A DNA stretch of 64,000 nt from Massilia rubra. GTDB taxonomy: Bacteria; Pseudomonadota; Gammaproteobacteria; Burkholderiales; Burkholderiaceae_D. Location: NCBI RefSeq assembly GCF_011682065.1, contig NZ_VUYU01000005.1, forward strand, positions 264,484-328,483, given 5' to 3'. Below are positions 1 through 64,000 of this stretch, piece by piece. The translations under genes and the position numbers were made by a program. Each line of letters opens with the position of its first letter. The stretch's first letter is position 1. Under the pieces are notes generated by a model that saw only the letters and a program-made list of their open reading frames with translations, had not been told where the DNA came from and ran no database searches.

Positions 1-2
1 AA

Positions 3-2069
3 CTGGTGCTCACGCTGGGGCTGGCGGTGACGGTGATCCTGTCCGTGCTGACCTGGATGCTGGCGCGCAGCAGCGCCATGGCCCGCAGCGCATTGCGCCA
101 GTCGCTGGCGCTGACGGGCGAGCTGAAAGCCGGCCAGCAGCGCCTGGTGGGGCTGGCCGACTCCGCGCAGCGGGCCCAGGCCATGATGCGCAGCATCCTC
201 GACTCGACCTTCGACGCCATTTTGGTCGACAATGGCGACCGCCACATCCTGGCCTCGAACCAGCGCTTCCGCGCGCTGTGGAGCATTCCCGCTGAACTCG
301 ACCTGGCGGGCGACGACAGCGCCGTGGTGGCGCACCTGCTGACCCAGCTGGTGCAGGCCGGGCCGTTGCTGTACAGCCGCTCGCTGCAACTGGCGGACCA
401 TGAGGAGCACCGCGAGCTGCTGCGCCTGAAAGACGGGCGCTTTATCGAACAGCTGACGCGCCCGGTGCGGCTGGGGCAGGAAGGCGCGCGCCTGTGGTCG
501 TTCCGCGACATCACCGAACGCAAGCAGATCGAACAGCGCGAGCGCGCGCACCGCCACGTGCTCGAACTGCTGGCGCACGGCGCGCCGCTGCAAGCGGTGC
601 TGGGCGCGGTGGTGCTGGGGGTGGAATCGACCAATCCCGGCATGCTGTGCTCGATCCTGCTGCTCGACGCCGAGGGGCGCTTCCTGAACACCGGGGCCGC
701 GCCCAGCCTGCCGGGCTTTTTCAACGCCGCCGTCGATGGCTTGCCGGCCGCTCCCGGCCACGGTTCGTGCGGCAGCGCCGCCGCCAGCGGCCGGCGCGTG
801 ATCGTCGAGGATATCCAGACCCATCCCGACTGGGCCGACTACCGCGCCATTGCCGCGCGCGCCCAGCTTGCGTCGAGCTGGTCGGAGCCGATCCGCGGCG
901 CCTCCGGGCGCGTGCTGGGCACCTTTGCGATCTACCACCGCACCCCGCATTACCCGAGCGCGGCGCACGTGGTGCTGATCGAGCAGGCCGCCCAGCTGGC
1001 CGGCATCGCCCTCGAACAGGCCCAGGCCGCGCAGGCCTTGCGGGTGGGCGAAGAGCGTTTTCGCAGCCTGTACGATCACGCGCCGGTGGCGCTGTGGGAG
1101 CAGGACTGGTCGGACGCGCGCGAGGCGGTGGCGCGCCTGAAGACGTGCGGCGTGGACCAACTGGGGCCGTGGCTGCGCGAGCGGCCCGAGGAAGCGGCGC
1201 GCCTGGCGGCGCTGGTGCGCATCACCGACGTCAATGGCGCCGCGCTGGTGCACGTGGGCGCCGCCGCCAAGGAGCCCGGCACGCTGGGACTGGCGCAGAA
1301 CTTCGGCAGCCTGGGCGCGGACGCCTTCATCGACGCGCTGGTGGCGCTGACCGGCGGGGCTCTGTTCTACGAGTGCGAGAGCAGCTTCCTGCGGGTCGAT
1401 GGGGTGGCGCGCCAGCACGAACTGACCTTGCTGGTCATGCCGGGCCACGCGCAGTCGCTCGACTTCGTGATCGCCTCGACGGTCGACATCACCGAGCGCA
1501 AACGGATCGACGACGAACTGCATGCGCTGGCCAGCACCGATTTCCTGACCGGGCTGCCGAACCGGCGCGTGTTCATGGCGCGCCTGGACGACCAGTTCGC
1601 GCGGCTGCAACGCAGCGTGGACGAATGCGCCTCGGTGCTGATGCTCGACATCGACCACTTCAAGCACGTCAACGACGTGCATGGCCACGCGGCGGGGGAT
1701 GCGGTGCTGCGCCACATGGCGGGCCTGATGCGTTCCGGCCAGCGCAAGATCGACACCCTGGGCCGGGTCGGCGGCGAAGAATTCGCGGTGCTGCTGCCGG
1801 GGGCCACCGGGCCGGCGGCGCAGCAGTACGCCGAGCGCCTGCGCCAGAGCGTGGCCGACAGCCCGCTCGACGGCGATGGCCGCAGCATCGCGATCACGGT
1901 CAGCATCGGCATTGCCACCATCGACGCCGGCGACGCCGGCCCGGATGCGGCCCTGATCCGCGCCGACAAGGCGCTGTACCGGGCCAAGGCGGACGGGCGC
2001 AACCGCGTGTGCGAGCATGCCGAGGCAACCGGCATGGCTGCCGCCAAGGCCAGCCTGAGCCGTGCTTAG
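3..2069 (+). CDS. Membrane-linked PAS/GAF sensor diguanylate cyclase (5' partial)
   Basis: The frame is open to the left window edge, so the true start and any periplasmic sensor lie upstream; the GTG at 6 is only the first in-window start. The visible part begins with the end of a membrane segment (LTLGLAVTVILSVLTWMLA), then a coiled linker, a PAS domain (about residues 60-170), a GAF domain (about 185-335), a second PAS-like region (345-500) and a C-terminal GGDEF domain (about 515-670). The active loop reads GGEEF and an RxxD allosteric site (RKID) lies five residues before it, so a working, product-inhibited cyclase making c-di-GMP from two GTP is expected. It ends just before a convergent small gene. 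Confidence 0.85.
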   Translation: MVLTLGLAVTVILSVLTWMLARSSAMARSALRQSLALTGELKAGQQRLVGLADSAQRAQAMMRSILDSTFDAILVDNGDRHILASNQRFRALWSIPAELDLAGDDSAVVAHLLTQLVQAGPLLYSRSLQLADHEEHRELLRLKDGRFIEQLTRPVRLGQEGARLWSFRDITERKQIEQRERAHRHVLELLAHGAPLQAVLGAVVLGVESTNPGMLCSILLLDAEGRFLNTGAAPSLPGFFNAAVDGLPAAPGHGSCGSAAASGRRVIVEDIQTHPDWADYRAIAARAQLASSWSEPIRGASGRVLGTFAIYHRTPHYPSAAHVVLIEQAAQLAGIALEQAQAAQALRVGEERFRSLYDHAPVALWEQDWSDAREAVARLKTCGVDQLGPWLRERPEEAARLAALVRITDVNGAALVHVGAAAKEPGTLGLAQNFGSLGADAFIDALVALTGGALFYECESSFLRVDGVARQHELTLLVMPGHAQSLDFVIASTVDITERKRIDDELHALASTDFLTGLPNRRVFMARLDDQFARLQRSVDECASVLMLDIDHFKHVNDVHGHAAGDAVLRHMAGLMRSGQRKIDTLGRVGGEEFAVLLPGATGPAAQQYAERLRQSVADSPLDGDGRSIAITVSIGIATIDAGDAGPDAALIRADKALYRAKADGRNRVCEHAEATGMAAAKASLSRA

Positions 2070-2072
2070 GGC

Positions 2073-2459
2073 TTAAGGTTTGAGCGCGTCGTGCGCGGCG
2101 CGCGCTGTGCGTGGTTGGCGGTCGCGCGCCAGGTACCAGACGATGGCCAGCACGCATGCCAGCGGCAGCAGCAGGGGCGAAGCCAGCAGGCCGACGCAGA
2201 GCAGTAGCAGCGCCAGGGCGCCGACTGCCAGCACGCCGAGGCCGGCGAACAGCACCGCCAGCAGCAAGCCGACGAACAGCAGGACCAGGGCCGCGATGAC
2301 CAGGCCGCCGCCGGCGAACAGCACGCCGAGCAGGGCGCCGAGCGGGCCGTCGATGTGCTCGCCATCGATGTTGATGGCCATGCCGGACGAGCCGGCCATG
2401 GCTTCCCAGGCGACCAGGATGAACAGGAACAGCAACAGCAGGGGAGCAAATTTTTTCAT
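2073..2459 (-). CDS. Small multi-pass membrane protein, unknown function
   Basis: A 128-residue protein that starts MKKFAPLLLLF with a signal-like or first membrane segment, followed by a short polar stretch (INIDGEHIDG) and then almost continuous Leu/Ala/Gly/Val membrane segments to near the C-terminus (YLARDRQPR). The ATG at 2459 is chosen over an upstream start because a GAGG Shine-Dalgarno sits about 8 bases before it and the protein then begins with a normal KK-hydrophobic end. I do not recognise a named family. It converges with the diguanylate cyclase gene, leaving only a few bases between the stops. Confidence 0.6.
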   Translation of the reverse strand: MKKFAPLLLLFLFILVAWEAMAGSSGMAINIDGEHIDGPLGALLGVLFAGGGLVIAALVLLFVGLLLAVLFAGLGVLAVGALALLLLCVGLLASPLLLPLACVLAIVWYLARDRQPRTARAAHDALKP

Positions 2460-2625
2460 GGCGGTAGCCTCGGTCGGGTTGGGGTGGAGTGTCGCTTGGT
2501 ACGCTTGCACTGTAGCTGTGCGGGTGGCGCGGCGCCATGCGGATGCGACAGGCTGCACGTTTGACGGGGTGAACGGGGCTGCGCACGGCGTGGGCGCCGG
2601 CTTACCGAAAACGCAATTTTTCACC

Positions 2626-2653
2626 TTGAAAATTCGAATTTATTGCCTATACT
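2626..2653 (+). promoter_or_regulatory. Sigma-70 type promoter for the proline-rich small gene
   Basis: TTGAAA at 2626-2631 and TATACT at 2648-2653 are separated by 16 bases and sit about 27 bases upstream of the ATG at 2680. The region is AT-rich compared with its surroundings. Confidence 0.55.
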
Positions 2654-2679
2654 GAATTCTCTGACGGATGGAGACGCAT

Positions 2680-2925
2680 ATGGAATTTATTCACTATTCA
2701 GGGGACCGGTGGGCGCTGGCGGCGGGCGACTTCGTGGCGCGCCAGTTGCGCATCCTGCTCGCCGGTGGCGGTCCCAAGGGTCCGCCGTCGGCGCCGCCGG
2801 CGATTCCACCGATTATCATCAATCCTTTCACCTACAACACGCCGGGGCCGGCGATCGATCCGCGCATTCCCCCGCCCGGTCCGCCGTTGCAGCCGCCCGC
2901 GCCGCCGCGCCAGCGGTTCGCATAA
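2680..2925 (+). CDS. Proline-rich small protein, unknown function
   Basis: An 81-residue ORF with a normal N-terminal part (MEFIHYSGDRWALAAGDF) and a C-terminal half made mostly of Pro, Gly and Ala (GPPSAPPAIPP, PPPGPPLQPPAPP). The ATG at 2680 is preferred to the one at 2668 because GGAG lies about 7 bases upstream of it. It has its own sigma-70-like promoter and a strong terminator directly after the stop, so it is a complete single-gene unit, which argues that it is real. No signal peptide or membrane segment is visible. The family is not recognised. Confidence 0.6.
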   Translation: MEFIHYSGDRWALAAGDFVARQLRILLAGGGPKGPPSAPPAIPPIIINPFTYNTPGPAIDPRIPPPGPPLQPPAPPRQRFA

Positions 2926-2957
2926 AAAAAGCCCACCTGTTCCGGTGGGCTTTTTTT
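2924..2957 (+). terminator. Rho-independent terminator
   Basis: A GCCCACC / GGTGGGC stem with a six-base loop is flanked by an A-run and followed by a run of seven T. It begins inside the stop codon of the proline-rich gene and could work in both directions. Confidence 0.85.
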
Positions 2958-3086
2958 ATGCGTGGCCGAGCGCAAACAATGATTCCACGCTTTCCTGGAG
3001 CGGGAGCAAAGACCCTGCCGCGCAAGCGGCTTTGAGGGTTGCTCCAGCTAAAACGCATGGTGGCAATCAAGTTAGGAATTAACAAT

Positions 3087-3113
3087 TTGGCATAGTCATT
3101 GCTAGGATATAAT
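3087..3113 (+). promoter_or_regulatory. Candidate promoter of the amidase/immunity pair
   Basis: A perfect TATAAT at 3108-3113 lies about 37 bases upstream of the amidase start in a very AT-rich stretch. The best -35 is TTGGCA at 3087-3092, giving a short 15-base spacer, so strength is uncertain. Confidence 0.45.
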
Positions 3114-3149
3114 TAGTTTTTTATAAATATTTTTATTGGGAGCCAGCCG

Positions 3150-3581
3150 ATGACCTATTTTTATTCGGGCGTGAAAAAATTGATCGGTAAGCCTTTGTAC
3201 GAGGACGGCAATTGCGCCTTGATGGTCCAGCACTATGCCAAACTACCAAACAGCAGCATGTGGCGCGAAGGTGCGCCCGTCCTCAAGCAGGAGAGCATCT
3301 GGGCAGGTACTGCCATTGCCACGTTCGAAAATGGTCGGTATGCGAGCCATGCGCACAACAACCACGTCGCCTTTTTCTTAAAATTCGGTGAACGCAACCC
3401 GGATGGGACATGGCACAGCTTTTGGATCGTGGAGCAGTTCAAAGGGCATGGTAGCCAGCCAGGGTCAGGGCGTATCGTCCAGCGTGAGATTAAATCGAAA
3501 GGAAAGGTGGTGGACACGCAGTTGGGGGAGCGCTGGAAAGACCCTTCAAATAACGCAGATGCATTTTCCCTTATCGAGTGA
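3150..3581 (+). CDS. BPSL0067-like cysteine amidase/peptidase, probable antibacterial effector
   Basis: A 143-residue protein with no signal peptide. It resembles the BPSL0067 family of NlpC/P60-like enzymes: GNCALMVQHYA supplies the putative nucleophile Cys (residue 22) at the start of a helix, and SHAHNNHVAFFL supplies the His, as in papain-fold cell-wall amidases. A GGGAG ribosome site precedes the ATG. The gene sits 2 bases before a secreted STY0301-like gene, the usual order for a peptidoglycan-cutting type VI effector and its periplasmic immunity protein. No type VI structural gene is present in this window. Base composition is visibly less GC-rich than the flanks, which suggests acquisition. 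The role as an effector is inferred from family and neighbour. Confidence 0.65.
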   Translation: MTYFYSGVKKLIGKPLYEDGNCALMVQHYAKLPNSSMWREGAPVLKQESIWAGTAIATFENGRYASHAHNNHVAFFLKFGERNPDGTWHSFWIVEQFKGHGSQPGSGRIVQREIKSKGKVVDTQLGERWKDPSNNADAFSLIE

Positions 3582-3583
3582 CC

Positions 3584-4021
3584 ATGAAACTGATTCTATC
3601 GTTCTGCCTGCTGTTGGCTGCCGTGGACGTCGGCGCCCACGAAATCAAGCCTTGTCCGGAAGAGTTTCCCGTGGAGGCAATCAAACTGTCTTCTTTGCCC
3701 GAAGGTTGGATTGGCGTTACGCCAAGCAAATTATCGTTGGTGTCGGCTGATGCGACAAGCGGGCGACCGCAGCCGGCTGCTGACATCGGGCAGCAGCGAA
3801 AGATGCGGAACGGCTACCAGGTCACGTTCGATACCACAAGCACGCGGCCCAGCGAAAAGTGGTTGTCCTGCCGTTATGGTGTTGGTGGCGACCTGGCGCT
3901 GGCGCAGCGTCTTCCTGATAACACAGAGAGGTGCACCGTCAGTTATTACAAACGACCTGCGTACAACGACTACGATATTTCGGTCGCATGTTATGCGGCG
4001 CAGTCCAAGCCTGCGCGCTGA
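3584..4021 (+). CDS. STY0301-like secreted protein, probable immunity to the upstream amidase
   Basis: A 145-residue protein with a signal peptide (MKLILSFCLLLAAVDVGA, cleavage near residue 18) and several Cys in the mature part (KPCPEEFP, LSCRYG, ERCTVSYY, VACYAA) able to form periplasmic disulphides. The ATG at 3584 follows the amidase TGA by 2 bases; a GTG at 3578 overlaps the stop and would spoil the signal peptide. STY0301-type proteins are found next to cell-wall amidase genes, so the likely job is to neutralise the amidase in the periplasm. Composition matches the amidase, not the surrounding genes, so the two probably moved together. Confidence 0.6.
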   Translation: MKLILSFCLLLAAVDVGAHEIKPCPEEFPVEAIKLSSLPEGWIGVTPSKLSLVSADATSGRPQPAADIGQQRKMRNGYQVTFDTTSTRPSEKWLSCRYGVGGDLALAQRLPDNTERCTVSYYKRPAYNDYDISVACYAAQSKPAR

Positions 4022-4061
4022 TCAGGAGCATCGGCCAATACCAAGGCCGCTTTGACGTGCA

Positions 4062-4104
4062 TAAAAAAACGGCACCGGGATTTCTCTCCGGTGCCGTTTT
4101 CATG
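4062..4104. terminator. Bidirectional rho-independent terminator
   Basis: AAAACGGCACCGG pairs with CCGGTGCCGTTTT around a 9-base loop. A-runs and T-runs flank it on both sides. It separates the immunity gene from the convergent PEP-CTERM gene. Confidence 0.8.
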
Positions 4105-4173
4105 TGCGGCCAAGCTAAATGATGCTCGTCGCTGTGCTGTCTTCGGTCGCTTGCAGCCCGGTCGCGCCAGGAA

Positions 4174-5223
4174 TCAGACGCCCGGCGAGGACGTTCGCCT
4201 GCGCGTGAGGGCGAGCATCAGCGCGCCCGCTGCCAGCAAGGCCCAAGTGCCCGGCTCCGGTACCGGTACCCGCGACGGGCCCGGGTCGACATTGCCGTCG
4301 AACGCTTGCAGGTGCAGTTCGCCGTGCTGGTCGAGCGACCTGACGAACACGCCGCCTTCGATATTCTGGTTGTTGGTCAGGCGGGCCGATGGCGCCAAAA
4401 TGGTGCCGCCGAACTGCGCATTGGTGGTGATGCTGGTGGCGTTCTGGAAATTCCAGATCAGCTTGCTGCCCAGGGTTTGCGCGGAGCCGCCCAGGAAGTT
4501 GGCGCCAATGGTCGCGTTGACGTCACTTGCGTTCAGGATCACAGTGGTGGCGTTGCCCAGGTGGAATTCGAATTCGCTGGCCTTGAACACGCCGGCATCG
4601 AACAGGTTGAACACCGCCACACCGTTGGCGTTGGCCACGGCGTTGAAGGTGGCCTTGCCATAGCCGTTGAAGGTGACGCTGCTGCCGGTGCCGCTCATCT
4701 GGGCCAGGCTGGTCGAGAGCGCACCGAGCTGGGCTGCGAAATCGGTCGAGTGCGCGGCGTCGGCCTTGGCCTGCATGGCGCCATCGCGCGATGGCAGGCG
4801 TCCGCCATTCGTATTGCTACCCTTGAGGCTGCCGCCGACCCAGGCCGCCCCGTTCAGATTGCTGTTGCTGACGTCGCCATAGATCACGGCGCTGCCGGTA
4901 TTGATGCTCGCGCCGCTCAGGTTGCCGCCAATGACGGCGCCGCCGGCGTTGACCTTGACCTCGCCCGCATTGCCCATCACGGTCAGGCCGGCGTATGTCG
5001 AGGCCGGCATGTCGTTCGCGTGCTGCGCGTAGTCGCCGCCGGTGACCTTGCCGCCGACCCAGGTGCGGCCATCGACGTGCGATTGCGACTGCATGTCGGC
5101 CAGCACCACGGCGTTGAACTCGTGCAAAATTTGCTGGGAGCTGAGCGGCGTGGCCGCGGCTTGCGTGGCGAACACGGTGGCGGCGATGGCGGTAAGAGCG
5201 AGGCGGAAGTGACGGGCGATCAT
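4174..5223 (-). CDS. Choice-of-anchor A family PEP-CTERM surface protein
   Basis: A 349-residue exported protein: signal peptide (residues 1-25, AATVFATQAAA), then a repetitive beta-rich choice-of-anchor A region rich in Gly, Asn and Ala (GGNLSGASINTG, VIYGDVSNSNLNG), ending in a sorting tail VPVPEPGTWALLAAG followed by a hydrophobic stretch and RRR. PEP-CTERM tails are recognised by an exosortase, which usually serves export to the surface or matrix in exopolysaccharide-producing Gram-negatives. No exosortase is in the window. The start at 5223 fits the signal peptide. A terminator shared with the opposing gene lies downstream. Confidence 0.85.
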   Translation of the reverse strand: MIARHFRLALTAIAATVFATQAAATPLSSQQILHEFNAVVLADMQSQSHVDGRTWVGGKVTGGDYAQHANDMPASTYAGLTVMGNAGEVKVNAGGAVIGGNLSGASINTGSAVIYGDVSNSNLNGAAWVGGSLKGSNTNGGRLPSRDGAMQAKADAAHSTDFAAQLGALSTSLAQMSGTGSSVTFNGYGKATFNAVANANGVAVFNLFDAGVFKASEFEFHLGNATTVILNASDVNATIGANFLGGSAQTLGSKLIWNFQNATSITTNAQFGGTILAPSARLTNNQNIEGGVFVRSLDQHGELHLQAFDGNVDPGPSRVPVPEPGTWALLAAGALMLALTRRRTSSPGV

Positions 5224-5449
5224 GGGATACCTGTGAACTGCGAAGAAAGATGCTGCGTTGCAATATATGCGCGCGCTGATAGTAACGTTATTTCAATGGC
5301 AATGCAACTGAAAACGTGGAGGCATGCGCCGCGCCTGGCTGGCGCGGCGTGCGGCGGGCGCTGTGCTTGCTGTGCCTGGTGCTGTGGAATGCGTGGAATT
5401 CGACTATCATTGCCCTTTCGGGCGACGCCCGCACCATGAAGGCGACCCC

Positions 5450-5950
5450 ATGACAGAAGAATTCTCCGACGACATCCCCCAGGACGACGACGCGCCCGTG
5501 CAAGAGCCGCGCCTGTGGAAAGGCAATGGCTGGACCGCGCGCGTGATCAAGAACGAGGATGACGAGGGTTGGGCGGTGGCCATGATCAAGGATGGCGAAC
5601 CGGAGCCGGCGCTGGTGGGCCCGTGGACCATGGGACGCGATAAAAAGAATCCCAAGCCGCTCGACACCAACGCCTTCAACACCCTGGTCAAGACCGCCGC
5701 CGAAGTGCTGCGCCGTCACGAACAGCAATTGCACGCCATGCTGCACAAGAACACGGTGGTGTGGCACGAAGGCGCCGACATCAAGGTCACGCTCGACATC
5801 GTGCCGGACGACGAGCATCCGTACGCGCTGTTGGCCGCCTTCAACGAAGACGGCGAGCAGATCGCCCAGGTGCGCACCTCGGCCGGCTTCAAATTAAGCC
5901 CGGCCAGCGCCACAGCCTGGATCGAAAACGACTTTCGCAACCCTGCCTGA
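5450..5950 (+). CDS. Conserved hypothetical cytoplasmic protein
   Basis: A 166-residue acidic protein with no signal or membrane segment. The N-terminus is Asp/Glu-rich (MTEEFSDDIPQDDD), followed by a WKGNGWTARVIKNEDDEGWAVAMI segment and a helical central part (VKTAAEVLRRHEQQ). I do not recognise a domain with a known activity. The ATG at 5450 has AAGG about 8 bases upstream and is preferred over a start at 5324 that would add an Arg/Ala-rich extension. It lies 41 bases before a sensor kinase on the same strand, so the two may be co-transcribed. Confidence 0.6.
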   Translation: MTEEFSDDIPQDDDAPVQEPRLWKGNGWTARVIKNEDDEGWAVAMIKDGEPEPALVGPWTMGRDKKNPKPLDTNAFNTLVKTAAEVLRRHEQQLHAMLHKNTVVWHEGADIKVTLDIVPDDEHPYALLAAFNEDGEQIAQVRTSAGFKLSPASATAWIENDFRNPA

Positions 5951-5991
5951 CCTGCTAGTATTTCCCTGATGCATTATCAAAGGGAAATGCG

Positions 5992-7929
5992 ATGGAAAGC
6001 CGTCTTGACCGTCTGGAAGCCGTCCAGGCCATGTTGCTGGGCATCGGGCAGATTTCGACGGGGTGTACCGACATCGCCGAGTTCGTGGGGGCGGTGCACC
6101 GGGCGCTGGGCCGCATCATGTATGCGGCCAATTTCTATGTGGCGCTGAGCGACCGCGACGAGGGCACGGTGCGCTTCGTGTACTACGTCGACGAGCGCGA
6201 CGCCGCCCCCGATCCCGAGGAAAAGCTGCGCCTGGCATCGCCCGAGCAATCGCCGACCGCCTGGGTGATCCTGAACCGCCGCAATATGGTCATGACCGCC
6301 GATGAAAGCGCCAGGCACCAGGTCGACGGCCACGCCTGGGGCCGCGGCACCCGCGCCGAGCAGTGGATGGGTTGCCCCCTGCTCGACCATCAACACCAGG
6401 CGCTGGGCGCCATCGTGCTGCAAAGCTACAGTCCCGCACATACCTACAGCGATGAAGACCAGGCCCTGTTTTCGCTGATCGCCAACCACGTCTCGAACGC
6501 CTTGCAGGGCATGCAGAGCGTGGACCGGCTCGAGCGCGCGGTGCAGGAACGCACCGCCCTGCTGGCGCACGAGGTGGCCGAACGGCGGCGCGCGGAAGCG
6601 GTGCAGCATGCGCTGTACGAAATCGCCAACCTGTCGGCCTCGGCGGTCGATGCGGAAATGTTGTCGAGCAATCTGCACAACATCATCAGCGAGCTGATCG
6701 TCGCCGAAAATTTCTTGATCGCGCTGTATCACCCGGAGACGCGCGAATTCAGCATTCCCTATTTTGTCGACCAGAAGCACGCCGAGGCGCCGGTCAAGCG
6801 CTTCGCGTACGGCGTGGGGATGAGTTCCTACGTGTTGGACAGCAAGCAAGCCTGCCTGCACGACGCGGCCAGCTATGCGCGCCTGGTGGCCGAACGCAGC
6901 ATGGGCCAGCCGCTGGGCAGCGTCGAGATCGCCAGCTGGATGGGTGCGCCGATGCTGGTGCACGACCAGCCGTACGGGGTGATCATCGTGCAAAGTTACG
7001 ATCCGGCCATCGTGTACACCGAGGCCGACCTGGACTTGCTGGCGTTTATGGCCAGCCACGTGGCGGTGGCGATCGCGCGCATGCAGGCCGACCACGCGGT
7101 GCGGGTGGCCAAGGAGCGCCTGGAGCAGCAGAATTCGGCCTTGAACGCGGCCCTGACGGCCTTGCGGGATGCGCAGACCGAACTGGTGCGCCAGGAAAAA
7201 CTGGCCTCGCTGGGACGGCTGGTGGCGGGCGTGGCGCACGAGATCAATACGCCGCTGGGCATTTGCGTAACGGCCACCAGCCATCTGGTGCAGGAGTTGA
7301 AGCTTACGCGCGAGGAACTGGCGGCGGGCGAGATGACAGAAGACAGCCTGGCGCAGTTCTTCGACATCGTCGACCAGTCGCTGCGGATCATGACCACCAA
7401 TACCCAGCGTGCGGCGGCGCTGGTGCGCAGCTTCAAGCAGGTGGCGGTGGACCAGTCGTCGGACGATATCCGCAGCTTTAACATGAAGGCGTATCTGGCT
7501 GAAGTCCTGCTGTCGCTGCAGCCGCGCCTGAAGGGGCGCCCGGTCAAGGTGGAGGTCGATTGTCCGGACGATGTGGTGCTGGAGAGTTTTCCGGGGGCGG
7601 TGTCGCAGATCGTGACTAACCTGGTGATGAATTCGCTGGTGCACGGGTACACCCGCGAGCAGGGCGGGGTGATCAAGATTGAAGTGAGGCTCGACGGCGG
7701 GCAGGTGTGGTTCGATTACCGCGATGATGGCGCGGGAATGGACCAGGAGACCCTGGGGAAACTGTTCGATCCGTTTTTTACCACGCGGCGCGCGCAGGGC
7801 GGCAGCGGACTGGGGGCGCATATCGTGTACAACCTGGTGACCGGGCCGCTGGGCGGGTCGGTCAAGGTGGACAGCGCGCCGGGGGAGGGACTGCATTACC
7901 GCTTGCGGTTTCCGCAGAGCCGGAAGTAG
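5992..7929 (+). CDS. Double-GAF soluble sensor histidine kinase
   Basis: 645 residues with no membrane segment. Two GAF domains (about residues 10-165 and 195-350) are each followed by coiled helices, then a HisKA-type dimerisation region with the phospho-acceptor in GVAHEINTPLG (about residue 418), and an ATPase domain with the N box (NLVMNSLVHGY), G1 box (DDGAGM) and G2 region (GGSGLGAHIV). All catalytic motifs look intact. Such kinases sense small ligands or redox through GAF in the cytoplasm. An AGGGAAAT ribosome site precedes the ATG. A DUF3369 response regulator lies just downstream on the other strand and is a plausible partner, though a small foreign-looking gene sits between them. 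Confidence 0.85.
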   Translation: MESRLDRLEAVQAMLLGIGQISTGCTDIAEFVGAVHRALGRIMYAANFYVALSDRDEGTVRFVYYVDERDAAPDPEEKLRLASPEQSPTAWVILNRRNMVMTADESARHQVDGHAWGRGTRAEQWMGCPLLDHQHQALGAIVLQSYSPAHTYSDEDQALFSLIANHVSNALQGMQSVDRLERAVQERTALLAHEVAERRRAEAVQHALYEIANLSASAVDAEMLSSNLHNIISELIVAENFLIALYHPETREFSIPYFVDQKHAEAPVKRFAYGVGMSSYVLDSKQACLHDAASYARLVAERSMGQPLGSVEIASWMGAPMLVHDQPYGVIIVQSYDPAIVYTEADLDLLAFMASHVAVAIARMQADHAVRVAKERLEQQNSALNAALTALRDAQTELVRQEKLASLGRLVAGVAHEINTPLGICVTATSHLVQELKLTREELAAGEMTEDSLAQFFDIVDQSLRIMTTNTQRAAALVRSFKQVAVDQSSDDIRSFNMKAYLAEVLLSLQPRLKGRPVKVEVDCPDDVVLESFPGAVSQIVTNLVMNSLVHGYTREQGGVIKIEVRLDGGQVWFDYRDDGAGMDQETLGKLFDPFFTTRRAQGGSGLGAHIVYNLVTGPLGGSVKVDSAPGEGLHYRLRFPQSRK

Positions 7930-8028
7930 CAGGGCGACGCGCGTTGCAAGAATCTATATTGCATGGTCTTTTATGTAAGATAATCCTCACTTTTCAGATC
8001 AACCTTGCTTCTTCAACCGGAATTAAGA

Positions 8029-8736
8029 ATGGCTCAGCGTCCTGTTTTTACGCCCTCCCTGACTGGCCCTTTGCTTGTCTCCACGCATCACATTGAATTT
8101 CAGTGGTTTCCCGGAATGTCGGTCAGTCAAGCCCAAAAATCCATCGATTCCTTGCACCAGCGTACTGTCGAGCAGCTGGGGGTGGATACCGTTCTGGAGA
8201 TTTCGAGCAAGTCGAAGGATACGTGGGGCGTGCGGCTGAGTGCATTTAATCTGATGATCAAGACGGATCGATATGAACGTGAGTTCAGCCTGGAGTGTGC
8301 TTTTCAATCCAGTAAGGTGTTCGAGCATGGGGGGCCGTTTACAGACTTGCTCGGCGCGCGATCGATCGATGCAAAGCGCGACGAGCGCCTCAATCAGAAT
8401 GGAAGATTGATCAAATTCCAGTACTTTGATGTGGATTGGCCTTTGGAGCCGCGTACGGCATTCTACGATTGGCTGTACATTAATGCGCTCCATAAACAAC
8501 CTGAATTGGCCGACATCGTTCTGAAGTATAGTGCATTTTCCGATATCGCATTTAATCCCGCACGCTCGATCAATTGCCAGGCCTATGCCGCTGCGCTGTA
8601 TGTGTCGCTGCATAAGCGGGGATTGTTAACTGGCGATGTTATTGCAGATCAGGCCGCCTATCTCAGACTAATCGACACCGGCGCGGTCAATCATGCTCAT
8701 GAGAATACTGAGCGGAATAAATCATTGTTTTCCTAA
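8029..8736 (+). CDS. DarT1-associated NADAR-like antitoxin (DUF6977-like), without a toxin gene
   Basis: A 235-residue protein that begins MAQRPVFTPSLTGPLLV and continues FQWFPGMSVSQAQKSIDSLH and LEISSKSKD, a pattern I associate with the DarT1-linked NADAR/DUF6977 family; near the C-terminus SINCQAYAAALYVSLHKRGLL also fits. NADAR proteins remove ADP-ribose from guanine and so reverse DarT toxicity. The start is ATG 8029; a TTG at 8005 would add eight residues and the ribosome site is weak for both. Codon use is less GC-biased than the kinase and response regulator that flank it. No DarT gene is next to it: upstream is the kinase stop, downstream a convergent gene 13 bases away. The family call is from memory of sequence patterns. 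Confidence 0.55.
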   Translation: MAQRPVFTPSLTGPLLVSTHHIEFQWFPGMSVSQAQKSIDSLHQRTVEQLGVDTVLEISSKSKDTWGVRLSAFNLMIKTDRYEREFSLECAFQSSKVFEHGGPFTDLLGARSIDAKRDERLNQNGRLIKFQYFDVDWPLEPRTAFYDWLYINALHKQPELADIVLKYSAFSDIAFNPARSINCQAYAAALYVSLHKRGLLTGDVIADQAAYLRLIDTGAVNHAHENTERNKSLFS

Positions 8737-8749
8737 TGGCGAGTTTGCC

Positions 8750-10255
8750 TCAGTCCGGCCAGCGCCGGTTGATATCGACCGCAGCGTCAATGTTGGCGAT
8801 CAGCAGCTCCACAAACACCGGATCGAGGTGCTTTCCTGACACTTCACGCAGGTGCGACACCACATCCTCCAGCGGCCACGCATCCTTGTAACAACGCTTG
8901 TGACTGAGCGCATCGAACACGTCGGCCACGGCCACGATGCGCGCATAGATATGAATATCCGGCCCCATCAAGCCCTGCGGATACCCGCTGCCATCGAATT
9001 TTTCGTGATGCTGGTGCGCGATCACGGCCGCCGCTTTCAAAATCGGACGCGACGAGCCGTCCAGGATCGACAGGCCCACCGTCGGATGCTGCTTCATGAT
9101 TTCCCACTCCTCGGGCGTGAGCTTGCCCGGCTTGAGCAGGACCGCGTCGGGCGTGGCGATCTTGCCGATGTCGTGCATCGGCGCGGCGTGCATCAGCACC
9201 GCCGTCTCATCTTCCGGCATGCCGGACGCCTGCGCCAGCATATGGCACACCTGCGACATGCGGCGCACGTGGTTGCCGGCCTCGTTGGAGCGCGATTCGA
9301 CCACGTCGCCCAGGCGCATGATCAGCTCGGCCTGGGTATCGGTGATCTCTTGCGTGAGCAGGATATTGTCGAACGCGATCGCCACGCCCGAACAGAACAC
9401 TTCGAGCAACTTGGCATCGATATCGGCGATTTCTTCCACGCCTTTGAGCACCAGCAGCGAGGCTTTACCACTGTTGTTGGGAAAGTAGCCGACATAGGTA
9501 TCGCCATGCAAGCGCGAGATGCGGTTGCTGCGCGCGTCGTCGAGCTGGGCCATCAGTTCGGGGCCGAGCATGGCCTCGCTGATGTCGCCGATCTGCGCCA
9601 GCACTTCGTATTCGCACTCGCCGGTAATGACGCTCGCGCCCGACAGGCGCAGCAGCATGCTCTTTTCCAGGCGCAGCAAGGCCACGACTTGTTGCAGCAA
9701 GCCGCTGGCGAAGTCTTTCAGGTTGCGTTGCTGGAAAATGTGCGACGAAGCCGCGATCACCCGTTCCAGGCCTTCGCGATAATTCACTTGCAGCAGGCGC
9801 GCTTCTTCGACCTTCATGATGTCGCGGTAGGCGCGCAGGGCGGCAAAGGTGGTGGTGAACAGTTTGGTACGGTCGAGTTCGGTCTTTTCCTTGTAATCGT
9901 TGATGTCGTAATTGACGATCACGCGCTCTTCCGGCGCCTGCCCCGGCTGGCCGGTGCGCAGCACGATGCGGGTGAACTGGTTGCCCAGGTCTTCGCGCAT
10001 CCAGCGCGCCACTTCCAGGCCGCTGTCGTCGTTTTCCATCACCACGTCCAGGAACACCAGCGCGATATCGCTCTCGCGCGCCAGCACCTCCTTCGCTTCG
10101 GCGCCGGTGTAGGCGTGCAGGAAGGTCAGCGCGCGCCCGTCGAGGCGGAAGCGGCTCAGGGTCAGCTTGGTGATGTCGTGGATGTCCGGCTCGTCATCGA
10201 CAAGCAAAACTTTCCATGGGGCGAGTTTGGGCGCGGCGGAGGATAGAAATGACAT
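8750..10255 (-). CDS. Response regulator with REC, DUF3369 and HD-GYP c-di-GMP phosphodiesterase domains
   Basis: 501 residues. REC domain (about 15-135) with DDEPD acid pair, phospho-acceptor in LVFLDVV and a Lys in NDYKEKTEL; DUF3369 (about 145-310); then an HD-GYP domain (about 320-495) with MHAAPMHDIGKI holding the HD pair and HQHHEKFDGSGYPQG holding the GYP signature. It should hydrolyse c-di-GMP when phosphorylated. The ATG at 10255 (MSFLSS) is chosen over a longer Cys/Arg-rich extension. The GAF-GAF kinase 0.8 kb away is a possible partner. Together with three other c-di-GMP proteins in the window it suggests dense second-messenger control. Confidence 0.9.
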   Translation of the reverse strand: MSFLSSAAPKLAPWKVLLVDDEPDIHDITKLTLSRFRLDGRALTFLHAYTGAEAKEVLARESDIALVFLDVVMENDDSGLEVARWMREDLGNQFTRIVLRTGQPGQAPEERVIVNYDINDYKEKTELDRTKLFTTTFAALRAYRDIMKVEEARLLQVNYREGLERVIAASSHIFQQRNLKDFASGLLQQVVALLRLEKSMLLRLSGASVITGECEYEVLAQIGDISEAMLGPELMAQLDDARSNRISRLHGDTYVGYFPNNSGKASLLVLKGVEEIADIDAKLLEVFCSGVAIAFDNILLTQEITDTQAELIMRLGDVVESRSNEAGNHVRRMSQVCHMLAQASGMPEDETAVLMHAAPMHDIGKIATPDAVLLKPGKLTPEEWEIMKQHPTVGLSILDGSSRPILKAAAVIAHQHHEKFDGSGYPQGLMGPDIHIYARIVAVADVFDALSHKRCYKDAWPLEDVVSHLREVSGKHLDPVFVELLIANIDAAVDINRRWPD

Positions 10256-10430
10256 GAACGGGTTCCGATACCGGTGTGTTGCGAGGCAAGCGCATCGACA
10301 GCCCAAGGCCGGCCCGTGACGCGCGGGGGGACCGTTCGATTGTAGACCGACTGCACTCTATTAACAACAGGCAATACAGAACCGATCATGCATCTGACGT
10401 AATTTGATCAAGGGTGTCGCGCGCACGCCA

Positions 10431-11168
10431 TCAATCATAGCGTTTTTGGCATCGCTCGCAGTAAAACGCGCGACGTTTGCTCAGGCCCAGATGGCCTTTT
10501 GAGAAAGGAATGTCGCAGCGCGGACAGGTGCTCTTGCGGTGCGCCAGCCAGTGCTGTTTCAGCACGTATTGCTTTTTCCATTCGAGGAAGTCGAAGCTGT
10601 ATTGTCGGGCTTGCTCGACCAGGGCGCGCAGCTTGGGCGCCGGCAGCGCGCCGATGGTCGAGAGCGGATGCAGGCGGATCCGGAACAGCACTTCGTTCTT
10701 GATGATGTTGCCCACGCCGGCGAAGATGGCCTGGTCGAGCAGGGCGTCGCAGGCCAGCATGGCGGGCGCGGCGCGCAGCTTCTTGCGCGCCTTGGCCGCA
10801 TCCCAGGTGGGCGACATGATGTCGGCGTCCCAGTCGTAGGCCGCGTCGATGTCGGGCTCGATGTGCTTGACCGAGCAGGCGTAGAAATTGAGTTCGCCGC
10901 CATCGGCAAAGGCGAGCGCCATGCGCGCCGGCTTGTCCTTGCGCTCGTTGATGCGATAACTGCCGAACAGCATGAAGTGAATGCGCAGCACCGTGTGCGG
11001 CAGTTCGATGAGGAAATGCTTGCCCCAGCTGCGCAGCGAGACGATGCGCTGTCCTTCCAGGCTTGGCAGGTCGACGGTCTTGGTGTTGCCGCTGGCGTGC
11101 ACGATTTCCTTGCCGATGAAGGCAGTCGTTTCTTCACGCAGGATGACGAGCGATGGTCCTTCGGGCAC
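10431..11168 (-). CDS. Fpg/Nei family DNA glycosylase (endonuclease VIII-like)
   Basis: 245 residues starting MPEGPS, where the Pro at position 2 is the catalytic amine and Glu 3 the general acid of the family. Residue Lys in TKTVDLPSLEG-type region and the helix-two-turn-helix motif FAGVGNIIKNEVLFR (about 150-165) are present, and a C-terminal zinc finger is given by CPRC and CERC. It should excise oxidised bases and nick the DNA strand. An AAGGAGA ribosome site is close upstream of the ATG. The sequence is closer to Nei than to MutM in its start, but the substrate cannot be read from sequence alone. Confidence 0.85.
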   Translation of the reverse strand: MPEGPSLVILREETTAFIGKEIVHASGNTKTVDLPSLEGQRIVSLRSWGKHFLIELPHTVLRIHFMLFGSYRINERKDKPARMALAFADGGELNFYACSVKHIEPDIDAAYDWDADIMSPTWDAAKARKKLRAAPAMLACDALLDQAIFAGVGNIIKNEVLFRIRLHPLSTIGALPAPKLRALVEQARQYSFDFLEWKKQYVLKQHWLAHRKSTCPRCDIPFSKGHLGLSKRRAFYCERCQKRYD

Positions 11169-11328
11169 GGTGATCTCCTTTTTTGCCGATTCTGGATTGA
11201 AAGCGCGAACGACACCGTGAGGCGGCTAACATTTCGATACAAACGGCGACAATCCGTGGACCGACGGCGCTGTCAAAAGCGCGTATATTTCATTCTGAGG
11301 AAGCGCGTTGCGCATTGAAAGGATCAAC

Positions 11329-11823
11329 ATGAAAAGCGTATTGACGAAGGTCTTGCAAGCAAGTGCGCTGGCGGCCGTGATGGCCCTGCCGGCCAGTGCG
11401 GCCACGGCGGCGGCAACGGTGTCGTACGTCGAGCCGGACCGTTTTACCGACGTGCCGTTCACGCCGTGGGAGCGCGAGCGCGTGCTCAAGCAACTGACGG
11501 CCCACTTCGACAAGCTGGGCGCCAGCCTGCCGGCCGGGCAGGAACTCAAGGTGGAGGTGCTCGATGTCGACCTGGCCGGGCAGACCAAGCCGAATTTTCG
11601 CGGCGGCCAGGATCTGCGCGTGATGAACGGCGGCGCCGACTGGCCGCATATCCATTTCCGCTACAGCATCACCGAGGGCGGCAAGGTCATCAAGTCGGGC
11701 GAGGAAAAACTGAGCAATATGCAGTACCTGAACCGCATGAACCATTACGGCAACACCGAGCTGCTGCGCTATGAAAAGCAGATGCTCGATGACTGGTTCA
11801 AGCAGGCCGTGGCGGCGCGCTAG
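11329..11823 (+). CDS. DUF3016 periplasmic protein
   Basis: A 164-residue exported protein with signal peptide (MKSVLTKVLQASALAAVMALPASA) and a mature domain matching DUF3016: VSYVEPDRFTDVPF, then LKVEVLDVDLAGQ, WPHIHFRYSI and a C-terminal LRYEKQMLDDWF. The function of the family is unknown. The ATG at 11329 has AAAGGA 7 bases upstream and the TTG at 11308 is rejected. It is divergent from the glycosylase gene. Confidence 0.75.
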   Translation: MKSVLTKVLQASALAAVMALPASAATAAATVSYVEPDRFTDVPFTPWERERVLKQLTAHFDKLGASLPAGQELKVEVLDVDLAGQTKPNFRGGQDLRVMNGGADWPHIHFRYSITEGGKVIKSGEEKLSNMQYLNRMNHYGNTELLRYEKQMLDDWFKQAVAAR

Positions 11824-11872
11824 GCTGAGCTCATAGGAGCCAGATCATCATTGTTGCCACAAGCACGGCCGC

Positions 11873-12808
11873 TCAGCGGCTCCCGGCCGCCCTGGCGCGC
11901 TCTGCTAGCATGTCCCTGATGGTGTAGTCCGGCGGCACGACAAACAGGGATGCCGGGGGTTCCTCGCGCTTGGTATTGCTCAGCCGGTAGATGCGTTCGC
12001 CGCTGCGGGGATCGCTGTGCTTGCTGTACACGGTCACCTTCAGCTCGGGCGCGTACCAGCTTTCGTGCGACACCACGATGGCGTTGCGGTTGCCGACTTC
12101 GCCGGCGGGAATCTCGTAGGTGCGCAGCTTGCCGTCGGCCTTGATTCCGTCGATCTCCTTGTTGCCCAGCTCGCGCGTGCTGGCTTTGGCGGCCCAGCGC
12201 GCGTCGCCGAACGCGCCCGCCATGGTCGGGCCGATGCGTGAGCCGGCCATGCTGTCGGCGATCTGGATGCGCACCTTTTCCTGGAACTGCTTGCGGGTGT
12301 CGCCGTCAGTTCGCTCGACACCTTTGACGATCACCTCGTCGCCCGCATCGGCGCGGCGCTCGGGCAGTTTGCCTTCGGCACGCAGTTGCGCCACCCTGGC
12401 CTGCGCCGCGCTGGCGGCGCTGCGCGCGGCGGCGCTCGGGTCGGCCACTTTGGTTGCGCTTTTCTGGCGCGGGTTGAGAATGAACGTGACGCCGTCGGCC
12501 GGCTGGTACAGGGTGACCGTGCGCACTTCGCCGTCGGCATCGCGGATTTCCTGGCGTGTACGGCCGGCGCTGTCGCGGTAGTTCATGGTGCTGCTGGTGC
12601 GGCTGATCTCGTTGCCGTCGGCCAGGCGCTGGAGCTGTTCCGAGACTGCCTCGGCGCTGTACGGCGCATTTTTGACGGCTTTTCCGTGCATCGGCATCAG
12701 CGGGCCGGTAAACCGTAGCGAGTCGGGCGGCGTGGCGACGGCGGCTTGCGCGCCCGGCAGCAGCGCGCCGCCCAGCACGACGGCGAACAGGAGGGAAATA
12801 CTGTGCAT
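11873..12808 (-). CDS. Secreted protein of the ECF sigma operon, unknown function
   Basis: A 311-residue exported protein. Signal peptide is MHSISLLFAVVLGGALLPGAQA; the mature part contains EISRTSSTMNYRDSAGRTRQE, an Ala-rich coiled stretch (AAARSAASAAQARVAQLRAEG) and a beta-rich C-terminal half ending in PPASLFVVPPDYTIRDML. No enzyme motif is seen. The ATG at 12808 is chosen because it gives the signal peptide; the open frame continues upstream over the anti-sigma gene but is a shadow there. It is the third gene behind an ECF sigma factor and an anti-sigma-like gene, so it is probably an envelope target of that sigma factor. Confidence 0.7.
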   Translation of the reverse strand: MHSISLLFAVVLGGALLPGAQAAVATPPDSLRFTGPLMPMHGKAVKNAPYSAEAVSEQLQRLADGNEISRTSSTMNYRDSAGRTRQEIRDADGEVRTVTLYQPADGVTFILNPRQKSATKVADPSAAARSAASAAQARVAQLRAEGKLPERRADAGDEVIVKGVERTDGDTRKQFQEKVRIQIADSMAGSRIGPTMAGAFGDARWAAKASTRELGNKEIDGIKADGKLRTYEIPAGEVGNRNAIVVSHESWYAPELKVTVYSKHSDPRSGERIYRLSNTKREEPPASLFVVPPDYTIRDMLAERARAAGSR

Positions 12809-12834
12809 GATGGTCCTCTTTCGGTTGACTCGGG

Positions 12835-13317
12835 TTATTGCGAACTCAGGCGCAGGGCCAGCGGCGAACCGTCGGCGCCCACCAGCATCTCGGCGCGCAC
12901 GAAGTCGCCCGCCGTTTCCGGGCTGACCGGCACGCCGAGCGCCGCCAGTTCGGTGCGTTGCAGGCTCGCTTCGAGCATGCGTGGATGGGTTTCCTGCTCG
13001 ATGCGCTCCTGCGAGGCCAGCGCGATGAAGGCCAGGCCGTCGTCGAGCTGCAAGGGCGCGGCAGCGTCGGCGGCGCCGGGCAGCGGTGCGCGCAGGATCA
13101 GCACGGCCAGCACGGCCGCCGTAGCACTGCCCAGAGCGCCCGCCAGGCCCCAGTGCGCGGGCGAGAGGCGCTGGTACCAGCGCTTGCGCGCAAACCGCTG
13201 TGCAAAGGCCGCCATCAGGGCTTGCTCCACACGCGGCGGCGCGCCGCAATCGGCGCTGGCGCTACGCAAAGCGGCGAGCGCGGTGGCCAGGGCGGGGTCG
13301 ATGGGATCGTGGTTCAT
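12835..13317 (-). CDS. Probable membrane anti-sigma factor
   Basis: A 160-residue protein with one membrane segment (about residues 57-78, LAGALGSATAAVLAVLIL), a cytoplasmic N-terminal part with short helices (PALATALAALRSA, RVEQALMAAFAQRF) and a periplasmic C-terminal part. It has no HxxxCxxC zinc motif. The gene starts 9 bases after the ECF sigma gene stop, the standard layout for sigma/anti-sigma pairs, and is followed after 26 bases by a secreted-protein gene. The role is inferred from position and topology. Confidence 0.65.
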   Translation of the reverse strand: MNHDPIDPALATALAALRSASADCGAPPRVEQALMAAFAQRFARKRWYQRLSPAHWGLAGALGSATAAVLAVLILRAPLPGAADAAAPLQLDDGLAFIALASQERIEQETHPRMLEASLQRTELAALGVPVSPETAGDFVRAEMLVGADGSPLALRLSSQ

Positions 13318-13326
13318 GGCGGCCTT

Positions 13327-13929
13327 TCAGAGGAGCGCGTGCAGGGCGGTGGGACGGTGCGCGGCTAGCCGCTTGGCCAGGGCGGCGCGCCCGCGCGAGA
13401 GGCGCGAGCGCACGGTGCCGATGTCGACCTGGCAAATATCGGCGATGTCGAGGTAAGACATGTCGTGCAGCTCGTACAGGATGACGGCGTCGCGGTAGTG
13501 CGGCGCCAGTTGCGCCAGCGCGCGCCGCACCTGCTCGGCCGTTTCATTTTCGAGCAGGCGCGCCAGCGGTTCGCCATCGTCGCTGGCGAGCTCCTGGGTG
13601 GTCTCGTCGTCCGGATCGATGTCGGGCAGGCTGGCCAGGCGCAGGCGCGGCTGTTCATGCTTGAGGATGAGTTTGCGCGCCACGCCGAACAGGAAGTTTT
13701 GCAGCAGGCCGCGCAGCGGATCGTAATGAAAACTGCCGGTCAGCAAACCCATGAAGACTTCCTGGACAATATCGGCCGCCGTGTCGCCCGAGCCGGTGCG
13801 CAGCAGGGCGAAGCGGTACACCGGCCCCTGATGGCGCTGGTACAGGGTCTGGAAGGCCGCGCCCACGCCCTCGCGCAGCTGGCGCAGCAGGTCGGTGTCG
13901 GTGGCGAGGGCGGTGGGCGGCATGGTCAT
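13327..13929 (-). CDS. ECF family RNA polymerase sigma factor
   Basis: 200 residues. Region 2 is visible at about 15-90 (FQTLYQRHQGPVYRFAL, DIVQEVFMGLL, ending in the Leu-rich NFLFGVARKLIL) and region 4 at about 135-190 (ALAQLAPHYRDAVILYELHDMSYLDIADI, then GTVRSRLSRGRAAL). The ATG at 13929 is used; a second in-frame ATG at 13923 is possible. A GGAACTTTTT stretch typical of ECF -35 elements lies about 35-45 bases upstream, suggesting that it controls itself. It leads an operon with an anti-sigma-like gene and a secreted-protein gene. Confidence 0.85.
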   Translation of the reverse strand: MTMPPTALATDTDLLRQLREGVGAAFQTLYQRHQGPVYRFALLRTGSGDTAADIVQEVFMGLLTGSFHYDPLRGLLQNFLFGVARKLILKHEQPRLRLASLPDIDPDDETTQELASDDGEPLARLLENETAEQVRRALAQLAPHYRDAVILYELHDMSYLDIADICQVDIGTVRSRLSRGRAALAKRLAAHRPTALHALL

Positions 13930-13962
13930 GTGGTCTCTTCCCTGTATTGCCGCCAAAGGAAG

Positions 13963-13972
13963 AAAAAGTTCC
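13963..13972 (-). promoter_or_regulatory. Candidate ECF-type -35 element
   Basis: On the minus strand this reads GGAACTTTTT, the common -35 form for ECF sigma factors, about 35-45 bases before the sigma gene start. The -10 is not distinctive, so autoregulation is only suggested. Confidence 0.35.
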
Positions 13973-13992
13973 AACTAATTGAGGGGGACCCC

Positions 13993-14436
13993 TTAATCGA
14001 TCCAGTTCACGCGCGGGAATTTGGCGCGAAACTCGTCCGGCATGGTCACCACTTGCGTGGTTTTGTAGTTGAAAAAGACGAAGCCCGACTTGGCCATGGT
14101 GATTTCTTTCTTGTCGCGCGGACGGGTGACGCGGAAGATGATGTCGCCGCCGTACTTGTTAAAGTCCATCACGCCGACCTCGAACAGCAACTGGTCGCGC
14201 GCGTGCGCTTCGGCGCGGTAGGTGGTGGCCAGGTCGGTGACGATGATGCCGGTGCCGTCGCGCTCGGTTTCGGCGACGCCGAATTCGTACAGGAAACGCG
14301 CGCGCGCCTCGGAAATCATCGAAATCATCGAGTCGTTGCCGAGATGGTTGGCGCCGTTGATGTCGGTGACGCGCACGGTCAGCGGGGTCGTGTAGTAATA
14401 CTGGTCTTCCGGAAAATCTAGAATCAGGCGGGCCAT
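13993..14436 (-). CDS. Thioesterase family protein (hot-dog fold, 4HBT-like)
   Basis: 147 residues with the usual order of a single hot-dog domain: VRVTDINGANHLGNDSMISMISEARARFLYEFG near the N-terminus, where the NHLGND loop takes the place of the catalytic Asp segment, then YRAEAHARDQLLFEVGV and FNYKTTQVVTMP at the end. It should hydrolyse acyl-CoA or related thioesters. The substrate is not predictable. It sits directly upstream of the ECF sigma gene on the same strand, with about 60 bases between. Confidence 0.75.
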   Translation of the reverse strand: MARLILDFPEDQYYYTTPLTVRVTDINGANHLGNDSMISMISEARARFLYEFGVAETERDGTGIIVTDLATTYRAEAHARDQLLFEVGVMDFNKYGGDIIFRVTRPRDKKEITMAKSGFVFFNYKTTQVVTMPDEFRAKFPRVNWID

Positions 14437-14520
14437 GGTGTCGGTTTCGTGGTGAACGGGGCAAACGCCGATTCTAGCGCGTCACGCCACGCCATGCCGA
14501 TTAGTTACCCGCCGGCCTCC

Positions 14521-15960
14521 TCAAGCCTTGGGCGCGCGCACGATCCGGTACACCTTGCCGGCGGCGGCGATCAGGTACAGCTCGCCGTCGCCATCCTGGC
14601 CGAACGATTGAATCGCATCGATGTCGGCAATGGCCCAGCTGGCCTGCTCAGTGACGCCGTCGTCCTTGTACAGGAAGCTCTTCAGGTAGCCGCCGCAATA
14701 GTCGGAATAGAAGTAGCGCCCGGCCAGTTCCGCAATCGCCTTGCCGCGATACACAAAGCCGCCCGTGATCGAGCAGCCGTTGACGTTGTTGTTGCCGTGA
14801 TCGTATTCGAACGCCGGCAAGGTCAGCCCGTTCTTGTTGCAGATGGCCGCGTTGTAGCACAAGGTGCCTTCCATGGTGTTCCAGCCGTAGTTCAGGCCGG
14901 CCTGCTTGACGCCGGCGATATCGACTTCCTCGCGCCTGGCCTGGCCGACGTCGGCGATGTACAGGCGATCGCCGTCGAAGGCGTAGCGCCATGGATTGCG
15001 CAGGCCCGAGGCCCAGATCTCGGCGCGGCGGCCGCTCTGGCCGACGAAGGGGTTCGATGGCGGAATCACGTACGGCTGCGCGCCGCGCGAATCGGCCACA
15101 TCCAGGCGCAGCATCTTGCCCAGCAGCGAATTGAGGTTTTGCGCGTTGCCCTGCGGGTCGCCCGCGCCACCGCCGTCGCCAGTGGCCAGGTACAACATGC
15201 CGTCCGGGCCAAAGCTGACCAGGCCGCCATAGTGGTTGGTGGCGCCGGGATGGGGAATGCGGATGATTTCCAGCACCGCCGACGGCTCGGCCAGGTTGCG
15301 GTTGGCCGACGATACGCTATGCCGCTCGACAACGATGTTGTTGGCCGCATCGGTGAAGTAGATGAAAAACCAGCCGTTCCTGGCATAGTCGGGATGGAAG
15401 GCCATCGACAGCAGCCCGCCTTCGCCGACCGAGGCGACCCGGTTGCGGATGTCGAGGAAAGGCGTGCCGAGCAGCGCGCCATCCTGCATCACGAGGATGC
15501 GCCCGCTGCGTTCGACGATGAACTGGCGCGTGTCGCCGCTCGGGGCGGTGAGGAACACGGCGCCGCTGACGTTGGCCACTTCGCGCACGGCGAGCGCCAG
15601 CGTACTGCCGCTGTAGCTGATGTTGACGACGGCGTTGCTGTCGGCCGCCACGGTGGCGTTCTGGACCGGCGTGGCGGCGCTCCAGCTCAGGTTGCCGCTC
15701 AGGATGCTGTCGGCGCTGACGGTGTAATTGCCGGGCGCGAGACCCGACAAGGTCTGGCCGCTGCCGATGGTTTTTGCGTAGGAAGCCGGGCCGCTGATGC
15801 GCACCGCCGCCGGCAGGCCGGCGGGCAGGCCGGCCAGGTTGACCGTCAGCGCACCGCTGCCGCCCGGGGGCGTGGATGGCTGGTCGTCGTCGGAGCCGCA
15901 GGCCGGCAGCAGGAGCAGGGCCAGCGCGGCCAGGAGGGTCCGCAGGTGCGATGTGAGCAT
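14521..15960 (-). CDS. PQQ-dependent sugar dehydrogenase-like lipoprotein
   Basis: 479 residues. The N-terminus is a lipoprotein signal (LLLLPACGSDDD, Cys 21). Residues 35-125 form a short beta-rich add-on domain (GLPAGLPAAVRISGP, YTVSADSIL), and about 130-475 is a six-bladed propeller of the soluble aldose/glucose dehydrogenase family: GEGGLLSMAFHPDY, HYGGLVSFGPDGMLYLATGDGG, EIWASGLRNPWRYAFD, NYGWNTMEG and VYRGKAIAELAGRYFYSDYCGG. It probably oxidises a sugar in the periplasm with PQQ. The substrate is unknown. The ATG at 15960 gives the lipobox at the right distance. Confidence 0.8.
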   Translation of the reverse strand: MLTSHLRTLLAALALLLLPACGSDDDQPSTPPGGSGALTVNLAGLPAGLPAAVRISGPASYAKTIGSGQTLSGLAPGNYTVSADSILSGNLSWSAATPVQNATVAADSNAVVNISYSGSTLALAVREVANVSGAVFLTAPSGDTRQFIVERSGRILVMQDGALLGTPFLDIRNRVASVGEGGLLSMAFHPDYARNGWFFIYFTDAANNIVVERHSVSSANRNLAEPSAVLEIIRIPHPGATNHYGGLVSFGPDGMLYLATGDGGGAGDPQGNAQNLNSLLGKMLRLDVADSRGAQPYVIPPSNPFVGQSGRRAEIWASGLRNPWRYAFDGDRLYIADVGQARREEVDIAGVKQAGLNYGWNTMEGTLCYNAAICNKNGLTLPAFEYDHGNNNVNGCSITGGFVYRGKAIAELAGRYFYSDYCGGYLKSFLYKDDGVTEQASWAIADIDAIQSFGQDGDGELYLIAAAGKVYRIVRAPKA

Positions 15961-16038
15961 GTCAATCTCCGGGGGTGGCATTGAGTAATTGACAATACGG
16001 GCGGACTTGGCGCCGGTCTGTGCGCCATCGCACGCCGT

Positions 16039-17244
16039 TCAGCGCGGCCGCGCGGCGGCGCCGCTTTCGCTGCGCACCGCCAGCAGGTACAGCACCAGCG
16101 AGGCCAGCGAAAAAACCAGCAGCAGCGAAAACAGCAGCGCCGGCGACGCCTTGAACTGGAGCAGGGTGGCGATCGCGATCGGCCCCGCCGCGCGCGCGGC
16201 CAACGCCGGGCCGGCCAGGGCGCCGGAAATGGCGCCGTAATGGCGCGCACCGAACAGCTGTTGCGGCACGGTACCCCGCACAATGGTCAGGATGCCGTTC
16301 GAAAAGCCATACAACACGCAGAACAAGGCCACCGCCGCCTGGTGCTGGCCCCAGAACAGCACGCCCAGCAAGGCGCCGGGCAACACCGCGAAGCAGGCCA
16401 TGCCGACCGCCTGCGGCCGCGCGTTGCGGCCAAAGCGCATTTCGCCGAGGCGGCCGGCGACCTGCATCGGCCCGATCAGCGCGGCCATCCACACCACGTT
16501 CGACAAGGCGTGTCCGTACGCTTGCAGGATCGGAATCAGATGCACCGACAGCGCCGAGAAAATGAAGCTGTTGGCCGAAAAGGCGAAGGCCAGCTTCCAG
16601 AAGGCGGGGTGGCGCAGCGCTTGCCTGAGGCTGAAATCGGCGCCCGCCAGCGCATGCGGATGCACCCTGGCGCGCGCCGGCGGCGTGCCCAGCAGCAGGT
16701 GCAGCGGCAGGCACAGCAGCAACTGCGCCAGGCCGTAGATCAGGAAGGTGTGGCGCCAGCCCAGCATGCCGTTCAGTTGCACCGTGAGCGGCCAGAACAC
16801 GGTGCTGGCGAGCCCGCCGAACAGGGAGACGGTCGAGATGGCCCGGCGCGCGCCGAGGCCGAACTGGCGGTTCAGGGTGGCGAACGCGGCCTCGTACAAC
16901 ACGGCCGCCATGGACGCGCCGAGCACGCTCCAGGCCAGGTAATAGCCGAGCACGCCACGGGCCTGGCTCAACAGGATGAAGCCGAGTCCGCACAACAGCG
17001 AGCCGCCGGCCATCACCAGGCGGCCGCCGTGGCGGTCGATCAGCATGCCCGATGGCGTGGCGGCGACGCCGGCCACCAGCAGGCACCACGAAAACGCGCC
17101 GAACACGGCGGCGGGCGGCAAGGCCAGTTCGCGTGCGATATCGTGCGCCACGATGGCGAAGGCGTAGTACAAGGTACCCCAGGACAAGACCTGGGTGATG
17201 GCGAGGATGGCGATCGTGTCGCCGCTGCGGGGTGGGCTGTCCAT
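16039..17244 (-). CDS. MFS transporter (monocarboxylate-type)
   Basis: 401 residues with about twelve membrane segments: the first pair are IAILAITQVLSWGTLYYAF and AVFGAFSWCLLVAGVAATPSG, followed by the conserved loop IDRHGGRLVMAGG between helices 2 and 3. The pattern SWGTLYYAF and the overall layout resemble oxalate/monocarboxylate-type facilitators. Substrate is unknown. The ATG at 17244 (MDSPPRSGDTIA) is preferred to a longer start. The 79 bases before the dehydrogenase gene make co-transcription possible. Confidence 0.8.
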   Translation of the reverse strand: MDSPPRSGDTIAILAITQVLSWGTLYYAFAIVAHDIARELALPPAAVFGAFSWCLLVAGVAATPSGMLIDRHGGRLVMAGGSLLCGLGFILLSQARGVLGYYLAWSVLGASMAAVLYEAAFATLNRQFGLGARRAISTVSLFGGLASTVFWPLTVQLNGMLGWRHTFLIYGLAQLLLCLPLHLLLGTPPARARVHPHALAGADFSLRQALRHPAFWKLAFAFSANSFIFSALSVHLIPILQAYGHALSNVVWMAALIGPMQVAGRLGEMRFGRNARPQAVGMACFAVLPGALLGVLFWGQHQAAVALFCVLYGFSNGILTIVRGTVPQQLFGARHYGAISGALAGPALAARAAGPIAIATLLQFKASPALLFSLLLVFSLASLVLYLLAVRSESGAAARPR

Positions 17245-17441
17245 GTGCTTGCGCGCTTGCGGGTTGTTGGCGCAAGGGCGCACCGGACGATTGTACGGTC
17301 AAGACGGAAATATTGCTGGCGGTCATTTTAGTCCGGTCAGGGGCCACGCGCGCGCAAGCGACGCCGCTTCAGAGGTTGAGAGTTTTTCTGGCGTGCCCGA
17401 GCAGCGCGCCAGAGAGTGGCCGAGCTAGGCGCAAAGCACAG

Positions 17442-17461
17442 CCATAGCTCGGGCTATGGCG
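17442..17461. repeat. Hairpin in the noncoding stretch between the MFS and MEDS genes
   Basis: GCCATAGC pairs perfectly with GCTATGGC around a four-base TCGG loop. It sits in about 286 noncoding bases (17245-17530); no T-run follows, so it is not a clear terminator, and nothing else recognisable is in this stretch. Confidence 0.4.
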
Positions 17462-17530
17462 AGCATTTGCAACGACGAGCGGGCGCTTTCTGGCGTGATG
17501 AGCGGGCATGATCGAAAGACGCTCAGCCTC

Positions 17531-19522
17531 TCAGGCGCTCAGCCTCGGGCGCTCCTGCAACAGCGCTTCGAACGCATCGGGCGGGAGCGGTTCGCCGAAC
17601 AAAAATCCCTGGCCGTAATCGCAGCCGGCCCGGCGCAATATATCGTATTGCTGTTCGGTCTCCACCCCCTCGGCAATGACTTTCAGGTCCAGCTTGTGGG
17701 CCATGACGATGATGGCCTCGCACAGCGCCACGTTGGCGGCGTCGTGCTCCAGGTTGTAGACGAAGGACTTGTCGATTTTAAGGTAGTCGAGATTAAACTT
17801 GCGCAAGTAGGACAGCGACGAATACCCGGTGCCGAAATCGTCGAGCGAAATCTTGATGCCCGCCTGCTGGAACGCCAGCAACTGCTTCATTACCGCGTTG
17901 TTGGACGCCAGCAGCAGCCCTTCGGTGATCTCGATCCCCACCTCGGGCGGGCCGGTGCCGCCGTTGGGGGCGAAGCTGTAGTCGGTCAGCCAGTGACGGC
18001 AGTTTTCGCCGTTGGTGTGATAGAACTGGACTGGCGAGACGTTGACATTGACCGTCAGTTGCTGGTCGTAGGTGCGCCAGCGGCGCGCGTGCGCCAGCGC
18101 CTGGCGGAAGACCCAGTTGCCGATCGTGACGATCTGCCCGGTGTGCTCGGCGATGGGGATGAAGTCGACCGGGCTGACCGCGCCGCGCGAAGGATGCAGC
18201 CAGCGCACCAGCGCCTCGGCCTTGCGGATGCCGCCGTTATGCATGTCGATGATGGGCTGGAAGTGGACCGCAAGCTGGCCTTCATCGATGGCGCGCCGCA
18301 ACTCGTTGCTGATCGCCATGCGCGCCTGCGCCGCCTCCTGCATGCTGGCGGTGAAATAGGTAAAGCGGTTGCGGCCGTTGTCCTTGGACTGGTACATGGC
18401 CTGGTCGGCGTTGCGCAGCAGTTCGCCCGCCGTCTGCGCGTCGCGCGGATACAGGGTGATGCCGATGCTGGCCGAGATATAGGCCAGCTCGTTGCCGAGC
18501 AGGAAAGGCTTGGCCAGGTCGTTGCGGATTTTTTGGGCCACGTCGGTGACCGTGTCGACATTGTGCAGTTCGCTCAGGGTGATGGTGAATTCGTCCCCGC
18601 CCAGGCGCGCCACGGTATCGCTCTCGCGCACATAGGTTTGCAGGCGCTGCCCGACCTGCTTGAGCAGCATGTCGCCGACCTGGTGCCCGAGCGTGTCGTT
18701 GATTTCCTTGAAGTGGTCGAGGTCGATGAACAGCAGGGCCAGCGGCAAGCCGCTGCGGTGGGCCTTTTTGATGTCCATTTCCAGCCGGTCCTGGAACACA
18801 TTGCGGTTGGGCAGGCCGGTCAGGCGGTCGATGTTGACTTCGCGCAGCGCTTGCTCGATCAGGCGGCGGTCGTGCACCTCGGTCGAGAGCGAATACGCTT
18901 GCTGCTGCAGGGCGGCGATGGTGCGCTGCAGGGTTTGCACGCTGGCCGTGGGGTCGTAGCTTTCGGCCGGCAGCACGTGGGTGTGCAGGGTGCACACTTC
19001 GTCGAACATGGGTGCGTCGGTCGCGGCCGGAAAGGCGTTGAGCGGGTAGGCGCACAGCAGGTCGAAATCGAACTGGCGCTGCAGGTTGTTGAAGAAGCGC
19101 TCGACCCGGATGGCGGCGTCGTGCTTGCCGCCGGCGTTGAGCCAGCAGTGCGAGGTGGCGCACAGGATGGCCACCATTTCGCCGAACACGCACACGCGGC
19201 CCTTGTGCCGCGCGCTGGCCTGGCGGATAACGTTGCCGATGGCGCTGCGGAAGCGCCGCTCGTCGGGCAAGCCATTTTCCATGAACATGGGCAGCATGTG
19301 GTCGGCGTGCAAGGCCAGATAGCGGCCGTTCGCGCTGCGGCCCTGGGGGTCGACCAGGCCGCGCGCGCTCAGGCTCTCGTGCAGCATCTCGAGGTGGGTG
19401 CTGGTGGCGATGGCAATGCCTTTATCGCCACGCTCGAGGGCGTCGCCGATGTAGTCGGACAAGCCTTTGATGAGAAAGACGTCGTCCTCGTAAAACTGGA
19501 CCAGGTGATCGTTCATGCGCAT
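17531..19522 (-). CDS. MEDS-GGDEF-EAL c-di-GMP turnover protein
   Basis: 663 residues. Residues about 1-170 form a MEDS-like sensory domain (HLVQFYEDDVFLIKGLSDYI at the start), then a helical linker, GGDEF (about 235-395) with an intact RLGGDEF loop, and EAL (about 405-655) with KAEALVRW, EITEG, DDFGTGYSSL, KIDKSFV and VIAEGVET all present. Both active sites look intact, although the GGDEF half of such pairs often regulates. MEDS domains are otherwise known as sensors in DcmR-type and anti-sigma proteins, so a soluble signal is likely. A second ATG at 19516 has the better ribosome-site spacing. Confidence 0.85.
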   Translation of the reverse strand: MRMNDHLVQFYEDDVFLIKGLSDYIGDALERGDKGIAIATSTHLEMLHESLSARGLVDPQGRSANGRYLALHADHMLPMFMENGLPDERRFRSAIGNVIRQASARHKGRVCVFGEMVAILCATSHCWLNAGGKHDAAIRVERFFNNLQRQFDFDLLCAYPLNAFPAATDAPMFDEVCTLHTHVLPAESYDPTASVQTLQRTIAALQQQAYSLSTEVHDRRLIEQALREVNIDRLTGLPNRNVFQDRLEMDIKKAHRSGLPLALLFIDLDHFKEINDTLGHQVGDMLLKQVGQRLQTYVRESDTVARLGGDEFTITLSELHNVDTVTDVAQKIRNDLAKPFLLGNELAYISASIGITLYPRDAQTAGELLRNADQAMYQSKDNGRNRFTYFTASMQEAAQARMAISNELRRAIDEGQLAVHFQPIIDMHNGGIRKAEALVRWLHPSRGAVSPVDFIPIAEHTGQIVTIGNWVFRQALAHARRWRTYDQQLTVNVNVSPVQFYHTNGENCRHWLTDYSFAPNGGTGPPEVGIEITEGLLLASNNAVMKQLLAFQQAGIKISLDDFGTGYSSLSYLRKFNLDYLKIDKSFVYNLEHDAANVALCEAIIVMAHKLDLKVIAEGVETEQQYDILRRAGCDYGQGFLFGEPLPPDAFEALLQERPRLSA

Positions 19523-19569
19523 CCCGCAACCGGATGAATGAACTGGTTAGATGCGCCGTGATGGCGTTA

Positions 19570-19811
19570 GTTCCCCCTCAGGCGGGATAAGGCCCGTCAT
19601 TCCCGCGCAGGCGGGATAAGGCCCCGTCATTCCCGCGCAGGCGGGATAAGGCCCCGTCATTCCCGCGCAGGCGGGAATCCAAGGTATCTTAGCTGAGCGA
19701 CCGTGCCTTGGATTCCCGCCTGCGCGGGAATGACGGTATGTAGGAATGACGGTATGTAGGAATGACGGTATGTAGGTTAGTAGCTAAACATCCGCTTGGC
19801 ATCCGCTTGGC
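19570..19811. repeat. Tandem and palindromic repeat hot-spot
   Basis: This lies in the 353 noncoding bases between the MEDS gene and the lipoprotein gene. Three copies of a 30-base unit (core GTCATTCCCGCGCAGGCGGGA, starts 19596, 19626, 19656) follow a truncated copy. The last copy forms the left arm of an 83-bp palindromic element (19654-19736). Three tandem copies of a 16-base unit (GGAATGACGGTATGTA) follow at 19727-19774, and two copies of an 11-base unit (ATCCGCTTGGC) at 19790-19811. Confidence 0.85.
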
Positions 19812-19875
19812 TCAACGGCATTGGGGAATGACGGCGCTTAAGTTACCGGTATTGTCCGCAGCGCCAGGACGCAGC

Positions 19876-20193
19876 TCAGGACGCCGGAATGTGCGCGCGC
19901 CGGCGCACCTTGCGCACCACCCCTTGCGCATCGAGCAGCACCACGATCTCGTCGAAGCCGCCAGGCACGGCCAACTGGTACAGCCATGTTTCGACACCGT
20001 TGTCGAAGGCCACCTTGCGCGTGACGCCCAGGCTGGCCAGCAGGCTCGCGCGCGTGCTCTGCCCCGGGCGGATGGCGCGCACCTGCTCCGCCGTTACCTG
20101 GGTCCCGGGCGGCGCCGCGGGCGCCTGGGCGCAGGCCCCGAGCCATAGCGCCGCGGCCAGCACGGCAGCGCAGCGCGCAGCGGCCGCACTCAT
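19876..20193 (-). CDS. SmpA/OmlA-like small lipoprotein
   Basis: 105 residues with a lipoprotein signal (ALWLGACAQAP, Cys 21) and a BamE/SmpA-like fold suggested by VRAIRPGQSTRASLLASLG near the start and FDEIVVLLDAQGVVRKVR at the end. Such lipoproteins sit in the periplasm or outer membrane; this one is too divergent to call BamE. Its ATG overlaps the stop of the upstream gene (ATGA), so the two are translationally coupled. Confidence 0.65.
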   Translation of the reverse strand: MSAAAARCAAVLAAALWLGACAQAPAAPPGTQVTAEQVRAIRPGQSTRASLLASLGVTRKVAFDNGVETWLYQLAVPGGFDEIVVLLDAQGVVRKVRRRAHIPAS

Positions 20194-21011
20194 GGCGCGC
20201 CACCCGCCGCATCGTCCATGTACTCGAACTCGACAATCGCGTCATCCGGCCAGCTGGCGTCGAAAATCGGGGCGTAATAGCTGCGATCGAGCAGCACCTG
20301 GCAGTCGCAAAAGCGCAGGTCGTCGGCGGTGAGCCGCCCGCCCGCGTACAGCATGGCAAACGGCAGGACTTCGGCGCGCGCGCCGTGGCGCACGGTGACG
20401 GCGAACACGGGCCGCTCGGCGAAGAACAGGTAGTTGCCATCGGCGCTGGCGCAGACCTGGTCGGCATTGCTCAGCGCGTCCGACAGCCAGCCGAACAGGG
20501 GCGAGCTGTTCGACACCAGCCCCGCTTCGATCCCGACCCGGCATTCGAGCCGCAGGTCGCCCAGGCGGCGCGTGCCCGGCGCCACGCCGGGGCTGTGGAT
20601 GGCGGCGCGCCAGGTCAGGCTGTCGCCGCGCCGGTTGGCGATGACGGCGGCGTCCTCGCGCAGCGCCGCCTCATTGCGCGGCAAGACGAAACTGTTGTCG
20701 CCATCGAGCGCGAGCGGCACGCTGATGCGCTCGCCCGCGATGCGCACGGCCACGCCGCGCATGTCGGTGGTCGGCAGGCGCGGCAGCAAGCGGAAGCGCA
20801 GGCTGGCCGCGCTCGCCAGCGCATGCTCGCGTTCGAAACGCGCCACCCCGGCCATCATCTTGCGGTAGGACTTGTCGACCGGATCGCGCACGTAGGGAAC
20901 GAGCACGGTTTGCATGGGCGCGGCCGCATCTTCCCGGGCCGCGCCGGCGGGCAGGATCGGGCTGGCCAACATGGCAACGGCGAGGCGGAAAAGGATTGTC
21001 AGGAATGACAT
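20190..21011 (-). CDS. Exported protein of unknown function
   Basis: 273 residues with a signal peptide (MSFLTILFRLAVAMLASPILPAGA). The mature protein begins with VLVPYVRDPVDKSYRKMM, has a middle part with long beta runs and ends with DRSYYAPIFDASWPDDAIVEFEYMDD. No catalytic motif is recognised. It overlaps the downstream SmpA-like lipoprotein by four bases and starts 57 bases after the YcbK-like gene, so the three genes look like one envelope operon. The ATG at 21011 is chosen for the signal peptide. Confidence 0.6.
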   Translation of the reverse strand: MSFLTILFRLAVAMLASPILPAGAAREDAAAPMQTVLVPYVRDPVDKSYRKMMAGVARFEREHALASAASLRFRLLPRLPTTDMRGVAVRIAGERISVPLALDGDNSFVLPRNEAALREDAAVIANRRGDSLTWRAAIHSPGVAPGTRRLGDLRLECRVGIEAGLVSNSSPLFGWLSDALSNADQVCASADGNYLFFAERPVFAVTVRHGARAEVLPFAMLYAGGRLTADDLRFCDCQVLLDRSYYAPIFDASWPDDAIVEFEYMDDAAGGAP

Positions 21012-21067
21012 GGCGCCATGCGCCCGGGCGGCGCGCGCAGTGACGCGGCGCGGCCCGGCTGGCACGC

Positions 21068-21604
21068 TTACCAGCGGCGCAGGCGGCCGGTATCGAGGTG
21101 GACGAATTGCGAATCCGGGTAGTAGCCGACCCCGCCGCCGCGCGCGTTGAGCGCCGCCTTGTGCACATGCGACAGGCTCTGGCCCGGCATGCGGATGTCG
21201 ATGGCCTTGCCTTCGAGGTGCATGCTGTGGCGCGCCACGCCATCGCTCGCTTCGGCCAGCATTTGATTGGTTTCGGGCGAGCGGTAACCGGAAATGACGT
21301 GCAGGACCGGATCGCGCCCGAGCTGGGTGCTGACCCTGTTGAGCAGCACCAGCAATTGCGGGTCGATTTCAGCCACCGAGTTGCTGCGGTGGTCGCGCAA
21401 CAGCTTGTTGATGTCGGTGAGCGACTCGGGCAGGAAACGGCCCTCGGCCCAGAACACGCTGCGCAGGCTTTCGCCCGTGTGGGTGTTATACAGGCGCAAG
21501 GTGCGTTCGCCTGGTGCGGCCTTGGCGGTACGGGCCATGGCGGGAAGACTCAGTGCCGATGCCAGTACAACCGAACTCTTTAGAAAGGAGCGGCGTGGGT
21601 TCAT
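21068..21604 (-). CDS. YcbK/DUF882 family peptidoglycan peptidase-like protein (Tat signal)
   Basis: 178 residues. The N-terminus has a twin-arginine type signal (NPRRSFLKSS followed by a hydrophobic run and AMARTAKAA). The mature domain matches the M15-like DUF882 family: LRLYNTHTGES, the SGYRSPETNQML segment, the zinc-type HxxxxxxD in SMHLEGKAIDIRMPG, and the final QFVHLDTGRLRRW with the last His ligand. It probably cuts or binds peptidoglycan in the periplasm. It heads the three-gene group that runs to 19876. The family has a well-conserved layout, so the call is firm. Confidence 0.8.
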   Translation of the reverse strand: MNPRRSFLKSSVVLASALSLPAMARTAKAAPGERTLRLYNTHTGESLRSVFWAEGRFLPESLTDINKLLRDHRSNSVAEIDPQLLVLLNRVSTQLGRDPVLHVISGYRSPETNQMLAEASDGVARHSMHLEGKAIDIRMPGQSLSHVHKAALNARGGGVGYYPDSQFVHLDTGRLRRW

Positions 21605-21827
21605 GATCGATCCTTACGCTTATACACGAATGACCATCATACACACCCTCGGCGCCGCGCGCACGCAATTACGCGCGAAAACGCAAAAAGAGTCAAGTGA
21701 AGCTAACACAAACAATGTTGGCAAATGTGGTGAAATTGTCACGGGCTTTTTTAGCATCTTTTCATAGAGGAAACGAAACAAACTCTGGTGAAACCCCGAA
21801 AAATATGAATTTATTACGTTGAGATTA

Positions 21828-21858
21828 TTGCTACAACAATTATTTCCTTTGCTATAGT
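21828..21858 (+). promoter_or_regulatory. Candidate promoter for the PEP-CTERM/subtilase pair
   Basis: TTGCTA at 21828-21833 and TATAGT at 21853-21858 are separated by 19 bases, longer than ideal. They lie in a clearly AT-rich 337-base intergenic region (21605-21941) that otherwise shows no gene. Confidence 0.35.
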
Positions 21859-21941
21859 CTTTTGCACTTTTAAGAAAAGTAGCAAGCAGGCAAATCGACC
21901 TGTACGCCCATTGATCGAACTAATCAAACATAAGGCAAGAG

Positions 21942-22724
21942 ATGAATCGCACAGTCACCCCGCTGGGTACCCCACGGCGCGCCACCCGCGCACTCCACAC
22001 GATCGCCGCTGTCGCCGCGCTGTTTTGCGCGCTGCCGGCCATGGCCAGTCCCATCACTTTCGAATCGAGCCTGCCGAATGCGCTGCTCAGCGGCGAATCG
22101 ATCAGCGAGGGCGGCTACGACATGCTGTTCCTGCCCAGCCCGGACAGTGTCGGCCCGGACCTGACCACGCCGTACGGCACGGTGGTCAACAGCAAAGATC
22201 CGAACACCTGCACGGTATTCGGCTGCCCGACCGGCGCCAGCGGACACTTCCTTGCGGTTCTCAACGATGGCGGCGTGAAATTTACGCGCGCCGGCCAGCA
22301 GTTCCAGCTCGGCAGCTTGAGCCTGGCGTTCCTGCCGCCGATCAGCGTTCCTGACGGCGAGTATGGCTTGCTGCAATTTTCCGGCATCCGCGGCGACGGC
22401 ACCGTGGTCTCGAGCACCTCGGCTTTCCCTGGCCAGGCCGCCAACGGCAGCTTTACCTTCGGTTCGGCCCTGATCGACCAGAAATTCCGCAATGAAGTGC
22501 TGACCAGCCTGACCGTGAACGCCTGCCTGTTCGACGGCAATGGCGGCTGCTACAACTCGGTCGACAACCCGGCCAACGGCCAGGCCCAGTTCGCGCTCGA
22601 CGACATCAGCTTCAACGCCGTGCCGGAACCGGGCTCGTTCCTGCTGGTGGGCCTCGGTATCGGCGCCATCGGCCTGACCCGCCGCCGCAGCAAAGCATCC
22701 CCATCGACCCCGGCCACCATCTGA
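21942..22724 (+). CDS. PEP-CTERM surface protein
   Basis: 260 residues: signal peptide (about 1-36, ending ALPAMASPI), a beta-rich extracellular domain with TFESSLPNALLSGESISEGGYDM and a Cys pair in NTCTVFGCPTG, and a sorting tail VPEPGSFLLVGLGIGAIGL followed by RRR. The tail predicts exosortase processing. It is transcribed just before a very large subtilase (19 bases apart), so the two are likely co-expressed; whether the protease acts on it is unknown. An AGAG ribosome site lies before the ATG. Confidence 0.8.
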   Translation: MNRTVTPLGTPRRATRALHTIAAVAALFCALPAMASPITFESSLPNALLSGESISEGGYDMLFLPSPDSVGPDLTTPYGTVVNSKDPNTCTVFGCPTGASGHFLAVLNDGGVKFTRAGQQFQLGSLSLAFLPPISVPDGEYGLLQFSGIRGDGTVVSSTSAFPGQAANGSFTFGSALIDQKFRNEVLTSLTVNACLFDGNGGCYNSVDNPANGQAQFALDDISFNAVPEPGSFLLVGLGIGAIGLTRRRSKASPSTPATI

Positions 22725-22743
22725 GCCCGCAAGGAAATTGACC

Positions 22744-25902
<3,159 letters not shown>

Positions 25903-25950
25903 GCGGGAAGGACGGGCGCGCCGCACGGTGCGCTCGTGTGTTTCGTTAGT

Positions 25951-25988
25951 GAAAAAGGCTGCGGCAATCTTGCCCGCAGCCTTTTTTT
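25951..25988 (+). terminator. Rho-independent terminator after the subtilase gene
   Basis: AAAAAGGCTGCGG pairs with CCGCAGCCTTTTT around GCAATCTTGC-type loop sequence, followed by a T-run. It also lies just after the stop of the opposing lipoprotein gene. Confidence 0.8.
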
Positions 25989-26006
25989 ATGGGGGGAGCC
26001 GATTCC

Positions 26007-26495
26007 TCAGCGCGCCTCGCTGCCGCCCAGGCCGCGTGCTTGCAGCACGCACTTGCCGGCGCTGCAGGTCGCGCCCGGGTCTTGCTCGACCGAGCAGGTC
26101 GACATCATGCCGCTTTTCTCGTTGACTTTCTTTTCCGCCGCCGCCTGTTCGGCCGCCAGGCGCGCCAGCAGGTCGCCGTTGCTGCGCTTGGCCGACCAGG
26201 GCAGGAAACCGGCCGGGCCGCCGCACGCCTTGCTGCCGACCGGCAGGGTGCGGCACTGGCTGGCGTTGTCGCAGGCGGCGTCGCCGATTTCGGCCGTGAT
26301 GCGCGCGCCGAGCGAACCGCCGGCCGCATCGCTGGCGGCCACCGGTGCGGCCGGCGCAGCTGGCGCCGGCGATGCCGCCGGCGCGGGCGCGGCCGGGGCG
26401 GACGTGTTGGACGGCTCGCTGCAGGCGGTGCCGGCGGCGATCAGGGCGGCTGCGATGCACAGGCGCAAGAAGGAGGAGGGGGCAGGTTTTTTCAT
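26007..26495 (-). CDS. Lipoprotein of unknown function
   Basis: 162 residues with a lipobox at IAAGTACSEPS (Cys 25), an Ala/Pro-rich linker (APAPAASPAPAAPAAP) and a mature domain with six Cys (DAACDNASQCRTLPVGSKACGG, STCSVEQDPGATCSAGKC), probably disulphide-bonded. The family is not recognised. It converges with the subtilase gene across a terminator and lies about 50 bases downstream of the SDR gene. Confidence 0.6.
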   Translation of the reverse strand: MKKPAPSSFLRLCIAAALIAAGTACSEPSNTSAPAAPAPAASPAPAAPAAPVAASDAAGGSLGARITAEIGDAACDNASQCRTLPVGSKACGGPAGFLPWSAKRSNGDLLARLAAEQAAAEKKVNEKSGMMSTCSVEQDPGATCSAGKCVLQARGLGGSEAR

Positions 26496-26547
26496 GCCCC
26501 ATCATCCCGGATCGATGCCCGCTTTGCAAGCGGGGCACGATGTGTTC

Positions 26548-27321
26548 TTAATTTCTCCCGGCCATCACGCCGCCATCCACATCCCACACCGCGCCGGTGA
26601 CCCAGGCCGCCTCGCCCGAGAGAAGGAAGGCGACCGTATTGGCCACATCCTGCGCCGTGCCGATGCGTCCGATCGGATGGAAGGCGTCGAAGCCCCGCAG
26701 CGCGGCCGCCACCTGGTCTTTCGGAATGAAGCCTTCGTACACGGGCGTGTCGACCACCGCCGGCGCGACCGCATTGACGCGGATCCGGTGCGGCGCCAGT
26801 TCCATCGCCAGATGCTGGGTCAGCGCGTGGATGCCGGCCTTGGCCATCGAATAGGCCGACGACGGCGTGGCGGCGACTGCCTGGCGCGCCCACATCGAGC
26901 CGATATTGACGATCGCCCCTGGAGCGCCGCGCGCCACCATGCTCGCCACCACCGACTGCGTCAGGAAGAACAGGCCGCGATTGATCGCCTGGTACTGGTC
27001 GTAGTCCGCCGCGCCGTGCTCCAGGAAAGGCTTGGGAAAGAAGACCCCGGCGGCGTTGAGGATCAGGTTGATCTGCGGATGATCGGCGGCAAGTTGCTGG
27101 CGCAGGCGGTCCAGGTCGGCCTGGTCGCCGATGTCGCCGGCCAGGGTGTGCACGCGCCCGGGAGCGTCGAGCCCGGCGGCGGCGCGCGCGTTCTTGGCGG
27201 CGTCGCGCCCGAGCAGCACCACCGAGCCGCCGCCACGCACCACCGCGCCTGCCGACGCCAGGCCGATGCCGCTGTTGCCGCCGATAGCGAGCAGGGTTTG
27301 TCCTTCAAAAGCGTGATTCAT
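26548..27321 (-). CDS. SDR family NAD(P)-dependent oxidoreductase
   Basis: 257 residues with a Rossmann fold: nucleotide loop [10 protein letters not shown] (a small change from the usual TGxxxGIG), LNAAG at about 91, Ser in GSMWARQ and the catalytic YSMAK. The C-terminus [17 protein letters not shown] is typical of classical SDRs. It probably reduces or oxidises a small carbonyl/alcohol. The gene is preceded by a perfect palindrome that also occurs before the TetR gene next door, so the regulator probably represses both. Confidence 0.85.
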
Positions 27322-27335
27322 GCTAGACCTTTCTA

Positions 27336-27351
27336 TACCAACTAGTTGGTA
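27336..27351. promoter_or_regulatory. TetR-type operator before the SDR gene
   Basis: TACCAACTAGTTGGTA is a perfect 16-base palindrome 14 bases upstream of the SDR start codon. The same left half (TACCAACTAGT) is found before the TetR gene. Confidence 0.65.
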
Positions 27352-27402
27352 GGTTGATGTTGCCAAAAAAGGCCGGCCGCAGCCGGCAAGGGAGAAAATT
27401 GC

Positions 27403-27990
27403 TCAGGCCAGCATGTTCGAGACGTAGGTGGCGCCGGCGTTGGCGGGACTGTGGTCGGTACCCACACCGCGCCCGACCATCATCGCCCCTTCCAGCGCGC
27501 TGAGCAGCCCGTAGGCTTGTTCTTCGGCGCTGCCGTGCACGCGCAGCAGGCCGGCTTGTTGGCCCTGGCCGATGGTGCCCGCCAGCCAGTCCAGGTTCAG
27601 CTGGAAAAAAGCGCGCACGTCCAGCGCAAGCTCGGGCGACATCGCTTGCGCCTCCGCGCCCAGGATGCCGCACAGGCACAGGCGCCGGTCCTGCTGGTAG
27701 GTGGCGGCGAACAGCGCGCCGTAGCGCGCCAGGCGCGCGGGCGCATCCTCGCCGCTGGCGTCGATGTCGCGCAACAGGGTGGCGAAGCGGTCGGCGTAGC
27801 GCTGCACGATGGTCTGCACCAGGTCGGCCTTGGTGCGGAAATGGTGGTGGATGCTGGGCTTCTTGATATCGATCTCGCGCGCGATGTCGTCGTACGAAAA
27901 GCCGTTGTAGCCGTACTGCTGGATCAGGCGCTGGGCCGCGTCCACCACCCGCTCGGCCGAGGCCGACAGTTCCGAAAATTGTTTGACCAC
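27403..27990 (-). CDS. TetR/AcrR family transcriptional regulator
   Basis: 195 residues with a GTG start after GGAGG. The N-terminal HTH (about 12-60) reads RVVDAAQRLIQQYGYNGFSYDDIAREIDIKKPSIHHHF, a clear TetR motif; the C-terminal part is all helix with Cys-rich RRLCLCGILGAE, common in the TetR group that controls SDR genes and electrophile detoxification. Its operator-like palindromes lie just before its own gene and before the downstream SDR gene, so it is likely a self-controlled repressor of the pair. Confidence 0.85.
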   Translation of the reverse strand: MVKQFSELSASAERVVDAAQRLIQQYGYNGFSYDDIAREIDIKKPSIHHHFRTKADLVQTIVQRYADRFATLLRDIDASGEDAPARLARYGALFAATYQQDRRLCLCGILGAEAQAMSPELALDVRAFFQLNLDWLAGTIGQGQQAGLLRVHGSAEEQAYGLLSALEGAMMVGRGVGTDHSPANAGATYVSNMLA

Positions 27991-28002
27991 CCTGCCTCCG
28001 TT

Positions 28003-28023
28003 TGCCTACCAACTAGTAGGTTT
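28003..28023. promoter_or_regulatory. Second TetR-type operator, before the tetR gene
   Basis: TGCCTACCAACTAGTAGGTT shares the half-site TACCAACTAGT with the palindrome at 27336 and ends a few bases from the Shine-Dalgarno of the TetR gene. The second half is imperfect (TAGGT for TTGGTA). Confidence 0.55.
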
Positions 28024-28081
28024 GGATAGTGCCCGAGTGCTGGCGCGCTGTCAAGCGCCAGCCGCCCTCCGCAGATTCCTA

Positions 28082-28265
28082 CAACCGGGGTCAGAGCTCT
28101 AAACTGCAATTAATTGATGAATCGACTGGATTTTCGGTCAAGGCGGTGGAATGCAGCGCCAATCGGCGCGTCTGCTGTGTTGTGGCGCCTGAACCGTTGC
28201 AGGAAGCAGACAACATAGCGCTGGGAAAGCTTTTTTGTTGCTGATTGGAGCTCTGCCCCCGGTTG
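28082..28265. repeat. 184-bp palindromic-ended repeat element, copy 1
   Basis: It begins CAACCGGGGTCAGAGCTCT and ends AGAGCT-type sequence running to CCCCCGGTTG, so its ends are inverted. Its inner part (GCCTGAACCGTTG, AAGCAGACAA, TTTTTTGTTGCT) is shared with a copy at 31351-31532. It fills the gap (28024-28308) between the tetR promoter and the next gene; no ORF is in it. Confidence 0.75.
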
Positions 28266-28308
28266 AAAAGCGCTGAGCCCGCTTGACGCGGTGCCTGTAC
28301 TATTCGTC

Positions 28309-28710
28309 ATGGAAAACAATCACCCCGTGCTGCGCGAGATCATCGAGCTGTTCGTCGAACCGTCGCGCAAGGCGCGCTATCTCTATTTCTGGGAAAAATC
28401 GAAACGCCGCGGGCAGTTACTCGACGAGTTGCTGCATGACGCACGCGACCTGCGCGCCGATCGCTGCCGGGAACTCGTGCCGACCCTGTCCGACCCCGAC
28501 CAGCTGCTGGCGCTGATGCGCAAACAGGGGGCCGGCAAGACCTGCTACGTCTTTGGCCGCTCGACCTTCGACGGCGAGCAAGCCGACTTGCGCGCAGCCC
28601 TGGCCGACGTGGCCGGACGCATGCGCGAAGTCATCGTCTTTGCGCGCGACACGCAGCTCGCTTTCGTGGAAGAGCACGACGGGCGCCAGTTCATCCTGTC
28701 AATGAAGTGA
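28309..28710 (+). CDS. Conserved hypothetical protein
   Basis: A 133-residue cytoplasmic protein, no signal peptide. It contains VLREIIELFVEPSRKARYLYFWEK, a helical start, and a C-terminal half with alternating strands (TCYVFGRSTFDGE, REVIVFARDTQLAFVEEHDG). I do not recognise a domain. The ATG at 28309 is chosen over a GTG at 28291; no strong ribosome site is visible for either. It follows a repeat element that replaces the usual promoter region. Confidence 0.5.
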   Translation: MENNHPVLREIIELFVEPSRKARYLYFWEKSKRRGQLLDELLHDARDLRADRCRELVPTLSDPDQLLALMRKQGAGKTCYVFGRSTFDGEQADLRAALADVAGRMREVIVFARDTQLAFVEEHDGRQFILSMK

Positions 28711-28815
28711 GGCCGGCAAGGGCTGCGCCGCACCCGCCGCGTTGTTTGCAAACCCGCGACACCTCGGAACGCGGTGTTGCAACACGGCGGGCGTGGAATG
28801 CGTATTCATCCGAGC

Positions 28816-29730
28816 TCAGGCCACAGTGGGATCAAGCACCGGCAGGGCGGCCAGGCGGCGCGCCAGGAAGTCGATGCAGGCGCGCAGGCGCGGCGCCATG
28901 TGGCGCGCGCTCGGCACCAGCAACTGCACCGGCAGCGGCGCCAGTTCGTAAGCCGGCAACAGGCGCACCAGGGCGCCGTCGGCCAATTGCTCGGCTACCT
29001 GGTACGACAGTGGGCGACCGATCCCGCGCCCGGCCAGCACCGCCAGCAGCATGGTATCGATTTCGTTGACGATCAGGCGCGGGGCCAGGCGCACCGCGAA
29101 TTCGCGTGCATCGGCGCGCGCGTCGTCGCGAAAGCGCCATTCCATGGTCGCGCGCTGTTCGGCAAAGATGATGTCGTGGGTGTCGAGCTCGCGCGGACTG
29201 GCCGGACTGCCGCGCCGCGCCAGATAGGCCGGGCTGGCCACCAGCACGCGCCGCACCTGGCCGACCTGGCGCGCCATCATGCCGGTGTCGGGCAGGGCGC
29301 CGATGCGTACGGCCAGGTCGAGCCCGTGTTCGATCATGTCCAGGTTGCGGTCGTTGAACACCAGCTCGACCTGCAAGGCCGGATGCAGGTCGAGGAAGTC
29401 GATCATGGCCGGGGCCACATGGCGCCGCCCGAACACGGTCGGCACGGTAATGCGCAGGCGTCCGCGCAGGGGCGCGTTATCGTCCTCGCGCACGGCGTCG
29501 TCGTAATCGGCCAGCACGCGGCGCGCCATCTCGCCCAGGCGCAGGCCCGCTTCGGTGGGCGCCAGGCGGCGCGTGGTGCGCTCGACCAGGCGTGCGCCGA
29601 CCCGCTCCTCCAGCGCCGCCAGCGCGCGCGTGACGGCCGGGGCCGAGCGGCGCAAGCGCCGTGCCGCGCCGCTCAGGCTGCCGGCGTCAAGGATCGCCAC
29701 GAATATCTGCAACTCATCGAACCGGTCCAT
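28816..29730 (-). CDS. LysR family transcriptional regulator
   Basis: 304 residues from ATG 29730 (MDRFDELQIF). Residues 1-65 are a LysR winged HTH (FVAILDAGSLSGAARRLRRSAPAVTRALAALEERVGARL) and the rest is the two-lobed effector domain (RITVPTVFGRRHVAPAMIDFL, DLAVRIGALPDTGMMAR). An earlier ATG at 29742 would add MEEY but lies inside a perfect 11-bp inverted repeat and is less likely. The gene is divergent from a GST/PPOX gene pair, which is its most probable target; the effector is unknown. Confidence 0.85.
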   Translation of the reverse strand: MDRFDELQIFVAILDAGSLSGAARRLRRSAPAVTRALAALEERVGARLVERTTRRLAPTEAGLRLGEMARRVLADYDDAVREDDNAPLRGRLRITVPTVFGRRHVAPAMIDFLDLHPALQVELVFNDRNLDMIEHGLDLAVRIGALPDTGMMARQVGQVRRVLVASPAYLARRGSPASPRELDTHDIIFAEQRATMEWRFRDDARADAREFAVRLAPRLIVNEIDTMLLAVLAGRGIGRPLSYQVAEQLADGALVRLLPAYELAPLPVQLLVPSARHMAPRLRACIDFLARRLAALPVLDPTVA

Positions 29731-29740
29731 GTATTCTTCC

Positions 29741-29769
29741 ATAAATTGAAATAATCATTTTCAATTTAT
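29741..29769. promoter_or_regulatory. Probable LysR operator (11-bp inverted repeat)
   Basis: ATAAATTGAAA and TTTCAATTTAT are perfect inverted arms with a 7-base spacer. It has the T-N11-A layout expected of LysR binding sites and lies between the regulator gene and the divergent GST gene. Confidence 0.55.
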
Positions 29770-29836
29770 CATGATTCTCATTGATGCGCGCAAGCGATAG
29801 CATGGCTTTCCTGATCCCCTATTGAATCGAGACGCC

Positions 29837-30460
29837 ATGCAAACCACTTCCCTGATCCTCCACGGCCTGCCGGTATCGGGCCATGTGCACCGTGTCGAAC
29901 TGCTGCTGCGCATGCTGGGTCTGCCGTTCACCTTCGTGCCGGCGCCGGCCGAGGTACGCGCCGGCGCCGCCTTCCGCGCCCTCAATCCGCTGGGGCAGAT
30001 TCCGGTGCTGCAGGATGGCGAGCTGGTCATCAGCGACAGCAATGCCATCCTGGTCTACCTGGCCAGGCGCTACGCCCCCGGCGGCGACTGGCTGCCCGAG
30101 GATGCGGCCGGTGCGGCTGGCGTGCAGCGCTGGCTGTCGATCGCGGCCGGCGAACTGGCCTTCGGCCCGGCCAAGGCGCGCGCCCACGCGCTGTGGAATG
30201 TGCCGGCCGACCTGGACCAGGCCGGCGCGCTGGCGCAGCGCCTGCTGGCCTTCATGGAGCAGCACCTGGGCACGCATCGTTTCCTGGCGGCCGCGCATCC
30301 CACCCTGGCTGACCTGGCCTGTTACAGCTACGTGGCGCACGCGCCGGAAGGCGGCATCGGGCTGGCCCCGTATCCGGACCTGCGCGCGTGGCTGGCGCGG
30401 ATCGAAGCCCTGCCGGGGTTTGTGGCGCTGCCCGCCTCGCCCTTGCCGGCGGCCGCATGA
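29837..30460 (+). CDS. Glutathione S-transferase family protein
   Basis: 207 residues. The thioredoxin-like N-domain (about 4-80) has SGHVHRVELLLRMLGLPF, the cis-Pro in GQIPVLQDGELVISDSNAIL and the Glu/Ser-type glutathione-binding SDSNAIL; the helical C-domain follows with THRFLAAAHPTLADLACYSYV. It should conjugate or bind glutathione. It overlaps the next gene by four bases (ATGA) and is divergent from the LysR gene, so it is probably LysR-controlled. Confidence 0.85.
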   Translation: MQTTSLILHGLPVSGHVHRVELLLRMLGLPFTFVPAPAEVRAGAAFRALNPLGQIPVLQDGELVISDSNAILVYLARRYAPGGDWLPEDAAGAAGVQRWLSIAAGELAFGPAKARAHALWNVPADLDQAGALAQRLLAFMEQHLGTHRFLAAAHPTLADLACYSYVAHAPEGGIGLAPYPDLRAWLARIEALPGFVALPASPLPAAA

Positions 30461-31287
30461 GCGCGCCGTACCACGAAGGCGAGTTGAAAGCGCAGGCGCT
30501 GGCCGGCGAAACCAGTCATGGCAACGGCATCCGCCCGTTCATGCTGGAGCAACATCGCGACTTCTTTGCGGCGCTGCCGTTCGTGCTGGCGGGGACGGTC
30601 GGGGCCGATGGCCAGCCGCGCGCACGGGTGTTCAGCGGTGCGCCCGGATTCATCGACAGTCCCGATCCCGGCACTGTGCGCATCGGCGTGGACGACAGCG
30701 CCCTGCGCGCCGGGCAGGCGATCGGGCTGCTGGGACTCGACTTCGGCACGCGCCGGCGCAACCGGGTCAATGGCGTGGTGCGCAGCGCGGGCGCGGGCGA
30801 ATTGCTGATCGATGTGCGAGAAAGTTTCGGCAACTGCCCGCAGCATATCGTGACGCGCGACGTGCGGGCCGTTGCGCCGGCGGTCGCGCGCGTGCGCGAG
30901 TTCGACGGCCTGGACGAGCGCGCCATGATCGCGCGCGCCGACACCTTCTTTATTGCGACCAGCGGCGGCGTGCACGGCGTCGACATCTCGCACCGTGGCG
31001 GAGCGGCCGGATTCGTGCGGATCGACGGCGACAGCCTGATCGTGCCCGACTATGGCGGCAACCGTTACTTCAACACCCTCGGCAACGTGCTGCTCGACGC
31101 GCGCGCGGCCCTGCTGTTCATCGACGACGCCAGCGGCGACGTGCTCGAACTCGAAGGCCGGGTGGAGATCATGTGGGAAGACGGCCCGGCGGTTCCCGGG
31201 CAGGGAGGGGGACGGCACTGGCGTTTCAAGGCCGCGCGCGGCCGCATCACGCACGGCGCGCTGGCGCTGCGCTGGACCCGGCGCTGA
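30457..31287 (+). CDS. Pyridoxamine 5'-phosphate oxidase-fold flavoprotein
   Basis: 276 residues. Repeats of the PPOX split-barrel fold are seen in PFVLAGTVGADGQPRARVFSG near residue 45 and in TFFIATSGGVHGVDISHRGG near 170, an arrangement typical of FMN- or F420-binding members rather than PdxH itself. It may use flavin and probably works with the overlapping GST. The ATG at 30457 overlaps the GST stop codon. No signal peptide. The GFR-like C-terminus is without recognised motifs. Confidence 0.75.
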   Translation: MSAPYHEGELKAQALAGETSHGNGIRPFMLEQHRDFFAALPFVLAGTVGADGQPRARVFSGAPGFIDSPDPGTVRIGVDDSALRAGQAIGLLGLDFGTRRRNRVNGVVRSAGAGELLIDVRESFGNCPQHIVTRDVRAVAPAVARVREFDGLDERAMIARADTFFIATSGGVHGVDISHRGGAAGFVRIDGDSLIVPDYGGNRYFNTLGNVLLDARAALLFIDDASGDVLELEGRVEIMWEDGPAVPGQGGGRHWRFKAARGRITHGALALRWTRR

Positions 31288-31295
31288 TCGCCCTC

Positions 31296-31586
31296 CAACC
31301 GGGGTCTGACCTCTGATTAGCAATTGATTGCCCAACAGCCCTAAACCCGACAACCAGGGTCAGAGCTTTAACTAGCAATTAGTTACTGAAGCAACTGAGG
31401 TGCCGGAAAAAGTGGCAGAACGCTGGGGCAATATCGGCAGGAACTGTGTTGAGTCGCCTGAACCGTCGTAAAAAGCAGACAAATCGCTCTGGGTAAACTT
31501 TTTTGTTGCTAGTTAAAGCTCTGACCCCGGTGGGGGGGCGTTGCTTGGTGGATATTAATTGCTAATCAGAGGTCAGACCCCGGTTG
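31296..31586. repeat. 291-bp nested element with 30-bp perfect terminal inverted repeats
   Basis: 31296-31325 and 31557-31586 are perfect inverted copies of each other over 30 bases (CAACCGGGGTCTGACCTCTG to the centre). An inner element (31351-31532) with its own near-perfect inverted ends (GGTCAGAGCTTTAACTAGCAA type) is nested inside and shares its middle with 28082-28265. There is no gene in these 363 bases (31288-31650) between the PPOX gene and the TonB receptor. Confidence 0.8.
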
Positions 31587-31650
31587 AATAGCGACGGGCG
31601 TCAGTTCATCCTTTCGGTGAGATGACGCCCGACGCTCTGGCCGCTTGCGG

Positions 31651-34617
31651 TCAGAACTTGTAACGCAGCCCGGCCAGTACTTCGCGTCCGGTGACGTTGT
31701 TGACCACCACGCTGTTGCGGGCGCGGCTGGCGAACTGGTCGTTCTCCTCGTTGGTCAGGTTCACGCCTTCCAGGGTCAGTTCGAGCTTCTCGTTGACCTT
31801 GTACGAGAACGACAGGTCGACGTTGAAGGTCTTGTTCTTGCCCTCGACATCGTTGTTGTTCTGGCCCGGCACGCGCGTGACGAAACCGGAACGCTGCGAG
31901 GTCGATACCCGTGCGCTGAGCTTGCCGTCATCGTAGTACAGGGTGGCGTTCCACGATGTCGGCGACAGATTCAAGAGGTCGTCGGTCACGGTCTGGTTGC
32001 TGGACGGCGAGACCACGTACTCCATCTTCGACTTGACGTAGGTGTAGTTCAACAAGCTGCCGAAGTTGCGGCCCCAGCCCGGCAGGAAGGTGAACGGTTG
32101 CTGGTAGTTCAGTTCCAGCCCGCGCAGCTTGCCGCCTTCGGTGTTGATCGGGGCGGTGAACTGGAAGATTTCGTCGCCCGTGAAGTTGGTCGGCAGCAGC
32201 GCCAGCGGCAGGCCGGTATCCTTGAATTTCACATCGTTGCGGATGCTCTGGATATATGTGGCGATGTTTTTCTGGAACAGGCCGACGCCGATAAACGCGT
32301 TCTTGTCGAAGTACCATTCGAAGCTGGTGTCGAAGGCCTTGGCGCGGAACGGTTTGAGCATCGGGTTGCCGCTGGTGATCGACAGGGTGCCGGTGGTGGC
32401 CACGCTGCCGCCCGGGGTCAGGTTGGCCAGCTGCGGCCGCGACATCACCTTGGCGGCGGCCGCGCGCACGATGAAGTTCTTGGTGATGTTGGCGGCGATG
32501 TTGAACGATGGCAGCACGTCGTGGTAGTCATTGTCGACCGTGACCGCGGTGCCGTTGCCGACGGCCTGGTAGCCGGTCGAACTCTGCTGCGTCTCGACAT
32601 AGCGTACGCCCAGGTTGCCGCGCAGCGGAATGCCGCCCAGCTCGCTCGTGAACTCGCCCATCAGGAACAGGCCGTTGTCTTCTTCGCTGACCGAGCGGTT
32701 GTTGCCGCGCGCATTGGCGTTGGTGGTCGACGACAGGGTGAAGTCGCCGGGGCCGCCGGCCGGGCCGCTCTTGATGCAATTGCAGTAGATGTCGTAGGCC
32801 TGGGCGATGGCGTTCATGTTGGGCAAAACCCAGCCGCTTGGGGTGCCGGCCGGCATGCCGAGACCGTTGCCGAAGCCCGTGATCTGGGTGCTCAGGCTGG
32901 CCGCCGGGACGCCCGCCGCCGGGGCGAAGATGGTGTCGCCCTGGTTCACGCGGCGGAATTCGTAGGAATCGAAGGCGAACTTTTTATAGTCGGCGCCGGC
33001 TTTCAGGGTGAATTTGTCGGGCACCACGTCCCAGGCGAAGTCGACGTGGCCGACATCGTTGCGGTTGTTGGCGCCTTGCGGACGCATGCGGATTTCGCTC
33101 GGGCTGGTGTTGACGATGCTCGATGGCTGGGCGCCGCTGGCGACCTGCGGCACGCCGACGATGCCGAGCGCGCCGCCCGGCTGGTTCACATTGAACGGGT
33201 AGCTGATCGCCGGCAGGCGGTCGTTGCCGCGAAAATCGATGCTGTAGCCGTTGACGTTGAGGGCGTCGAGCGTGGTGGTGGTCTGGATCGGGTTGCGGAA
33301 CTTGGAGGTGGCGCGGCCGACCCGGGCATTGAGGCGCATGCGCTCGTTCAGTTCGTGCTCGAACGTCAGGGTCGGCTGGGTGAAGGTGGTGTTCAGTTCG
33401 TCGTAGCGCGATTCGGCGCGGATGTCGACGCCGTTGTAGGTGCCGTACAGCAGGGCGCCGTTCGGTGCGTAGGCGGTGTCGACGACGCTGGTCTGCGGCT
33501 TGCCGCCCTGGGTCGCGCCGCGGCTGAACGAGGTCGCCTGCAAGAAGTCTTCCTGGCGCGTGGCGTCGAGCTTGGAGTAGAGCATGTCGAGCGTCAGGCG
33601 GGTGCCGGCGGCCGGACGCCATTGGACCGAGGCGGTCAGGCCGAGGCGGTCCTGGTCGTGGGTCAGGCGGCCGTAGCGCGGAATGCGCGGGGCGAAGTTG
33701 TTGGCGCTGCTGGCAGCGTTGTAGGCGGCCACGGCGCCGGGGCTGTTCGGCAGGCGCGCCACGCCCTGGGCGGCCGGGCCGCAGGTGGTGGCGCTGGAGT
33801 TGGCCGGGTTGGCGGCGAGCCCCATCGGCGCGCACCAGCCGCCCGAGGAGGGGCCGTTATCCCAGCGCACGGTACTGAAGCCTTCTTCGACCACCTGGCG
33901 CTTGGAGTAGGCGCCCGAGACCAGCACGCCGAGCTTGCGGTCGGCGAAGGTGTTCGAGACCAAAAAGGCGACGCGCGGGTCGGTCTTTTCGGACAGGTCG
34001 TTGTAGCGGCCCTTGAGCATGACGGTGGCGTTGAAGCCTTTCAGGTCGAACGGGCGCATGGTTTGCAGGTCGACCGTGGCGCCGAGCGAGCCTTCGTCGA
34101 CGTCGGCCGAGGAGCTTTTGCGCACCGTGAGGGAACTGAACAGTTCGGCGGCGAAGACGTTAAAGTCGAAGCCGCGCGAGCGGTTGGCGCCGCCGGAACT
34201 GTCGGTGCCGCCGGTGGTGGCCAGGCCTTCGACGCCGTTGATGCGCACGCGGGTGAAATCCTGGCCCAGGCCGCGCACGGTGATGTTGCGCCCTTCGCCG
34301 GCGTCGCGGTCGATGACCACGCCGGGGACGCGTTGCAGGGACTCGGCCAGGTTGGTGTCCGGGAACTTGCCCATGTCTTCGGACTTGATGACGTCGACGA
34401 TGCCGAAGTCTTCCCTTTTCTTGTTGAGGGCGCTCTCCAGGGAAGCGCGCAAGCCGGTGACGACGACGGTTTGGGCTTGCTGGTCGGCTGCGGGCGAGCT
34501 CGGTTGCGCGCTGGTCTGGGCGTAAGCCCCGCTGATGGCCAGGGCTGTGACGGATGTGCTGCCCACGAGGCGCACGGCGAATTTGCCGAGCGCGCGGGTC
34601 TGGTCGGTGATGCGCAT
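31651..34617 (-). CDS. TonB-dependent receptor of the pectin island
   Basis: 988 residues. Signal peptide (about 1-31, ending AISGAYA), TonB-box-like region (TVVVTGLRASLESALNKKR), plug domain (about 60-190 with GVVIDRDAGEGRNITVRGLGQDFTRVRINGV) and a long beta-barrel ending YKF, as the family requires for assembly. The TVVVTGLRASL start groups it with carbohydrate-uptake receptors. It has a GntR-type promoter 220 bases upstream and a long leader containing a palindromic element. Likely substrate: pectin or rhamnogalacturonan oligomers, from neighbours. The ATG at 34617 is chosen from the signal peptide. Confidence 0.85.
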   Translation of the reverse strand: MRITDQTRALGKFAVRLVGSTSVTALAISGAYAQTSAQPSSPAADQQAQTVVVTGLRASLESALNKKREDFGIVDVIKSEDMGKFPDTNLAESLQRVPGVVIDRDAGEGRNITVRGLGQDFTRVRINGVEGLATTGGTDSSGGANRSRGFDFNVFAAELFSSLTVRKSSSADVDEGSLGATVDLQTMRPFDLKGFNATVMLKGRYNDLSEKTDPRVAFLVSNTFADRKLGVLVSGAYSKRQVVEEGFSTVRWDNGPSSGGWCAPMGLAANPANSSATTCGPAAQGVARLPNSPGAVAAYNAASSANNFAPRIPRYGRLTHDQDRLGLTASVQWRPAAGTRLTLDMLYSKLDATRQEDFLQATSFSRGATQGGKPQTSVVDTAYAPNGALLYGTYNGVDIRAESRYDELNTTFTQPTLTFEHELNERMRLNARVGRATSKFRNPIQTTTTLDALNVNGYSIDFRGNDRLPAISYPFNVNQPGGALGIVGVPQVASGAQPSSIVNTSPSEIRMRPQGANNRNDVGHVDFAWDVVPDKFTLKAGADYKKFAFDSYEFRRVNQGDTIFAPAAGVPAASLSTQITGFGNGLGMPAGTPSGWVLPNMNAIAQAYDIYCNCIKSGPAGGPGDFTLSSTTNANARGNNRSVSEEDNGLFLMGEFTSELGGIPLRGNLGVRYVETQQSSTGYQAVGNGTAVTVDNDYHDVLPSFNIAANITKNFIVRAAAAKVMSRPQLANLTPGGSVATTGTLSITSGNPMLKPFRAKAFDTSFEWYFDKNAFIGVGLFQKNIATYIQSIRNDVKFKDTGLPLALLPTNFTGDEIFQFTAPINTEGGKLRGLELNYQQPFTFLPGWGRNFGSLLNYTYVKSKMEYVVSPSSNQTVTDDLLNLSPTSWNATLYYDDGKLSARVSTSQRSGFVTRVPGQNNNDVEGKNKTFNVDLSFSYKVNEKLELTLEGVNLTNEENDQFASRARNSVVVNNVTGREVLAGLRYKF

Positions 34618-34714
34618 GCTGCTGTCTCCTATCGTTATTAGAATACAGCCGGATGCCGCGCGGTCTTGCTGCCGCTGATCCAACAACCGGCCGGGTTACC
34701 GCGCGCCGATTTCA

Positions 34715-34797
34715 CCGTCATTCCCGCGCAGGCTGGAATCCAAGTTTTCGCTTGCCAAGCGAAGGGCCTTGGATTCCCGCCTGCGCGGGAATGACGG
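34715..34797. repeat. 83-bp palindromic repeat in the receptor leader
   Basis: It begins CCGTCATTCCCGCGCAGG and ends GCGGGAATGACGG with an inner TTCGCTT/AAGCGAA stem. It matches copies at 19654-19736 and 37797-37879 in length and arms. It lies in the predicted 5' leader of the TonB receptor mRNA. Confidence 0.8.
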
Positions 34798-34840
34798 ATT
34801 CCCCCGTGGCGCCTGGCTTGTTGCTGCCAGTTTATTAAGC

Positions 34841-34912
34841 GGTTGACCAATTCTAGGCCGGTTTACATCTTTGCACAATTGGTCAGGCCACAATCTTTTT
34901 ATGGTCAGGCCG
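34841..34912 (-). promoter_or_regulatory. GntR-type promoter/operator A, before the TonB receptor
   Basis: On the minus strand TTGTGC (34878-34873) and TAGAAT (34855-34850) are 17 bases apart. Operator-like sequences lie around it: GGTTGACCAATT at 34841, ATTGGTCAGGCCA at 34878 and TGGTCAGGCCG at 34902. The start codon is 217 bases away, so a long leader is expected. Confidence 0.6.
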
Positions 34913-34923
34913 CTTTGTGGTTT

Positions 34924-36144
34924 TTATGGCGTGGTGGCCACGCTCACGGTCACCGGATTCGCGTCGCGCGCAGCCGCCGCGACGAGGTAGCGTTCCCAGT
35001 CCTGGCCGCTGAGGATGTCGCCCGAGCGGCTCCACGCCGCCCCCGCGTAGTAGCGCAGCGGCGTGCCGCTGGCCGCCGGCGCCAGCACCAGGTGGTTCAG
35101 CGCATCCGCGCCAAAGCCGGTCGCCGACGGCAGGATGACCGCCGTGCCCATGGCGCCGTTGCTGGCCTGTTCGACCCATTGCATCAGGATGCCGGGCGCC
35201 TTGTTGCCGATTTTGATGTCGGGCACCTGCCCCTTGTCGGTGGGGGTCTTGTTCAAGCCCACGCCGACTTCGATGCCCGCCTTGCCGGCGAAGGTGAAGG
35301 TGCTGTCGATGCGGTCCAGGTAGTGGCCGGCGTCGACCGTGAAGCGCTTGACCTCGGACACCGGCGTGCCGCCAGCATCCCAGCTGTCGTAGCTGAGCTC
35401 GAAGATGGCGCGCACCGGGCCGTTGGCCAGCACTTTCCAGCCCGTGAAGTTGTTGCCGGTGTAGAGAAGCTTGCCATCCCACACCCCGGTGCCGCCGGCG
35501 CCGCGCGTCTTGCCGACGTTGTACATGTCCATGCCTTCGCCTTCATCCTTGTGATAATGGTCGTGGCCCTTGTTGTACCAGCGATCGACGATCGGATACG
35601 GCACCCGCTTGAACCAGATATCGAGTCCGCTGGTCACCAGCACTTCCTTGGCGCCGCCCGCCGGGACCGGCGCGCCCAGGGCCGGGCCGTAGGTGCGGTG
35701 CGCGAGCTTGTCGTTTTCCCAGGCGAAGTCGTCGAGCCGCTCCGGCACGAAGCGCGCAAACGCTTTTACCGGGAACGGCGGCGCCACGGTGTCGATTTTC
35801 TCGACCGTGAAGATGGCGCGTTTTTCGCCGGCCGCAAAATTGTGCTGGAAAATCAGCTCGCCGTAGGCGATGCCGACGTTCTTCGGGTCCTTGGCCAGCG
35901 GCGCGATATTCGTTACCTGGTAGGGCAGCACGCGGCCGGCGGCATCCTTGACGGCGATGCGCTGGATCAGCGCGCCGGGCAGGGCGCGGTTGATCTCGCT
36001 CCACGGCAGCACGATGGTTTCCGACGGCCGCGCGATGTCGAGCCCATGGCTGACCGTGATGGTGGCGGCCGGGCCGGCCTGCGCCAGCGGGCAAGCTCCC
36101 GCGGCGGCCAGGGCGAGGAAGGAAAAGGCGAGTGATCTGGTCAT
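34924..36144 (-). CDS. DUF4861 secreted protein, probable pectin-island enzyme or binding protein
   Basis: 406 residues. Signal peptide (1-23, AGACPLAQA), then a beta-sandwich rich protein with DRWYNKGHDHYHKDEGEGMDMYNVGKTRGAGGTGVW in the middle; its His/Asp/Glu cluster could bind metal or sugar. DUF4861 genes are nearly always found in pectin and rhamnogalacturonan loci, but the activity is not established. It begins 7 bases after the GH105 stop, so the two are one operon from promoter B. Confidence 0.75.
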   Translation of the reverse strand: MTRSLAFSFLALAAAGACPLAQAGPAATITVSHGLDIARPSETIVLPWSEINRALPGALIQRIAVKDAAGRVLPYQVTNIAPLAKDPKNVGIAYGELIFQHNFAAGEKRAIFTVEKIDTVAPPFPVKAFARFVPERLDDFAWENDKLAHRTYGPALGAPVPAGGAKEVLVTSGLDIWFKRVPYPIVDRWYNKGHDHYHKDEGEGMDMYNVGKTRGAGGTGVWDGKLLYTGNNFTGWKVLANGPVRAIFELSYDSWDAGGTPVSEVKRFTVDAGHYLDRIDSTFTFAGKAGIEVGVGLNKTPTDKGQVPDIKIGNKAPGILMQWVEQASNGAMGTAVILPSATGFGADALNHLVLAPAASGTPLRYYAGAAWSRSGDILSGQDWERYLVAAAARDANPVTVSVATTP

Positions 36145-36151
36145 GGCGTTC

Positions 36152-37558
36152 TCAATGATGTTCGCGGTAGTTGGTCTGGCCGGCGCCCTTGGGCATGTAG
36201 TGATAGGTGCGCACCTTGTGCTGGACTTCGATGTTGGGGTTGTTGATCAGCTTGATCATCTCGGCGCCGGCCAGCAGGGTCGGGCCGTAGCCGTGCAGCG
36301 CGAACGGGCTGGTCGGGCGGTTGTAGTAATACACCTGGTCGCTGGCAAACGTGGTGCCGACGCAGGTGCCCTCGACCTGGCCCTTGTCGTTGATGCGGGT
36401 CGACAAACCGGCCCAGCCGGCCTGGGCGATGGAGCCGTAGGTCGTCGGGCTGATCCAGCCTTGGTTGATGGCGTGCGCAAACACGTAGACGAACATCGCG
36501 CTGGCCGAGGTTTCGAGATAGGAATCGTTACGGTCGAGCATCTGGTGCCACAGGCCGCTGCCGGACTGGCGCTCGCCGATGCTCGTCAATGTGGTGCGCA
36601 ACTGCGCCAGCACCTGCGGATAGCCGGGATGGTCCTTCGGCAGCACGTCGAGCAGGTCGGACATGCTCATCACCGCCCAGCCGTTGGCGCGCGCCCAGTA
36701 AAAGTTCGGGGCGTCGGGGTTGTTGGCGTTCCAGCCGTGGGTGTACAGCCTGGCCTGCTTGTTGAACAGGTAGCCCGACATCTGCAGCACGTTCTTGACG
36801 GCATCGTCAAAATGGGCGCGCTTGCCGGTCATGCGGCCCAGTTCGGCCAGGGCGGGCACCGACATGTACAGGTCGTCGGCCCACAGCGACACCGCCTGCG
36901 GGCGCTCGCGCGCCATGGTGCCGTCCGGCAGGCGGAACTGCTTGTTGACCACCCAGTCGCCGCAGGTGGCGATGACGTGCGACAGGTCCGGGCCGATTTT
37001 CAGGGCGCGCGCGCGCATCATGGCGGCGCACATGGAGCCGGCGTCGTCGAGCGCGCGCGGGTCGAGGAAGCGCGAAAAGCTGTTGGCGCGTTCGAGCTTG
37101 AATTGCTTTTCCTGGGCCTGGAAGTAGGGCAGTTTGTCGGCGAAGAAATTGAAATGGCGGGCGGTCAGGTCGGTGAAGCGCTTGTCGCCGGTCACTTCCT
37201 GGGCCTTGATCATGCCGGCATGCACCACGCCCATTTCGTAGACCATGATGCCCATGTCGGCATGGCTCGCTTCGGTGATGGCGTTGGCGTTCGGTTTGCT
37301 GAAGTCGGTAATCGGCGCGCCGGTCTTTTTGTCGACCACGCGGGTGGGGGTGGCCGTTTCCATGAAGCCGCGGATGCGGTGCAGGGCGGCGGTGATTTCG
37401 GCCACGACGGGCTTCTTGTATGGGACCGGATAGCTGCCTTCGCCCGGGTCGTTCAGGTTCTTGTTGTCCGGATTGCGGAATGGGCCGTCGGCGTACGCCG
37501 GGCTGCCCATGCAGGCCACCGTGGCGATGGCGGCAAACAGTTTAAGTGCTGTATTCAC
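36152..37558 (-). CDS. GH88/GH105 family unsaturated glycuronyl hydrolase
   Basis: 468 residues. Starts at GTG 37558 with AGGGGAC before it. Signal peptide (about 1-23, ACMGSPAYA). The (alpha/alpha)6 domain carries DDAGSMCAAMM and SLWADDLYMSVPALAELGRMTG, the typical active-site segments with catalytic Asp pairs of unsaturated rhamnogalacturonyl hydrolases (YteR-like), plus FYWARANGWAVMS and SGLWHQMLDR. It removes the 4,5-unsaturated uronic acid left by polysaccharide lyases. It shares an operon with DUF4861 and is led by promoter B. Confidence 0.9.
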   Translation of the reverse strand: MNTALKLFAAIATVACMGSPAYADGPFRNPDNKNLNDPGEGSYPVPYKKPVVAEITAALHRIRGFMETATPTRVVDKKTGAPITDFSKPNANAITEASHADMGIMVYEMGVVHAGMIKAQEVTGDKRFTDLTARHFNFFADKLPYFQAQEKQFKLERANSFSRFLDPRALDDAGSMCAAMMRARALKIGPDLSHVIATCGDWVVNKQFRLPDGTMARERPQAVSLWADDLYMSVPALAELGRMTGKRAHFDDAVKNVLQMSGYLFNKQARLYTHGWNANNPDAPNFYWARANGWAVMSMSDLLDVLPKDHPGYPQVLAQLRTTLTSIGERQSGSGLWHQMLDRNDSYLETSASAMFVYVFAHAINQGWISPTTYGSIAQAGWAGLSTRINDKGQVEGTCVGTTFASDQVYYYNRPTSPFALHGYGPTLLAGAEMIKLINNPNIEVQHKVRTYHYMPKGAGQTNYREHH

Positions 37559-37596
37559 ATTGTCCCCTGTTATTGGTGATGATTTTTTAAGCGCTA

Positions 37597-37637
37597 TTTG
37601 GTCAGGCCATTCTAGTTTGGTCAGGCCAAATGTGCAA
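37597..37637 (-). promoter_or_regulatory. GntR-type promoter/operator B, before GH105
   Basis: On the minus strand TTGCAC (37637-37632) and TAGAAT (37614-37609) are 17 bases apart. Two operator copies are seen: TTTGGTCAGGCCAAA at 37616-37630 inside the spacer and TTTGGTCAGGCCA at 37597-37609 over the start of transcription. It may also serve the divergent hydrolase gene. Confidence 0.7.
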
Positions 37638-37707
37638 GGCGGACTAGCCACTTGTGTCAGCCCATGGCATACTTTATCGACACGTGGATGAACTGGGAAG
37701 GTCGGCG

Positions 37708-38838
37708 ATGGGGAATGCTGTTCAAGGCTGGGGCGCCGTATTTACCGGGCTGCTGTTGGCGGGGTGCGTCGCTGGATCTGGCCCCCATACCGAAGACCGT
37801 CATTCCCGCGACGGCGGGAATCCAAGGCATGTTTGCGGCTCGACGATACCTTCGATTCCCGCCGTCGCGGGAATGACGGATAAGAGGATGGTGACCGAAC
37901 AAGCTGCCAGCGCCGCCGCGCCCTACAACGCGGCGACCTCCTACGCCAAGCTGGTCAAGGCCTATCCCTTCATCAAGATCGCCGGCACGCACACCAGCGC
38001 GGAGACGAGCACGATCGGCGGCATCGGGTATGCCCGGCGCGGCGCGCACCTGCTGCAACTGGACCTGTACCTGCCCGCCCAAGCGAGGCGCAATCAAGCA
38101 CCGCTGGCGGCGGTGGTCCTGGTGCACGGCGGCGGCTGGCGTTCCGGCGAGCGCGCCAACATGGCGCCGCTGGCCGCGCGCCTTGCCGCGCGCGGCATCG
38201 CCGCCGCCGTGATCGACTACCGCCTGGCCGATGAAGCGCGCTACCCGGCCGCCATCCACGACGTCAAGGCCGCGCTGCGCTGGCTGCGCGCCAACAGCGC
38301 CGCTCACGGCATCGACCCGCAACGCATCGCGGTGGCCGGCGGCTCGGCCGGCGGGCAAATCGCCAGCCTGGCCGGCGTCACCAACGGCATGCCGACATTC
38401 GATCCCGACGCCGCCGGCAACGCCGTATCGAGCGCGGCGCAGGCGGTCATCAACATCGACGGCCTGTCCGATTTTACTTCTCCGGCCGCGCGCGCCAACG
38501 AAGACGATCCGCACAAAAAGCCATCGGCTGCGGGCTTCTGGTTCGGCGGCGGCTACGCCGAAGCGGCCGACCTGTGGCGCGAAGCCTCGCCCACCTTCTA
38601 CGTCAACCCGCGCACGCCGCCGATGCTGTTCATCGGCAGCGCGCAGCCGCGCTTTGCGGTCGGGCGCGACGACATGGTTGCCAAAATGACAGCGGCCGGT
38701 GTCGCCACCGAAGTCGTCATGCTGCCCGATACACCCCATTCCTTCTGGCTGTTCGAGCCATGGATCGACCCCACGGCCGACGCGATCGCCGCCTTCCTGC
38801 ATACCCACATTCCAACAACAACGAGACAAGCTCCATGA
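37708..38838 (+). CDS. Alpha/beta-hydrolase (BD-FAE-like) lipoprotein with an in-frame palindromic repeat
   Basis: 376 residues. It starts at ATG 37708, which has GGAAGG 6 bases upstream and gives a lipobox at LLAGC (Cys 20). Residues about 30-60 are encoded by an 83-bp palindromic repeat (HSRDGGNPR, IPAVAGMTD). The enzyme domain follows: LVHGGGW oxyanion motif, Ser in AGGSAGGQ, Asp and His (PDTPHSFWLF) in the usual order for a carboxylesterase. It probably removes acetyl or feruloyl groups from pectin oligomers. Its stop overlaps the GH43 start (ATGA). Confidence 0.8.
   Translation: MGNAVQGWGAVFTGLLLAGCVAGSGPHTEDRHSRDGGNPRHVCGSTIPSIPAVAGMTDKRMVTEQAASAAAPYNAATSYAKLVKAYPFIKIAGTHTSAETSTIGGIGYARRGAHLLQLDLYLPAQARRNQAPLAAVVLVHGGGWRSGERANMAPLAARLAARGIAAAVIDYRLADEARYPAAIHDVKAALRWLRANSAAHGIDPQRIAVAGGSAGGQIASLAGVTNGMPTFDPDAAGNAVSSAAQAVINIDGLSDFTSPAARANEDDPHKKPSAAGFWFGGGYAEAADLWREASPTFYVNPRTPPMLFIGSAQPRFAVGRDDMVAKMTAAGVATEVVMLPDTPHSFWLFEPWIDPTADAIAAFLHTHIPTTTRQAP
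37797..37879. repeat. 83-bp palindromic repeat inside the hydrolase gene
   Basis: CCGTCATTCCCGCGACGG at the left and the inverted CCGTCGCGGGAATGACGG at the right. It falls in the linker just after the lipoprotein signal of the hydrolase and remains open in the reading frame. Confidence 0.85.
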
Positions 38839-40442
38839 CCACAACGACTCTATTGCACCGGGCCGCGCTCCTGATCCTGCCGCTGGCGCTTGGCGCCTGC
38901 CAGGGCACGCCGACCGCCCCGCAGCAACCATGGACGGCCGACCTGGGCAACGGCCAGTACCAGAACCCGATCCTGCACGCCGACTATTCCGACCCGGATG
39001 CGATCCGCGTCGGCGACACCTATTACATGACCGCGTCGAGCTTCAGCAACACCCCCGGCCTGCCGCTGCTGCAATCGACAGACATGGTCAACTGGGAACT
39101 GGTCGGCCACGCGCTGCCCAGGCTGGTGCCGGAAAACGTCTTCGCCACGCCGCAGCCGGGCAAGGGCGTGTGGGCGCCGTGCCTGCGTTTTCATGACGGT
39201 AAATTCTGGATTTTTTATCCCGACCCGGACTTCGGCATCTACGTCATGACCGCCGCCAGTTTCGACGGACCGTGGACGGCGCCGCACCTGCTGGCCGGCG
39301 GCAAGGGCTTGATCGATCCGACGCCGCTGTGGGACGACGACGGCAAGGCGTACCTGCTGCACGGCTGGGCCAAGAGCCGCGCCGGTTTCAATAACGTGCT
39401 GACCCTGCGCGGCATGGCGCCGGACGGGCGCAGCCTGCTCGACACCAGCGGCCAGGTCATCATCGACGGCAACAAGCTACCCAATTACAAGACGCTGGAA
39501 GGGCCGAAGTTCTACAAGAAGGATGGCTACTATTATGTCTTCGCGCCGGCGGGCGGAGTGGAGGAAGGCTGGCAGTCGGTATTCCGTTCGCGCAGTATCA
39601 ACGGGCCGTACCAAGACAAGATCGTCATGGCGCAGGGCAAGTCCGGCATCAACGGTCCGCACCAGGGCGCGTGGGTGACGGCGCAGGATGGCAGCGACTG
39701 GTTCTTCCACTTCCAGGACAAGCGCGCGTACGGGCGCGTGGTGCACCTGCAGCCGATGCGCTGGAAGGATGGCTGGCCGCTGATCGGCGAGGAAGTCGAC
39801 GCCAGCGGCGTGGGCCAGCCGTTTGTACGGCACGCCAAGCCGCTGTCGGCCGGGCCGGTGCGGGTGCCGCCGACGGGGGACGAGTTCTCCAGCGCGGCGC
39901 TGGGGCCGCAATGGCAGTGGAGCGCGAACGGCAGTCCGCAGTGGACTTCGCTGGCCGCCAGGCCCGGCCAGTTGCGCCTGCAAGCGCAGCCGGGGACCAA
40001 TCTGCGCGAGATGGCGTCGGTGCTGACGCAGAAACTGCCGGCGCCGGCGTTCACGGTCGACACGCGGATCGCACTGTCGGCCACGCAGGAGGGAGATCGC
40101 GCCGGGTTGGTGCTGCTGGGGATGAAGTATGCGTGGCTGGGATTGCGGCGCGCGGGGACAGCATCGCAGTTGGTGCTGGGGGTGTGCGAAGGCAATGAAA
40201 ATACGTGTACCGAGAAGGATCAGCTGGTGGTGCCGGTCGATGGAAATGCGGCGTACCTGCGCATGACGATGGCCGACGGCGTGGCGACTTTCTCGTACAG
40301 CGTGGATAACAGCCGTTTTGTAGAGGCGGGGCAGCCGTTCAAGGCCAGCATGGGGCGCTGGGTGGGGGCGCAGATGGGCTTATTCAGCGCCGGTGGCGCG
40401 CAGGCGCATGCGGATGTGGATTATTTCCGGGTCAGCAAATAG
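38835..40442 (+). CDS. GH43 family glycosidase lipoprotein
   Basis: 535 residues with lipobox LALGACQG (Cys 20). The five-bladed propeller domain (about 40-335) shows DYSDPDAIRVGDTYYM with the general base, GLIDPTPLWDDDGKAYLLHG, and TLEGPKFYKKDGYYYVFAPAG with the general acid Glu. The C-terminal domain (about 350-535) is a beta-sandwich found with xylosidase/arabinofuranosidase members. It likely removes arabinose, xylose or galactose side chains from pectin in the periplasm. It is translationally coupled to the hydrolase by the ATGA overlap. Confidence 0.85.
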   Translation: MTTTTLLHRAALLILPLALGACQGTPTAPQQPWTADLGNGQYQNPILHADYSDPDAIRVGDTYYMTASSFSNTPGLPLLQSTDMVNWELVGHALPRLVPENVFATPQPGKGVWAPCLRFHDGKFWIFYPDPDFGIYVMTAASFDGPWTAPHLLAGGKGLIDPTPLWDDDGKAYLLHGWAKSRAGFNNVLTLRGMAPDGRSLLDTSGQVIIDGNKLPNYKTLEGPKFYKKDGYYYVFAPAGGVEEGWQSVFRSRSINGPYQDKIVMAQGKSGINGPHQGAWVTAQDGSDWFFHFQDKRAYGRVVHLQPMRWKDGWPLIGEEVDASGVGQPFVRHAKPLSAGPVRVPPTGDEFSSAALGPQWQWSANGSPQWTSLAARPGQLRLQAQPGTNLREMASVLTQKLPAPAFTVDTRIALSATQEGDRAGLVLLGMKYAWLGLRRAGTASQLVLGVCEGNENTCTEKDQLVVPVDGNAAYLRMTMADGVATFSYSVDNSRFVEAGQPFKASMGRWVGAQMGLFSAGGAQAHADVDYFRVSK

Positions 40443-40498
40443 GAATGACACCGCGTCGTCCCCGGCAATGCCGGCGACGACGCGGTGGCGAGATGCGC

Positions 40499-40705
40499 TT
40501 AAAACGCCGGATCGTTCGCCGCCATGCGCGAACGGCGCCAGCGCCACACGTTGAAGGCGGTCAGCGCGGCGGGCACGCCGATCACGACCAGCCAGGCGCT
40601 GGCATCCATGTTGCGCGTGATGACCACGCCGGCGCCAAGGGCGAACGCGATCAGGCCGCGCAGCAGGATCCAGTTGAGCTGGGCTTTTGAGTTCATTTTT
40701 TGCAT
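40499..40705 (-). CDS. Small two-helix membrane protein
   Basis: 68 residues with two hydrophobic segments (LLRGLIAFALGAGVVIT and WLVVIGVPAALTAFNVW) and an Arg-rich turn after the second. No known function. An alternative ATG at 40696 would drop MQK. It follows the pectinesterase gene on the same strand 71 bases later and may be read through from it. Confidence 0.5.
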   Translation of the reverse strand: MQKMNSKAQLNWILLRGLIAFALGAGVVITRNMDASAWLVVIGVPAALTAFNVWRWRRSRMAANDPAF

Positions 40706-40775
40706 GTGTCGAAGTTCGATCAAGAGGGATGCCGCAGGCGGCTGTAACAGCCCGCTAGCGTATCACGAACGCCGT

Positions 40776-43190
40776 TCAGGGCGTCGCTTGCCCCGCTTCC
40801 GGGTCCCATCCCCGGCCGCCATCGAAGCCGGAAAACACCGCCGCCCGGCTCGAGAGCGCGGCCGCTTCCTGCGCGCTGAGAACCACGCCACCGGCGCGTT
40901 GCGACAGGTCCAGCGGCTTGCCGTCCAGGTCCATGCTGCCGGATTCGCGCCAGCCGCTGTGCGCTGTCGCGCTGGCCGGATTGGGCGCCGGCTCGCGCGT
41001 CGCATAGCGCGTCGCATCGCGCTGCACGTCGTTTCCGGCCCAGCCGACCGGGGCGATATGCTCGCCCATCTTGCAATTGATGTAGGCCACGTTATCCCAG
41101 GTGGCCTTTGTACCCGGGCTGCGCGCCAGGTAAGTGGCGCCGCGCGCAATCTTGTTGGCCAGCGGACCCGGTCCCGGCCCATGGGTCAGCGCGCTGTTGA
41201 GGAACACGAAGCCGGGGTCAAGCGCGCTCACCGTGCGCGCCTGCACCACATAGCCGCCGCTGGACGGGTTGGCGCTGTCGCCGACCGAGCGCAGTTCGCT
41301 TTCTTCGAACAGGGCTGCGCGGTTGGCGCCCCAGATGAAGTCGACGTTGCCTTCGATGAGCGTGCGGTAGAACCAGGAATACCCTTTGACCTGGATCGTA
41401 TCCTGCTCGCTGAAAAAGCTGGCGTTGCGCGCGATCAGGCGGCCGCTGTCGTTGTTGAAGTAGATGGTTTCGGCCTGGCCGGCCACCTTGTCGGCGCGCA
41501 GGGTCGTGTTTTTCAGGGTCAGCGTGTCGAGCGTGAGCAGGTCGGACGTTTCGACCATCAGCAGCGCGCGCCCGCCCGTGAACGATGGCGACTGCGGGCC
41601 TTGGCTGAGGCCCGAACCGGGGTTGTAGCCATCGTTGTTGCCATTGTGGATGACGACGCCGTCGCGGCTTTCGCCCTTGATGGTCAGCTTGTCCTTGCCC
41701 CGGATGAACAGCATCTCGTCGTAGCGGCCGTTGCGGACGTCGATCGTGACCGGCGTGGCCTGGCCGGCATGCCGCATCGCGTGGTTCAGCGCGCCCTGCA
41801 CGGTGCGGAAATCGGCCGGGCCGTCATCGTCCACGCTGAGCCGGGTGCCGGATGGCGCGCTGGCGCGGGTGCGAAAGGTCCATCCGGCGGCGCGGCCGAC
41901 ACCGGCAAACGGCGCGCCCTTGATCGTCGCGTTCCCGAACACGCCCGGCTCGATCACCACGTAGTAGGCGCCGCCGTAGGCGAGGCGGTTGGCGTGCGGG
42001 CGCACGGTGGCGCTGTTGCCGTCGATGCTGATCGGCGCGCGGCGCACGTAGCGCATCTGGTCCTGGCCGGGGTAACCGATGGCCGCCACTTCAGCGCCGG
42101 GACGGATGATATCGACCAGCTTGTGGTCGCCCTGGCGGTAGATGCGCACCGAACCGGTGCTGCCGAGGCGAGGCGGCTGGTCGAAGCGAAGGCGCAGCAG
42201 GGTGTCGGGCTGGACCGCATCGGCGCGCGCGGGCGGGGAGATGGCGCCGTCGAGGTCGATCCGGTACGCGGCCGGTGGCGCGAAGGCGGACGCGATGCGC
42301 GCGTCGATGATGCTCTGTACGCTCGGATCGGCGACGCTGGCGACGATCAGGCTGGCGCTGCCGGTTTTTTTTGGCGTGACGACGATGCCGCTGCCGCGCA
42401 CGCTGGCGCTGGCCACGGCCGGGTTGCTGGAACGGACGCTGAAACGCACCGGCGTGACGCCATCGCCGTCGAACGCGCTGATAGCCAAGGTCGATGGCGG
42501 ATCGCCGGCCTGGGCCTGGAAGCTGCTGGCGGCGACGGCGGGCGCGATGCGCATGGGTTTCTGTGCCGGGTCGCCGATGCGGATAGCGTCTAGCTCGAAA
42601 CCTTTGCCGCTGCTGTAGACGCCGAGCGCGCCGGGGATGGCCGAGCCGGGCACGGTGGCGGTGGTGAGTTTTTCGCCATTGAGGTAGACGCTGAGCGCCT
42701 CGCCGATCATCTCGAAGCGGACGGTGAGAAAGCGGCCTGCGCTGGGGATGGTGCGTTTGACCTGTTTCAGGCGGCCGAGTTTGGCGTCCTGCTGGCGCAC
42801 GATGTCGGCCTGGACGGTGGGGCTGGCATCGCTCATCTGCAGTCCAGCGCCGAGCCAGTGATTAGCGTCGACATGACGGCCGACCAAGTACAACTGGCCA
42901 GGAGGGCCGGGCGGGCCAGGCAAGGCGCGCACGCGTGCCTCGACAAAATAGTCGGTGGCGTGCGCTACCTGGGTGAACAGCGTGCGCACCGCGCCCGGCC
43001 CCTGGTCGAGACGAAGCGCCTTGGGCGCTGTTGCCGCCATCTTCAGCAAACCGGGGTCTGACCTCTGATTCGAAATATTGCTAATTAAAGCTCTGACCCC
43101 GGTTGTAGGCGGTTTTACCTGTGTTTCAGCCATTGTGGCAGTTGGCAGCAGCATGGCGAGGAGCAGAGGGGAGGTCAGACGCTGGGACAT
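40776..43190 (-). CDS. Pectinesterase (CE8) with N-terminal accessory domains and an in-frame palindromic repeat
   Basis: 804 residues from ATG 43190, signal peptide MSQRLTSPLLLAMLLPTATMA. Residues about 28-48 (VRALISNISNQRSDPGL) are encoded by a 57-bp palindromic element. A LamG/KRE9-like laminin-fold domain (about 50-205), an Ig-like domain (about 210-300) and a further region precede the right-handed beta-helix (about 460-770) with EQDTIQVKGYSWFYRTLIEG, NVDFIWG carrying the catalytic Asp, and YLARSPGTKATW. It removes methyl esters from pectin. The pectinesterase motifs are slightly divergent (FIWG for FIFG). Confidence 0.85.
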   Translation of the reverse strand: MSQRLTSPLLLAMLLPTATMAETQVKPPTTGVRALISNISNQRSDPGLLKMAATAPKALRLDQGPGAVRTLFTQVAHATDYFVEARVRALPGPPGPPGQLYLVGRHVDANHWLGAGLQMSDASPTVQADIVRQQDAKLGRLKQVKRTIPSAGRFLTVRFEMIGEALSVYLNGEKLTTATVPGSAIPGALGVYSSGKGFELDAIRIGDPAQKPMRIAPAVAASSFQAQAGDPPSTLAISAFDGDGVTPVRFSVRSSNPAVASASVRGSGIVVTPKKTGSASLIVASVADPSVQSIIDARIASAFAPPAAYRIDLDGAISPPARADAVQPDTLLRLRFDQPPRLGSTGSVRIYRQGDHKLVDIIRPGAEVAAIGYPGQDQMRYVRRAPISIDGNSATVRPHANRLAYGGAYYVVIEPGVFGNATIKGAPFAGVGRAAGWTFRTRASAPSGTRLSVDDDGPADFRTVQGALNHAMRHAGQATPVTIDVRNGRYDEMLFIRGKDKLTIKGESRDGVVIHNGNNDGYNPGSGLSQGPQSPSFTGGRALLMVETSDLLTLDTLTLKNTTLRADKVAGQAETIYFNNDSGRLIARNASFFSEQDTIQVKGYSWFYRTLIEGNVDFIWGANRAALFEESELRSVGDSANPSSGGYVVQARTVSALDPGFVFLNSALTHGPGPGPLANKIARGATYLARSPGTKATWDNVAYINCKMGEHIAPVGWAGNDVQRDATRYATREPAPNPASATAHSGWRESGSMDLDGKPLDLSQRAGGVVLSAQEAAALSSRAAVFSGFDGGRGWDPEAGQATP
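43049..43105. repeat. 57-bp palindromic element inside the pectinesterase gene
   Basis: Begins AACCGGGGTCTGACCTCTGA and ends with the other arm type TAAAGCTCTGACCCCGGTT, a hybrid of the two arm types seen elsewhere. Length is 19 codons, so the frame is kept. Confidence 0.8.
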
Positions 43191-43236
43191 GGCTCGGGAC
43201 TCAGAGTGAAAAGGGATACGCGACATTTGCATCCAC

Positions 43237-43290
43237 ACCGGGGTCTGACCTCTGATTCGAAATATTTCGAATCAGAGGTCAGACCCCGGT
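43237..43290. repeat. Perfect 54-bp palindrome
   Basis: ACCGGGGTCTGACCTCTGAT is mirrored exactly about the centre between 43263 and 43264 (centre TTCGAAATATTTCGAA) to end in ACCCCGGT. It lies 47 bases upstream of the pectinesterase start in the gap behind the acetylesterase. Confidence 0.9.
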
Positions 43291-43340
43291 TGTATCAGGG
43301 CAGAGCCTGGTTGTAGGAATGTTGAACCTGGCTCATCCCC

Positions 43341-43394
43341 ACCGGGGTCAGAGCTTTAACTTGAAACATTTCTAATTAAAGCTCTGACCCCGGT
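43341..43394. repeat. Palindromic element of the second arm type
   Basis: ACCGGGGTCAGAGCTTTAA and TTAAAGCTCTGACCCCGGT are perfect 19-base inverted arms around a 16-base middle. It sits between the pectinesterase and the acetylesterase genes and could terminate or modulate read-through. Confidence 0.85.
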
Positions 43395-43401
43395 TGTAGG
43401 C

Positions 43402-44205
43402 TTATGGCTCGGGGGCGAGGGCGGGGCGCAGGGCGGGAATCTGGCGCCGCAGTTCGCGCGCGACCATGCCGGAAAACAGGGCCGCACCCTTCGCGCCGAC
43501 GTGGGTGCGGTCGAAGCTGGTTTTTGGCGTTCCTTGCGGTTCGACCGCCGCAGCCGACCCCGCCGCCACGGGCGCCGCAGCCGGGTCCGGCGGCGGCGCT
43601 TGCGCCAGGGTGTCGGCTTGGTTTGACCCCATCGCTTGCACGGCGTCGGCGCTGATCTTGTTCAGGTCGACGAGCAATGTGCCAGTCTCTTTCGCCACGC
43701 GCCGCACTTCGGATGCCCACGGACCGAGGTCGTCGCGCAAATATGCACCCTTGAAGCTGCGCCGCGTCAGCGGCGTGACCAGCACCGGCACGCCACCGAG
43801 CGCGCGCGCTTCGCTGACGTATCGCGCGATGTTTTGCGGGAACTGGGTCACCAGGTCGGTCGAGCGCCCCGGTTTGCCCGGCTGGTCGTTGTGGCCGAAC
43901 TGGATCAGCACGTAGCTGGCGCTGTACGCCGCGCCGTCGCGCAGCAGCGCTTGCACCTCGTCCCAGCGCCCCTCGGCGCGAAAGCTGCCGGAGCTGCGTC
44001 CGCCACGCGCCAGGTTGACGCAGGCCGCGCCGGCGCGCAGGCGCTGGCACAGGGCGTCGCCGTAGCCGGAGCGGGTCGCCATGGTCGAGTCGCCGACCAG
44101 GATGAGGCGCGCCGGCCTAGCCGCTTCTGCGGCCGCATGCGCGGGCGCGGCGGCCGCCAGTGCCAGGCCAGCGGCCGCTATCAGGGAAGGAAATGGCGTC
44201 ATCAT
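43402..44205 (-). CDS. Rhamnogalacturonan acetylesterase-like SGNH hydrolase (CE12)
   Basis: 267 residues with a signal peptide (about 1-24, APAHA). The SGNH blocks are clear: GDSTM (nucleophile Ser) at about 40, GGRSSGS, GHNDQ with the Asn, and DRTHVGAKG with the Asp-His pair near the C-terminus. The Pro/Ala-rich stretch QAPPPDPAAAPVAAG is an insert before block V. It removes acetyl groups from rhamnogalacturonan. The ATG at 44205 overlaps the stop of the upstream TonB receptor (TGATG), so the genes are coupled. Confidence 0.85.
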   Translation of the reverse strand: MMTPFPSLIAAAGLALAAAAPAHAAAEAARPARLILVGDSTMATRSGYGDALCQRLRAGAACVNLARGGRSSGSFRAEGRWDEVQALLRDGAAYSASYVLIQFGHNDQPGKPGRSTDLVTQFPQNIARYVSEARALGGVPVLVTPLTRRSFKGAYLRDDLGPWASEVRRVAKETGTLLVDLNKISADAVQAMGSNQADTLAQAPPPDPAAAPVAAGSAAAVEPQGTPKTSFDRTHVGAKGAALFSGMVARELRRQIPALRPALAPEP

Positions 44206-47024
44206 CAGAAGGTGTAGTTCACGCGTACGTTGTAGGCGCGGCCGATCGGCTTGGCGATGTTTTGCGCGAAGACCACGCGCGAACTGAGGCGCTGGTTCGA
44301 CAGCGGCGGGTCGACATCGAGCAGGTTGTTCACGCCAAACGTGAACTTGAGCCGCTTGTTCCAGGCGTAGTTGGCGGTCAGGTTGTACAGGATGTAGGGC
44401 TCGATTTCGTTGTAGAAGGGCTGGCCCGGTTTCTGGCTCGGCAAGGCGTTGGTGTCGATGTAGCTCGAGGTGTAGGACTGCGTCAGCTGGGTGCCGAAGC
44501 CGCCCCGGCTCCACGACAGGCGCAGGTTGTGCTTCCACTTGAAGACGTAGGTGTTGGCGGAGGTGGCGCCGGTCGAGAGCGCGCCGGGTTTGCCGACGCT
44601 GTCGATCCAGTCGCCGCCTTCTTCGTTCTGGCCTTCGTATTTGTTGACGTAGGTGCCGTCGAAGGACATGCCGAAGCGCCCCATGCTGGCGGTCGGGAGG
44701 GTGTAGCTCAGGCTGGCGTCGATGCCCTGGGTGCGCAGGCCGCCCATGTTCAGGCGCGTCTTGGTGATGTAGGCCAGGGTGCCGTCGGCATTGCGTACGA
44801 ACAGATTGTTGTATTTGTTGACGTCGCCGAAGATCGTGTCTTCTGAAATCTGCGCGATCGTGCCTGTCATCTCGACGTTCCAGAAGTCGAGCGAGGCAAC
44901 CAGGTTCTTGACCGGTTCGATGACGATGCCGGCGGTGAAGGTCTTGGATTTTTCCGGTTCGAGGTCGGGATTGGCGCCGGTCAGCACGGTCAGGGTGCTG
45001 CCGCAGACCTTGGCGGCGTCCAGGTTCAGGCCCGCGTATTTCGGGTCGGCGGTGAGGGTGCCGGTGCCGCTCACGCCGGGCGTGCCGCTCGGGCACAGCA
45101 GCGGGTCATCCCACTTGGAGGTGGATGGCACGCGCGTTTGCGGGGTGCCGTACAGCTCGGGCAGGGTCGGGGCGCGAAAACCCGTGCTGGCGGTGGCGCG
45201 CAGCATCAGGGCCATGGATGGCTCGTAGCGCACGCTGGCCTTGGGGTTGAAGGTGGTGCCGAAGTCGCTGAAGCGGTCGGCGCGCACGGCCAGGTTCAGG
45301 TTGAGCTGCTTGGTGAACGGCGCGTCCAGTTCCAGGTAGGTGCCGAGCACGGTGCGCGCGCCATGCGGGTAGCGGTTGGGCGTGCCGGAGACTTTGTAGA
45401 CCACCGCGTCGCCAATGTCGCCGGAGGCGTCACGGTAGGTTTCGCGGTGCAGGTCGGCGCCGACGGCGAGCGCCAGCGCGCCGCCGCCCAGGGTCGTCAG
45501 TTCGCGGTTCAGGGTCAGGTCGGGGCCGTAGTAGTGGACTTCGGCGCGACGGTTGACCAGGCCGTCGGCGGAGATGCTTTCCAGGTAGGCCTGGCCGGCT
45601 GCGTCCTGCGGTCCGAAGGGGTTGAGCACGCCGTCGGCCACGCCCTTGTACAGCGCGGGCGTGCGCAGGTAGCCGCTCAGGAATTTGACGGTGCGCTTGC
45701 TGTAGGCGTAGTTAAAGCCGGCCTTGTAGTCCCAGCCCTTGAACTGGCCTTCTTCGGTGAGCACCAGGCGGTGGCTGTTCTGGCGGTCGTCGGTGATGGC
45801 CGGGCCGAGTTCGTCAAGGCTCCAGGTGAGCGCGAGGTCGGTGCCGTTCAGGCCGGCCACGGCGGGCACGCCGCCCGCACCTCCTGGATACCATTTGCTG
45901 GCCTTGGTGATCATCAGCGGTTTGCGCAGGCCGGGGTTGAGCTTGTCGTAGTCGGTCTGGGCGCCGAATGGCTGCGGCGGATTGAGGGCGTCGATGTAGG
46001 ATTCGGAACTGAGCAGCTCGACCGTGAGCATGTTGCCGTCGCCATGGCGCAGGCTGCCCTTGGTCAGCAGGGTGGTTTGCTTGTTGTCGGCCAGCAGTTG
46101 CGGATACAGGTTCGGGTCGAGCACGCAGGTCTTGCTGCCGGCGCCGCCCGGCTTGGTCGAGGCGATGGTGTACTGGCCCTGGTACGGGGCGACGCAGCCG
46201 GCGCCGAAATACGGGTTGCCGGTGACGCTGGTCGGCTTGCCGTTGGCGTAGACGGTGTAGTTGGCCGGCGCCGACGAGGAACCGGAGGTGTTGCTGGTAA
46301 ACGCCGTGCCGCCGAGGCGGGCGATGTCGTCCGGGTCGCTGATGTTGGGGCGGTCGCGCTGCATCAGGGCGCTGCGTTTCTGGGTGTCGAAGGCGGCGTA
46401 GACGTTCCAGCCATCCTTGGCCAGGTCGCCGGTGCCGCTGGTCAGGCTGAAGCGGCGCTGCTCGCCGCCGCCGCTGCGTTCGGGCGCCATGACGCTGGCG
46501 CTGGCCGTGGTGTCGGCAATGGCCCGCTTGGTGATGAAGTTGACCACGCCGGCAATCGCATCGGTGCCGTAGATGGCCGAGGCGCCGTCGCGCAGCACTT
46601 CGACCCGTTCGATGGCGCTCATGGGAATGACGTCGACGTTGATCGCGCTGTCGCCAATGGCTTCGTTGGCCAGGCGGCGGCCGTTGAGCAGGAGCAGGGT
46701 GCGGTTGGTGTTCAGGCCGCGCATATTGATCATGGTGCCGCCGCCACCGCCGCCGACCGGTTCGTTGGTCGCGCCGGCGGTGAGCGAGGTGGCCACTTCG
46801 GACATCGTGGTCAGGCCGCGGTTGACCAGGTCGTCGGCCTTGATGGTGGTCAGGGGCAGGGCGTTTTCGCTGGCCAGGCGCTTGATGGAGGAACCGGTGA
46901 CTTCGATCCGGGTCATGCCGCCGTCGCCCTGCTGGGCCGAGGCCTGGTTCATCAGGGTCAGGACCGCGATGGCGATGGAGGAAAGCAGTAGCTTCGGTTG
47001 CGGGAACCGGGGTGGTGTGGGCAC
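44205..47024 (-). CDS. TonB-dependent receptor of the pectin island
   Basis: 939 residues, GTG start at 47024 with AGGAGA upstream. Signal peptide region ends in NQASAQQ. The TonB-box-like RIEVTGSSIKR is followed by a plug (GGGGTMINMRGLNTNRTLLLLNG) with the usual VERVEVL-type AIERVEVLRDGASAIYGTDAIAGVVNF, and a barrel ending NVRVNYTF. It is a second receptor for the same region, of a different subtype from the one at 31651. It leads the operon with the acetylesterase and (across two palindromes) the pectinesterase. Promoter C lies just upstream. Confidence 0.85.
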   Translation of the reverse strand: MPTPPRFPQPKLLLSSIAIAVLTLMNQASAQQGDGGMTRIEVTGSSIKRLASENALPLTTIKADDLVNRGLTTMSEVATSLTAGATNEPVGGGGGGTMINMRGLNTNRTLLLLNGRRLANEAIGDSAINVDVIPMSAIERVEVLRDGASAIYGTDAIAGVVNFITKRAIADTTASASVMAPERSGGGEQRRFSLTSGTGDLAKDGWNVYAAFDTQKRSALMQRDRPNISDPDDIARLGGTAFTSNTSGSSSAPANYTVYANGKPTSVTGNPYFGAGCVAPYQGQYTIASTKPGGAGSKTCVLDPNLYPQLLADNKQTTLLTKGSLRHGDGNMLTVELLSSESYIDALNPPQPFGAQTDYDKLNPGLRKPLMITKASKWYPGGAGGVPAVAGLNGTDLALTWSLDELGPAITDDRQNSHRLVLTEEGQFKGWDYKAGFNYAYSKRTVKFLSGYLRTPALYKGVADGVLNPFGPQDAAGQAYLESISADGLVNRRAEVHYYGPDLTLNRELTTLGGGALALAVGADLHRETYRDASGDIGDAVVYKVSGTPNRYPHGARTVLGTYLELDAPFTKQLNLNLAVRADRFSDFGTTFNPKASVRYEPSMALMLRATASTGFRAPTLPELYGTPQTRVPSTSKWDDPLLCPSGTPGVSGTGTLTADPKYAGLNLDAAKVCGSTLTVLTGANPDLEPEKSKTFTAGIVIEPVKNLVASLDFWNVEMTGTIAQISEDTIFGDVNKYNNLFVRNADGTLAYITKTRLNMGGLRTQGIDASLSYTLPTASMGRFGMSFDGTYVNKYEGQNEEGGDWIDSVGKPGALSTGATSANTYVFKWKHNLRLSWSRGGFGTQLTQSYTSSYIDTNALPSQKPGQPFYNEIEPYILYNLTANYAWNKRLKFTFGVNNLLDVDPPLSNQRLSSRVVFAQNIAKPIGRAYNVRVNYTF

Positions 47025-47052
47025 GGCGTGTCTCCTGATTAGAATTGCTTTT

Positions 47053-47093
47053 ATGGTTAGGCCAATTTTAGTTTGGCCTGACCAATTAATCAA
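47053..47093 (-). promoter_or_regulatory. GntR-type promoter/operator C, before the second TonB receptor
   Basis: On the minus strand TTGATT (47093-47088) and TAAAAT (47070-47065) are 17 bases apart. TTTGGCCTGACCAAT lies in the spacer (47072-47086) and ATGGTTAGGCCAA over the start of transcription (47053-47065). The rest of the 328-base gap to 47352 holds only an 11-bp inverted repeat (CGTCGTTCCCG, 47174-47184 / 47204-47214). Confidence 0.7.
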
Positions 47094-47352
47094 GGTGGAC
47101 TTGCCAATATCGCCATCATGCCAGTTCGCGCCTGTTGCCTGAGCCGCTTATGCGATCATTTTCCCCGCTACCCCGTCGTTCCCGCCAAGGGGGCCGCCCA
47201 GGCCGGGAACGACGAGGGTGGTGGATAGAATGATGATGATGACGACGGCGGATAGGGCGAGTTAGTGGCGCTTCCCGGACCGGGTTGCCGGGGCCGGGAT
47301 GTCAGATGCAGGATGCGATTAAGGACGGGCGTAACAACCGCGCCCCCGCGAA

Positions 47353-48051
47353 CTACCCCCGCGAAAACGTCCTTGTCACGCGCTCCAGGTGTGCACGCAT
47401 GGCCTGGCGCGCGCCGGCCACATCGTGCGAGGCGATCGCTTCGAGAATCTTGCGGTGGTCGGTCAAGGTGGTCACGCGCAAATCCTCGGTCTGGAAGTGT
47501 TCCTTGAGCTTGTGCCACAAGCTGCCGCGCTGGTTCCACAGATAATCGACCACCCCGACCAGCGCCGTATTGCCCGTGGCGCGTGCGATCGCCAGGTGAA
47601 AATTGCGGTCGGCCTGCTCGTTGCTGGCGCGGTCCTCGTGATGGTGTTCCATCTCCAGCACCGCCGTCAAAATCGCGTCGATGGCCGAATCGGTGGCCAT
47701 CTTGGCCGCCAGCGCCGCCACTTCGGACTCGATCATGCGGCGCGCGGCCAGCACTTCGAACGGGCCTGGCCCGACCTCGGGCACATCGGATTGCGCCGTG
47801 GCTTGCTCGCTGACATACACGCCCGAGCCGCCGCGCACTTCGACAATGCCGCTCAGTTCGAGCACGATCAGCGCTTCGCGCAGCGAGGCCCGGCTCACGC
47901 TCAGCTTGGCGGCCAGGTCGCGCTCGGCCGGCAGGCGCTCGCCGGCCTTGATGCTCTCGTCGCGGATCAGGGCCTGGATGCGGGTCGCTACGACCCGGTA
48001 CAGGCGCGGCTCAGCCGAGGTCGATTCTTGCGGCGCAGAGGGTTTCTTCAT
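47353..48051 (-). CDS. GntR family regulator with FCD domain, probable pectin regulator
   Basis: 232 residues. The N-terminal wHTH (about 15-80) reads RLPAERDLAAKLSVSRASLREALIVLELSGIVEVRGGSGVYV, a clear FadR/GntR motif, and residues about 95-225 are an FCD all-helical effector domain with metal-ligand-like residues in RNFHLAIARATGN and TDHRKILEAI. FCD members of this sort sense sugar acids. Its own promoter (D) carries the same operator as three other promoters in the island, so it is probably a repressor that controls itself, both TonB receptor operons and the GH105 operon. Confidence 0.85.
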   Translation of the reverse strand: MKKPSAPQESTSAEPRLYRVVATRIQALIRDESIKAGERLPAERDLAAKLSVSRASLREALIVLELSGIVEVRGGSGVYVSEQATAQSDVPEVGPGPFEVLAARRMIESEVAALAAKMATDSAIDAILTAVLEMEHHHEDRASNEQADRNFHLAIARATGNTALVGVVDYLWNQRGSLWHKLKEHFQTEDLRVTTLTDHRKILEAIASHDVAGARQAMRAHLERVTRTFSRG

Positions 48052-48104
48052 TGATTATGTGGATCCGGGGTAAGGCGTGAGGGGGGTGTGTACATGCTCG
48101 CCTG

Positions 48105-48133
48105 ATTTTAGTTTGGTATGGCCAATGTTGCAA
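48105..48133 (-). promoter_or_regulatory. GntR-type promoter/operator D, autoregulatory
   Basis: On the minus strand TTGCAA (48133-48128) and TAAAAT (48110-48105) are 17 bases apart with TTTGGTATGGCCAA (48112-48125) inside the spacer. It is 54 bases before the GntR start codon. Confidence 0.7.
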
Positions 48134-48151
48134 GGCTCCCCCTCCGGTGCG

Positions 48152-49354
48152 CTACCAGTTCGATTCCCGCTCCGGTGTCGATGAAATGTGGTGGATCGAC
48201 AAATCGGCGCCCTGGAATTCCTGCTCCGGGTCGAGCCGCAAGCCCATGGTCTTTTTCAGCACGCCATACACCAGGTAGCCGCCGGCGAGCGCGATGGCCA
48301 CGCCCAGCGCGGTGCCGGCCAGTTGCGACATGAAGGCCACCCCGCCCATGCCGCCCAGGCTTTTCAGCCCGAAGATGCCGGCCGCGATGCCGCCCCAGGT
48401 GCCGCACAGGCCGTGCAGCGGCCACACGCCGAGCACGTCGTCGATCTTCCAGCGGTTTTGCGTCAGGGTGAACATGGCCACGAAAATCGCGCCGGCAATG
48501 GCGCCGGTGGCCAGCGCGCCGAGCGGATGCATCAGGTCCGAGCCGGCGCACACGGCCACCAGCCCGGCCAGCGGGCCGTTGTAGGTAAAGCCCGGATCGT
48601 TCTTGCCGAGCACCAGCGCGGCCAGGGTGCCGCCGACCATGGCCATGAGCGAGTTGACGGCGACCAGGCCATTCATCTTGTCGAGCGTTTGCGCACTCAT
48701 GACGTTAAAGCCGAACCAGCCCACCGCCAGGATCCAGGCGCCCAGCGCGAGAAAGGGAATCGAGGAGGGCGGATGGGCGGCGATGGCGCCGTTGCGCCCG
48801 TAACGCCCGCGGCGCGCACCGAGCAGCAGCACGGCGGGCAGGGCGATCCAGCCGCCCACGGCATGCACCACGACCGAGCCGGCAAAGTCGTGGAACCCGG
48901 CGCCGAAGGCGAGTTTCAGCGCCGCCTGGATGCCGAAGCGCTCGTTCCAGGCAATGCCTTCGAACAGGGGGTAAACGAAGCCGACCAGCAAGGCGGTGGC
49001 GATCAGTTGGGGATGGAACTTGGCGCGCTCGGCAATGCCGCCCGAGACAATCGCCGGAATGGCGGCGGCGAAGGTGAGCAAGAAGAAGAATTTGACCAGC
49101 TCGTAGCCGTTGCGCTCGGCCAGCACGTCGGCGCTGGCGAAAAAATCGACGCCGTAGGAAATGCCGTAGCCGATGAAAAAATAGGCAATCGTCGAGACGG
49201 CAAAGTCGGCCAGGATCTTGACCAGGGCGTTGACCTGGTTCTTTTTCCTCACCGTGCCCAGTTCGAGAAAGGCGAAGCCGGCGTGCATCGCCAGGATCAT
49301 GATGGCGCCGAGCAAGATAAACAGCGCGTCGGCGGCGTGGTTGGTTCCGTTCAT
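48152..49354 (-). CDS. amt: Ammonium transporter
   Basis: 400 residues with about eleven membrane segments. Conserved motifs are present: MHAGFAFLELGTVRKKN in helix 1, GSVVVHAVGGW with the first pore His, GYG-type FFIGYGISYG and WPLHGLCGTWGGIAAG with the second pore His. It conducts ammonia/ammonium across the inner membrane. No glnK gene is next to it, so it is likely not the main nitrogen-regulated copy. The ATG at 49354 is preferred to an upstream extension. It lies just downstream of promoter D but on the same strand, upstream of GntR, so it is not controlled by it. Confidence 0.85.
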   Translation of the reverse strand: MNGTNHAADALFILLGAIMILAMHAGFAFLELGTVRKKNQVNALVKILADFAVSTIAYFFIGYGISYGVDFFASADVLAERNGYELVKFFFLLTFAAAIPAIVSGGIAERAKFHPQLIATALLVGFVYPLFEGIAWNERFGIQAALKLAFGAGFHDFAGSVVVHAVGGWIALPAVLLLGARRGRYGRNGAIAAHPPSSIPFLALGAWILAVGWFGFNVMSAQTLDKMNGLVAVNSLMAMVGGTLAALVLGKNDPGFTYNGPLAGLVAVCAGSDLMHPLGALATGAIAGAIFVAMFTLTQNRWKIDDVLGVWPLHGLCGTWGGIAAGIFGLKSLGGMGGVAFMSQLAGTALGVAIALAGGYLVYGVLKKTMGLRLDPEQEFQGADLSIHHISSTPERESNW

Positions 49355-49526
49355 TGGACGATTCCCGATAAAGGTGCATGGAAGTATTGACGTCCTTGAA
49401 GTAAGCAATAATCGTTCCATTTTGGTGCGTCGATCCAAGTGCTTGATTTTGAAGCGGAAAAGATCGTGCGGGCGCGGCTGGAGGCGAGCGCTGCACCACG
49501 GCGGCGCATCCGTTTTGGTGCAGGGC

Positions 49527-51992
49527 TCAGCGGCGCGTATCGTGGCAGCGCAGCAGGCGGTCGAACTGGGCGGCGGTGAGCGGCCGCGAAAACAGGTAGC
49601 CCTGGCCGAAGTCGCAACCGGCGCCGGTCAGCAGGTCGCGCTGTTCCTGCGTTTCGACGCCCTCGGCGATGACTTTGATGCCGAGCTTGTGGCCCATGAC
49701 GACGATCGCTTCGCACAAGGCCAGGTCGTCCGAGCCGGCCACCATCTTGAGCACGAAGGACTGGTCGATCTTCAGATAGTCGATGTGGAATTTTTTCAGG
49801 TAGGACAAGGAGGAATAGCCGGTGCCGAAGTCGTCGAGCGACATCTGGATGCCGCTTTCGCGAAACGACAGCAGTTGTTCGTGGATGCTGTGGGTCGATT
49901 CCATGAGCATGCCTTCGGTAATTTCGACCACGATTTCGGTGCCGGCGTAGCGCCCCAGCACCGGATGGCTGCGCAGATGCGGCGCATGCAAGGGTTGCCC
50001 GTTGCCGCATGACTGGCGGCGGAACTGGGCCGGCGACATGTTGACGCTGATCTGGAATTCCGGATCGATGTTGCCGCGCCAGCGCATGGCCTGGTGGAAC
50101 GCTTGCTGGAACACCCACTCGCCGATGCCGACGATGAGGCCCGATTCCTCGGCCAGCGGGATGAATTCGGCCGGGCTGACGGCGCCGCGCAGCGGATGCT
50201 CCCAGCGCAGCAGCGCTTCGGCCTTGCGGATGCGTCCGCTGGAAAGGTCGACGATGGGCTGGTACAGCACCCGCAACTGGCCCTGCGCGAGCGCGGCGCG
50301 CAGGTCGTTCAGGGTGCGCATCTTGTTCTGCGCGGCACGCTGCATGGCCGGCATGAAGTAGCTGAACTGGTTGCGCCCGTGATTCTTGGCTGCGTACATG
50401 GCCTGGTCGGCGTTCTTGAGCAAGGTGTCGACGTCGCTGGCGTCGTGCGGGAACAGGGTGATGCCGATCGAGCCGGACAGGTACAGCGTTTCGACCCCGA
50501 TGACGAAGGGTTTGGCGAGCGCGGCGAGCATGGCGTGGGCGACCCGCTCGACGCTGTCGAGGTCGTCGAGCTCGCCGAGGATGACGGTGAATTCGTCGCC
50601 GCCCAAACGCGCCACCGTGTCGGCCTGGCGGATGCAGGACGACAGGCGCGCCGCCACCTCGCGCAGCAGCTTGTCGCCGGTATCGTGGCCGAGGGTGTCG
50701 TTGACTTCCTTGAAGTGGTCGATGTCGATGAACATCAGCGCCAGCGGCAGGTTGGAGCGGTGCGATTTGCGCAGTTCGTGCGTGAGCCGGTCGTGGAACA
50801 TGCTGCGGTTGGGCAAGCCGGTGAGGAAGTCGAAGTTGGCCTGGCGCCAGATGGTGTCTTCCGCCAGTTTCTGGTCGGTGATGCCGGAAAACATATTCAC
50901 GCGGAACTTCACCTGGCCGCGTTCGTCGTAGATGGTGTCGATGCGCAGCCATTCGGCGCATTCGTCGCCGTTCTTGTGACGCGTCCACACCCGGCCCTGC
51001 GCGTGGCCCGATTTTTCCAGGCGCTGCAGCAATTCGCCGTTGTGCTCCCGGCCCAGCACGCCCGCCAGCAGCATGCGGGCCGGCTGGCCGATCAGCTCCG
51101 GCTCGGCGTAGCCGGAGAGGCGGATAAACGCGGGATTGACGGCGACGATGCGCTCGTCCGGCGCGGTGATCATGATCGCTTCGCCGATGGCCTCGTACAC
51201 CATGGCCGACAGGTTCAACGCGCGCTCGGCCTTTTTCCATTCGCTGATGTCGGTGGAAATGCCGATCACGCCGATCAGGCGGCCCTGGTCGTCGCGGATC
51301 GGCGAGTCGGTCACGTGCATGGGGAAGGTGGTGCCGTCGCGGTTACGCACCAGGAATTCGCCCGACCAGCTGCAGCCGGCCTGTAACCGGGCCATGATCT
51401 GGGCGGCGCGTTCGGCCGAGGTCTCGGCCGGCACCAGGTCGACGATGTTGCGGCCCATTGCCTCGGCGGCCGCCCAGCCGTAGAGCTTTTCGGCGAACGG
51501 GTTCCAGTACAGGATAGTGCCGGCCACGTCGGTGGCGATGACGGCTTGCTCGACCGAGGCCAGCAGGCTGGCCTGGAACTGGATCTGGCGTTCGCAGCGT
51601 TTGAGCGTGGTGATGTTGTCGTGCACCAGCACCACGGCCGGCGCGCCCTCATGGTCGAGCGCGCTGATCTTGAGGGAAAACCAGCGCGGCTCGTGCGGGG
51701 CGTCGCAGGGATAGTCGAAGGTGGCGCTGCGGCAGCGGCCGGCCAGGATGTCACGCACCAGGGAGGCGACTTGGGCGGCGTCGCTGCAGCCGCACAAGGC
51801 GGCGCGGTCGCACACATCGAGGTAGTTGATGCCTTCGCACACGCGCAGCGGATCGCCGTCGTTGGCGAGCGCGAAGTCGCGCCAGGCCTTGTTGGCCGAC
51901 ACGATCATGCCGCGCTGGTCGATCACGACAATGTGCTCCAGCAAGGCGTCGATCGTGATGGCGGAGAGGGAGTGGGATAGGGCCGCTAGCAT
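49527..51992 (-). CDS. Three-PAS GGDEF-EAL c-di-GMP turnover protein
   Basis: 821 residues. Three PAS domains (about 18-130, 140-255, 265-370) lead to GGDEF (about 385-545) with an intact ARLGGDEF loop and EAL (about 555-805) with KAEALLRWEHP, ISVNMSPAQF, EITEG, DDFGTGYSSL, KIDQSFV and VIAEGVET. All catalytic residues appear present, so it can make or break c-di-GMP; which dominates depends on signals. No membrane segment. The start is uncertain: an ATG at 51992 has a weak ribosome site, and the frame is open to 52148. Confidence 0.85.
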   Translation of the reverse strand: MLAALSHSLSAITIDALLEHIVVIDQRGMIVSANKAWRDFALANDGDPLRVCEGINYLDVCDRAALCGCSDAAQVASLVRDILAGRCRSATFDYPCDAPHEPRWFSLKISALDHEGAPAVVLVHDNITTLKRCERQIQFQASLLASVEQAVIATDVAGTILYWNPFAEKLYGWAAAEAMGRNIVDLVPAETSAERAAQIMARLQAGCSWSGEFLVRNRDGTTFPMHVTDSPIRDDQGRLIGVIGISTDISEWKKAERALNLSAMVYEAIGEAIMITAPDERIVAVNPAFIRLSGYAEPELIGQPARMLLAGVLGREHNGELLQRLEKSGHAQGRVWTRHKNGDECAEWLRIDTIYDERGQVKFRVNMFSGITDQKLAEDTIWRQANFDFLTGLPNRSMFHDRLTHELRKSHRSNLPLALMFIDIDHFKEVNDTLGHDTGDKLLREVAARLSSCIRQADTVARLGGDEFTVILGELDDLDSVERVAHAMLAALAKPFVIGVETLYLSGSIGITLFPHDASDVDTLLKNADQAMYAAKNHGRNQFSYFMPAMQRAAQNKMRTLNDLRAALAQGQLRVLYQPIVDLSSGRIRKAEALLRWEHPLRGAVSPAEFIPLAEESGLIVGIGEWVFQQAFHQAMRWRGNIDPEFQISVNMSPAQFRRQSCGNGQPLHAPHLRSHPVLGRYAGTEIVVEITEGMLMESTHSIHEQLLSFRESGIQMSLDDFGTGYSSLSYLKKFHIDYLKIDQSFVLKMVAGSDDLALCEAIVVMGHKLGIKVIAEGVETQEQRDLLTGAGCDFGQGYLFSRPLTAAQFDRLLRCHDTRR

Positions 51993-52246
51993 CGTTGCAT
52001 GGTGTTCCTGCGGGGAGAGGAGGAGCTCGCCCGAGTCCACCAAACATATAAGACACGCAGACTGCAAGAAAGTGCCTGTGTTGAGCCAAATTATTTCGCC
52101 AACGACGTATTGATGCCTCGGGCGCGGCGCTGGCGGCGACTGAATCAATTGATTGATGGAACGTACTAAGCGTAGCCTGTGTATAGTGCCCGCTGGACAA
52201 TTCCATCAATCCCCATCCAGCGCCTGGATGTCGCCCGAGTTTCCCG

Positions 52247-54517
52247 ATGAAGCAGTTTCGATTGCCCGGCGCCGCCGGCGCCCGCCACGCAAGACCACGG
52301 TGGCTGGCGCTGCTGGCCCTGTGCGCGGTGCATGTCGCGCAGGCGCAAGGCGCGCTGGCGCCGGATGCCCGTATGCCGGCTGCCGGTACGCCGCCCGCCA
52401 TCACGCAGGCCGCCCGCAGCGCGGCGCCGCCCAAGCCGCTGCCGGAGGGCGACCTTGCCGTGCCCTCGGTCACGGTCGAAGGCGAGCGCCCGAGCAACCG
52501 CATCGACCGCCAGGTCTACGACATCAAGGCGGACGTGAGCACGAGCAACGGCTCGGCGGCGGATGCGCTGGGCAATGTGCCGTCGGTGACGGTCGATCCG
52601 GACGGCAGCGTCAGCCTGCGCGGCAACAACAATGTGCAGATCCTGATCGATGGCAAGCCCTCGGCCATGTTGCAGGGCGAGAACCGTGGTGCGGCGCTGG
52701 CCGCGATGGCCGCCGACGATATCGAATCGGTGGAAGTGATCAACAACCCGGGGGCGCAGTTCGGCAACGACGGCGGCGGCGGGCCGATCATCAACCTGGT
52801 AACGCGGCGCAACCGGCGCGCCGGCGGCATGGGCGTGGCCAACCTGAATGCGGGCACGGGCGGGCGCGCCAACGCGGCGCTGTCGGGCAGCTACAACCAG
52901 GGACGGTTCAGTTTCCAGGGCGGCCTCAACGTGCGCCATGACGGGCGCGATACGCGTGCCACGGTGGCGCGCGAGCGCATCGATCCGGTCAGCGGGGCAG
53001 TGCGGCGCAGCACCCAGGAATCGCGCGGGGAAGGGCTCAACGATGCGTTCGGCATCAATGGCGGCGTGGGCTACAACCTGGGCACGCGCAGCAAGCTGGC
53101 CGCGACGATCGCGTACAGCAAGCGCAGCAACGACCAGCACGGGCGCGACCACTATGCGAACCACAGCGCGACGGGCGAGCTGGACAGCGATGTCACGCGC
53201 ACCAGCGAGCGCAGCGGCAGTAGCGGGAGCAATAGCTGGGGTGTGCGCGGCGAGCACAAGGGCGATGCCGACGGCGAACTGTTCAAGATGGATCTGCGCG
53301 TATCGTCGAGCAGCAACCGCAACGACAGCGCGTACGCGCATCGTTATGTCTACGACAGCGACGGCAGGCAGCGCGCGTTCAGCCGCCAGGGCAGCGGCAC
53401 CCGCAACCGGATGACCGACTGGACCGGCGACTACGAGCGCCCGGTGGATGCGGCCATGCTCAAGCTCGGCTACAAACTGGCGCGCAATGCCGGCAGTGTT
53501 GACGCGCGCTACGTCAACATCGATGCGCTCACCATGGACGAGACCGATAACGCGGCGCGCAGCAACCGCTTCGAGCTCGACGAAACCACGGCCGCGCTGT
53601 ACGGCTCGTGGCAGTGGCGGGTGGACGAACGCTGGGGCGTGCTGGGCGGCTTGCGGGCCGAATATACCCGGCTCGATATCCGGCAATTGACGGCGCGCAC
53701 GGCAGCGCGCAACGACTACCTGAGCACGATTCCGAGCTTCTTTATCAGTTACAAGGCATCCGACCAGAGCACCGTGCGGCTGTCTTATGCGCATCGCATC
53801 GAGCGTCCGGCGGCGGGGGACCTCAATCCCTTCGTGGTGTACCGGGATGAGCTCAATGTATCGTCGGGCAATCCGGGATTGCTGCCGTCGGAGACCGATT
53901 CGCTCGAGCTCGGCCTCGATACCACCCTGGGGCTGGTAGCGACCAACCTGCGCGCGTTTTTGCGCAAGGAACACGATCTGATCTCCGAGCGGCGCTATTT
54001 TATCGGCGACAACGTGCTCCTGACCACGCGCGACAACGGTGGCAGTCGTCAGTCGGGCGGGCTGGAGTTCAGCCTGGGCGGGAAGGTCGGCAAGACCTTG
54101 TCGCTGAGCACCAGCGGGAATGTGGGGTATAGCGAGCAGACGTACCTGAACAGCGGCGGGGCGGTGGTGCGGCGCTCGGCCACCTCGCTCAACGTGCGCG
54201 GGCGCATCAATTATCAGGTGAGTGCGGCGGATCAGTTGCAGGTGGTGCTCAACAGGCAGGGCAAGACCTTGATCGGGCAAGGCGTTCGGGAGCCGAATGC
54301 GACGCTCAATCTCAGCTTCCGGCACAGCCTGACGCCGCGCCTGAATGTGGTGCTGAACGTGACGGATGTATTCGATTCGAACAAGACCCAGACGCGGATC
54401 GACAGCGACATCCTGCGCGAAAGCAGCCTGCGGCGCTACGATGGGCGGCTGGTCTATGTGGGATTGTCGTACCGGCTGGGCGGGGTGACGCCGGGCGCGC
54501 GCCGTCCCGGCGCCTGA
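52247..54517 (+). CDS. TonB-dependent receptor-like outer membrane beta-barrel protein
   Basis: 756 residues. Signal peptide (about 1-34, ending AVHVAQAQ), an unusual Ala/Pro-rich linker (PPAITQAARSAAPPKPLPEG), a TonB-box-like VPSVTVEGERPSNR, a plug-like region (DALGNVPSVTVDPDGSVSLRGNNNVQILIDG) and a barrel of the outer membrane beta-barrel 3 type ending VGLSYRLGG. The C-terminus carries a short extra tail (VTPGARRPGA), so the usual aromatic last residue is absent. It is not near pectin genes and its ligand is unknown. Confidence 0.8.
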   Translation: MKQFRLPGAAGARHARPRWLALLALCAVHVAQAQGALAPDARMPAAGTPPAITQAARSAAPPKPLPEGDLAVPSVTVEGERPSNRIDRQVYDIKADVSTSNGSAADALGNVPSVTVDPDGSVSLRGNNNVQILIDGKPSAMLQGENRGAALAAMAADDIESVEVINNPGAQFGNDGGGGPIINLVTRRNRRAGGMGVANLNAGTGGRANAALSGSYNQGRFSFQGGLNVRHDGRDTRATVARERIDPVSGAVRRSTQESRGEGLNDAFGINGGVGYNLGTRSKLAATIAYSKRSNDQHGRDHYANHSATGELDSDVTRTSERSGSSGSNSWGVRGEHKGDADGELFKMDLRVSSSSNRNDSAYAHRYVYDSDGRQRAFSRQGSGTRNRMTDWTGDYERPVDAAMLKLGYKLARNAGSVDARYVNIDALTMDETDNAARSNRFELDETTAALYGSWQWRVDERWGVLGGLRAEYTRLDIRQLTARTAARNDYLSTIPSFFISYKASDQSTVRLSYAHRIERPAAGDLNPFVVYRDELNVSSGNPGLLPSETDSLELGLDTTLGLVATNLRAFLRKEHDLISERRYFIGDNVLLTTRDNGGSRQSGGLEFSLGGKVGKTLSLSTSGNVGYSEQTYLNSGGAVVRRSATSLNVRGRINYQVSAADQLQVVLNRQGKTLIGQGVREPNATLNLSFRHSLTPRLNVVLNVTDVFDSNKTQTRIDSDILRESSLRRYDGRLVYVGLSYRLGGVTPGARRPGA

Positions 54518-54530
54518 CACCGGGGTGGGG

Positions 54531-54842
54531 TTATTTTGGGGCGCTCAGGCAGGTTTTCATGAACGCCTTGCGCTCGTCGCCCTTTTTACCCGCCGCATCG
54601 GCATTGCAGGTCTTCATTTTGTTCTGCTGCGGCGTGGCGGCCGGGGCCGCCGGCTTGGCGCTCAGGCATTCCTTCATGAAGGCTTTGCGCTCGTCGCCCT
54701 TTTTTCCACTGGCGTCGGCGTTGCAGCTCACCATCTTGTTCTGCTGCGCCGACTTGGCCGCCGGCGCCGCTGTCTCTGGCGCAGCGAAGGCGGCACTGGT
54801 GAAGGCCAGCAGGGCGCAGCTCATCAACATCTTGTTCATCAT
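54531..54842 (-). CDS. PsiF-repeat protein
   Basis: 103 residues. Signal peptide (1-20, TSAAFAAP), then two PsiF repeats: MVSCNADASGKKGDERKAF ending MKECL and MKTCNADAAGKKGDERKAF ending MKTCL, joined by Ala/Pro linkers. PsiF in E. coli is phosphate-starvation inducible; no Pho box was seen here. Two in-frame ATGs (54842, 54839) are both possible behind GAGGAC. Function unknown. Confidence 0.8.
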   Translation of the reverse strand: MMNKMLMSCALLAFTSAAFAAPETAAPAAKSAQQNKMVSCNADASGKKGDERKAFMKECLSAKPAAPAATPQQNKMKTCNADAAGKKGDERKAFMKTCLSAPK

Positions 54843-54974
54843 GATTGTCCTCAGGTTGTTGGATTGTTCCGACTTGCAACAAGATAAATATACGTCAGAT
54901 GCCATGCTCGCCGCGACTTTTTCTTGCGCCCGGCGCTTTTTGGGGTGCTTCCAACTGTCCATGATTTGAAGCGG

Positions 54975-55008
54975 TATAATTGATTTTTCACGGTTCACAA
55001 GCGGTTCA
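54975..55008 (+). promoter_or_regulatory. Promoter and 11-bp direct repeat before the MerR-FolE-BLUF operon
   Basis: TATAAT at 54975-54980 is a strong -10. Downstream of it CGGTTCA occurs at 54991-54997 and 55002-55008, an 11-base period. CarH/LitR-type MerR regulators are known to bind tandem 11-bp direct repeats. Confidence 0.5.
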
Positions 55009-55025
55009 ACATGAAGGGTGACGCC

Positions 55026-56024
55026 ATGAATGAACTTTCTACCGATCACGATACGGTGCGCTCCGACGACACCGGCGCCTACCGCAGCGGCGTGGCCGCG
55101 CGCCTGGCAGGCTTGCCCGTCGAAACCTTGCGGGTGTGGGAGCGACGTTATGGCGTGTCGACGCCGCAACGTTCGGCGCGTGGGCAACGTTTGTATTCGA
55201 GCGCCCAGGTGCGCAGGCTGAGCCTGATCAAGCAGTTGGTCGACCAGGGCCATCCGATCGGCGCCATGGCCCATTTGCCGCTGGAACAGCTCCAGCACCT
55301 GGCCGAGCCTTTGGAAACCGATGCCGGGACCAGCGGCCCGATCCGGGTGGCGGTGGTGGGCGCGGGACTGGCGCGCCAGTTGACCGCCGGCGGGCGCGAG
55401 CTGCTCACGCTCGATGTGCGCCATTCCTGCGCCCGGCTGGACGAGGCGCCTGTCGCCTTGCGCGGCGTCGGCGCCGACGTGCTGCTGATCGAATTGTCGG
55501 AACTGGACGATGCGGCCCTGCCGCTGGTGGCGGCGGCGCGCCTGGCGTGCGGCACGCCGGCGGTGGTGGTGCTGTACCGCTTTTGCGCCAGCGCCACGAT
55601 CCGCCACCTGCGCGCGCTCGGTTGCCTGGTGGCGCGCGCGCCGTCCGACATGGCCGAGGTAGCATTGCTGTGCCAGGTGGCCTTGCCGTCCCGGCGCGCG
55701 CCTCTGGCCGCGCCGCCCCGCGCGCCGCTGGTGCAGCGCGCCGAGGCAGTGGCGCCGCGCCGGCTGGACGAGCAGGCGCTGGCGGCCTTGGCGGCGGCCA
55801 GCAACAGCGTGATCTGCGAATGTCCGCGTCACCTGGCCGAGATTTTGCTGATGATCGGCAGTTTTGAGCGTTACAGTATGCAGTGCGGATCGCGCAATCC
55901 GGGCGACGCGGCCTTGCACCAGGAGTTGGGGCAGGCCGCGGCGCAAGCGCGCGCCTTGCTGGAACATGCATTGGAACGGCTGGCGCGGGCCGAAGGCTTG
56001 CCGCTGCCGGATGGGCTGGCGTGA
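55026..56024 (+). CDS. MerR-type regulator, LitR/CarH-like but without a B12 motif
   Basis: 332 residues from ATG 55026, chosen over ATG 55011 because AAGGG lies 8 bases upstream. Residues about 10-80 form a MerR HTH: YRSGVAARLAGLPVETLRVWERRYGVSTPQRS and RGQRLYSSAQVRRLSLIKQLVDQGHPIGAM, the LitR/CarH pattern. The C-terminal part (about 100-225) resembles a Rossmann-like cobalamin domain (VADVLLIELSEL, VVVLYRF) but lacks the ExHxxG motif needed to hold B12. It leads an operon with FolE and BLUF genes, so light input could come from the BLUF protein. Confidence 0.7.
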   Translation: MNELSTDHDTVRSDDTGAYRSGVAARLAGLPVETLRVWERRYGVSTPQRSARGQRLYSSAQVRRLSLIKQLVDQGHPIGAMAHLPLEQLQHLAEPLETDAGTSGPIRVAVVGAGLARQLTAGGRELLTLDVRHSCARLDEAPVALRGVGADVLLIELSELDDAALPLVAAARLACGTPAVVVLYRFCASATIRHLRALGCLVARAPSDMAEVALLCQVALPSRRAPLAAPPRAPLVQRAEAVAPRRLDEQALAALAAASNSVICECPRHLAEILLMIGSFERYSMQCGSRNPGDAALHQELGQAAAQARALLEHALERLARAEGLPLPDGLA

Positions 56025-56064
56025 GCCGGGCCGCCATTTTTATCTTTTTAAACAGGAATTGAGC

Positions 56065-56772
56065 ATGTCGAACGGACTGACTACCGAATACCAACCCAGC
56101 ACCGTGACGGTGTCGGAGCGCATCCGCGCGCGCCTGGTCGCCAGCAAGACGCGCTTCCACGCCAACGACAATATCGCGCGTTTCATCGAGCCGGGCGAAC
56201 TCGACGAGCTGCTCGACGAGGTCAGCGCCAAGTTGCAAGGCGTGCTCGAGAGCCTGGTGATCGATACCGTCAGCGACCACAACACCCAGGATACCGGGCG
56301 CCGCGTGGCCAAGATGTTCATCAACGAAGTGTTCGGCGGCCGTTATGTGCCGATGCCGCCGGTCACCGAGTTTCCCAACGCATCGCATCTGAACGAGCTG
56401 ATGATTATTGGCCCGATCACAGTGCGCAGCGCTTGTTCGCACCACCTGTGCCCGGTGATCGGCAAGGTCTGGATCGGGGTGATGCCGAACGAGCATTCGG
56501 CGCTGATCGGCTTGTCGAAGTACGCGCGCATCGCTAACTGGATCATGAGCCGTCCGCAGATCCAGGAAGAAGCCGTGGTGCAACTGGCTGACTTGTTGCA
56601 GGAAAAAATGCAGCCGGACGGGCTGGCTGTTGTGATGGAAGCGGACCATTTTTGCATGCAGTGGCGCGGCGTGAAGGATATGGATGCGAAAATGATCAAC
56701 AGCGTCATGCACGGTTCGTTCTTGAAAGATCCGGCGCTGCGGCGCGAGTTTTTGTCCCTGATTAAACGCTGA
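56065..56772 (+). CDS. folE: GTP cyclohydrolase I
   Basis: 235 residues. The zinc and active-site segment RSACSHHLCPVIGKVWIGVMP (Cys and His ligands) and the final-ligand Cys in EADHFCMQWRG are present, with NDNIARFI at the N-terminal region and DTGRRVAKMF. It converts GTP to dihydroneopterin triphosphate for folate or pterin cofactors. Its place between a LitR-like regulator and a BLUF photoreceptor suggests it is a light-induced second copy, as LitR operons often hold pterin genes. AGGAATTGAGC precedes the ATG. Confidence 0.9.
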   Translation: MSNGLTTEYQPSTVTVSERIRARLVASKTRFHANDNIARFIEPGELDELLDEVSAKLQGVLESLVIDTVSDHNTQDTGRRVAKMFINEVFGGRYVPMPPVTEFPNASHLNELMIIGPITVRSACSHHLCPVIGKVWIGVMPNEHSALIGLSKYARIANWIMSRPQIQEEAVVQLADLLQEKMQPDGLAVVMEADHFCMQWRGVKDMDAKMINSVMHGSFLKDPALRREFLSLIKR

Positions 56773-56790
56773 TCTTCGGAGAATCACACC

Positions 56791-57216
56791 ATGCTCGTCC
56801 GTCTCCTGTACGCCAGCCGCGCCATTGCTTCGCCGCAGCCCGATACGATCCACGACATCATGTGCCAGTCGCACGCGCACAATCCCGCCCAGGGCATCAC
56901 GGGCATCCTGTGCCACAGCGAGCACGTCTATATGCAGGTGCTCGAAGGCGGGCGCGAGGCGGTCAACGGGCTGTACGCGAAAATCGTGCGCGATCCGCGC
57001 CACACCGATGTGGTGCTGCTGCACTATGAAGAAATCAACGAGCGGCGCTACGCCGGCTGGACCATGGGTAAGGCCAACCTGGCGCGCATCAATCCGTCGA
57101 CCCTGCTGCGTTTTTCTGACTTGCCGGGATTGAACCCGCATGCCATGTCGGGCAAGAATTCGCTGGCGCTGATCGACGAACTGATGGCCAGCGCGTCGGT
57201 GGTCGGCCACCCGTAA
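56791..57216 (+). CDS. BLUF-domain blue-light photoreceptor
   Basis: 141 residues, a short stand-alone BLUF protein. The key residues for flavin photochemistry are present: Tyr in VRLLYASRA, Asn in HNPAQGITGIL, Gln in YMQVLEGG, and the Trp in YAGWTMGK. Blue light shifts the FAD hydrogen-bond network; output is by protein interaction, probably with the upstream MerR protein. An 18-base gap to folE and a GGAG ribosome site show the same operon. No EAL or other output domain is attached. Confidence 0.85.
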   Translation: MLVRLLYASRAIASPQPDTIHDIMCQSHAHNPAQGITGILCHSEHVYMQVLEGGREAVNGLYAKIVRDPRHTDVVLLHYEEINERRYAGWTMGKANLARINPSTLLRFSDLPGLNPHAMSGKNSLALIDELMASASVVGHP

Positions 57217-57289
57217 GGCAAGGCCGGCCAGCCGCGCCGGGATTGCGGTCCGGATTATCGTGGCCGAAGGCGACGGTCCCATCCATCAG

Positions 57290-57976
57290 TTACGCGACCT
57301 TGATCTGCACCCTGCGCGGTTGCGCGTGCGCCGTTTTCGGAATGCGGATCTTGAGTACCCCGTGGGTCAGTTCCGCGCTGGCCTGTTCGCCATCGAGCTC
57401 CTTCGAGAGCGCAAACGTGCGCTGGTATTGCTGGTGCTTGACCTCGGCGTAGCGCGATTCCATTCCTTCCGGTACATCCAGCGAGACGGCGCCGTTGATG
57501 GTGAGGCTGTTCGTTTCCAGCCGCAGGTCGAGCTTGTCCTTGGACACACCCGGCATGTCGGCCAACAGCGTGATGCCGTTGGCGTCTTCGATCACGTCCA
57601 CCGGCGGTATCAGGATGCCGGTGCGGGCCGCGATGCCGCCGGCCTGGTCCGTGGAGCGGGTTCTGGTCATCTGGCCGGCGCCGCCGCCCGCCGCCGTACC
57701 GCCCTGGTCGCTGGCGGAACTGGCGGACTGGCCGCCGGCATCAGCAGCGCCGCCTGTACCGGCGCTAGGCATCTCATCGCCGCCTACCTCGCTGCCAGCG
57801 CCGCTGCCGGAGTCCGCGCTGCCGCCGCCGACATTGCCGGTATTGCCCGCGCTGCCGGCAATGGCGGCATCTGAGGGATCACCCATCGGCCCCGGATTGC
57901 CCGCCTGGCTGGCCGTACCTGCCGCGCTTGCGGCGCCGCTGTGTTCTTCGCTGTGTTCATTCTCGTTGCTCGTCAT
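57290..57976 (-). CDS. Hsp20-type small heat-shock protein with a long low-complexity N-terminus
   Basis: 228 residues. The alpha-crystallin domain is at about 120-220 (VDVIEDANGITLLADMPGVS, SLTINGAVSLDVPEG, TFALSKELDG, GVLKIRIPK with the C-terminal I-x-I type). The first about 115 residues are an odd Gly/Ser/Ala/Asp-rich low-complexity tract without hydrophobic segments (GNTGNVGGGSADSGSGAGS). It is in tandem with a second sHSP gene 15 bases upstream; an FNR-like box lies before the pair. It binds unfolding proteins. Confidence 0.85.
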   Translation of the reverse strand: MTSNENEHSEEHSGAASAAGTASQAGNPGPMGDPSDAAIAGSAGNTGNVGGGSADSGSGAGSEVGGDEMPSAGTGGAADAGGQSASSASDQGGTAAGGGAGQMTRTRSTDQAGGIAARTGILIPPVDVIEDANGITLLADMPGVSKDKLDLRLETNSLTINGAVSLDVPEGMESRYAEVKHQQYQRTFALSKELDGEQASAELTHGVLKIRIPKTAHAQPRRVQIKVA

Positions 57977-57991
57977 GGTGCGCTCTCCTGT

Positions 57992-58435
57992 TCAGTGAAC
58001 TGAAATACGGCGCGGCTGCGTTGCCTCGCGGCGCGCCACGGTGACGTGCAGCACGCCATCGCGATACTGTGCCGACACCGATTCGGGGTCGATGTCGTCC
58101 GGCAGGCTGACCACCCGCTTGAAGCGGCCGGCGAAGCGTTCGTTGATCTGGACCGTGGCTTGCTGCTGCGCGCTCGACAGATCGTCGGCTCGCTCGCCGG
58201 CGATGATCAGCACCCCGTGTTCGAGCTGGACGTCGATCGATGCCGGGTCGAGCCCGGGCACGAACGCGTACATCTCGACGCTGTGCGGCGTACTGCCGAC
58301 ATTGAGCGCCGGAAAGCCACCACGGCCCAGCCCGCGAATGCTGGGGCCGAGGTCGAGGGATTGCTCGATTTCGCGCTGGAGGCGGTCCAATTCGGCGAAC
58401 ACATCGCCTGGAAACATGGATCGATACATCATCAT
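57992..58435 (-). CDS. Hsp20-type small heat-shock protein
   Basis: 147 residues. A short N-terminal helix (VFAELDRLQREIEQSLDLG), then the alpha-crystallin domain (about 45-140): SVEMYAFVPGLDPASIDVQLEHGVLIIAGER, GRFKRVVSLPDDIDPESVSAQYRDGVLHVTV. It prevents aggregation of unfolded proteins. It starts at a run of three ATG; GGAG lies before. It is probably co-transcribed with the neighbouring Hsp20 gene and may mix with it in oligomers. Confidence 0.9.
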   Translation of the reverse strand: MMMYRSMFPGDVFAELDRLQREIEQSLDLGPSIRGLGRGGFPALNVGSTPHSVEMYAFVPGLDPASIDVQLEHGVLIIAGERADDLSSAQQQATVQINERFAGRFKRVVSLPDDIDPESVSAQYRDGVLHVTVARREATQPRRISVH

Positions 58436-58534
58436 GGTGTTCTCCCGTTTAGCTGATTAGCTGATGGGAGTTTGACCGGGTGCGGCGGGAGTGGTTCGCC
58501 AGCGCCGCCTGGCGCGGCCGTCCGGCGCACGGTG

Positions 58535-58550
58535 TTTGAGATAGATCAAA
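58535..58550. promoter_or_regulatory. FNR/Anr-like box before the heat-shock operon
   Basis: TTTGAGATAGATCAAA matches the TTGAT-N4-ATCAA consensus with one mismatch and is about 100 bases upstream of the Hsp20 start. Low-oxygen control is inferred. Confidence 0.5.
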
Positions 58551-58574
58551 GATGCGCGCAGGGCGCGGCCAGCC

Positions 58575-59345
58575 TTATGCGGCCTGCAGTTCGTGGTACA
58601 GCGCCAGCATTTCCTGGCTCAGCTTGTGACGCGGGTCGAGGTGGATCATGGGCAGGTTGCGGTCGTGCGATTCGCGGATGCGGATCGAACTCGACAGCTT
58701 GTTGGCGAGCACCGGCAAGCCTTCCGCGCTCAGTTCGTTCACCAGGCGCTGCGGCAGCAGGGCGCGCGCCTGGAACTGGTTCACGACGATGCCTTCGATC
58801 GCAAGCGCGGGATTGTGGTCGGCCTTGATCTCGGCCACGTTGGCCACCAGGGTGTAGAGCGCCTGGCGCGAGAAATCGTCGCAATCGAAGGGGATCAGGC
58901 AGCGGTCGGCGGCAATCAGGGCCGACTGGGTGAAGAAGTTGTAGGCGGGCGGGGTGTCGACAAAGATGTCATCGAAGTCCTTGGCCAGTTCGTTCAGGGT
59001 ATCGCGCAGCTTGTAGATTTTGTGGCGCGATTCGAGCTTGGCCTGCAAGTCGCCCAGTTCCGGGTGCGAGACCATGATCGACAAATTGGCGAACGGGGTG
59101 GGATGGACGAAGTCGCCGGCCGGTTTGGGGAAGACGATGAAGTTGAGCATCTGCTCGAAGTAGGCGCCCATGGTCGGGGCTACCTCGTTCATGGCCGCGC
59201 CGAGCAGGTAGCGGCTGGCGTTGCACTGCGGATCGAGGTCGATCAGCAGGGTTTTCTTGCCCTCATGGGCCGCGATGGCTGCCAGGTTGACCGCAATCGT
59301 CGATTTTCCGACGCCACCCTTCTGGTTGAAAATCACACGTTTCAT
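58575..59345 (-). CDS. ParA family ATPase, orphan
   Basis: 256 residues. Deviant Walker A QKGGVGKSTI at residue 8, the Walker A' LLIDLDPQCNASRYLLG at about 34-50, and Walker B IFVDTPPAYN are present. It groups with ParA/MinD-like proteins that partition DNA or protein assemblies. No ParB or parS-like site was found beside it, and its downstream neighbour is the Hsp20 pair. Cargo is unknown; the LEGAMNEVAPTM region may be specific. The ATG at 59345 (MKRVIFNQ) is used. Confidence 0.85.
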   Translation of the reverse strand: MKRVIFNQKGGVGKSTIAVNLAAIAAHEGKKTLLIDLDPQCNASRYLLGAAMNEVAPTMGAYFEQMLNFIVFPKPAGDFVHPTPFANLSIMVSHPELGDLQAKLESRHKIYKLRDTLNELAKDFDDIFVDTPPAYNFFTQSALIAADRCLIPFDCDDFSRQALYTLVANVAEIKADHNPALAIEGIVVNQFQARALLPQRLVNELSAEGLPVLANKLSSSIRIRESHDRNLPMIHLDPRHKLSQEMLALYHELQAA

Positions 59346-59492
59346 CTGCCGGCCCCGGGAAAGTGATTGATTTTTCAATACTAGCATGCTGCGATGCAGC
59401 AAAGGGCGTTGGCGACGGCGCTTGTGCGCTTGATGCGACGTTCGGTCGCAGGCAAGCGCCAGCCGGGCGCGTGGCGCGGCTGGCGTGGGGGA

Positions 59493-59987
59493 TCAGTCTT
59501 CCAGCAGGCTGCGCAGCATCCAGGCGTACTTTTCGTGCGTCTGCATGCGCTGGGTCAGCAGGTCGCAGGTTGGCTGGTCGTTGGCTTTTTCGGCCACGCT
59601 GAACAGGGCGCGCGCGGTACGCACCACGGTGGCCTGGCCTTCCATCAGGTCGCGGATCATTTCCTTGGCGTTCGGCGTGCCGCTGGTCGGGGTGATCGAG
59701 GTCAGCGCGGCGAATTGCTGATAGGAACCCGGCGCCAGCTCACCCAGCGCGCGGATGCGCTCGGCGATCAGGTCGACCGCCAGCCACTGCTCGTTGTACA
59801 AGGTCATGAACATGGTGTGCAGGGTCTGGAACATCGGACCGGTCACGTTCCAGTGGTACTGATGGGTTTTCAGGTACAGGGTGTAGCTGTCGGCGAGCAG
59901 GCGCGACAGGCCTTCGACGACTTGCTTGCGGTCGTCGTCGGCAATGCCGAGGTCGACCATGGGGGCTTGCGAGGTTTTGCTGTTCAT
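59493..59987 (-). CDS. dps: Dps-type ferritin-like DNA-protecting protein
   Basis: 164 residues. The ferroxidase ligands are seen in THQYHWNVTGPMFQTLHTMF (His) and NEQWLAVDLIAERIRALG (Asp, Glu), followed by the C-terminal helices (MIRDLMEGQATVVRTARALF). Dps stores iron in dodecamers and protects DNA from peroxide. It sits 57 bases behind the LLM oxidoreductase gene on the same strand and has its own start ATG 59987; no OxyR box was seen. Confidence 0.9.
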   Translation of the reverse strand: MNSKTSQAPMVDLGIADDDRKQVVEGLSRLLADSYTLYLKTHQYHWNVTGPMFQTLHTMFMTLYNEQWLAVDLIAERIRALGELAPGSYQQFAALTSITPTSGTPNAKEMIRDLMEGQATVVRTARALFSVAEKANDQPTCDLLTQRMQTHEKYAWMLRSLLED

Positions 59988-60044
59988 GAGTGCATGCTCC
60001 TGTATGAAGTAATGAATGGAAAACGGTGAGGAATATAAGCGATT

Positions 60045-61043
60045 TCAGGCCGGCGCGTGCGCCTCGGCGTGGATCTGGCCGACGATCTCGTAGGAGTGCA
60101 GGCGCGCCTCGTGATCGAACACTTGCGAGGTGATCATCAGCTCGTCGGCGCCGGTGCGTTCTATGAACTGCTGCAACTGGCGCTCGACCGTGTGCGGCGC
60201 ACCGATGGCCGAGCACGACAGCACCTGGTCGAGCATGGCGCGTTCTTGCGGGCCGAGGGCGTCGAGGTAGCCGGACACGGGCGGTTGCAAGCGTCCCGGA
60301 CGGCCGCTGCGCAGGTTCACGAACGCTTGCTGCATCGAGGTCGCCAGCAGCGCGGCTTGCTCGTCGGTATCGGCGGCGAAGACGTTAAAGCCGAGCATGA
60401 CGTAGGGCTTGTCGAGCTGGGCCGACGGGCGGAACTGGGCGCGGTACAAGTCCACGGCCTGCATCATCTGGGCCGGCGCGAAGTGCGAAGCGAAGGCATA
60501 CGGCAGGCCGAGGTGGGCGGCCAGCTGGGCGCCGAACAGGCTCGAACCGAGGATCCAGACCGGCACCTTCAGGCCCGCGCCGGGCACGGCCATGACCGGG
60601 CGGCGTGAATTTTCCGCGAAATAATCCATCAGCTCGACCACGTCTTGCGGGAATTCGTCGGCGTCGGACTGCAGGTTGCGGCGCATGGCGCGCGCGGTGG
60701 CCTGGTCCGAGCCGGGCGCGCGCCCCAGGCCGAGGTCGATGCGGCCGGGATAGAGCGACTCGAGCGTGCCGAATTGTTCGGCGATGACCAGCGGAGAATG
60801 ATTCGGCAGCATCACGCCGCCGGCGCCGACCCGGATGGTGGCGGTGCCGCCGGCCACGTAGCCGAGCAGCACGGCGGTGGCGGCGCTGGCGATGCCGGGC
60901 ATGCCGTGGTGTTCGGCCAGCCAGTAGCGCTTAAAGCCCCAGCGTTCGGCATGCTGCGCCAGGTCGAGCGTGTTCTGGAAAGAAACGCGCGCGGTGCTGC
61001 CTTGGGTGATCGGGGACAGGTCGAGTACGGAAAAGGGGATCAT
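60045..61043 (-). CDS. LLM class (luciferase-like) flavin oxidoreductase
   Basis: 332 residues. Typical LLM features are [37 protein letters not shown] at the start, [33 protein letters not shown], and [25 protein letters not shown]. These bind FMN; the protein is of the YhbW/MsnO8-like subgroup, substrate unknown. It is upstream of dps with a 57-base gap. Start ATG 61043. Confidence 0.85.
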
Positions 61044-61206
61044 TGTCGGTGCCTTGGGTCGGTAAGGGGGCGGCGCGGCCTCTGATTGTGCAGCGCGGTC
61101 TTACCCACATGGGGACGGGCGCGCCGTTTAAAAGGCGTTTTGTCCACATGTGACCAGGCAATTGAATCAGGCAATTCATGCAGCCGGTGGCGGATACCGA
61201 CGCTGT

Positions 61207-62838
61207 TTATGGCAGGCGTCGCCGGGCCGGGGAGCGGCCCGGCAGGGCGCCGCGCTCGCCCGTGGCGCCGCCCATGCCGTCGAGGCGGAACACGCCGACC
61301 ACCTGCGACAGGCGCGCGGCCTGGTCCTGCATGCTCTCGGCGGCCGCGGCCGCTTCTTCGACCAGCGCGGCGTTTTGCTGGGTCGCTGCGTCCATCTGGG
61401 CAATCGCCTGGTTAACCTGGGCGATGCCGGCGCTCTGCTCGTGGCTGGCGGCCGAAATTTCGGCCATGATGTCGGTCACCCGGCGTACGCTGGCTACCAC
61501 ATTGTCCATCGTGCCGCCGGCGTCCGCCACCAGCTTGTTGCCGACCGATACCTTCTCGACCGAATCGCCGATCAGGGTCTTGATTTCCTTGGCGGCCGCT
61601 GCGCTGCGCTGGGCCAGGTTACGCACTTCCGAGGCGACCACGGCAAACCCACGGCCCTGTTCGCCGGCGCGCGCCGCTTCCACCGCCGCGTTCAGCGCCA
61701 AGATATTCGTCTGGAAGGCGATGCCGTCGATCACGCTGATGATGTCGACAATTTTCCTCGACGAGTCGTTGATCGAGGCCATGGTGTCGACCACCTGGGC
61801 CACCACCGCGCCACCCTGCATGGCCACCTCGGACGCGGTGGCCGCCAGCTGGTTGGCCTGGCGCGCGTTGTCGGCGTTTTGCTTGACGGTGCCGGTCAGC
61901 TCTTCCATGGAGGCGGCGGTTTCTTCCAGCGAACTGGCTTGCTGTTCGGTGCGCGAGGACAGGTCGAGGTTGCCGGATGCGATCTGGCTCGATGCGGTGG
62001 CGATGGTGTCGGTCCCCATGCGCACCTGCATCACGATCTTGGCCAGGTCGTCGCGCATGGTGCGGATGCCGTGCAGCAGGCTGCTGCTGTCGTTGTGCTT
62101 GAGGTCGATATTGATGCTCAGGTCGCCCTCGGCGATGCTGCGCGCAATGCCGGCCGCGTAACCGGGTTCGCCGCCGAGCTGGCGCAGCAAGCCGCGTCCG
62201 ATCAGCAGGCCGATGCCGAGCAGCACGCCAGCGAGCGCCAGCGCGCCCAGCGAGAAGCTGAGCAGGCGCGCGTGGATGGTGGCGTCGACGGTGTCGAGGT
62301 AGACGCCCGAGCCGACAATCCAGCCCCACGGCGCGAAGCCTTTGACGTACGACACTTTTTGCACCGGATTCTCGCTGCCCGGCTTGGGCCACATGTAAAA
62401 CACGAAGCCGGCGCCGCTGGTTTTGACGGTCTCGGCGAATTCGGTAAAGAAGAACTTGCCGGTCGGGTCTTTGGTGCCGCTGCCGTCCGTATTGTCGAGT
62501 GCGGGCTTGATGGGGTGCATCAGGATCCTGGCGCTCTGGTCCTGGACCCAGAAGTATTCGGTCTTGCTGTAGCGCAGGGTCTTGATGGTGGCGAGGGCGC
62601 GCTTCTGGGCCTCGGCGGCCGGCATGCCGCCTTTTTCGGCCAGTTCATGATAGTAGGCGACGACCCCGTGCGCGGTCTCGACCGCCTGGCGCACATTGTT
62701 CTGGCGCTCTTCCAGGATCATGCGTTTTTCGGAAATGAGGAAGAGCGCGGTCAGGACCACGATGCCGATGATGCTGCTGATGATCAAGGTAGCGAGTTTC
62801 TTCGCAATGCTCATCGATTCGAGAAAGGCAATATTCAT
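61207..62838 (-). CDS. Methyl-accepting chemotaxis protein with a single Cache domain
   Basis: 543 residues from ATG 62838. First membrane segment about 11-33 ([23 protein letters not shown]), a periplasmic sCache-type domain (about 38-185, [28 protein letters not shown]), second segment about 190-215, HAMP ([27 protein letters not shown]) and a methyl-accepting signalling domain with the hairpin tip [40 protein letters not shown]. It should sense small organic ligands. The C-terminus lacks a CheR-binding pentapeptide. Confidence 0.9.
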
Positions 62839-63102
62839 GGTGACGTCCTTGTGCGTGCGCTCTGCGAGCCGGTCTGTCCTGTGAAAGATAGCATGCGCAA
62901 CGGGTTTTTGGGAGCTGTTTGGAAAGCCGCCGGGGCTGGCTGGCGACAGCGTGCGATTGCCGCCCTGCATCGCTGCAGGCGGCCAGCCGGGCTCGCGCGG
63001 ATCACGCGAGCACGCCGCTGGCGGGCCTGGCGGGGAAGCCGGATCGGGCCGCCGTCAAGCCTGAATAAAGTACTTTCAGGAAAGGTTACTCCATAGAAAG
63101 TT

Positions 63103-63123
63103 GCCAGTCAAACATTGACTGGC
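63103..63123. repeat. Short perfect hairpin in the region before the lipoprotein
   Basis: GCCAGTCAA and TTGACTGGC are perfect 9-base arms around ACA. No T-run follows. The 474-base gap (62839-63312) otherwise holds only weak inverted repeats and the Pho-like site. Confidence 0.45.
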
Positions 63124-63212
63124 GCCGGCCTGCGGAAAGTGCGCCGGCCCGCCTGAAAAGCAACACGCCGGATAGTTATCTCATCGATATCTGGAAATAA
63201 TGTGTAATAGCA

Positions 63213-63241
63213 AGGTCATGCGGGTGTCACTCTGCCGTAAC
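63213..63241 (+). promoter_or_regulatory. Candidate Pho box before the lipoprotein/phospholipase genes
   Basis: Three 7-base half-sites spaced by 11 bases resemble CTGTCAT/C: AGGTCAT (63213), GTGTCAC (63224) and CCGTAAC (63235). The third is weak. Position (about 70-100 bases upstream of the first start) fits PhoB control. Confidence 0.4.
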
Positions 63242-63312
63242 ATTAGAGCAATATTATCTTTCTTGCCTGCAAGACAGGCCACGACCCTGATGATTTTTCA
63301 AGAAAGACCGCC

Positions 63313-63522
63313 ATGCAGTATTGCCCGCCAACACCCCGCTGCACGCCCCTTGCCGCGCGCCTCCTGTTTGCCGCGCTGATGGGCGCGAGCCTGGCCGCCT
63401 GCGGCAACGACGACCCGGCGCCGGCCACGCCGGTCGCGCAAACGCCGGCGCCCGCGCCCGGCGCGGCCGATCCGTCGCGCGCCTGCAGCGCCAAGTCTGC
63501 CAGCATGCGTTGCGCCCCGTGA
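63313..63522 (+). CDS. Small lipoprotein, unknown function
   Basis: 69 residues with a lipobox at SLAACGN (Cys 30) after a hydrophobic run (LLFAALMGASLAA), followed by an Ala/Pro-rich tail and two further Cys (RACSAKS, MRCAP). It sits 52 bases before the phospholipase C gene on the same strand. It could be an anchor or accessory protein for it, but that is only position. AAAGACC precedes the ATG. Confidence 0.55.
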   Translation: MQYCPPTPRCTPLAARLLFAALMGASLAACGNDDPAPATPVAQTPAPAPGAADPSRACSAKSASMRCAP

Positions 63523-63574
63523 GCGCCGCTTTCCCTCGCGGGCACCTCGCGCCACCCGATAAAACCGACAAAAA

Positions 63575-64000
63575 ATGACGATGACACCCACCAGCAGACG
63601 CGCGTTCTTGCGCCAGGCCGCCAAGGTCGGCGCTAGCGCCGCCGCGCTTTCCATGTTTCCGCCCGCGATCAGCCGGGCACTTGCGGTCGCGGCCAACAAC
63701 CGCACCGGCACCATCCGGGATGTCGAGCATATCGTGATCCTGATGCAGGAAAACCGTTCCTTCGACCATTACTTCGGCACCCTGAAAGGGGTGCGCGGTT
63801 TCGGCGACCGCTTCCCGATCCCGCTGCCGGCCTCGAATGCAATGGGCAAGCACCGGGTCTGGTACCAGCTCAACGACAGCGTGCCGGCGGCGCCGCGCGT
63901 GATCGCGCCGTTCCACCTGAACACCCAGCAAAGCTTCAACGCCATGCGGGTGTCGGGCACGCCGCACAGCTGGCCGAACGCGCAGTACGCGTGGAACCAC
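63575..64000 (+). CDS. Phosphocholine-specific phospholipase C, Tat-exported (3' partial)
   Basis: The first 142 residues are visible; the gene runs off the window. It starts MTMTPTSRRAFLRQAA, a twin-arginine signal (SRRAFLRQ) with a hydrophobic run. The mature start DVEHIVILMQENRSFDHYFGTLKGVRGFGDR is the signature of the PlcH/PlcN family, where the Glu-Asn and Asp-His pairs bind metal and substrate. It hydrolyses phosphatidylcholine or sphingomyelin. A possible Pho box upstream of the preceding gene suits phosphate-starvation control. Confidence 0.85.
   Translation, partial: MTMTPTSRRAFLRQAAKVGASAAALSMFPPAISRALAVAANNRTGTIRDVEHIVILMQENRSFDHYFGTLKGVRGFGDRFPIPLPASNAMGKHRVWYQLNDSVPAAPRVIAPFHLNTQQSFNAMRVSGTPHSWPNAQYAWNH

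Follow-up and report, generated by a model that had tools for sequence, protein, structure and literature searches.

The 64,000-nucleotide stretch of the Massilia rubra genome that we analyzed, here called the window, contains an island of genes for the use of pectin. A sequence-only reading of it had placed two TonB receptors, a GH105 operon and an FCD-GntR regulator behind four promoters, and Pfam confirmed these gene assignments, with starts read from the sequence (Table 1). The gene for TonB receptor 2 is followed on the same strand by one for a pectinesterase-domain protein. An open reading frame (ORF) with a C-terminal GDSL-lipase domain overlaps the receptor gene; its start is not necessarily the start of a gene. 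Next after the GH88/GH105 gene, whose product we take from its family to be an unsaturated uronyl hydrolase, comes the DUF4861 gene, again on the same strand.

Table 1. Genes, promoters and operators of the pectin island, in window coordinates.
Feature	Position	Strand	Basis or remark
TonB-dependent receptor 1	31651..34617	-	Pfam; ATG start (34617) read from sequence
TonB receptor 1 promoter, TTGTGC-N17-TAGAAT	34850..34878	-	spacer without palindrome
Operator TGTGGCCTGACCAAT, abutting -35 of TonB receptor 1 promoter	34878..34892	minus-strand sequence	motif scan
Weaker operator AGCGGCCTGACCATA, TonB receptor 1	34900..34914	minus-strand sequence	22 bp further upstream
DUF4861 polysaccharide-utilization protein	34924..36144	-	Pfam PF16153, 1.5e-77
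GH88/GH105 family, presumed unsaturated uronyl hydrolase	36152..37558	-	Pfam PF07470, 5.3e-77; GTG start from sequence
Second GH105 operator AATGGCCTGACCAAA, 19 bp away	37597..37611	minus-strand sequence	-10 between the two cores
GH105 operon promoter, TTGCAC-N17-TAGAAT	37609..37637	-	pattern scan
Operator TTTGGCCTGACCAAA, mid-spacer of GH105 promoter	37616..37630	minus-strand sequence	exact genome-wide match
Pectinesterase-domain protein	40776..43238	-	Pfam PF01095, 8.7e-15
ORF with C-terminal GDSL-lipase domain	43402..45096	-	Pfam Lipase_GDSL_2, residues 334-493
TonB-dependent receptor 2	44205..47024	-	Pfam plug and barrel; GTG start read from sequence
Second TonB receptor 2 operator ATTGGCCTAACCATA	47052..47066	minus-strand sequence	20 bp downstream, from -10 end
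TonB receptor 2 promoter, TTGATT-N17-TAAAAT	47065..47093	-	pattern scan
Operator ATTGGTCAGGCCAAA, mid-spacer, TonB receptor 2	47072..47086	minus-strand sequence	one of the genome's two exact TTGGTCAGGCCAA
GntR1, FCD/FadR-subfamily GntR regulator, 232 aa	47353..48051	-	Pfam FCD 6.2e-26, GntR 7.4e-18
gntR1 promoter, TTGCAA-N17-TAAAAT	48105..48133	-	pattern scan; operator in spacer
Operator TTTGGTATGGCCAAT, gntR1 promoter	48112..48126	.	motif scan; weakest of in-spacer set

The regulator, GntR1, belongs to the GntR/FadR (FCD) subfamily, its winged-helix GntR domain and C-terminal FCD domain both scoring above the Pfam gathering cut-offs. It contains D148, H152, H199 and H221, candidate residues for the metal/ligand site of the FCD domain. 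The closest NCBIfam models are UxuR and ExuR, at 149.5 bits of a 442-bit cut-off and 148.1 of 396, so far under these equivalog cut-offs that we rejected it as an ortholog of either. Nor does it work in a genome with one regulator, as had been supposed. There are three paralogs (100, 77 and 67% identity), and GntR2 and GntR3 likewise carry GntR and FCD domains by Pfam. The stretch VSRASLREALI, which we assume to be the recognition helix, is identical in all three.

All four minus-strand promoters proposed from the sequence are there, at 34850, 37609, 47065 and 48105, with the geometry claimed for them (TTGNNN, 17 bp, then TAGAAT or TAAAAT). They account for half of the eight matches to TTG-N20-TAAAAT in the window at up to one mismatch, where 2.54 were expected and none of 100 shuffles reached eight. 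We also found TTTGG-N5-CCAAA/T where it had been described, in the spacers of the promoters at 37609, 47065 and 48105, with extra copies beside three of the four (34878 and 34900, 37597, 47052); the window motif scan gave no further copy beside the gntR promoter. The promoter at 34850 is unlike the other three in that its operator adjoins the -35 and does not fill the spacer; this operator has greater symmetry in G016 and L111. The GH105 operon promoter is nearly invariant across six aligned species, and the second operator of TonB receptor 2 is also present in L108-L110.

As a motif, TTTGG-N5-CCAAA fared less well. At up to one mismatch the window holds three matches against 1.31 expected, and since 12 of 100 shuffles reach three, the motif as written does not exceed chance there; we rejected it as the defining pattern. 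More informative were a refined operator, WTTGGYCWGRCCAAW, and a composite promoter, TTG-N6-TGGNCNGNCCA-N3-TARAAT, though the score and patterns were designed after the sites had been seen. The refined 13-mer TTGGTCAGGCCAA has 40 window matches at up to three mismatches against 14.15 (0 of 100 shuffles reach 40), and exact matches number just two in the whole genome of 7.57 Mb, both of them within the island. Genome-wide at up to two mismatches it gave 301 matches against 152 for a reversed control, a background high enough that we used tighter and composite patterns instead. Nor is the motif spread over the genome without linkage to pectin, the outcome that the sequence-only reading had named as fatal to it: at up to one mismatch it occurs in 19 places, 11 of them upstream of pectin or galacturonate genes. 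Seven of the other eight lie in frames encoding a recognised Pfam family (one is another TonB receptor, one a GH65), which leaves C52:190822 as the one place without an assignment. An open frame around a site was rejected as a mark of a spurious match, since frames of at least 100 codons also cover 10 of the 11 pectin-linked sites; Pfam matches of the covering frames served as the criterion instead.

Across 79 Oxalobacteraceae loci we counted 195 strong sites (94 distinct 15-mers, from related species) where 11.5 were expected. Of the 195, 102 fall exactly mid-spacer; in 49 of 64 tandem pairs the distance is 19 bp, and the two cores flank the -10 box. In 73 of the loci, one or more of 15 gene clusters linked to pectin or uronates are present. 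Site frequencies over the 94 distinct sites, themselves selected by palindrome score, give the palindrome WTTGGTCNGACCAAW, which fits the FadR/FCD consensus TKGT-N3-ACMA (PMC4494728). The operator form is thus not new, as the sequence-only reading had taken it to be: besides that consensus, its core TGGTCAGACCA appears in GTGTGGTCAGACCACAC, the operator predicted for the FadR-type regulator MSMEG_0596 of Mycobacterium smegmatis (PMC2018728, accessible part), although that bacterium is of another phylum and its operator is, in the same part of the source, a prediction only. Among open-literature matches to the exact operator strings, PMC2018728 was the one relevant paper, the others being unrelated by title.

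The regulator and the operator travel together. GntR is found in 11 of 17 genus genomes, and the composite promoter (up to one mismatch) in exactly those 11, as is GarD. In the family, 12 of 116 genomes have the composite, all among the 16 with GntR (12/16 versus 0/100; Fisher 2.6e-13); reversed patterns gave none in the genus genomes and one in the family genomes. In G055 the sole composite is on a different contig from GntR, which we count in favour of our reading; that four of the 16 GntR genomes do without the composite counts against it. Co-occurrence over these 17 and 116 genomes, together with conservation of the operator near gntR across Oxalobacteraceae, upholds the proposed link between an FCD-GntR regulator, the operator and pectin genes. 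The palindrome might instead belong to another pectin regulator that travels with the island, GntR being its passenger, a view favoured by the absence of a strong operator in front of the GntR3 gene. Given the co-occurrence over 116 genomes, the sites that 45 of the 79 loci have shortly before gntR and the fit to the FadR consensus, we consider this very improbable. Against our own reading, the 350 bp preceding gntR hold no strong site in 34 of the 79 loci.

The part of the proposal with the least support is autoregulation, which for the window gntR is doubtful. An operator does lie in the gntR1 promoter spacer, as had been claimed, but it rises above threshold in just one of five relatives and stays below it in four. 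The first G of its left GG is A in three relatives; in L109, L110 and L111 the left half is altered while the -35, the -10 and the 17-bp spacing are conserved. A site scan gave no strong operator before the gene of GntR3 either. That -35 and -10 outlast the decaying gntR1 operator is what one would expect if the shared geometry were a conserved housekeeping promoter type with no operator at all, an idea we find scarcely credible: the composite is absent from the 100 family genomes without GntR, and the operators of the pectate lyase PL1 persist in diverged DNA, outside the mid-spacer layout.

Described beforehand as small, the regulon extends to C85 and C20, which add four or more promoters. 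The operator also precedes the gene for a galactarate dehydratase and those for pectate lyases, as well as a TonB-receptor/GH28 cluster and a type II secretion (T2SS) operon. The upstream region of garD carries it in 11 of the 11 genus genomes with garD; in G005, G007 and G015 the sites fit a promoter facing the divergent neighbour, which counts against control of garD. At PL1, a three-operator footprint is conserved (27 of 38 columns invariant inside versus 19 of 81 outside, p=1.6e-6). We rejected the footprint at the T2SS head as statistical support (21/26 versus 23/36, p=0.17, not significant), and a pattern scan found no composite promoter there. Each GntR paralog adjoins its own gene set, and GntR2 falls in a clade apart from GntR1 and GntR3, but on a long branch. 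For all the likeness of their operators, each of the three could have a ligand and targets of its own, making three small regulons, the more so as distinct motifs may be bound by proteins up to 60-70% identical (PMC4494728). We think this possible but unlikely: the putative recognition helix does not vary, the same operator stands at all loci, and G002 retains the T2SS and PL1 operators without a GntR3 match, which implies action in trans.

The best explanation, and in our view a very probable one, is that uronate-responsive FCD-GntR repressors run a family-wide pectin regulon. The three paralogs would bind WTTGGTCNGACCAAW as dimers, with TTGGTCNGACCAA as the predicted target of GntR1-3, and may well recognize one another's sites. 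At a typical target the first dimer would have its dyad exactly on the midpoint of the 17-bp spacer of the promoter; a second dimer, perhaps bound cooperatively, would often follow 19-20 bp downstream. This would leave the -10 box flanked by two operator cores and, we propose, shut RNA polymerase out. A pectin breakdown product (galacturonate, galactarate or a keto-deoxy acid are candidates) would bind the FCD domain and release the DNA, derepressing the TonB receptors, the GH105/GH28/PL enzymes, the T2SS operon and an oxidative galacturonate pathway made up here of GarD and a uronate-dehydrogenase-like (Udh-like) enzyme, which scores below every NCBIfam cut-off listed.

FCD proteins sometimes act as activators or dual regulators. 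GntR might read the operator mainly in that way, since at TonB receptor 1 the operators lie against the -35 or ahead of it, and the PL1 sites, about 350-460 bp upstream of the PL1 ORF, are far for a blocking operator; both positions can serve activation. We regard this as improbable, because 102 of 195 sites fall within the spacer and the second copies begin where the -10 ends, both polymerase-blocking positions, and because the -35 and -10 elements at in-spacer sites are near consensus. Repression remains the probable mode.

ExuR and UxuR, enterobacterial members of the FadR subfamily, are hexuronate repressors that control hexuronate genes. They share the GntR and FCD domains and the best NCBIfam matches with GntR1, and ExuR also the GT-N3-AC spacing (as given in PMC4494728); unlike theirs, the regulon here would extend to TonB receptors, pectinases and T2SS. 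GguR, predicted in Halomonas as a regulator of the GntR family, would resemble GntR1 in that its described regulon takes in galactarate utilization and Udh; the accessible part of PMC5507952 names for it no pectinases, receptors or secretion genes. NanR of Escherichia coli, a GntR-type repressor and the second-best PDB match (61.8 bits), packs several dimers on neighbouring sites, but these are direct GGTATA repeats and its signal is sialic acid, where here palindromes are paired 19 bp apart (PMC8012715, in part). In the open literature, with most subscription journals outside its scope, we found no work joining Massilia, pectin and GntR, and none combining at least five of GntR, pectate lyase, galacturonate, type II secretion, TonB-dependent and operator; among the matches listed for Oxalobacteraceae, pectin and galacturonate together, no title concerned regulation.

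KdgR is an IclR-family regulator, whereas Pfam assigns the regulator here to GntR and FCD only, with no IclR membership. In Dickeya, this single repressor governs pectinases and pectin catabolism as well as the out genes, and a pectin catabolite induces them (PMC8688573 and PMC9007343, as far as accessible); the proposed GntR control would work alike. The chances seem to us about even that in Oxalobacteraceae the duplicated FCD-GntR set has evolved, independently of the Dickeya regulator, into a master control of pectin use resembling KdgR. It would command a dedicated T2SS as well and use a rigid two-operator clamp in which the -10 lies between dimers 19 bp apart.

The operators, their geometry, conservation and gene context, and their co-occurrence with the regulator can be read directly in the genomes. 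The shared promoter signature is real, and most likely it marks a regulator family that turns on the pectin programme in Massilia relatives; most likely, too, pectin uptake, pectin-cutting enzymes, the enzyme-export machine and galacturonate breakdown are switched together. Because the layout of promoter and operator is fixed, the regulon can be recognized in newly sequenced genomes by sequence alone. The findings give an environmental family a testable pectin-use regulon and suggest that the tying of enzyme export to substrate sensing, as in KdgR-Out, arose more than once.

The four minus-strand promoters reported by the sequence-only reading are in the DNA, each as TTGNNN-N17-TARAAT, and three hold the motif it named, TTTGG-N5-CCAAA/T, in the spacer. 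That motif alone does not exceed chance in the window (3 matches against 1.31 expected, a count equalled or exceeded in 12 of 100 shuffles). The refined core TTGGTCAGGCCAA, at up to three mismatches, gives 40 window matches against 14.15 expected, a number reached by none of 100 shuffles. The 7.57 Mb genome contains it without mismatch just twice, both times in the window: before the GH105 enzyme and before the second TonB receptor. The double operator at GH105 is near-invariant in an alignment across six species. By domain, the window genes are an FCD-GntR regulator (GntR1), a GH88/GH105 enzyme, DUF4861, two TonB receptors, GH43, BD-FAE, pectinesterase and GDSL. An inverted GTCATTCCCGC...GCGGGAATGAC element, with two intergenic copies here, resembles a dispersed intergenic repeat.

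The first claim was to fall if the motif proved frequent across the genome without linkage to pectin genes, and a genome scan did not refute it: WTTGGYCWGRCCAAW, at no more than one mismatch, occurs at 19 places in the whole genome, 11 of them upstream of pectin or galacturonate genes. Two weaker window operators fall below this cut. Seven of the other eight places lie within Pfam-bearing frames; the eighth has no gene assignment. Position within an open frame is in itself hardly informative here, since 10 of the 11 pectin-linked sites share it. The galactarate dehydratase (GarD) gene next to one operator is identified by TIGR03248, above cut-off, and is followed by an epimerase resembling uronate dehydrogenase (our name; no model gave it) and an aldose-1-epimerase-family protein. 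An identical 21-mer, TTGGGGAGTCGAAGCGAAAAA, on many contigs of this genome is probably a multicopy element.

Promoters, predicted operators and neighbouring features (plain coordinates refer to the window; C, contigs of its genome, G000, unless another genome is named; L, extracted loci)
Feature	Position	Remark
Promoter, TonB receptor 1	34850-34878 (-)	
Promoter, GH105 operon	37609-37637 (-)	
Promoter, TonB receptor 2	47065-47093 (-)	
Promoter, gntR1	48105-48133 (-)	
WTTGGYCWGRCCAAW, window island, five places	34878, 37597, 37616, 47072, 48112	
Weaker operators	34900, 47052	
WTTGGYCWGRCCAAW, two places		before paralog GntR2, then TonB receptor and GH28
WTTGGYCWGRCCAAW, three places		between the genes of a pseudopilin-like protein and PL1 pectate lyase, 350-460 bp ahead of the PL1 ORF; paralog GntR3 nearby
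WTTGGYCWGRCCAAW, one place		perfect palindrome between CoA-transferase and galactarate dehydratase genes
WTTGGYCWGRCCAAW, seven places		in frames of phytochrome kinase, glycine-zipper protein, SmpB, M56/transpeptidase, another TonB receptor, amino-acid kinase, GH65
WTTGGYCWGRCCAAW, one place	C52:190822	
Operators heading secretion operon	L081:4400, L081:4420	20 bp apart
Secretion operon	L081:1-4254 (-), L080:16484-19773 (C85)	beside pectate lyase genes
Secretion and PL1 operators in G002	G002:C1:6400000-6416000 (L255)	
Inverted GTCATTCCCGC...GCGGGAATGAC element	34719-34798, 37798-37880	
TTGGGGAGTCGAAGCGAAAAA, examples	C20:125122, C30:170025, C44:23670, C52:228563, C85:295543	

The layout recurs widely. 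A search with the paralog alignment found 153 relatives, of which the best 80 gave 79 distinct loci, from Massilia, Undibacterium, Duganella, Pseudoduganella, Rugamonas and MAGs. These loci hold 195 strong operator sites against 11.5 by a first-order Markov control, though the loci are related and non-independent and the 195 sites amount to 94 distinct 15-mers. A strong site lies within 350 bp upstream of gntR in 45 loci, and 73 carry at least one of 15 pectin- or uronate-linked gene clusters. A TTGNNN/TANNNT promoter surrounds 110 of the sites, and in 102 of these the dyad falls precisely on the centre of a 17-bp spacer. Of 64 neighbouring operator pairs, 49 are 19 bp apart, which makes the second 15-mer overlap the last bases of the -10. 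We counted 106 instances of the slightly looser composite TTG-N6-TGG-N5-CCA-N3-TANAAT across 74 loci (reversed control, 0); 34 of them are followed by GntR, 18 by GH105, 15 by GDSL, 12 by a TonB receptor, 2 by PL1-pectinesterase and 4 by other genes, and for 21 the following gene is unassigned.

The operator travels with its presumed regulator. GntR, GarD and the composite promoter (TTG-N6-operator-N3-TARAAT, at most one mismatch) all occur in the same 11 of 17 genus genomes and none in the other six, two of which are incomplete (48 and 81%). Among 116 family genomes, six of them also in the genus set, the composite appears in 12, all within the 16 with a GntR match at E 1e-60 or better, and in none of the other 100 (Fisher 2.6e-13, uncorrected for kinship). 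The reversed pattern matched 0 and 1 times in the two sets. In one family genome, G055, composite and regulator sit on separate contigs.

The single regulator first proposed gives way to three paralogs (100, 77 and 67% identity), all sharing the stretch VSRASLREALI. A tree of 82 proteins, its root placed for display only, puts GntR2, on a long branch, in a clade of 27 rows and GntR1 and GntR3 in the other; GarD is carried by 22 of 26 loci of GntR2's clade against 7 of the other 53. The GntR2 promoter has the same layout, TTGCGC-N17-TAGAAT with the operator mid-spacer. Genome G002 has orthologs of GntR1 and GntR2 and no GntR3 match, and keeps the secretion and PL1 operators; another paralog would therefore act on them in trans, and the pattern points to such action.

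Autoregulation, also claimed, is doubtful. An operator does lie in the gntR1 promoter, but it is above threshold in only one of five relatives; the -35, -10 and spacing are kept while the left half-site decays (L109-L111), a pattern that would fit a loss of autoregulation under way in that clade. We count this against the reading, together with GntR3, before whose gene no strong operator was found. At garD the operator is upstream in all 11 genus genomes having the gene, although in G005, G007 and G015 the sites fit a promoter toward the divergent neighbour (GntR in G005, GH105 in G015), which makes control of garD there less sure.

Two further sites head an operon with GspF and GspE domains, a secretin and pseudopilin-like proteins recognised by eye. 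Neither its GspF nor its secretin reaches the cut-off of the matching NCBIfam model (GspF and GspD), so we regard it as a divergent type II system. Seven of the 17 genus genomes carry this secretin, 89-100% identical; the other secretins matched at E 1e-60 or better show 40-44% identity. Both head sites are above threshold in six of the seven genomes and one in the seventh; their alignment footprint was not significant. Before PL1, three operator islands are conserved amid diverged DNA in seven species (invariant columns, 27/38 inside against 19/81 outside; p=1.6e-6).

The operator form is not new: it fits the FadR-subfamily consensus (PMC4494728), and its core equals one predicted for a mycobacterial FadR-type regulator (PMC2018728). 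The protein is nearest UxuR/ExuR, yet under their cut-offs; its best PDB match is 6az6, a GntR protein (63.5 bits). The Udh/galactarate part is shared with Halomonas GguR (PMC5507952). In Dickeya, KdgR represses pectinases, pectin catabolism and the out genes until a pectin catabolite induces them (PMC8688573, PMC9007343); the system here would work in like manner with a regulator from a different family. Our search of open literature returned no papers on Massilia, pectin and GntR together, nor any combining five of six pectin-regulation terms.

The geometry of the operators is there to be read; binding, direction, ligand and cooperativity we infer. Most likely, judging from site placement, is repression by steric exclusion at pectin promoters: one dimer would be centred in the spacer and a second just beyond the -10, and a pectin catabolite would release the regulator. 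Cooperative packing of GntR-type dimers is described for NanR (PMC8012715), and double sites at constant distance for FadR-subfamily divergons (PMC4494728). The small regulon first proposed, with further operators before GntR2, garD, PL1 and the type II secretion operon, is larger and better defined than the sequence-only reading held.
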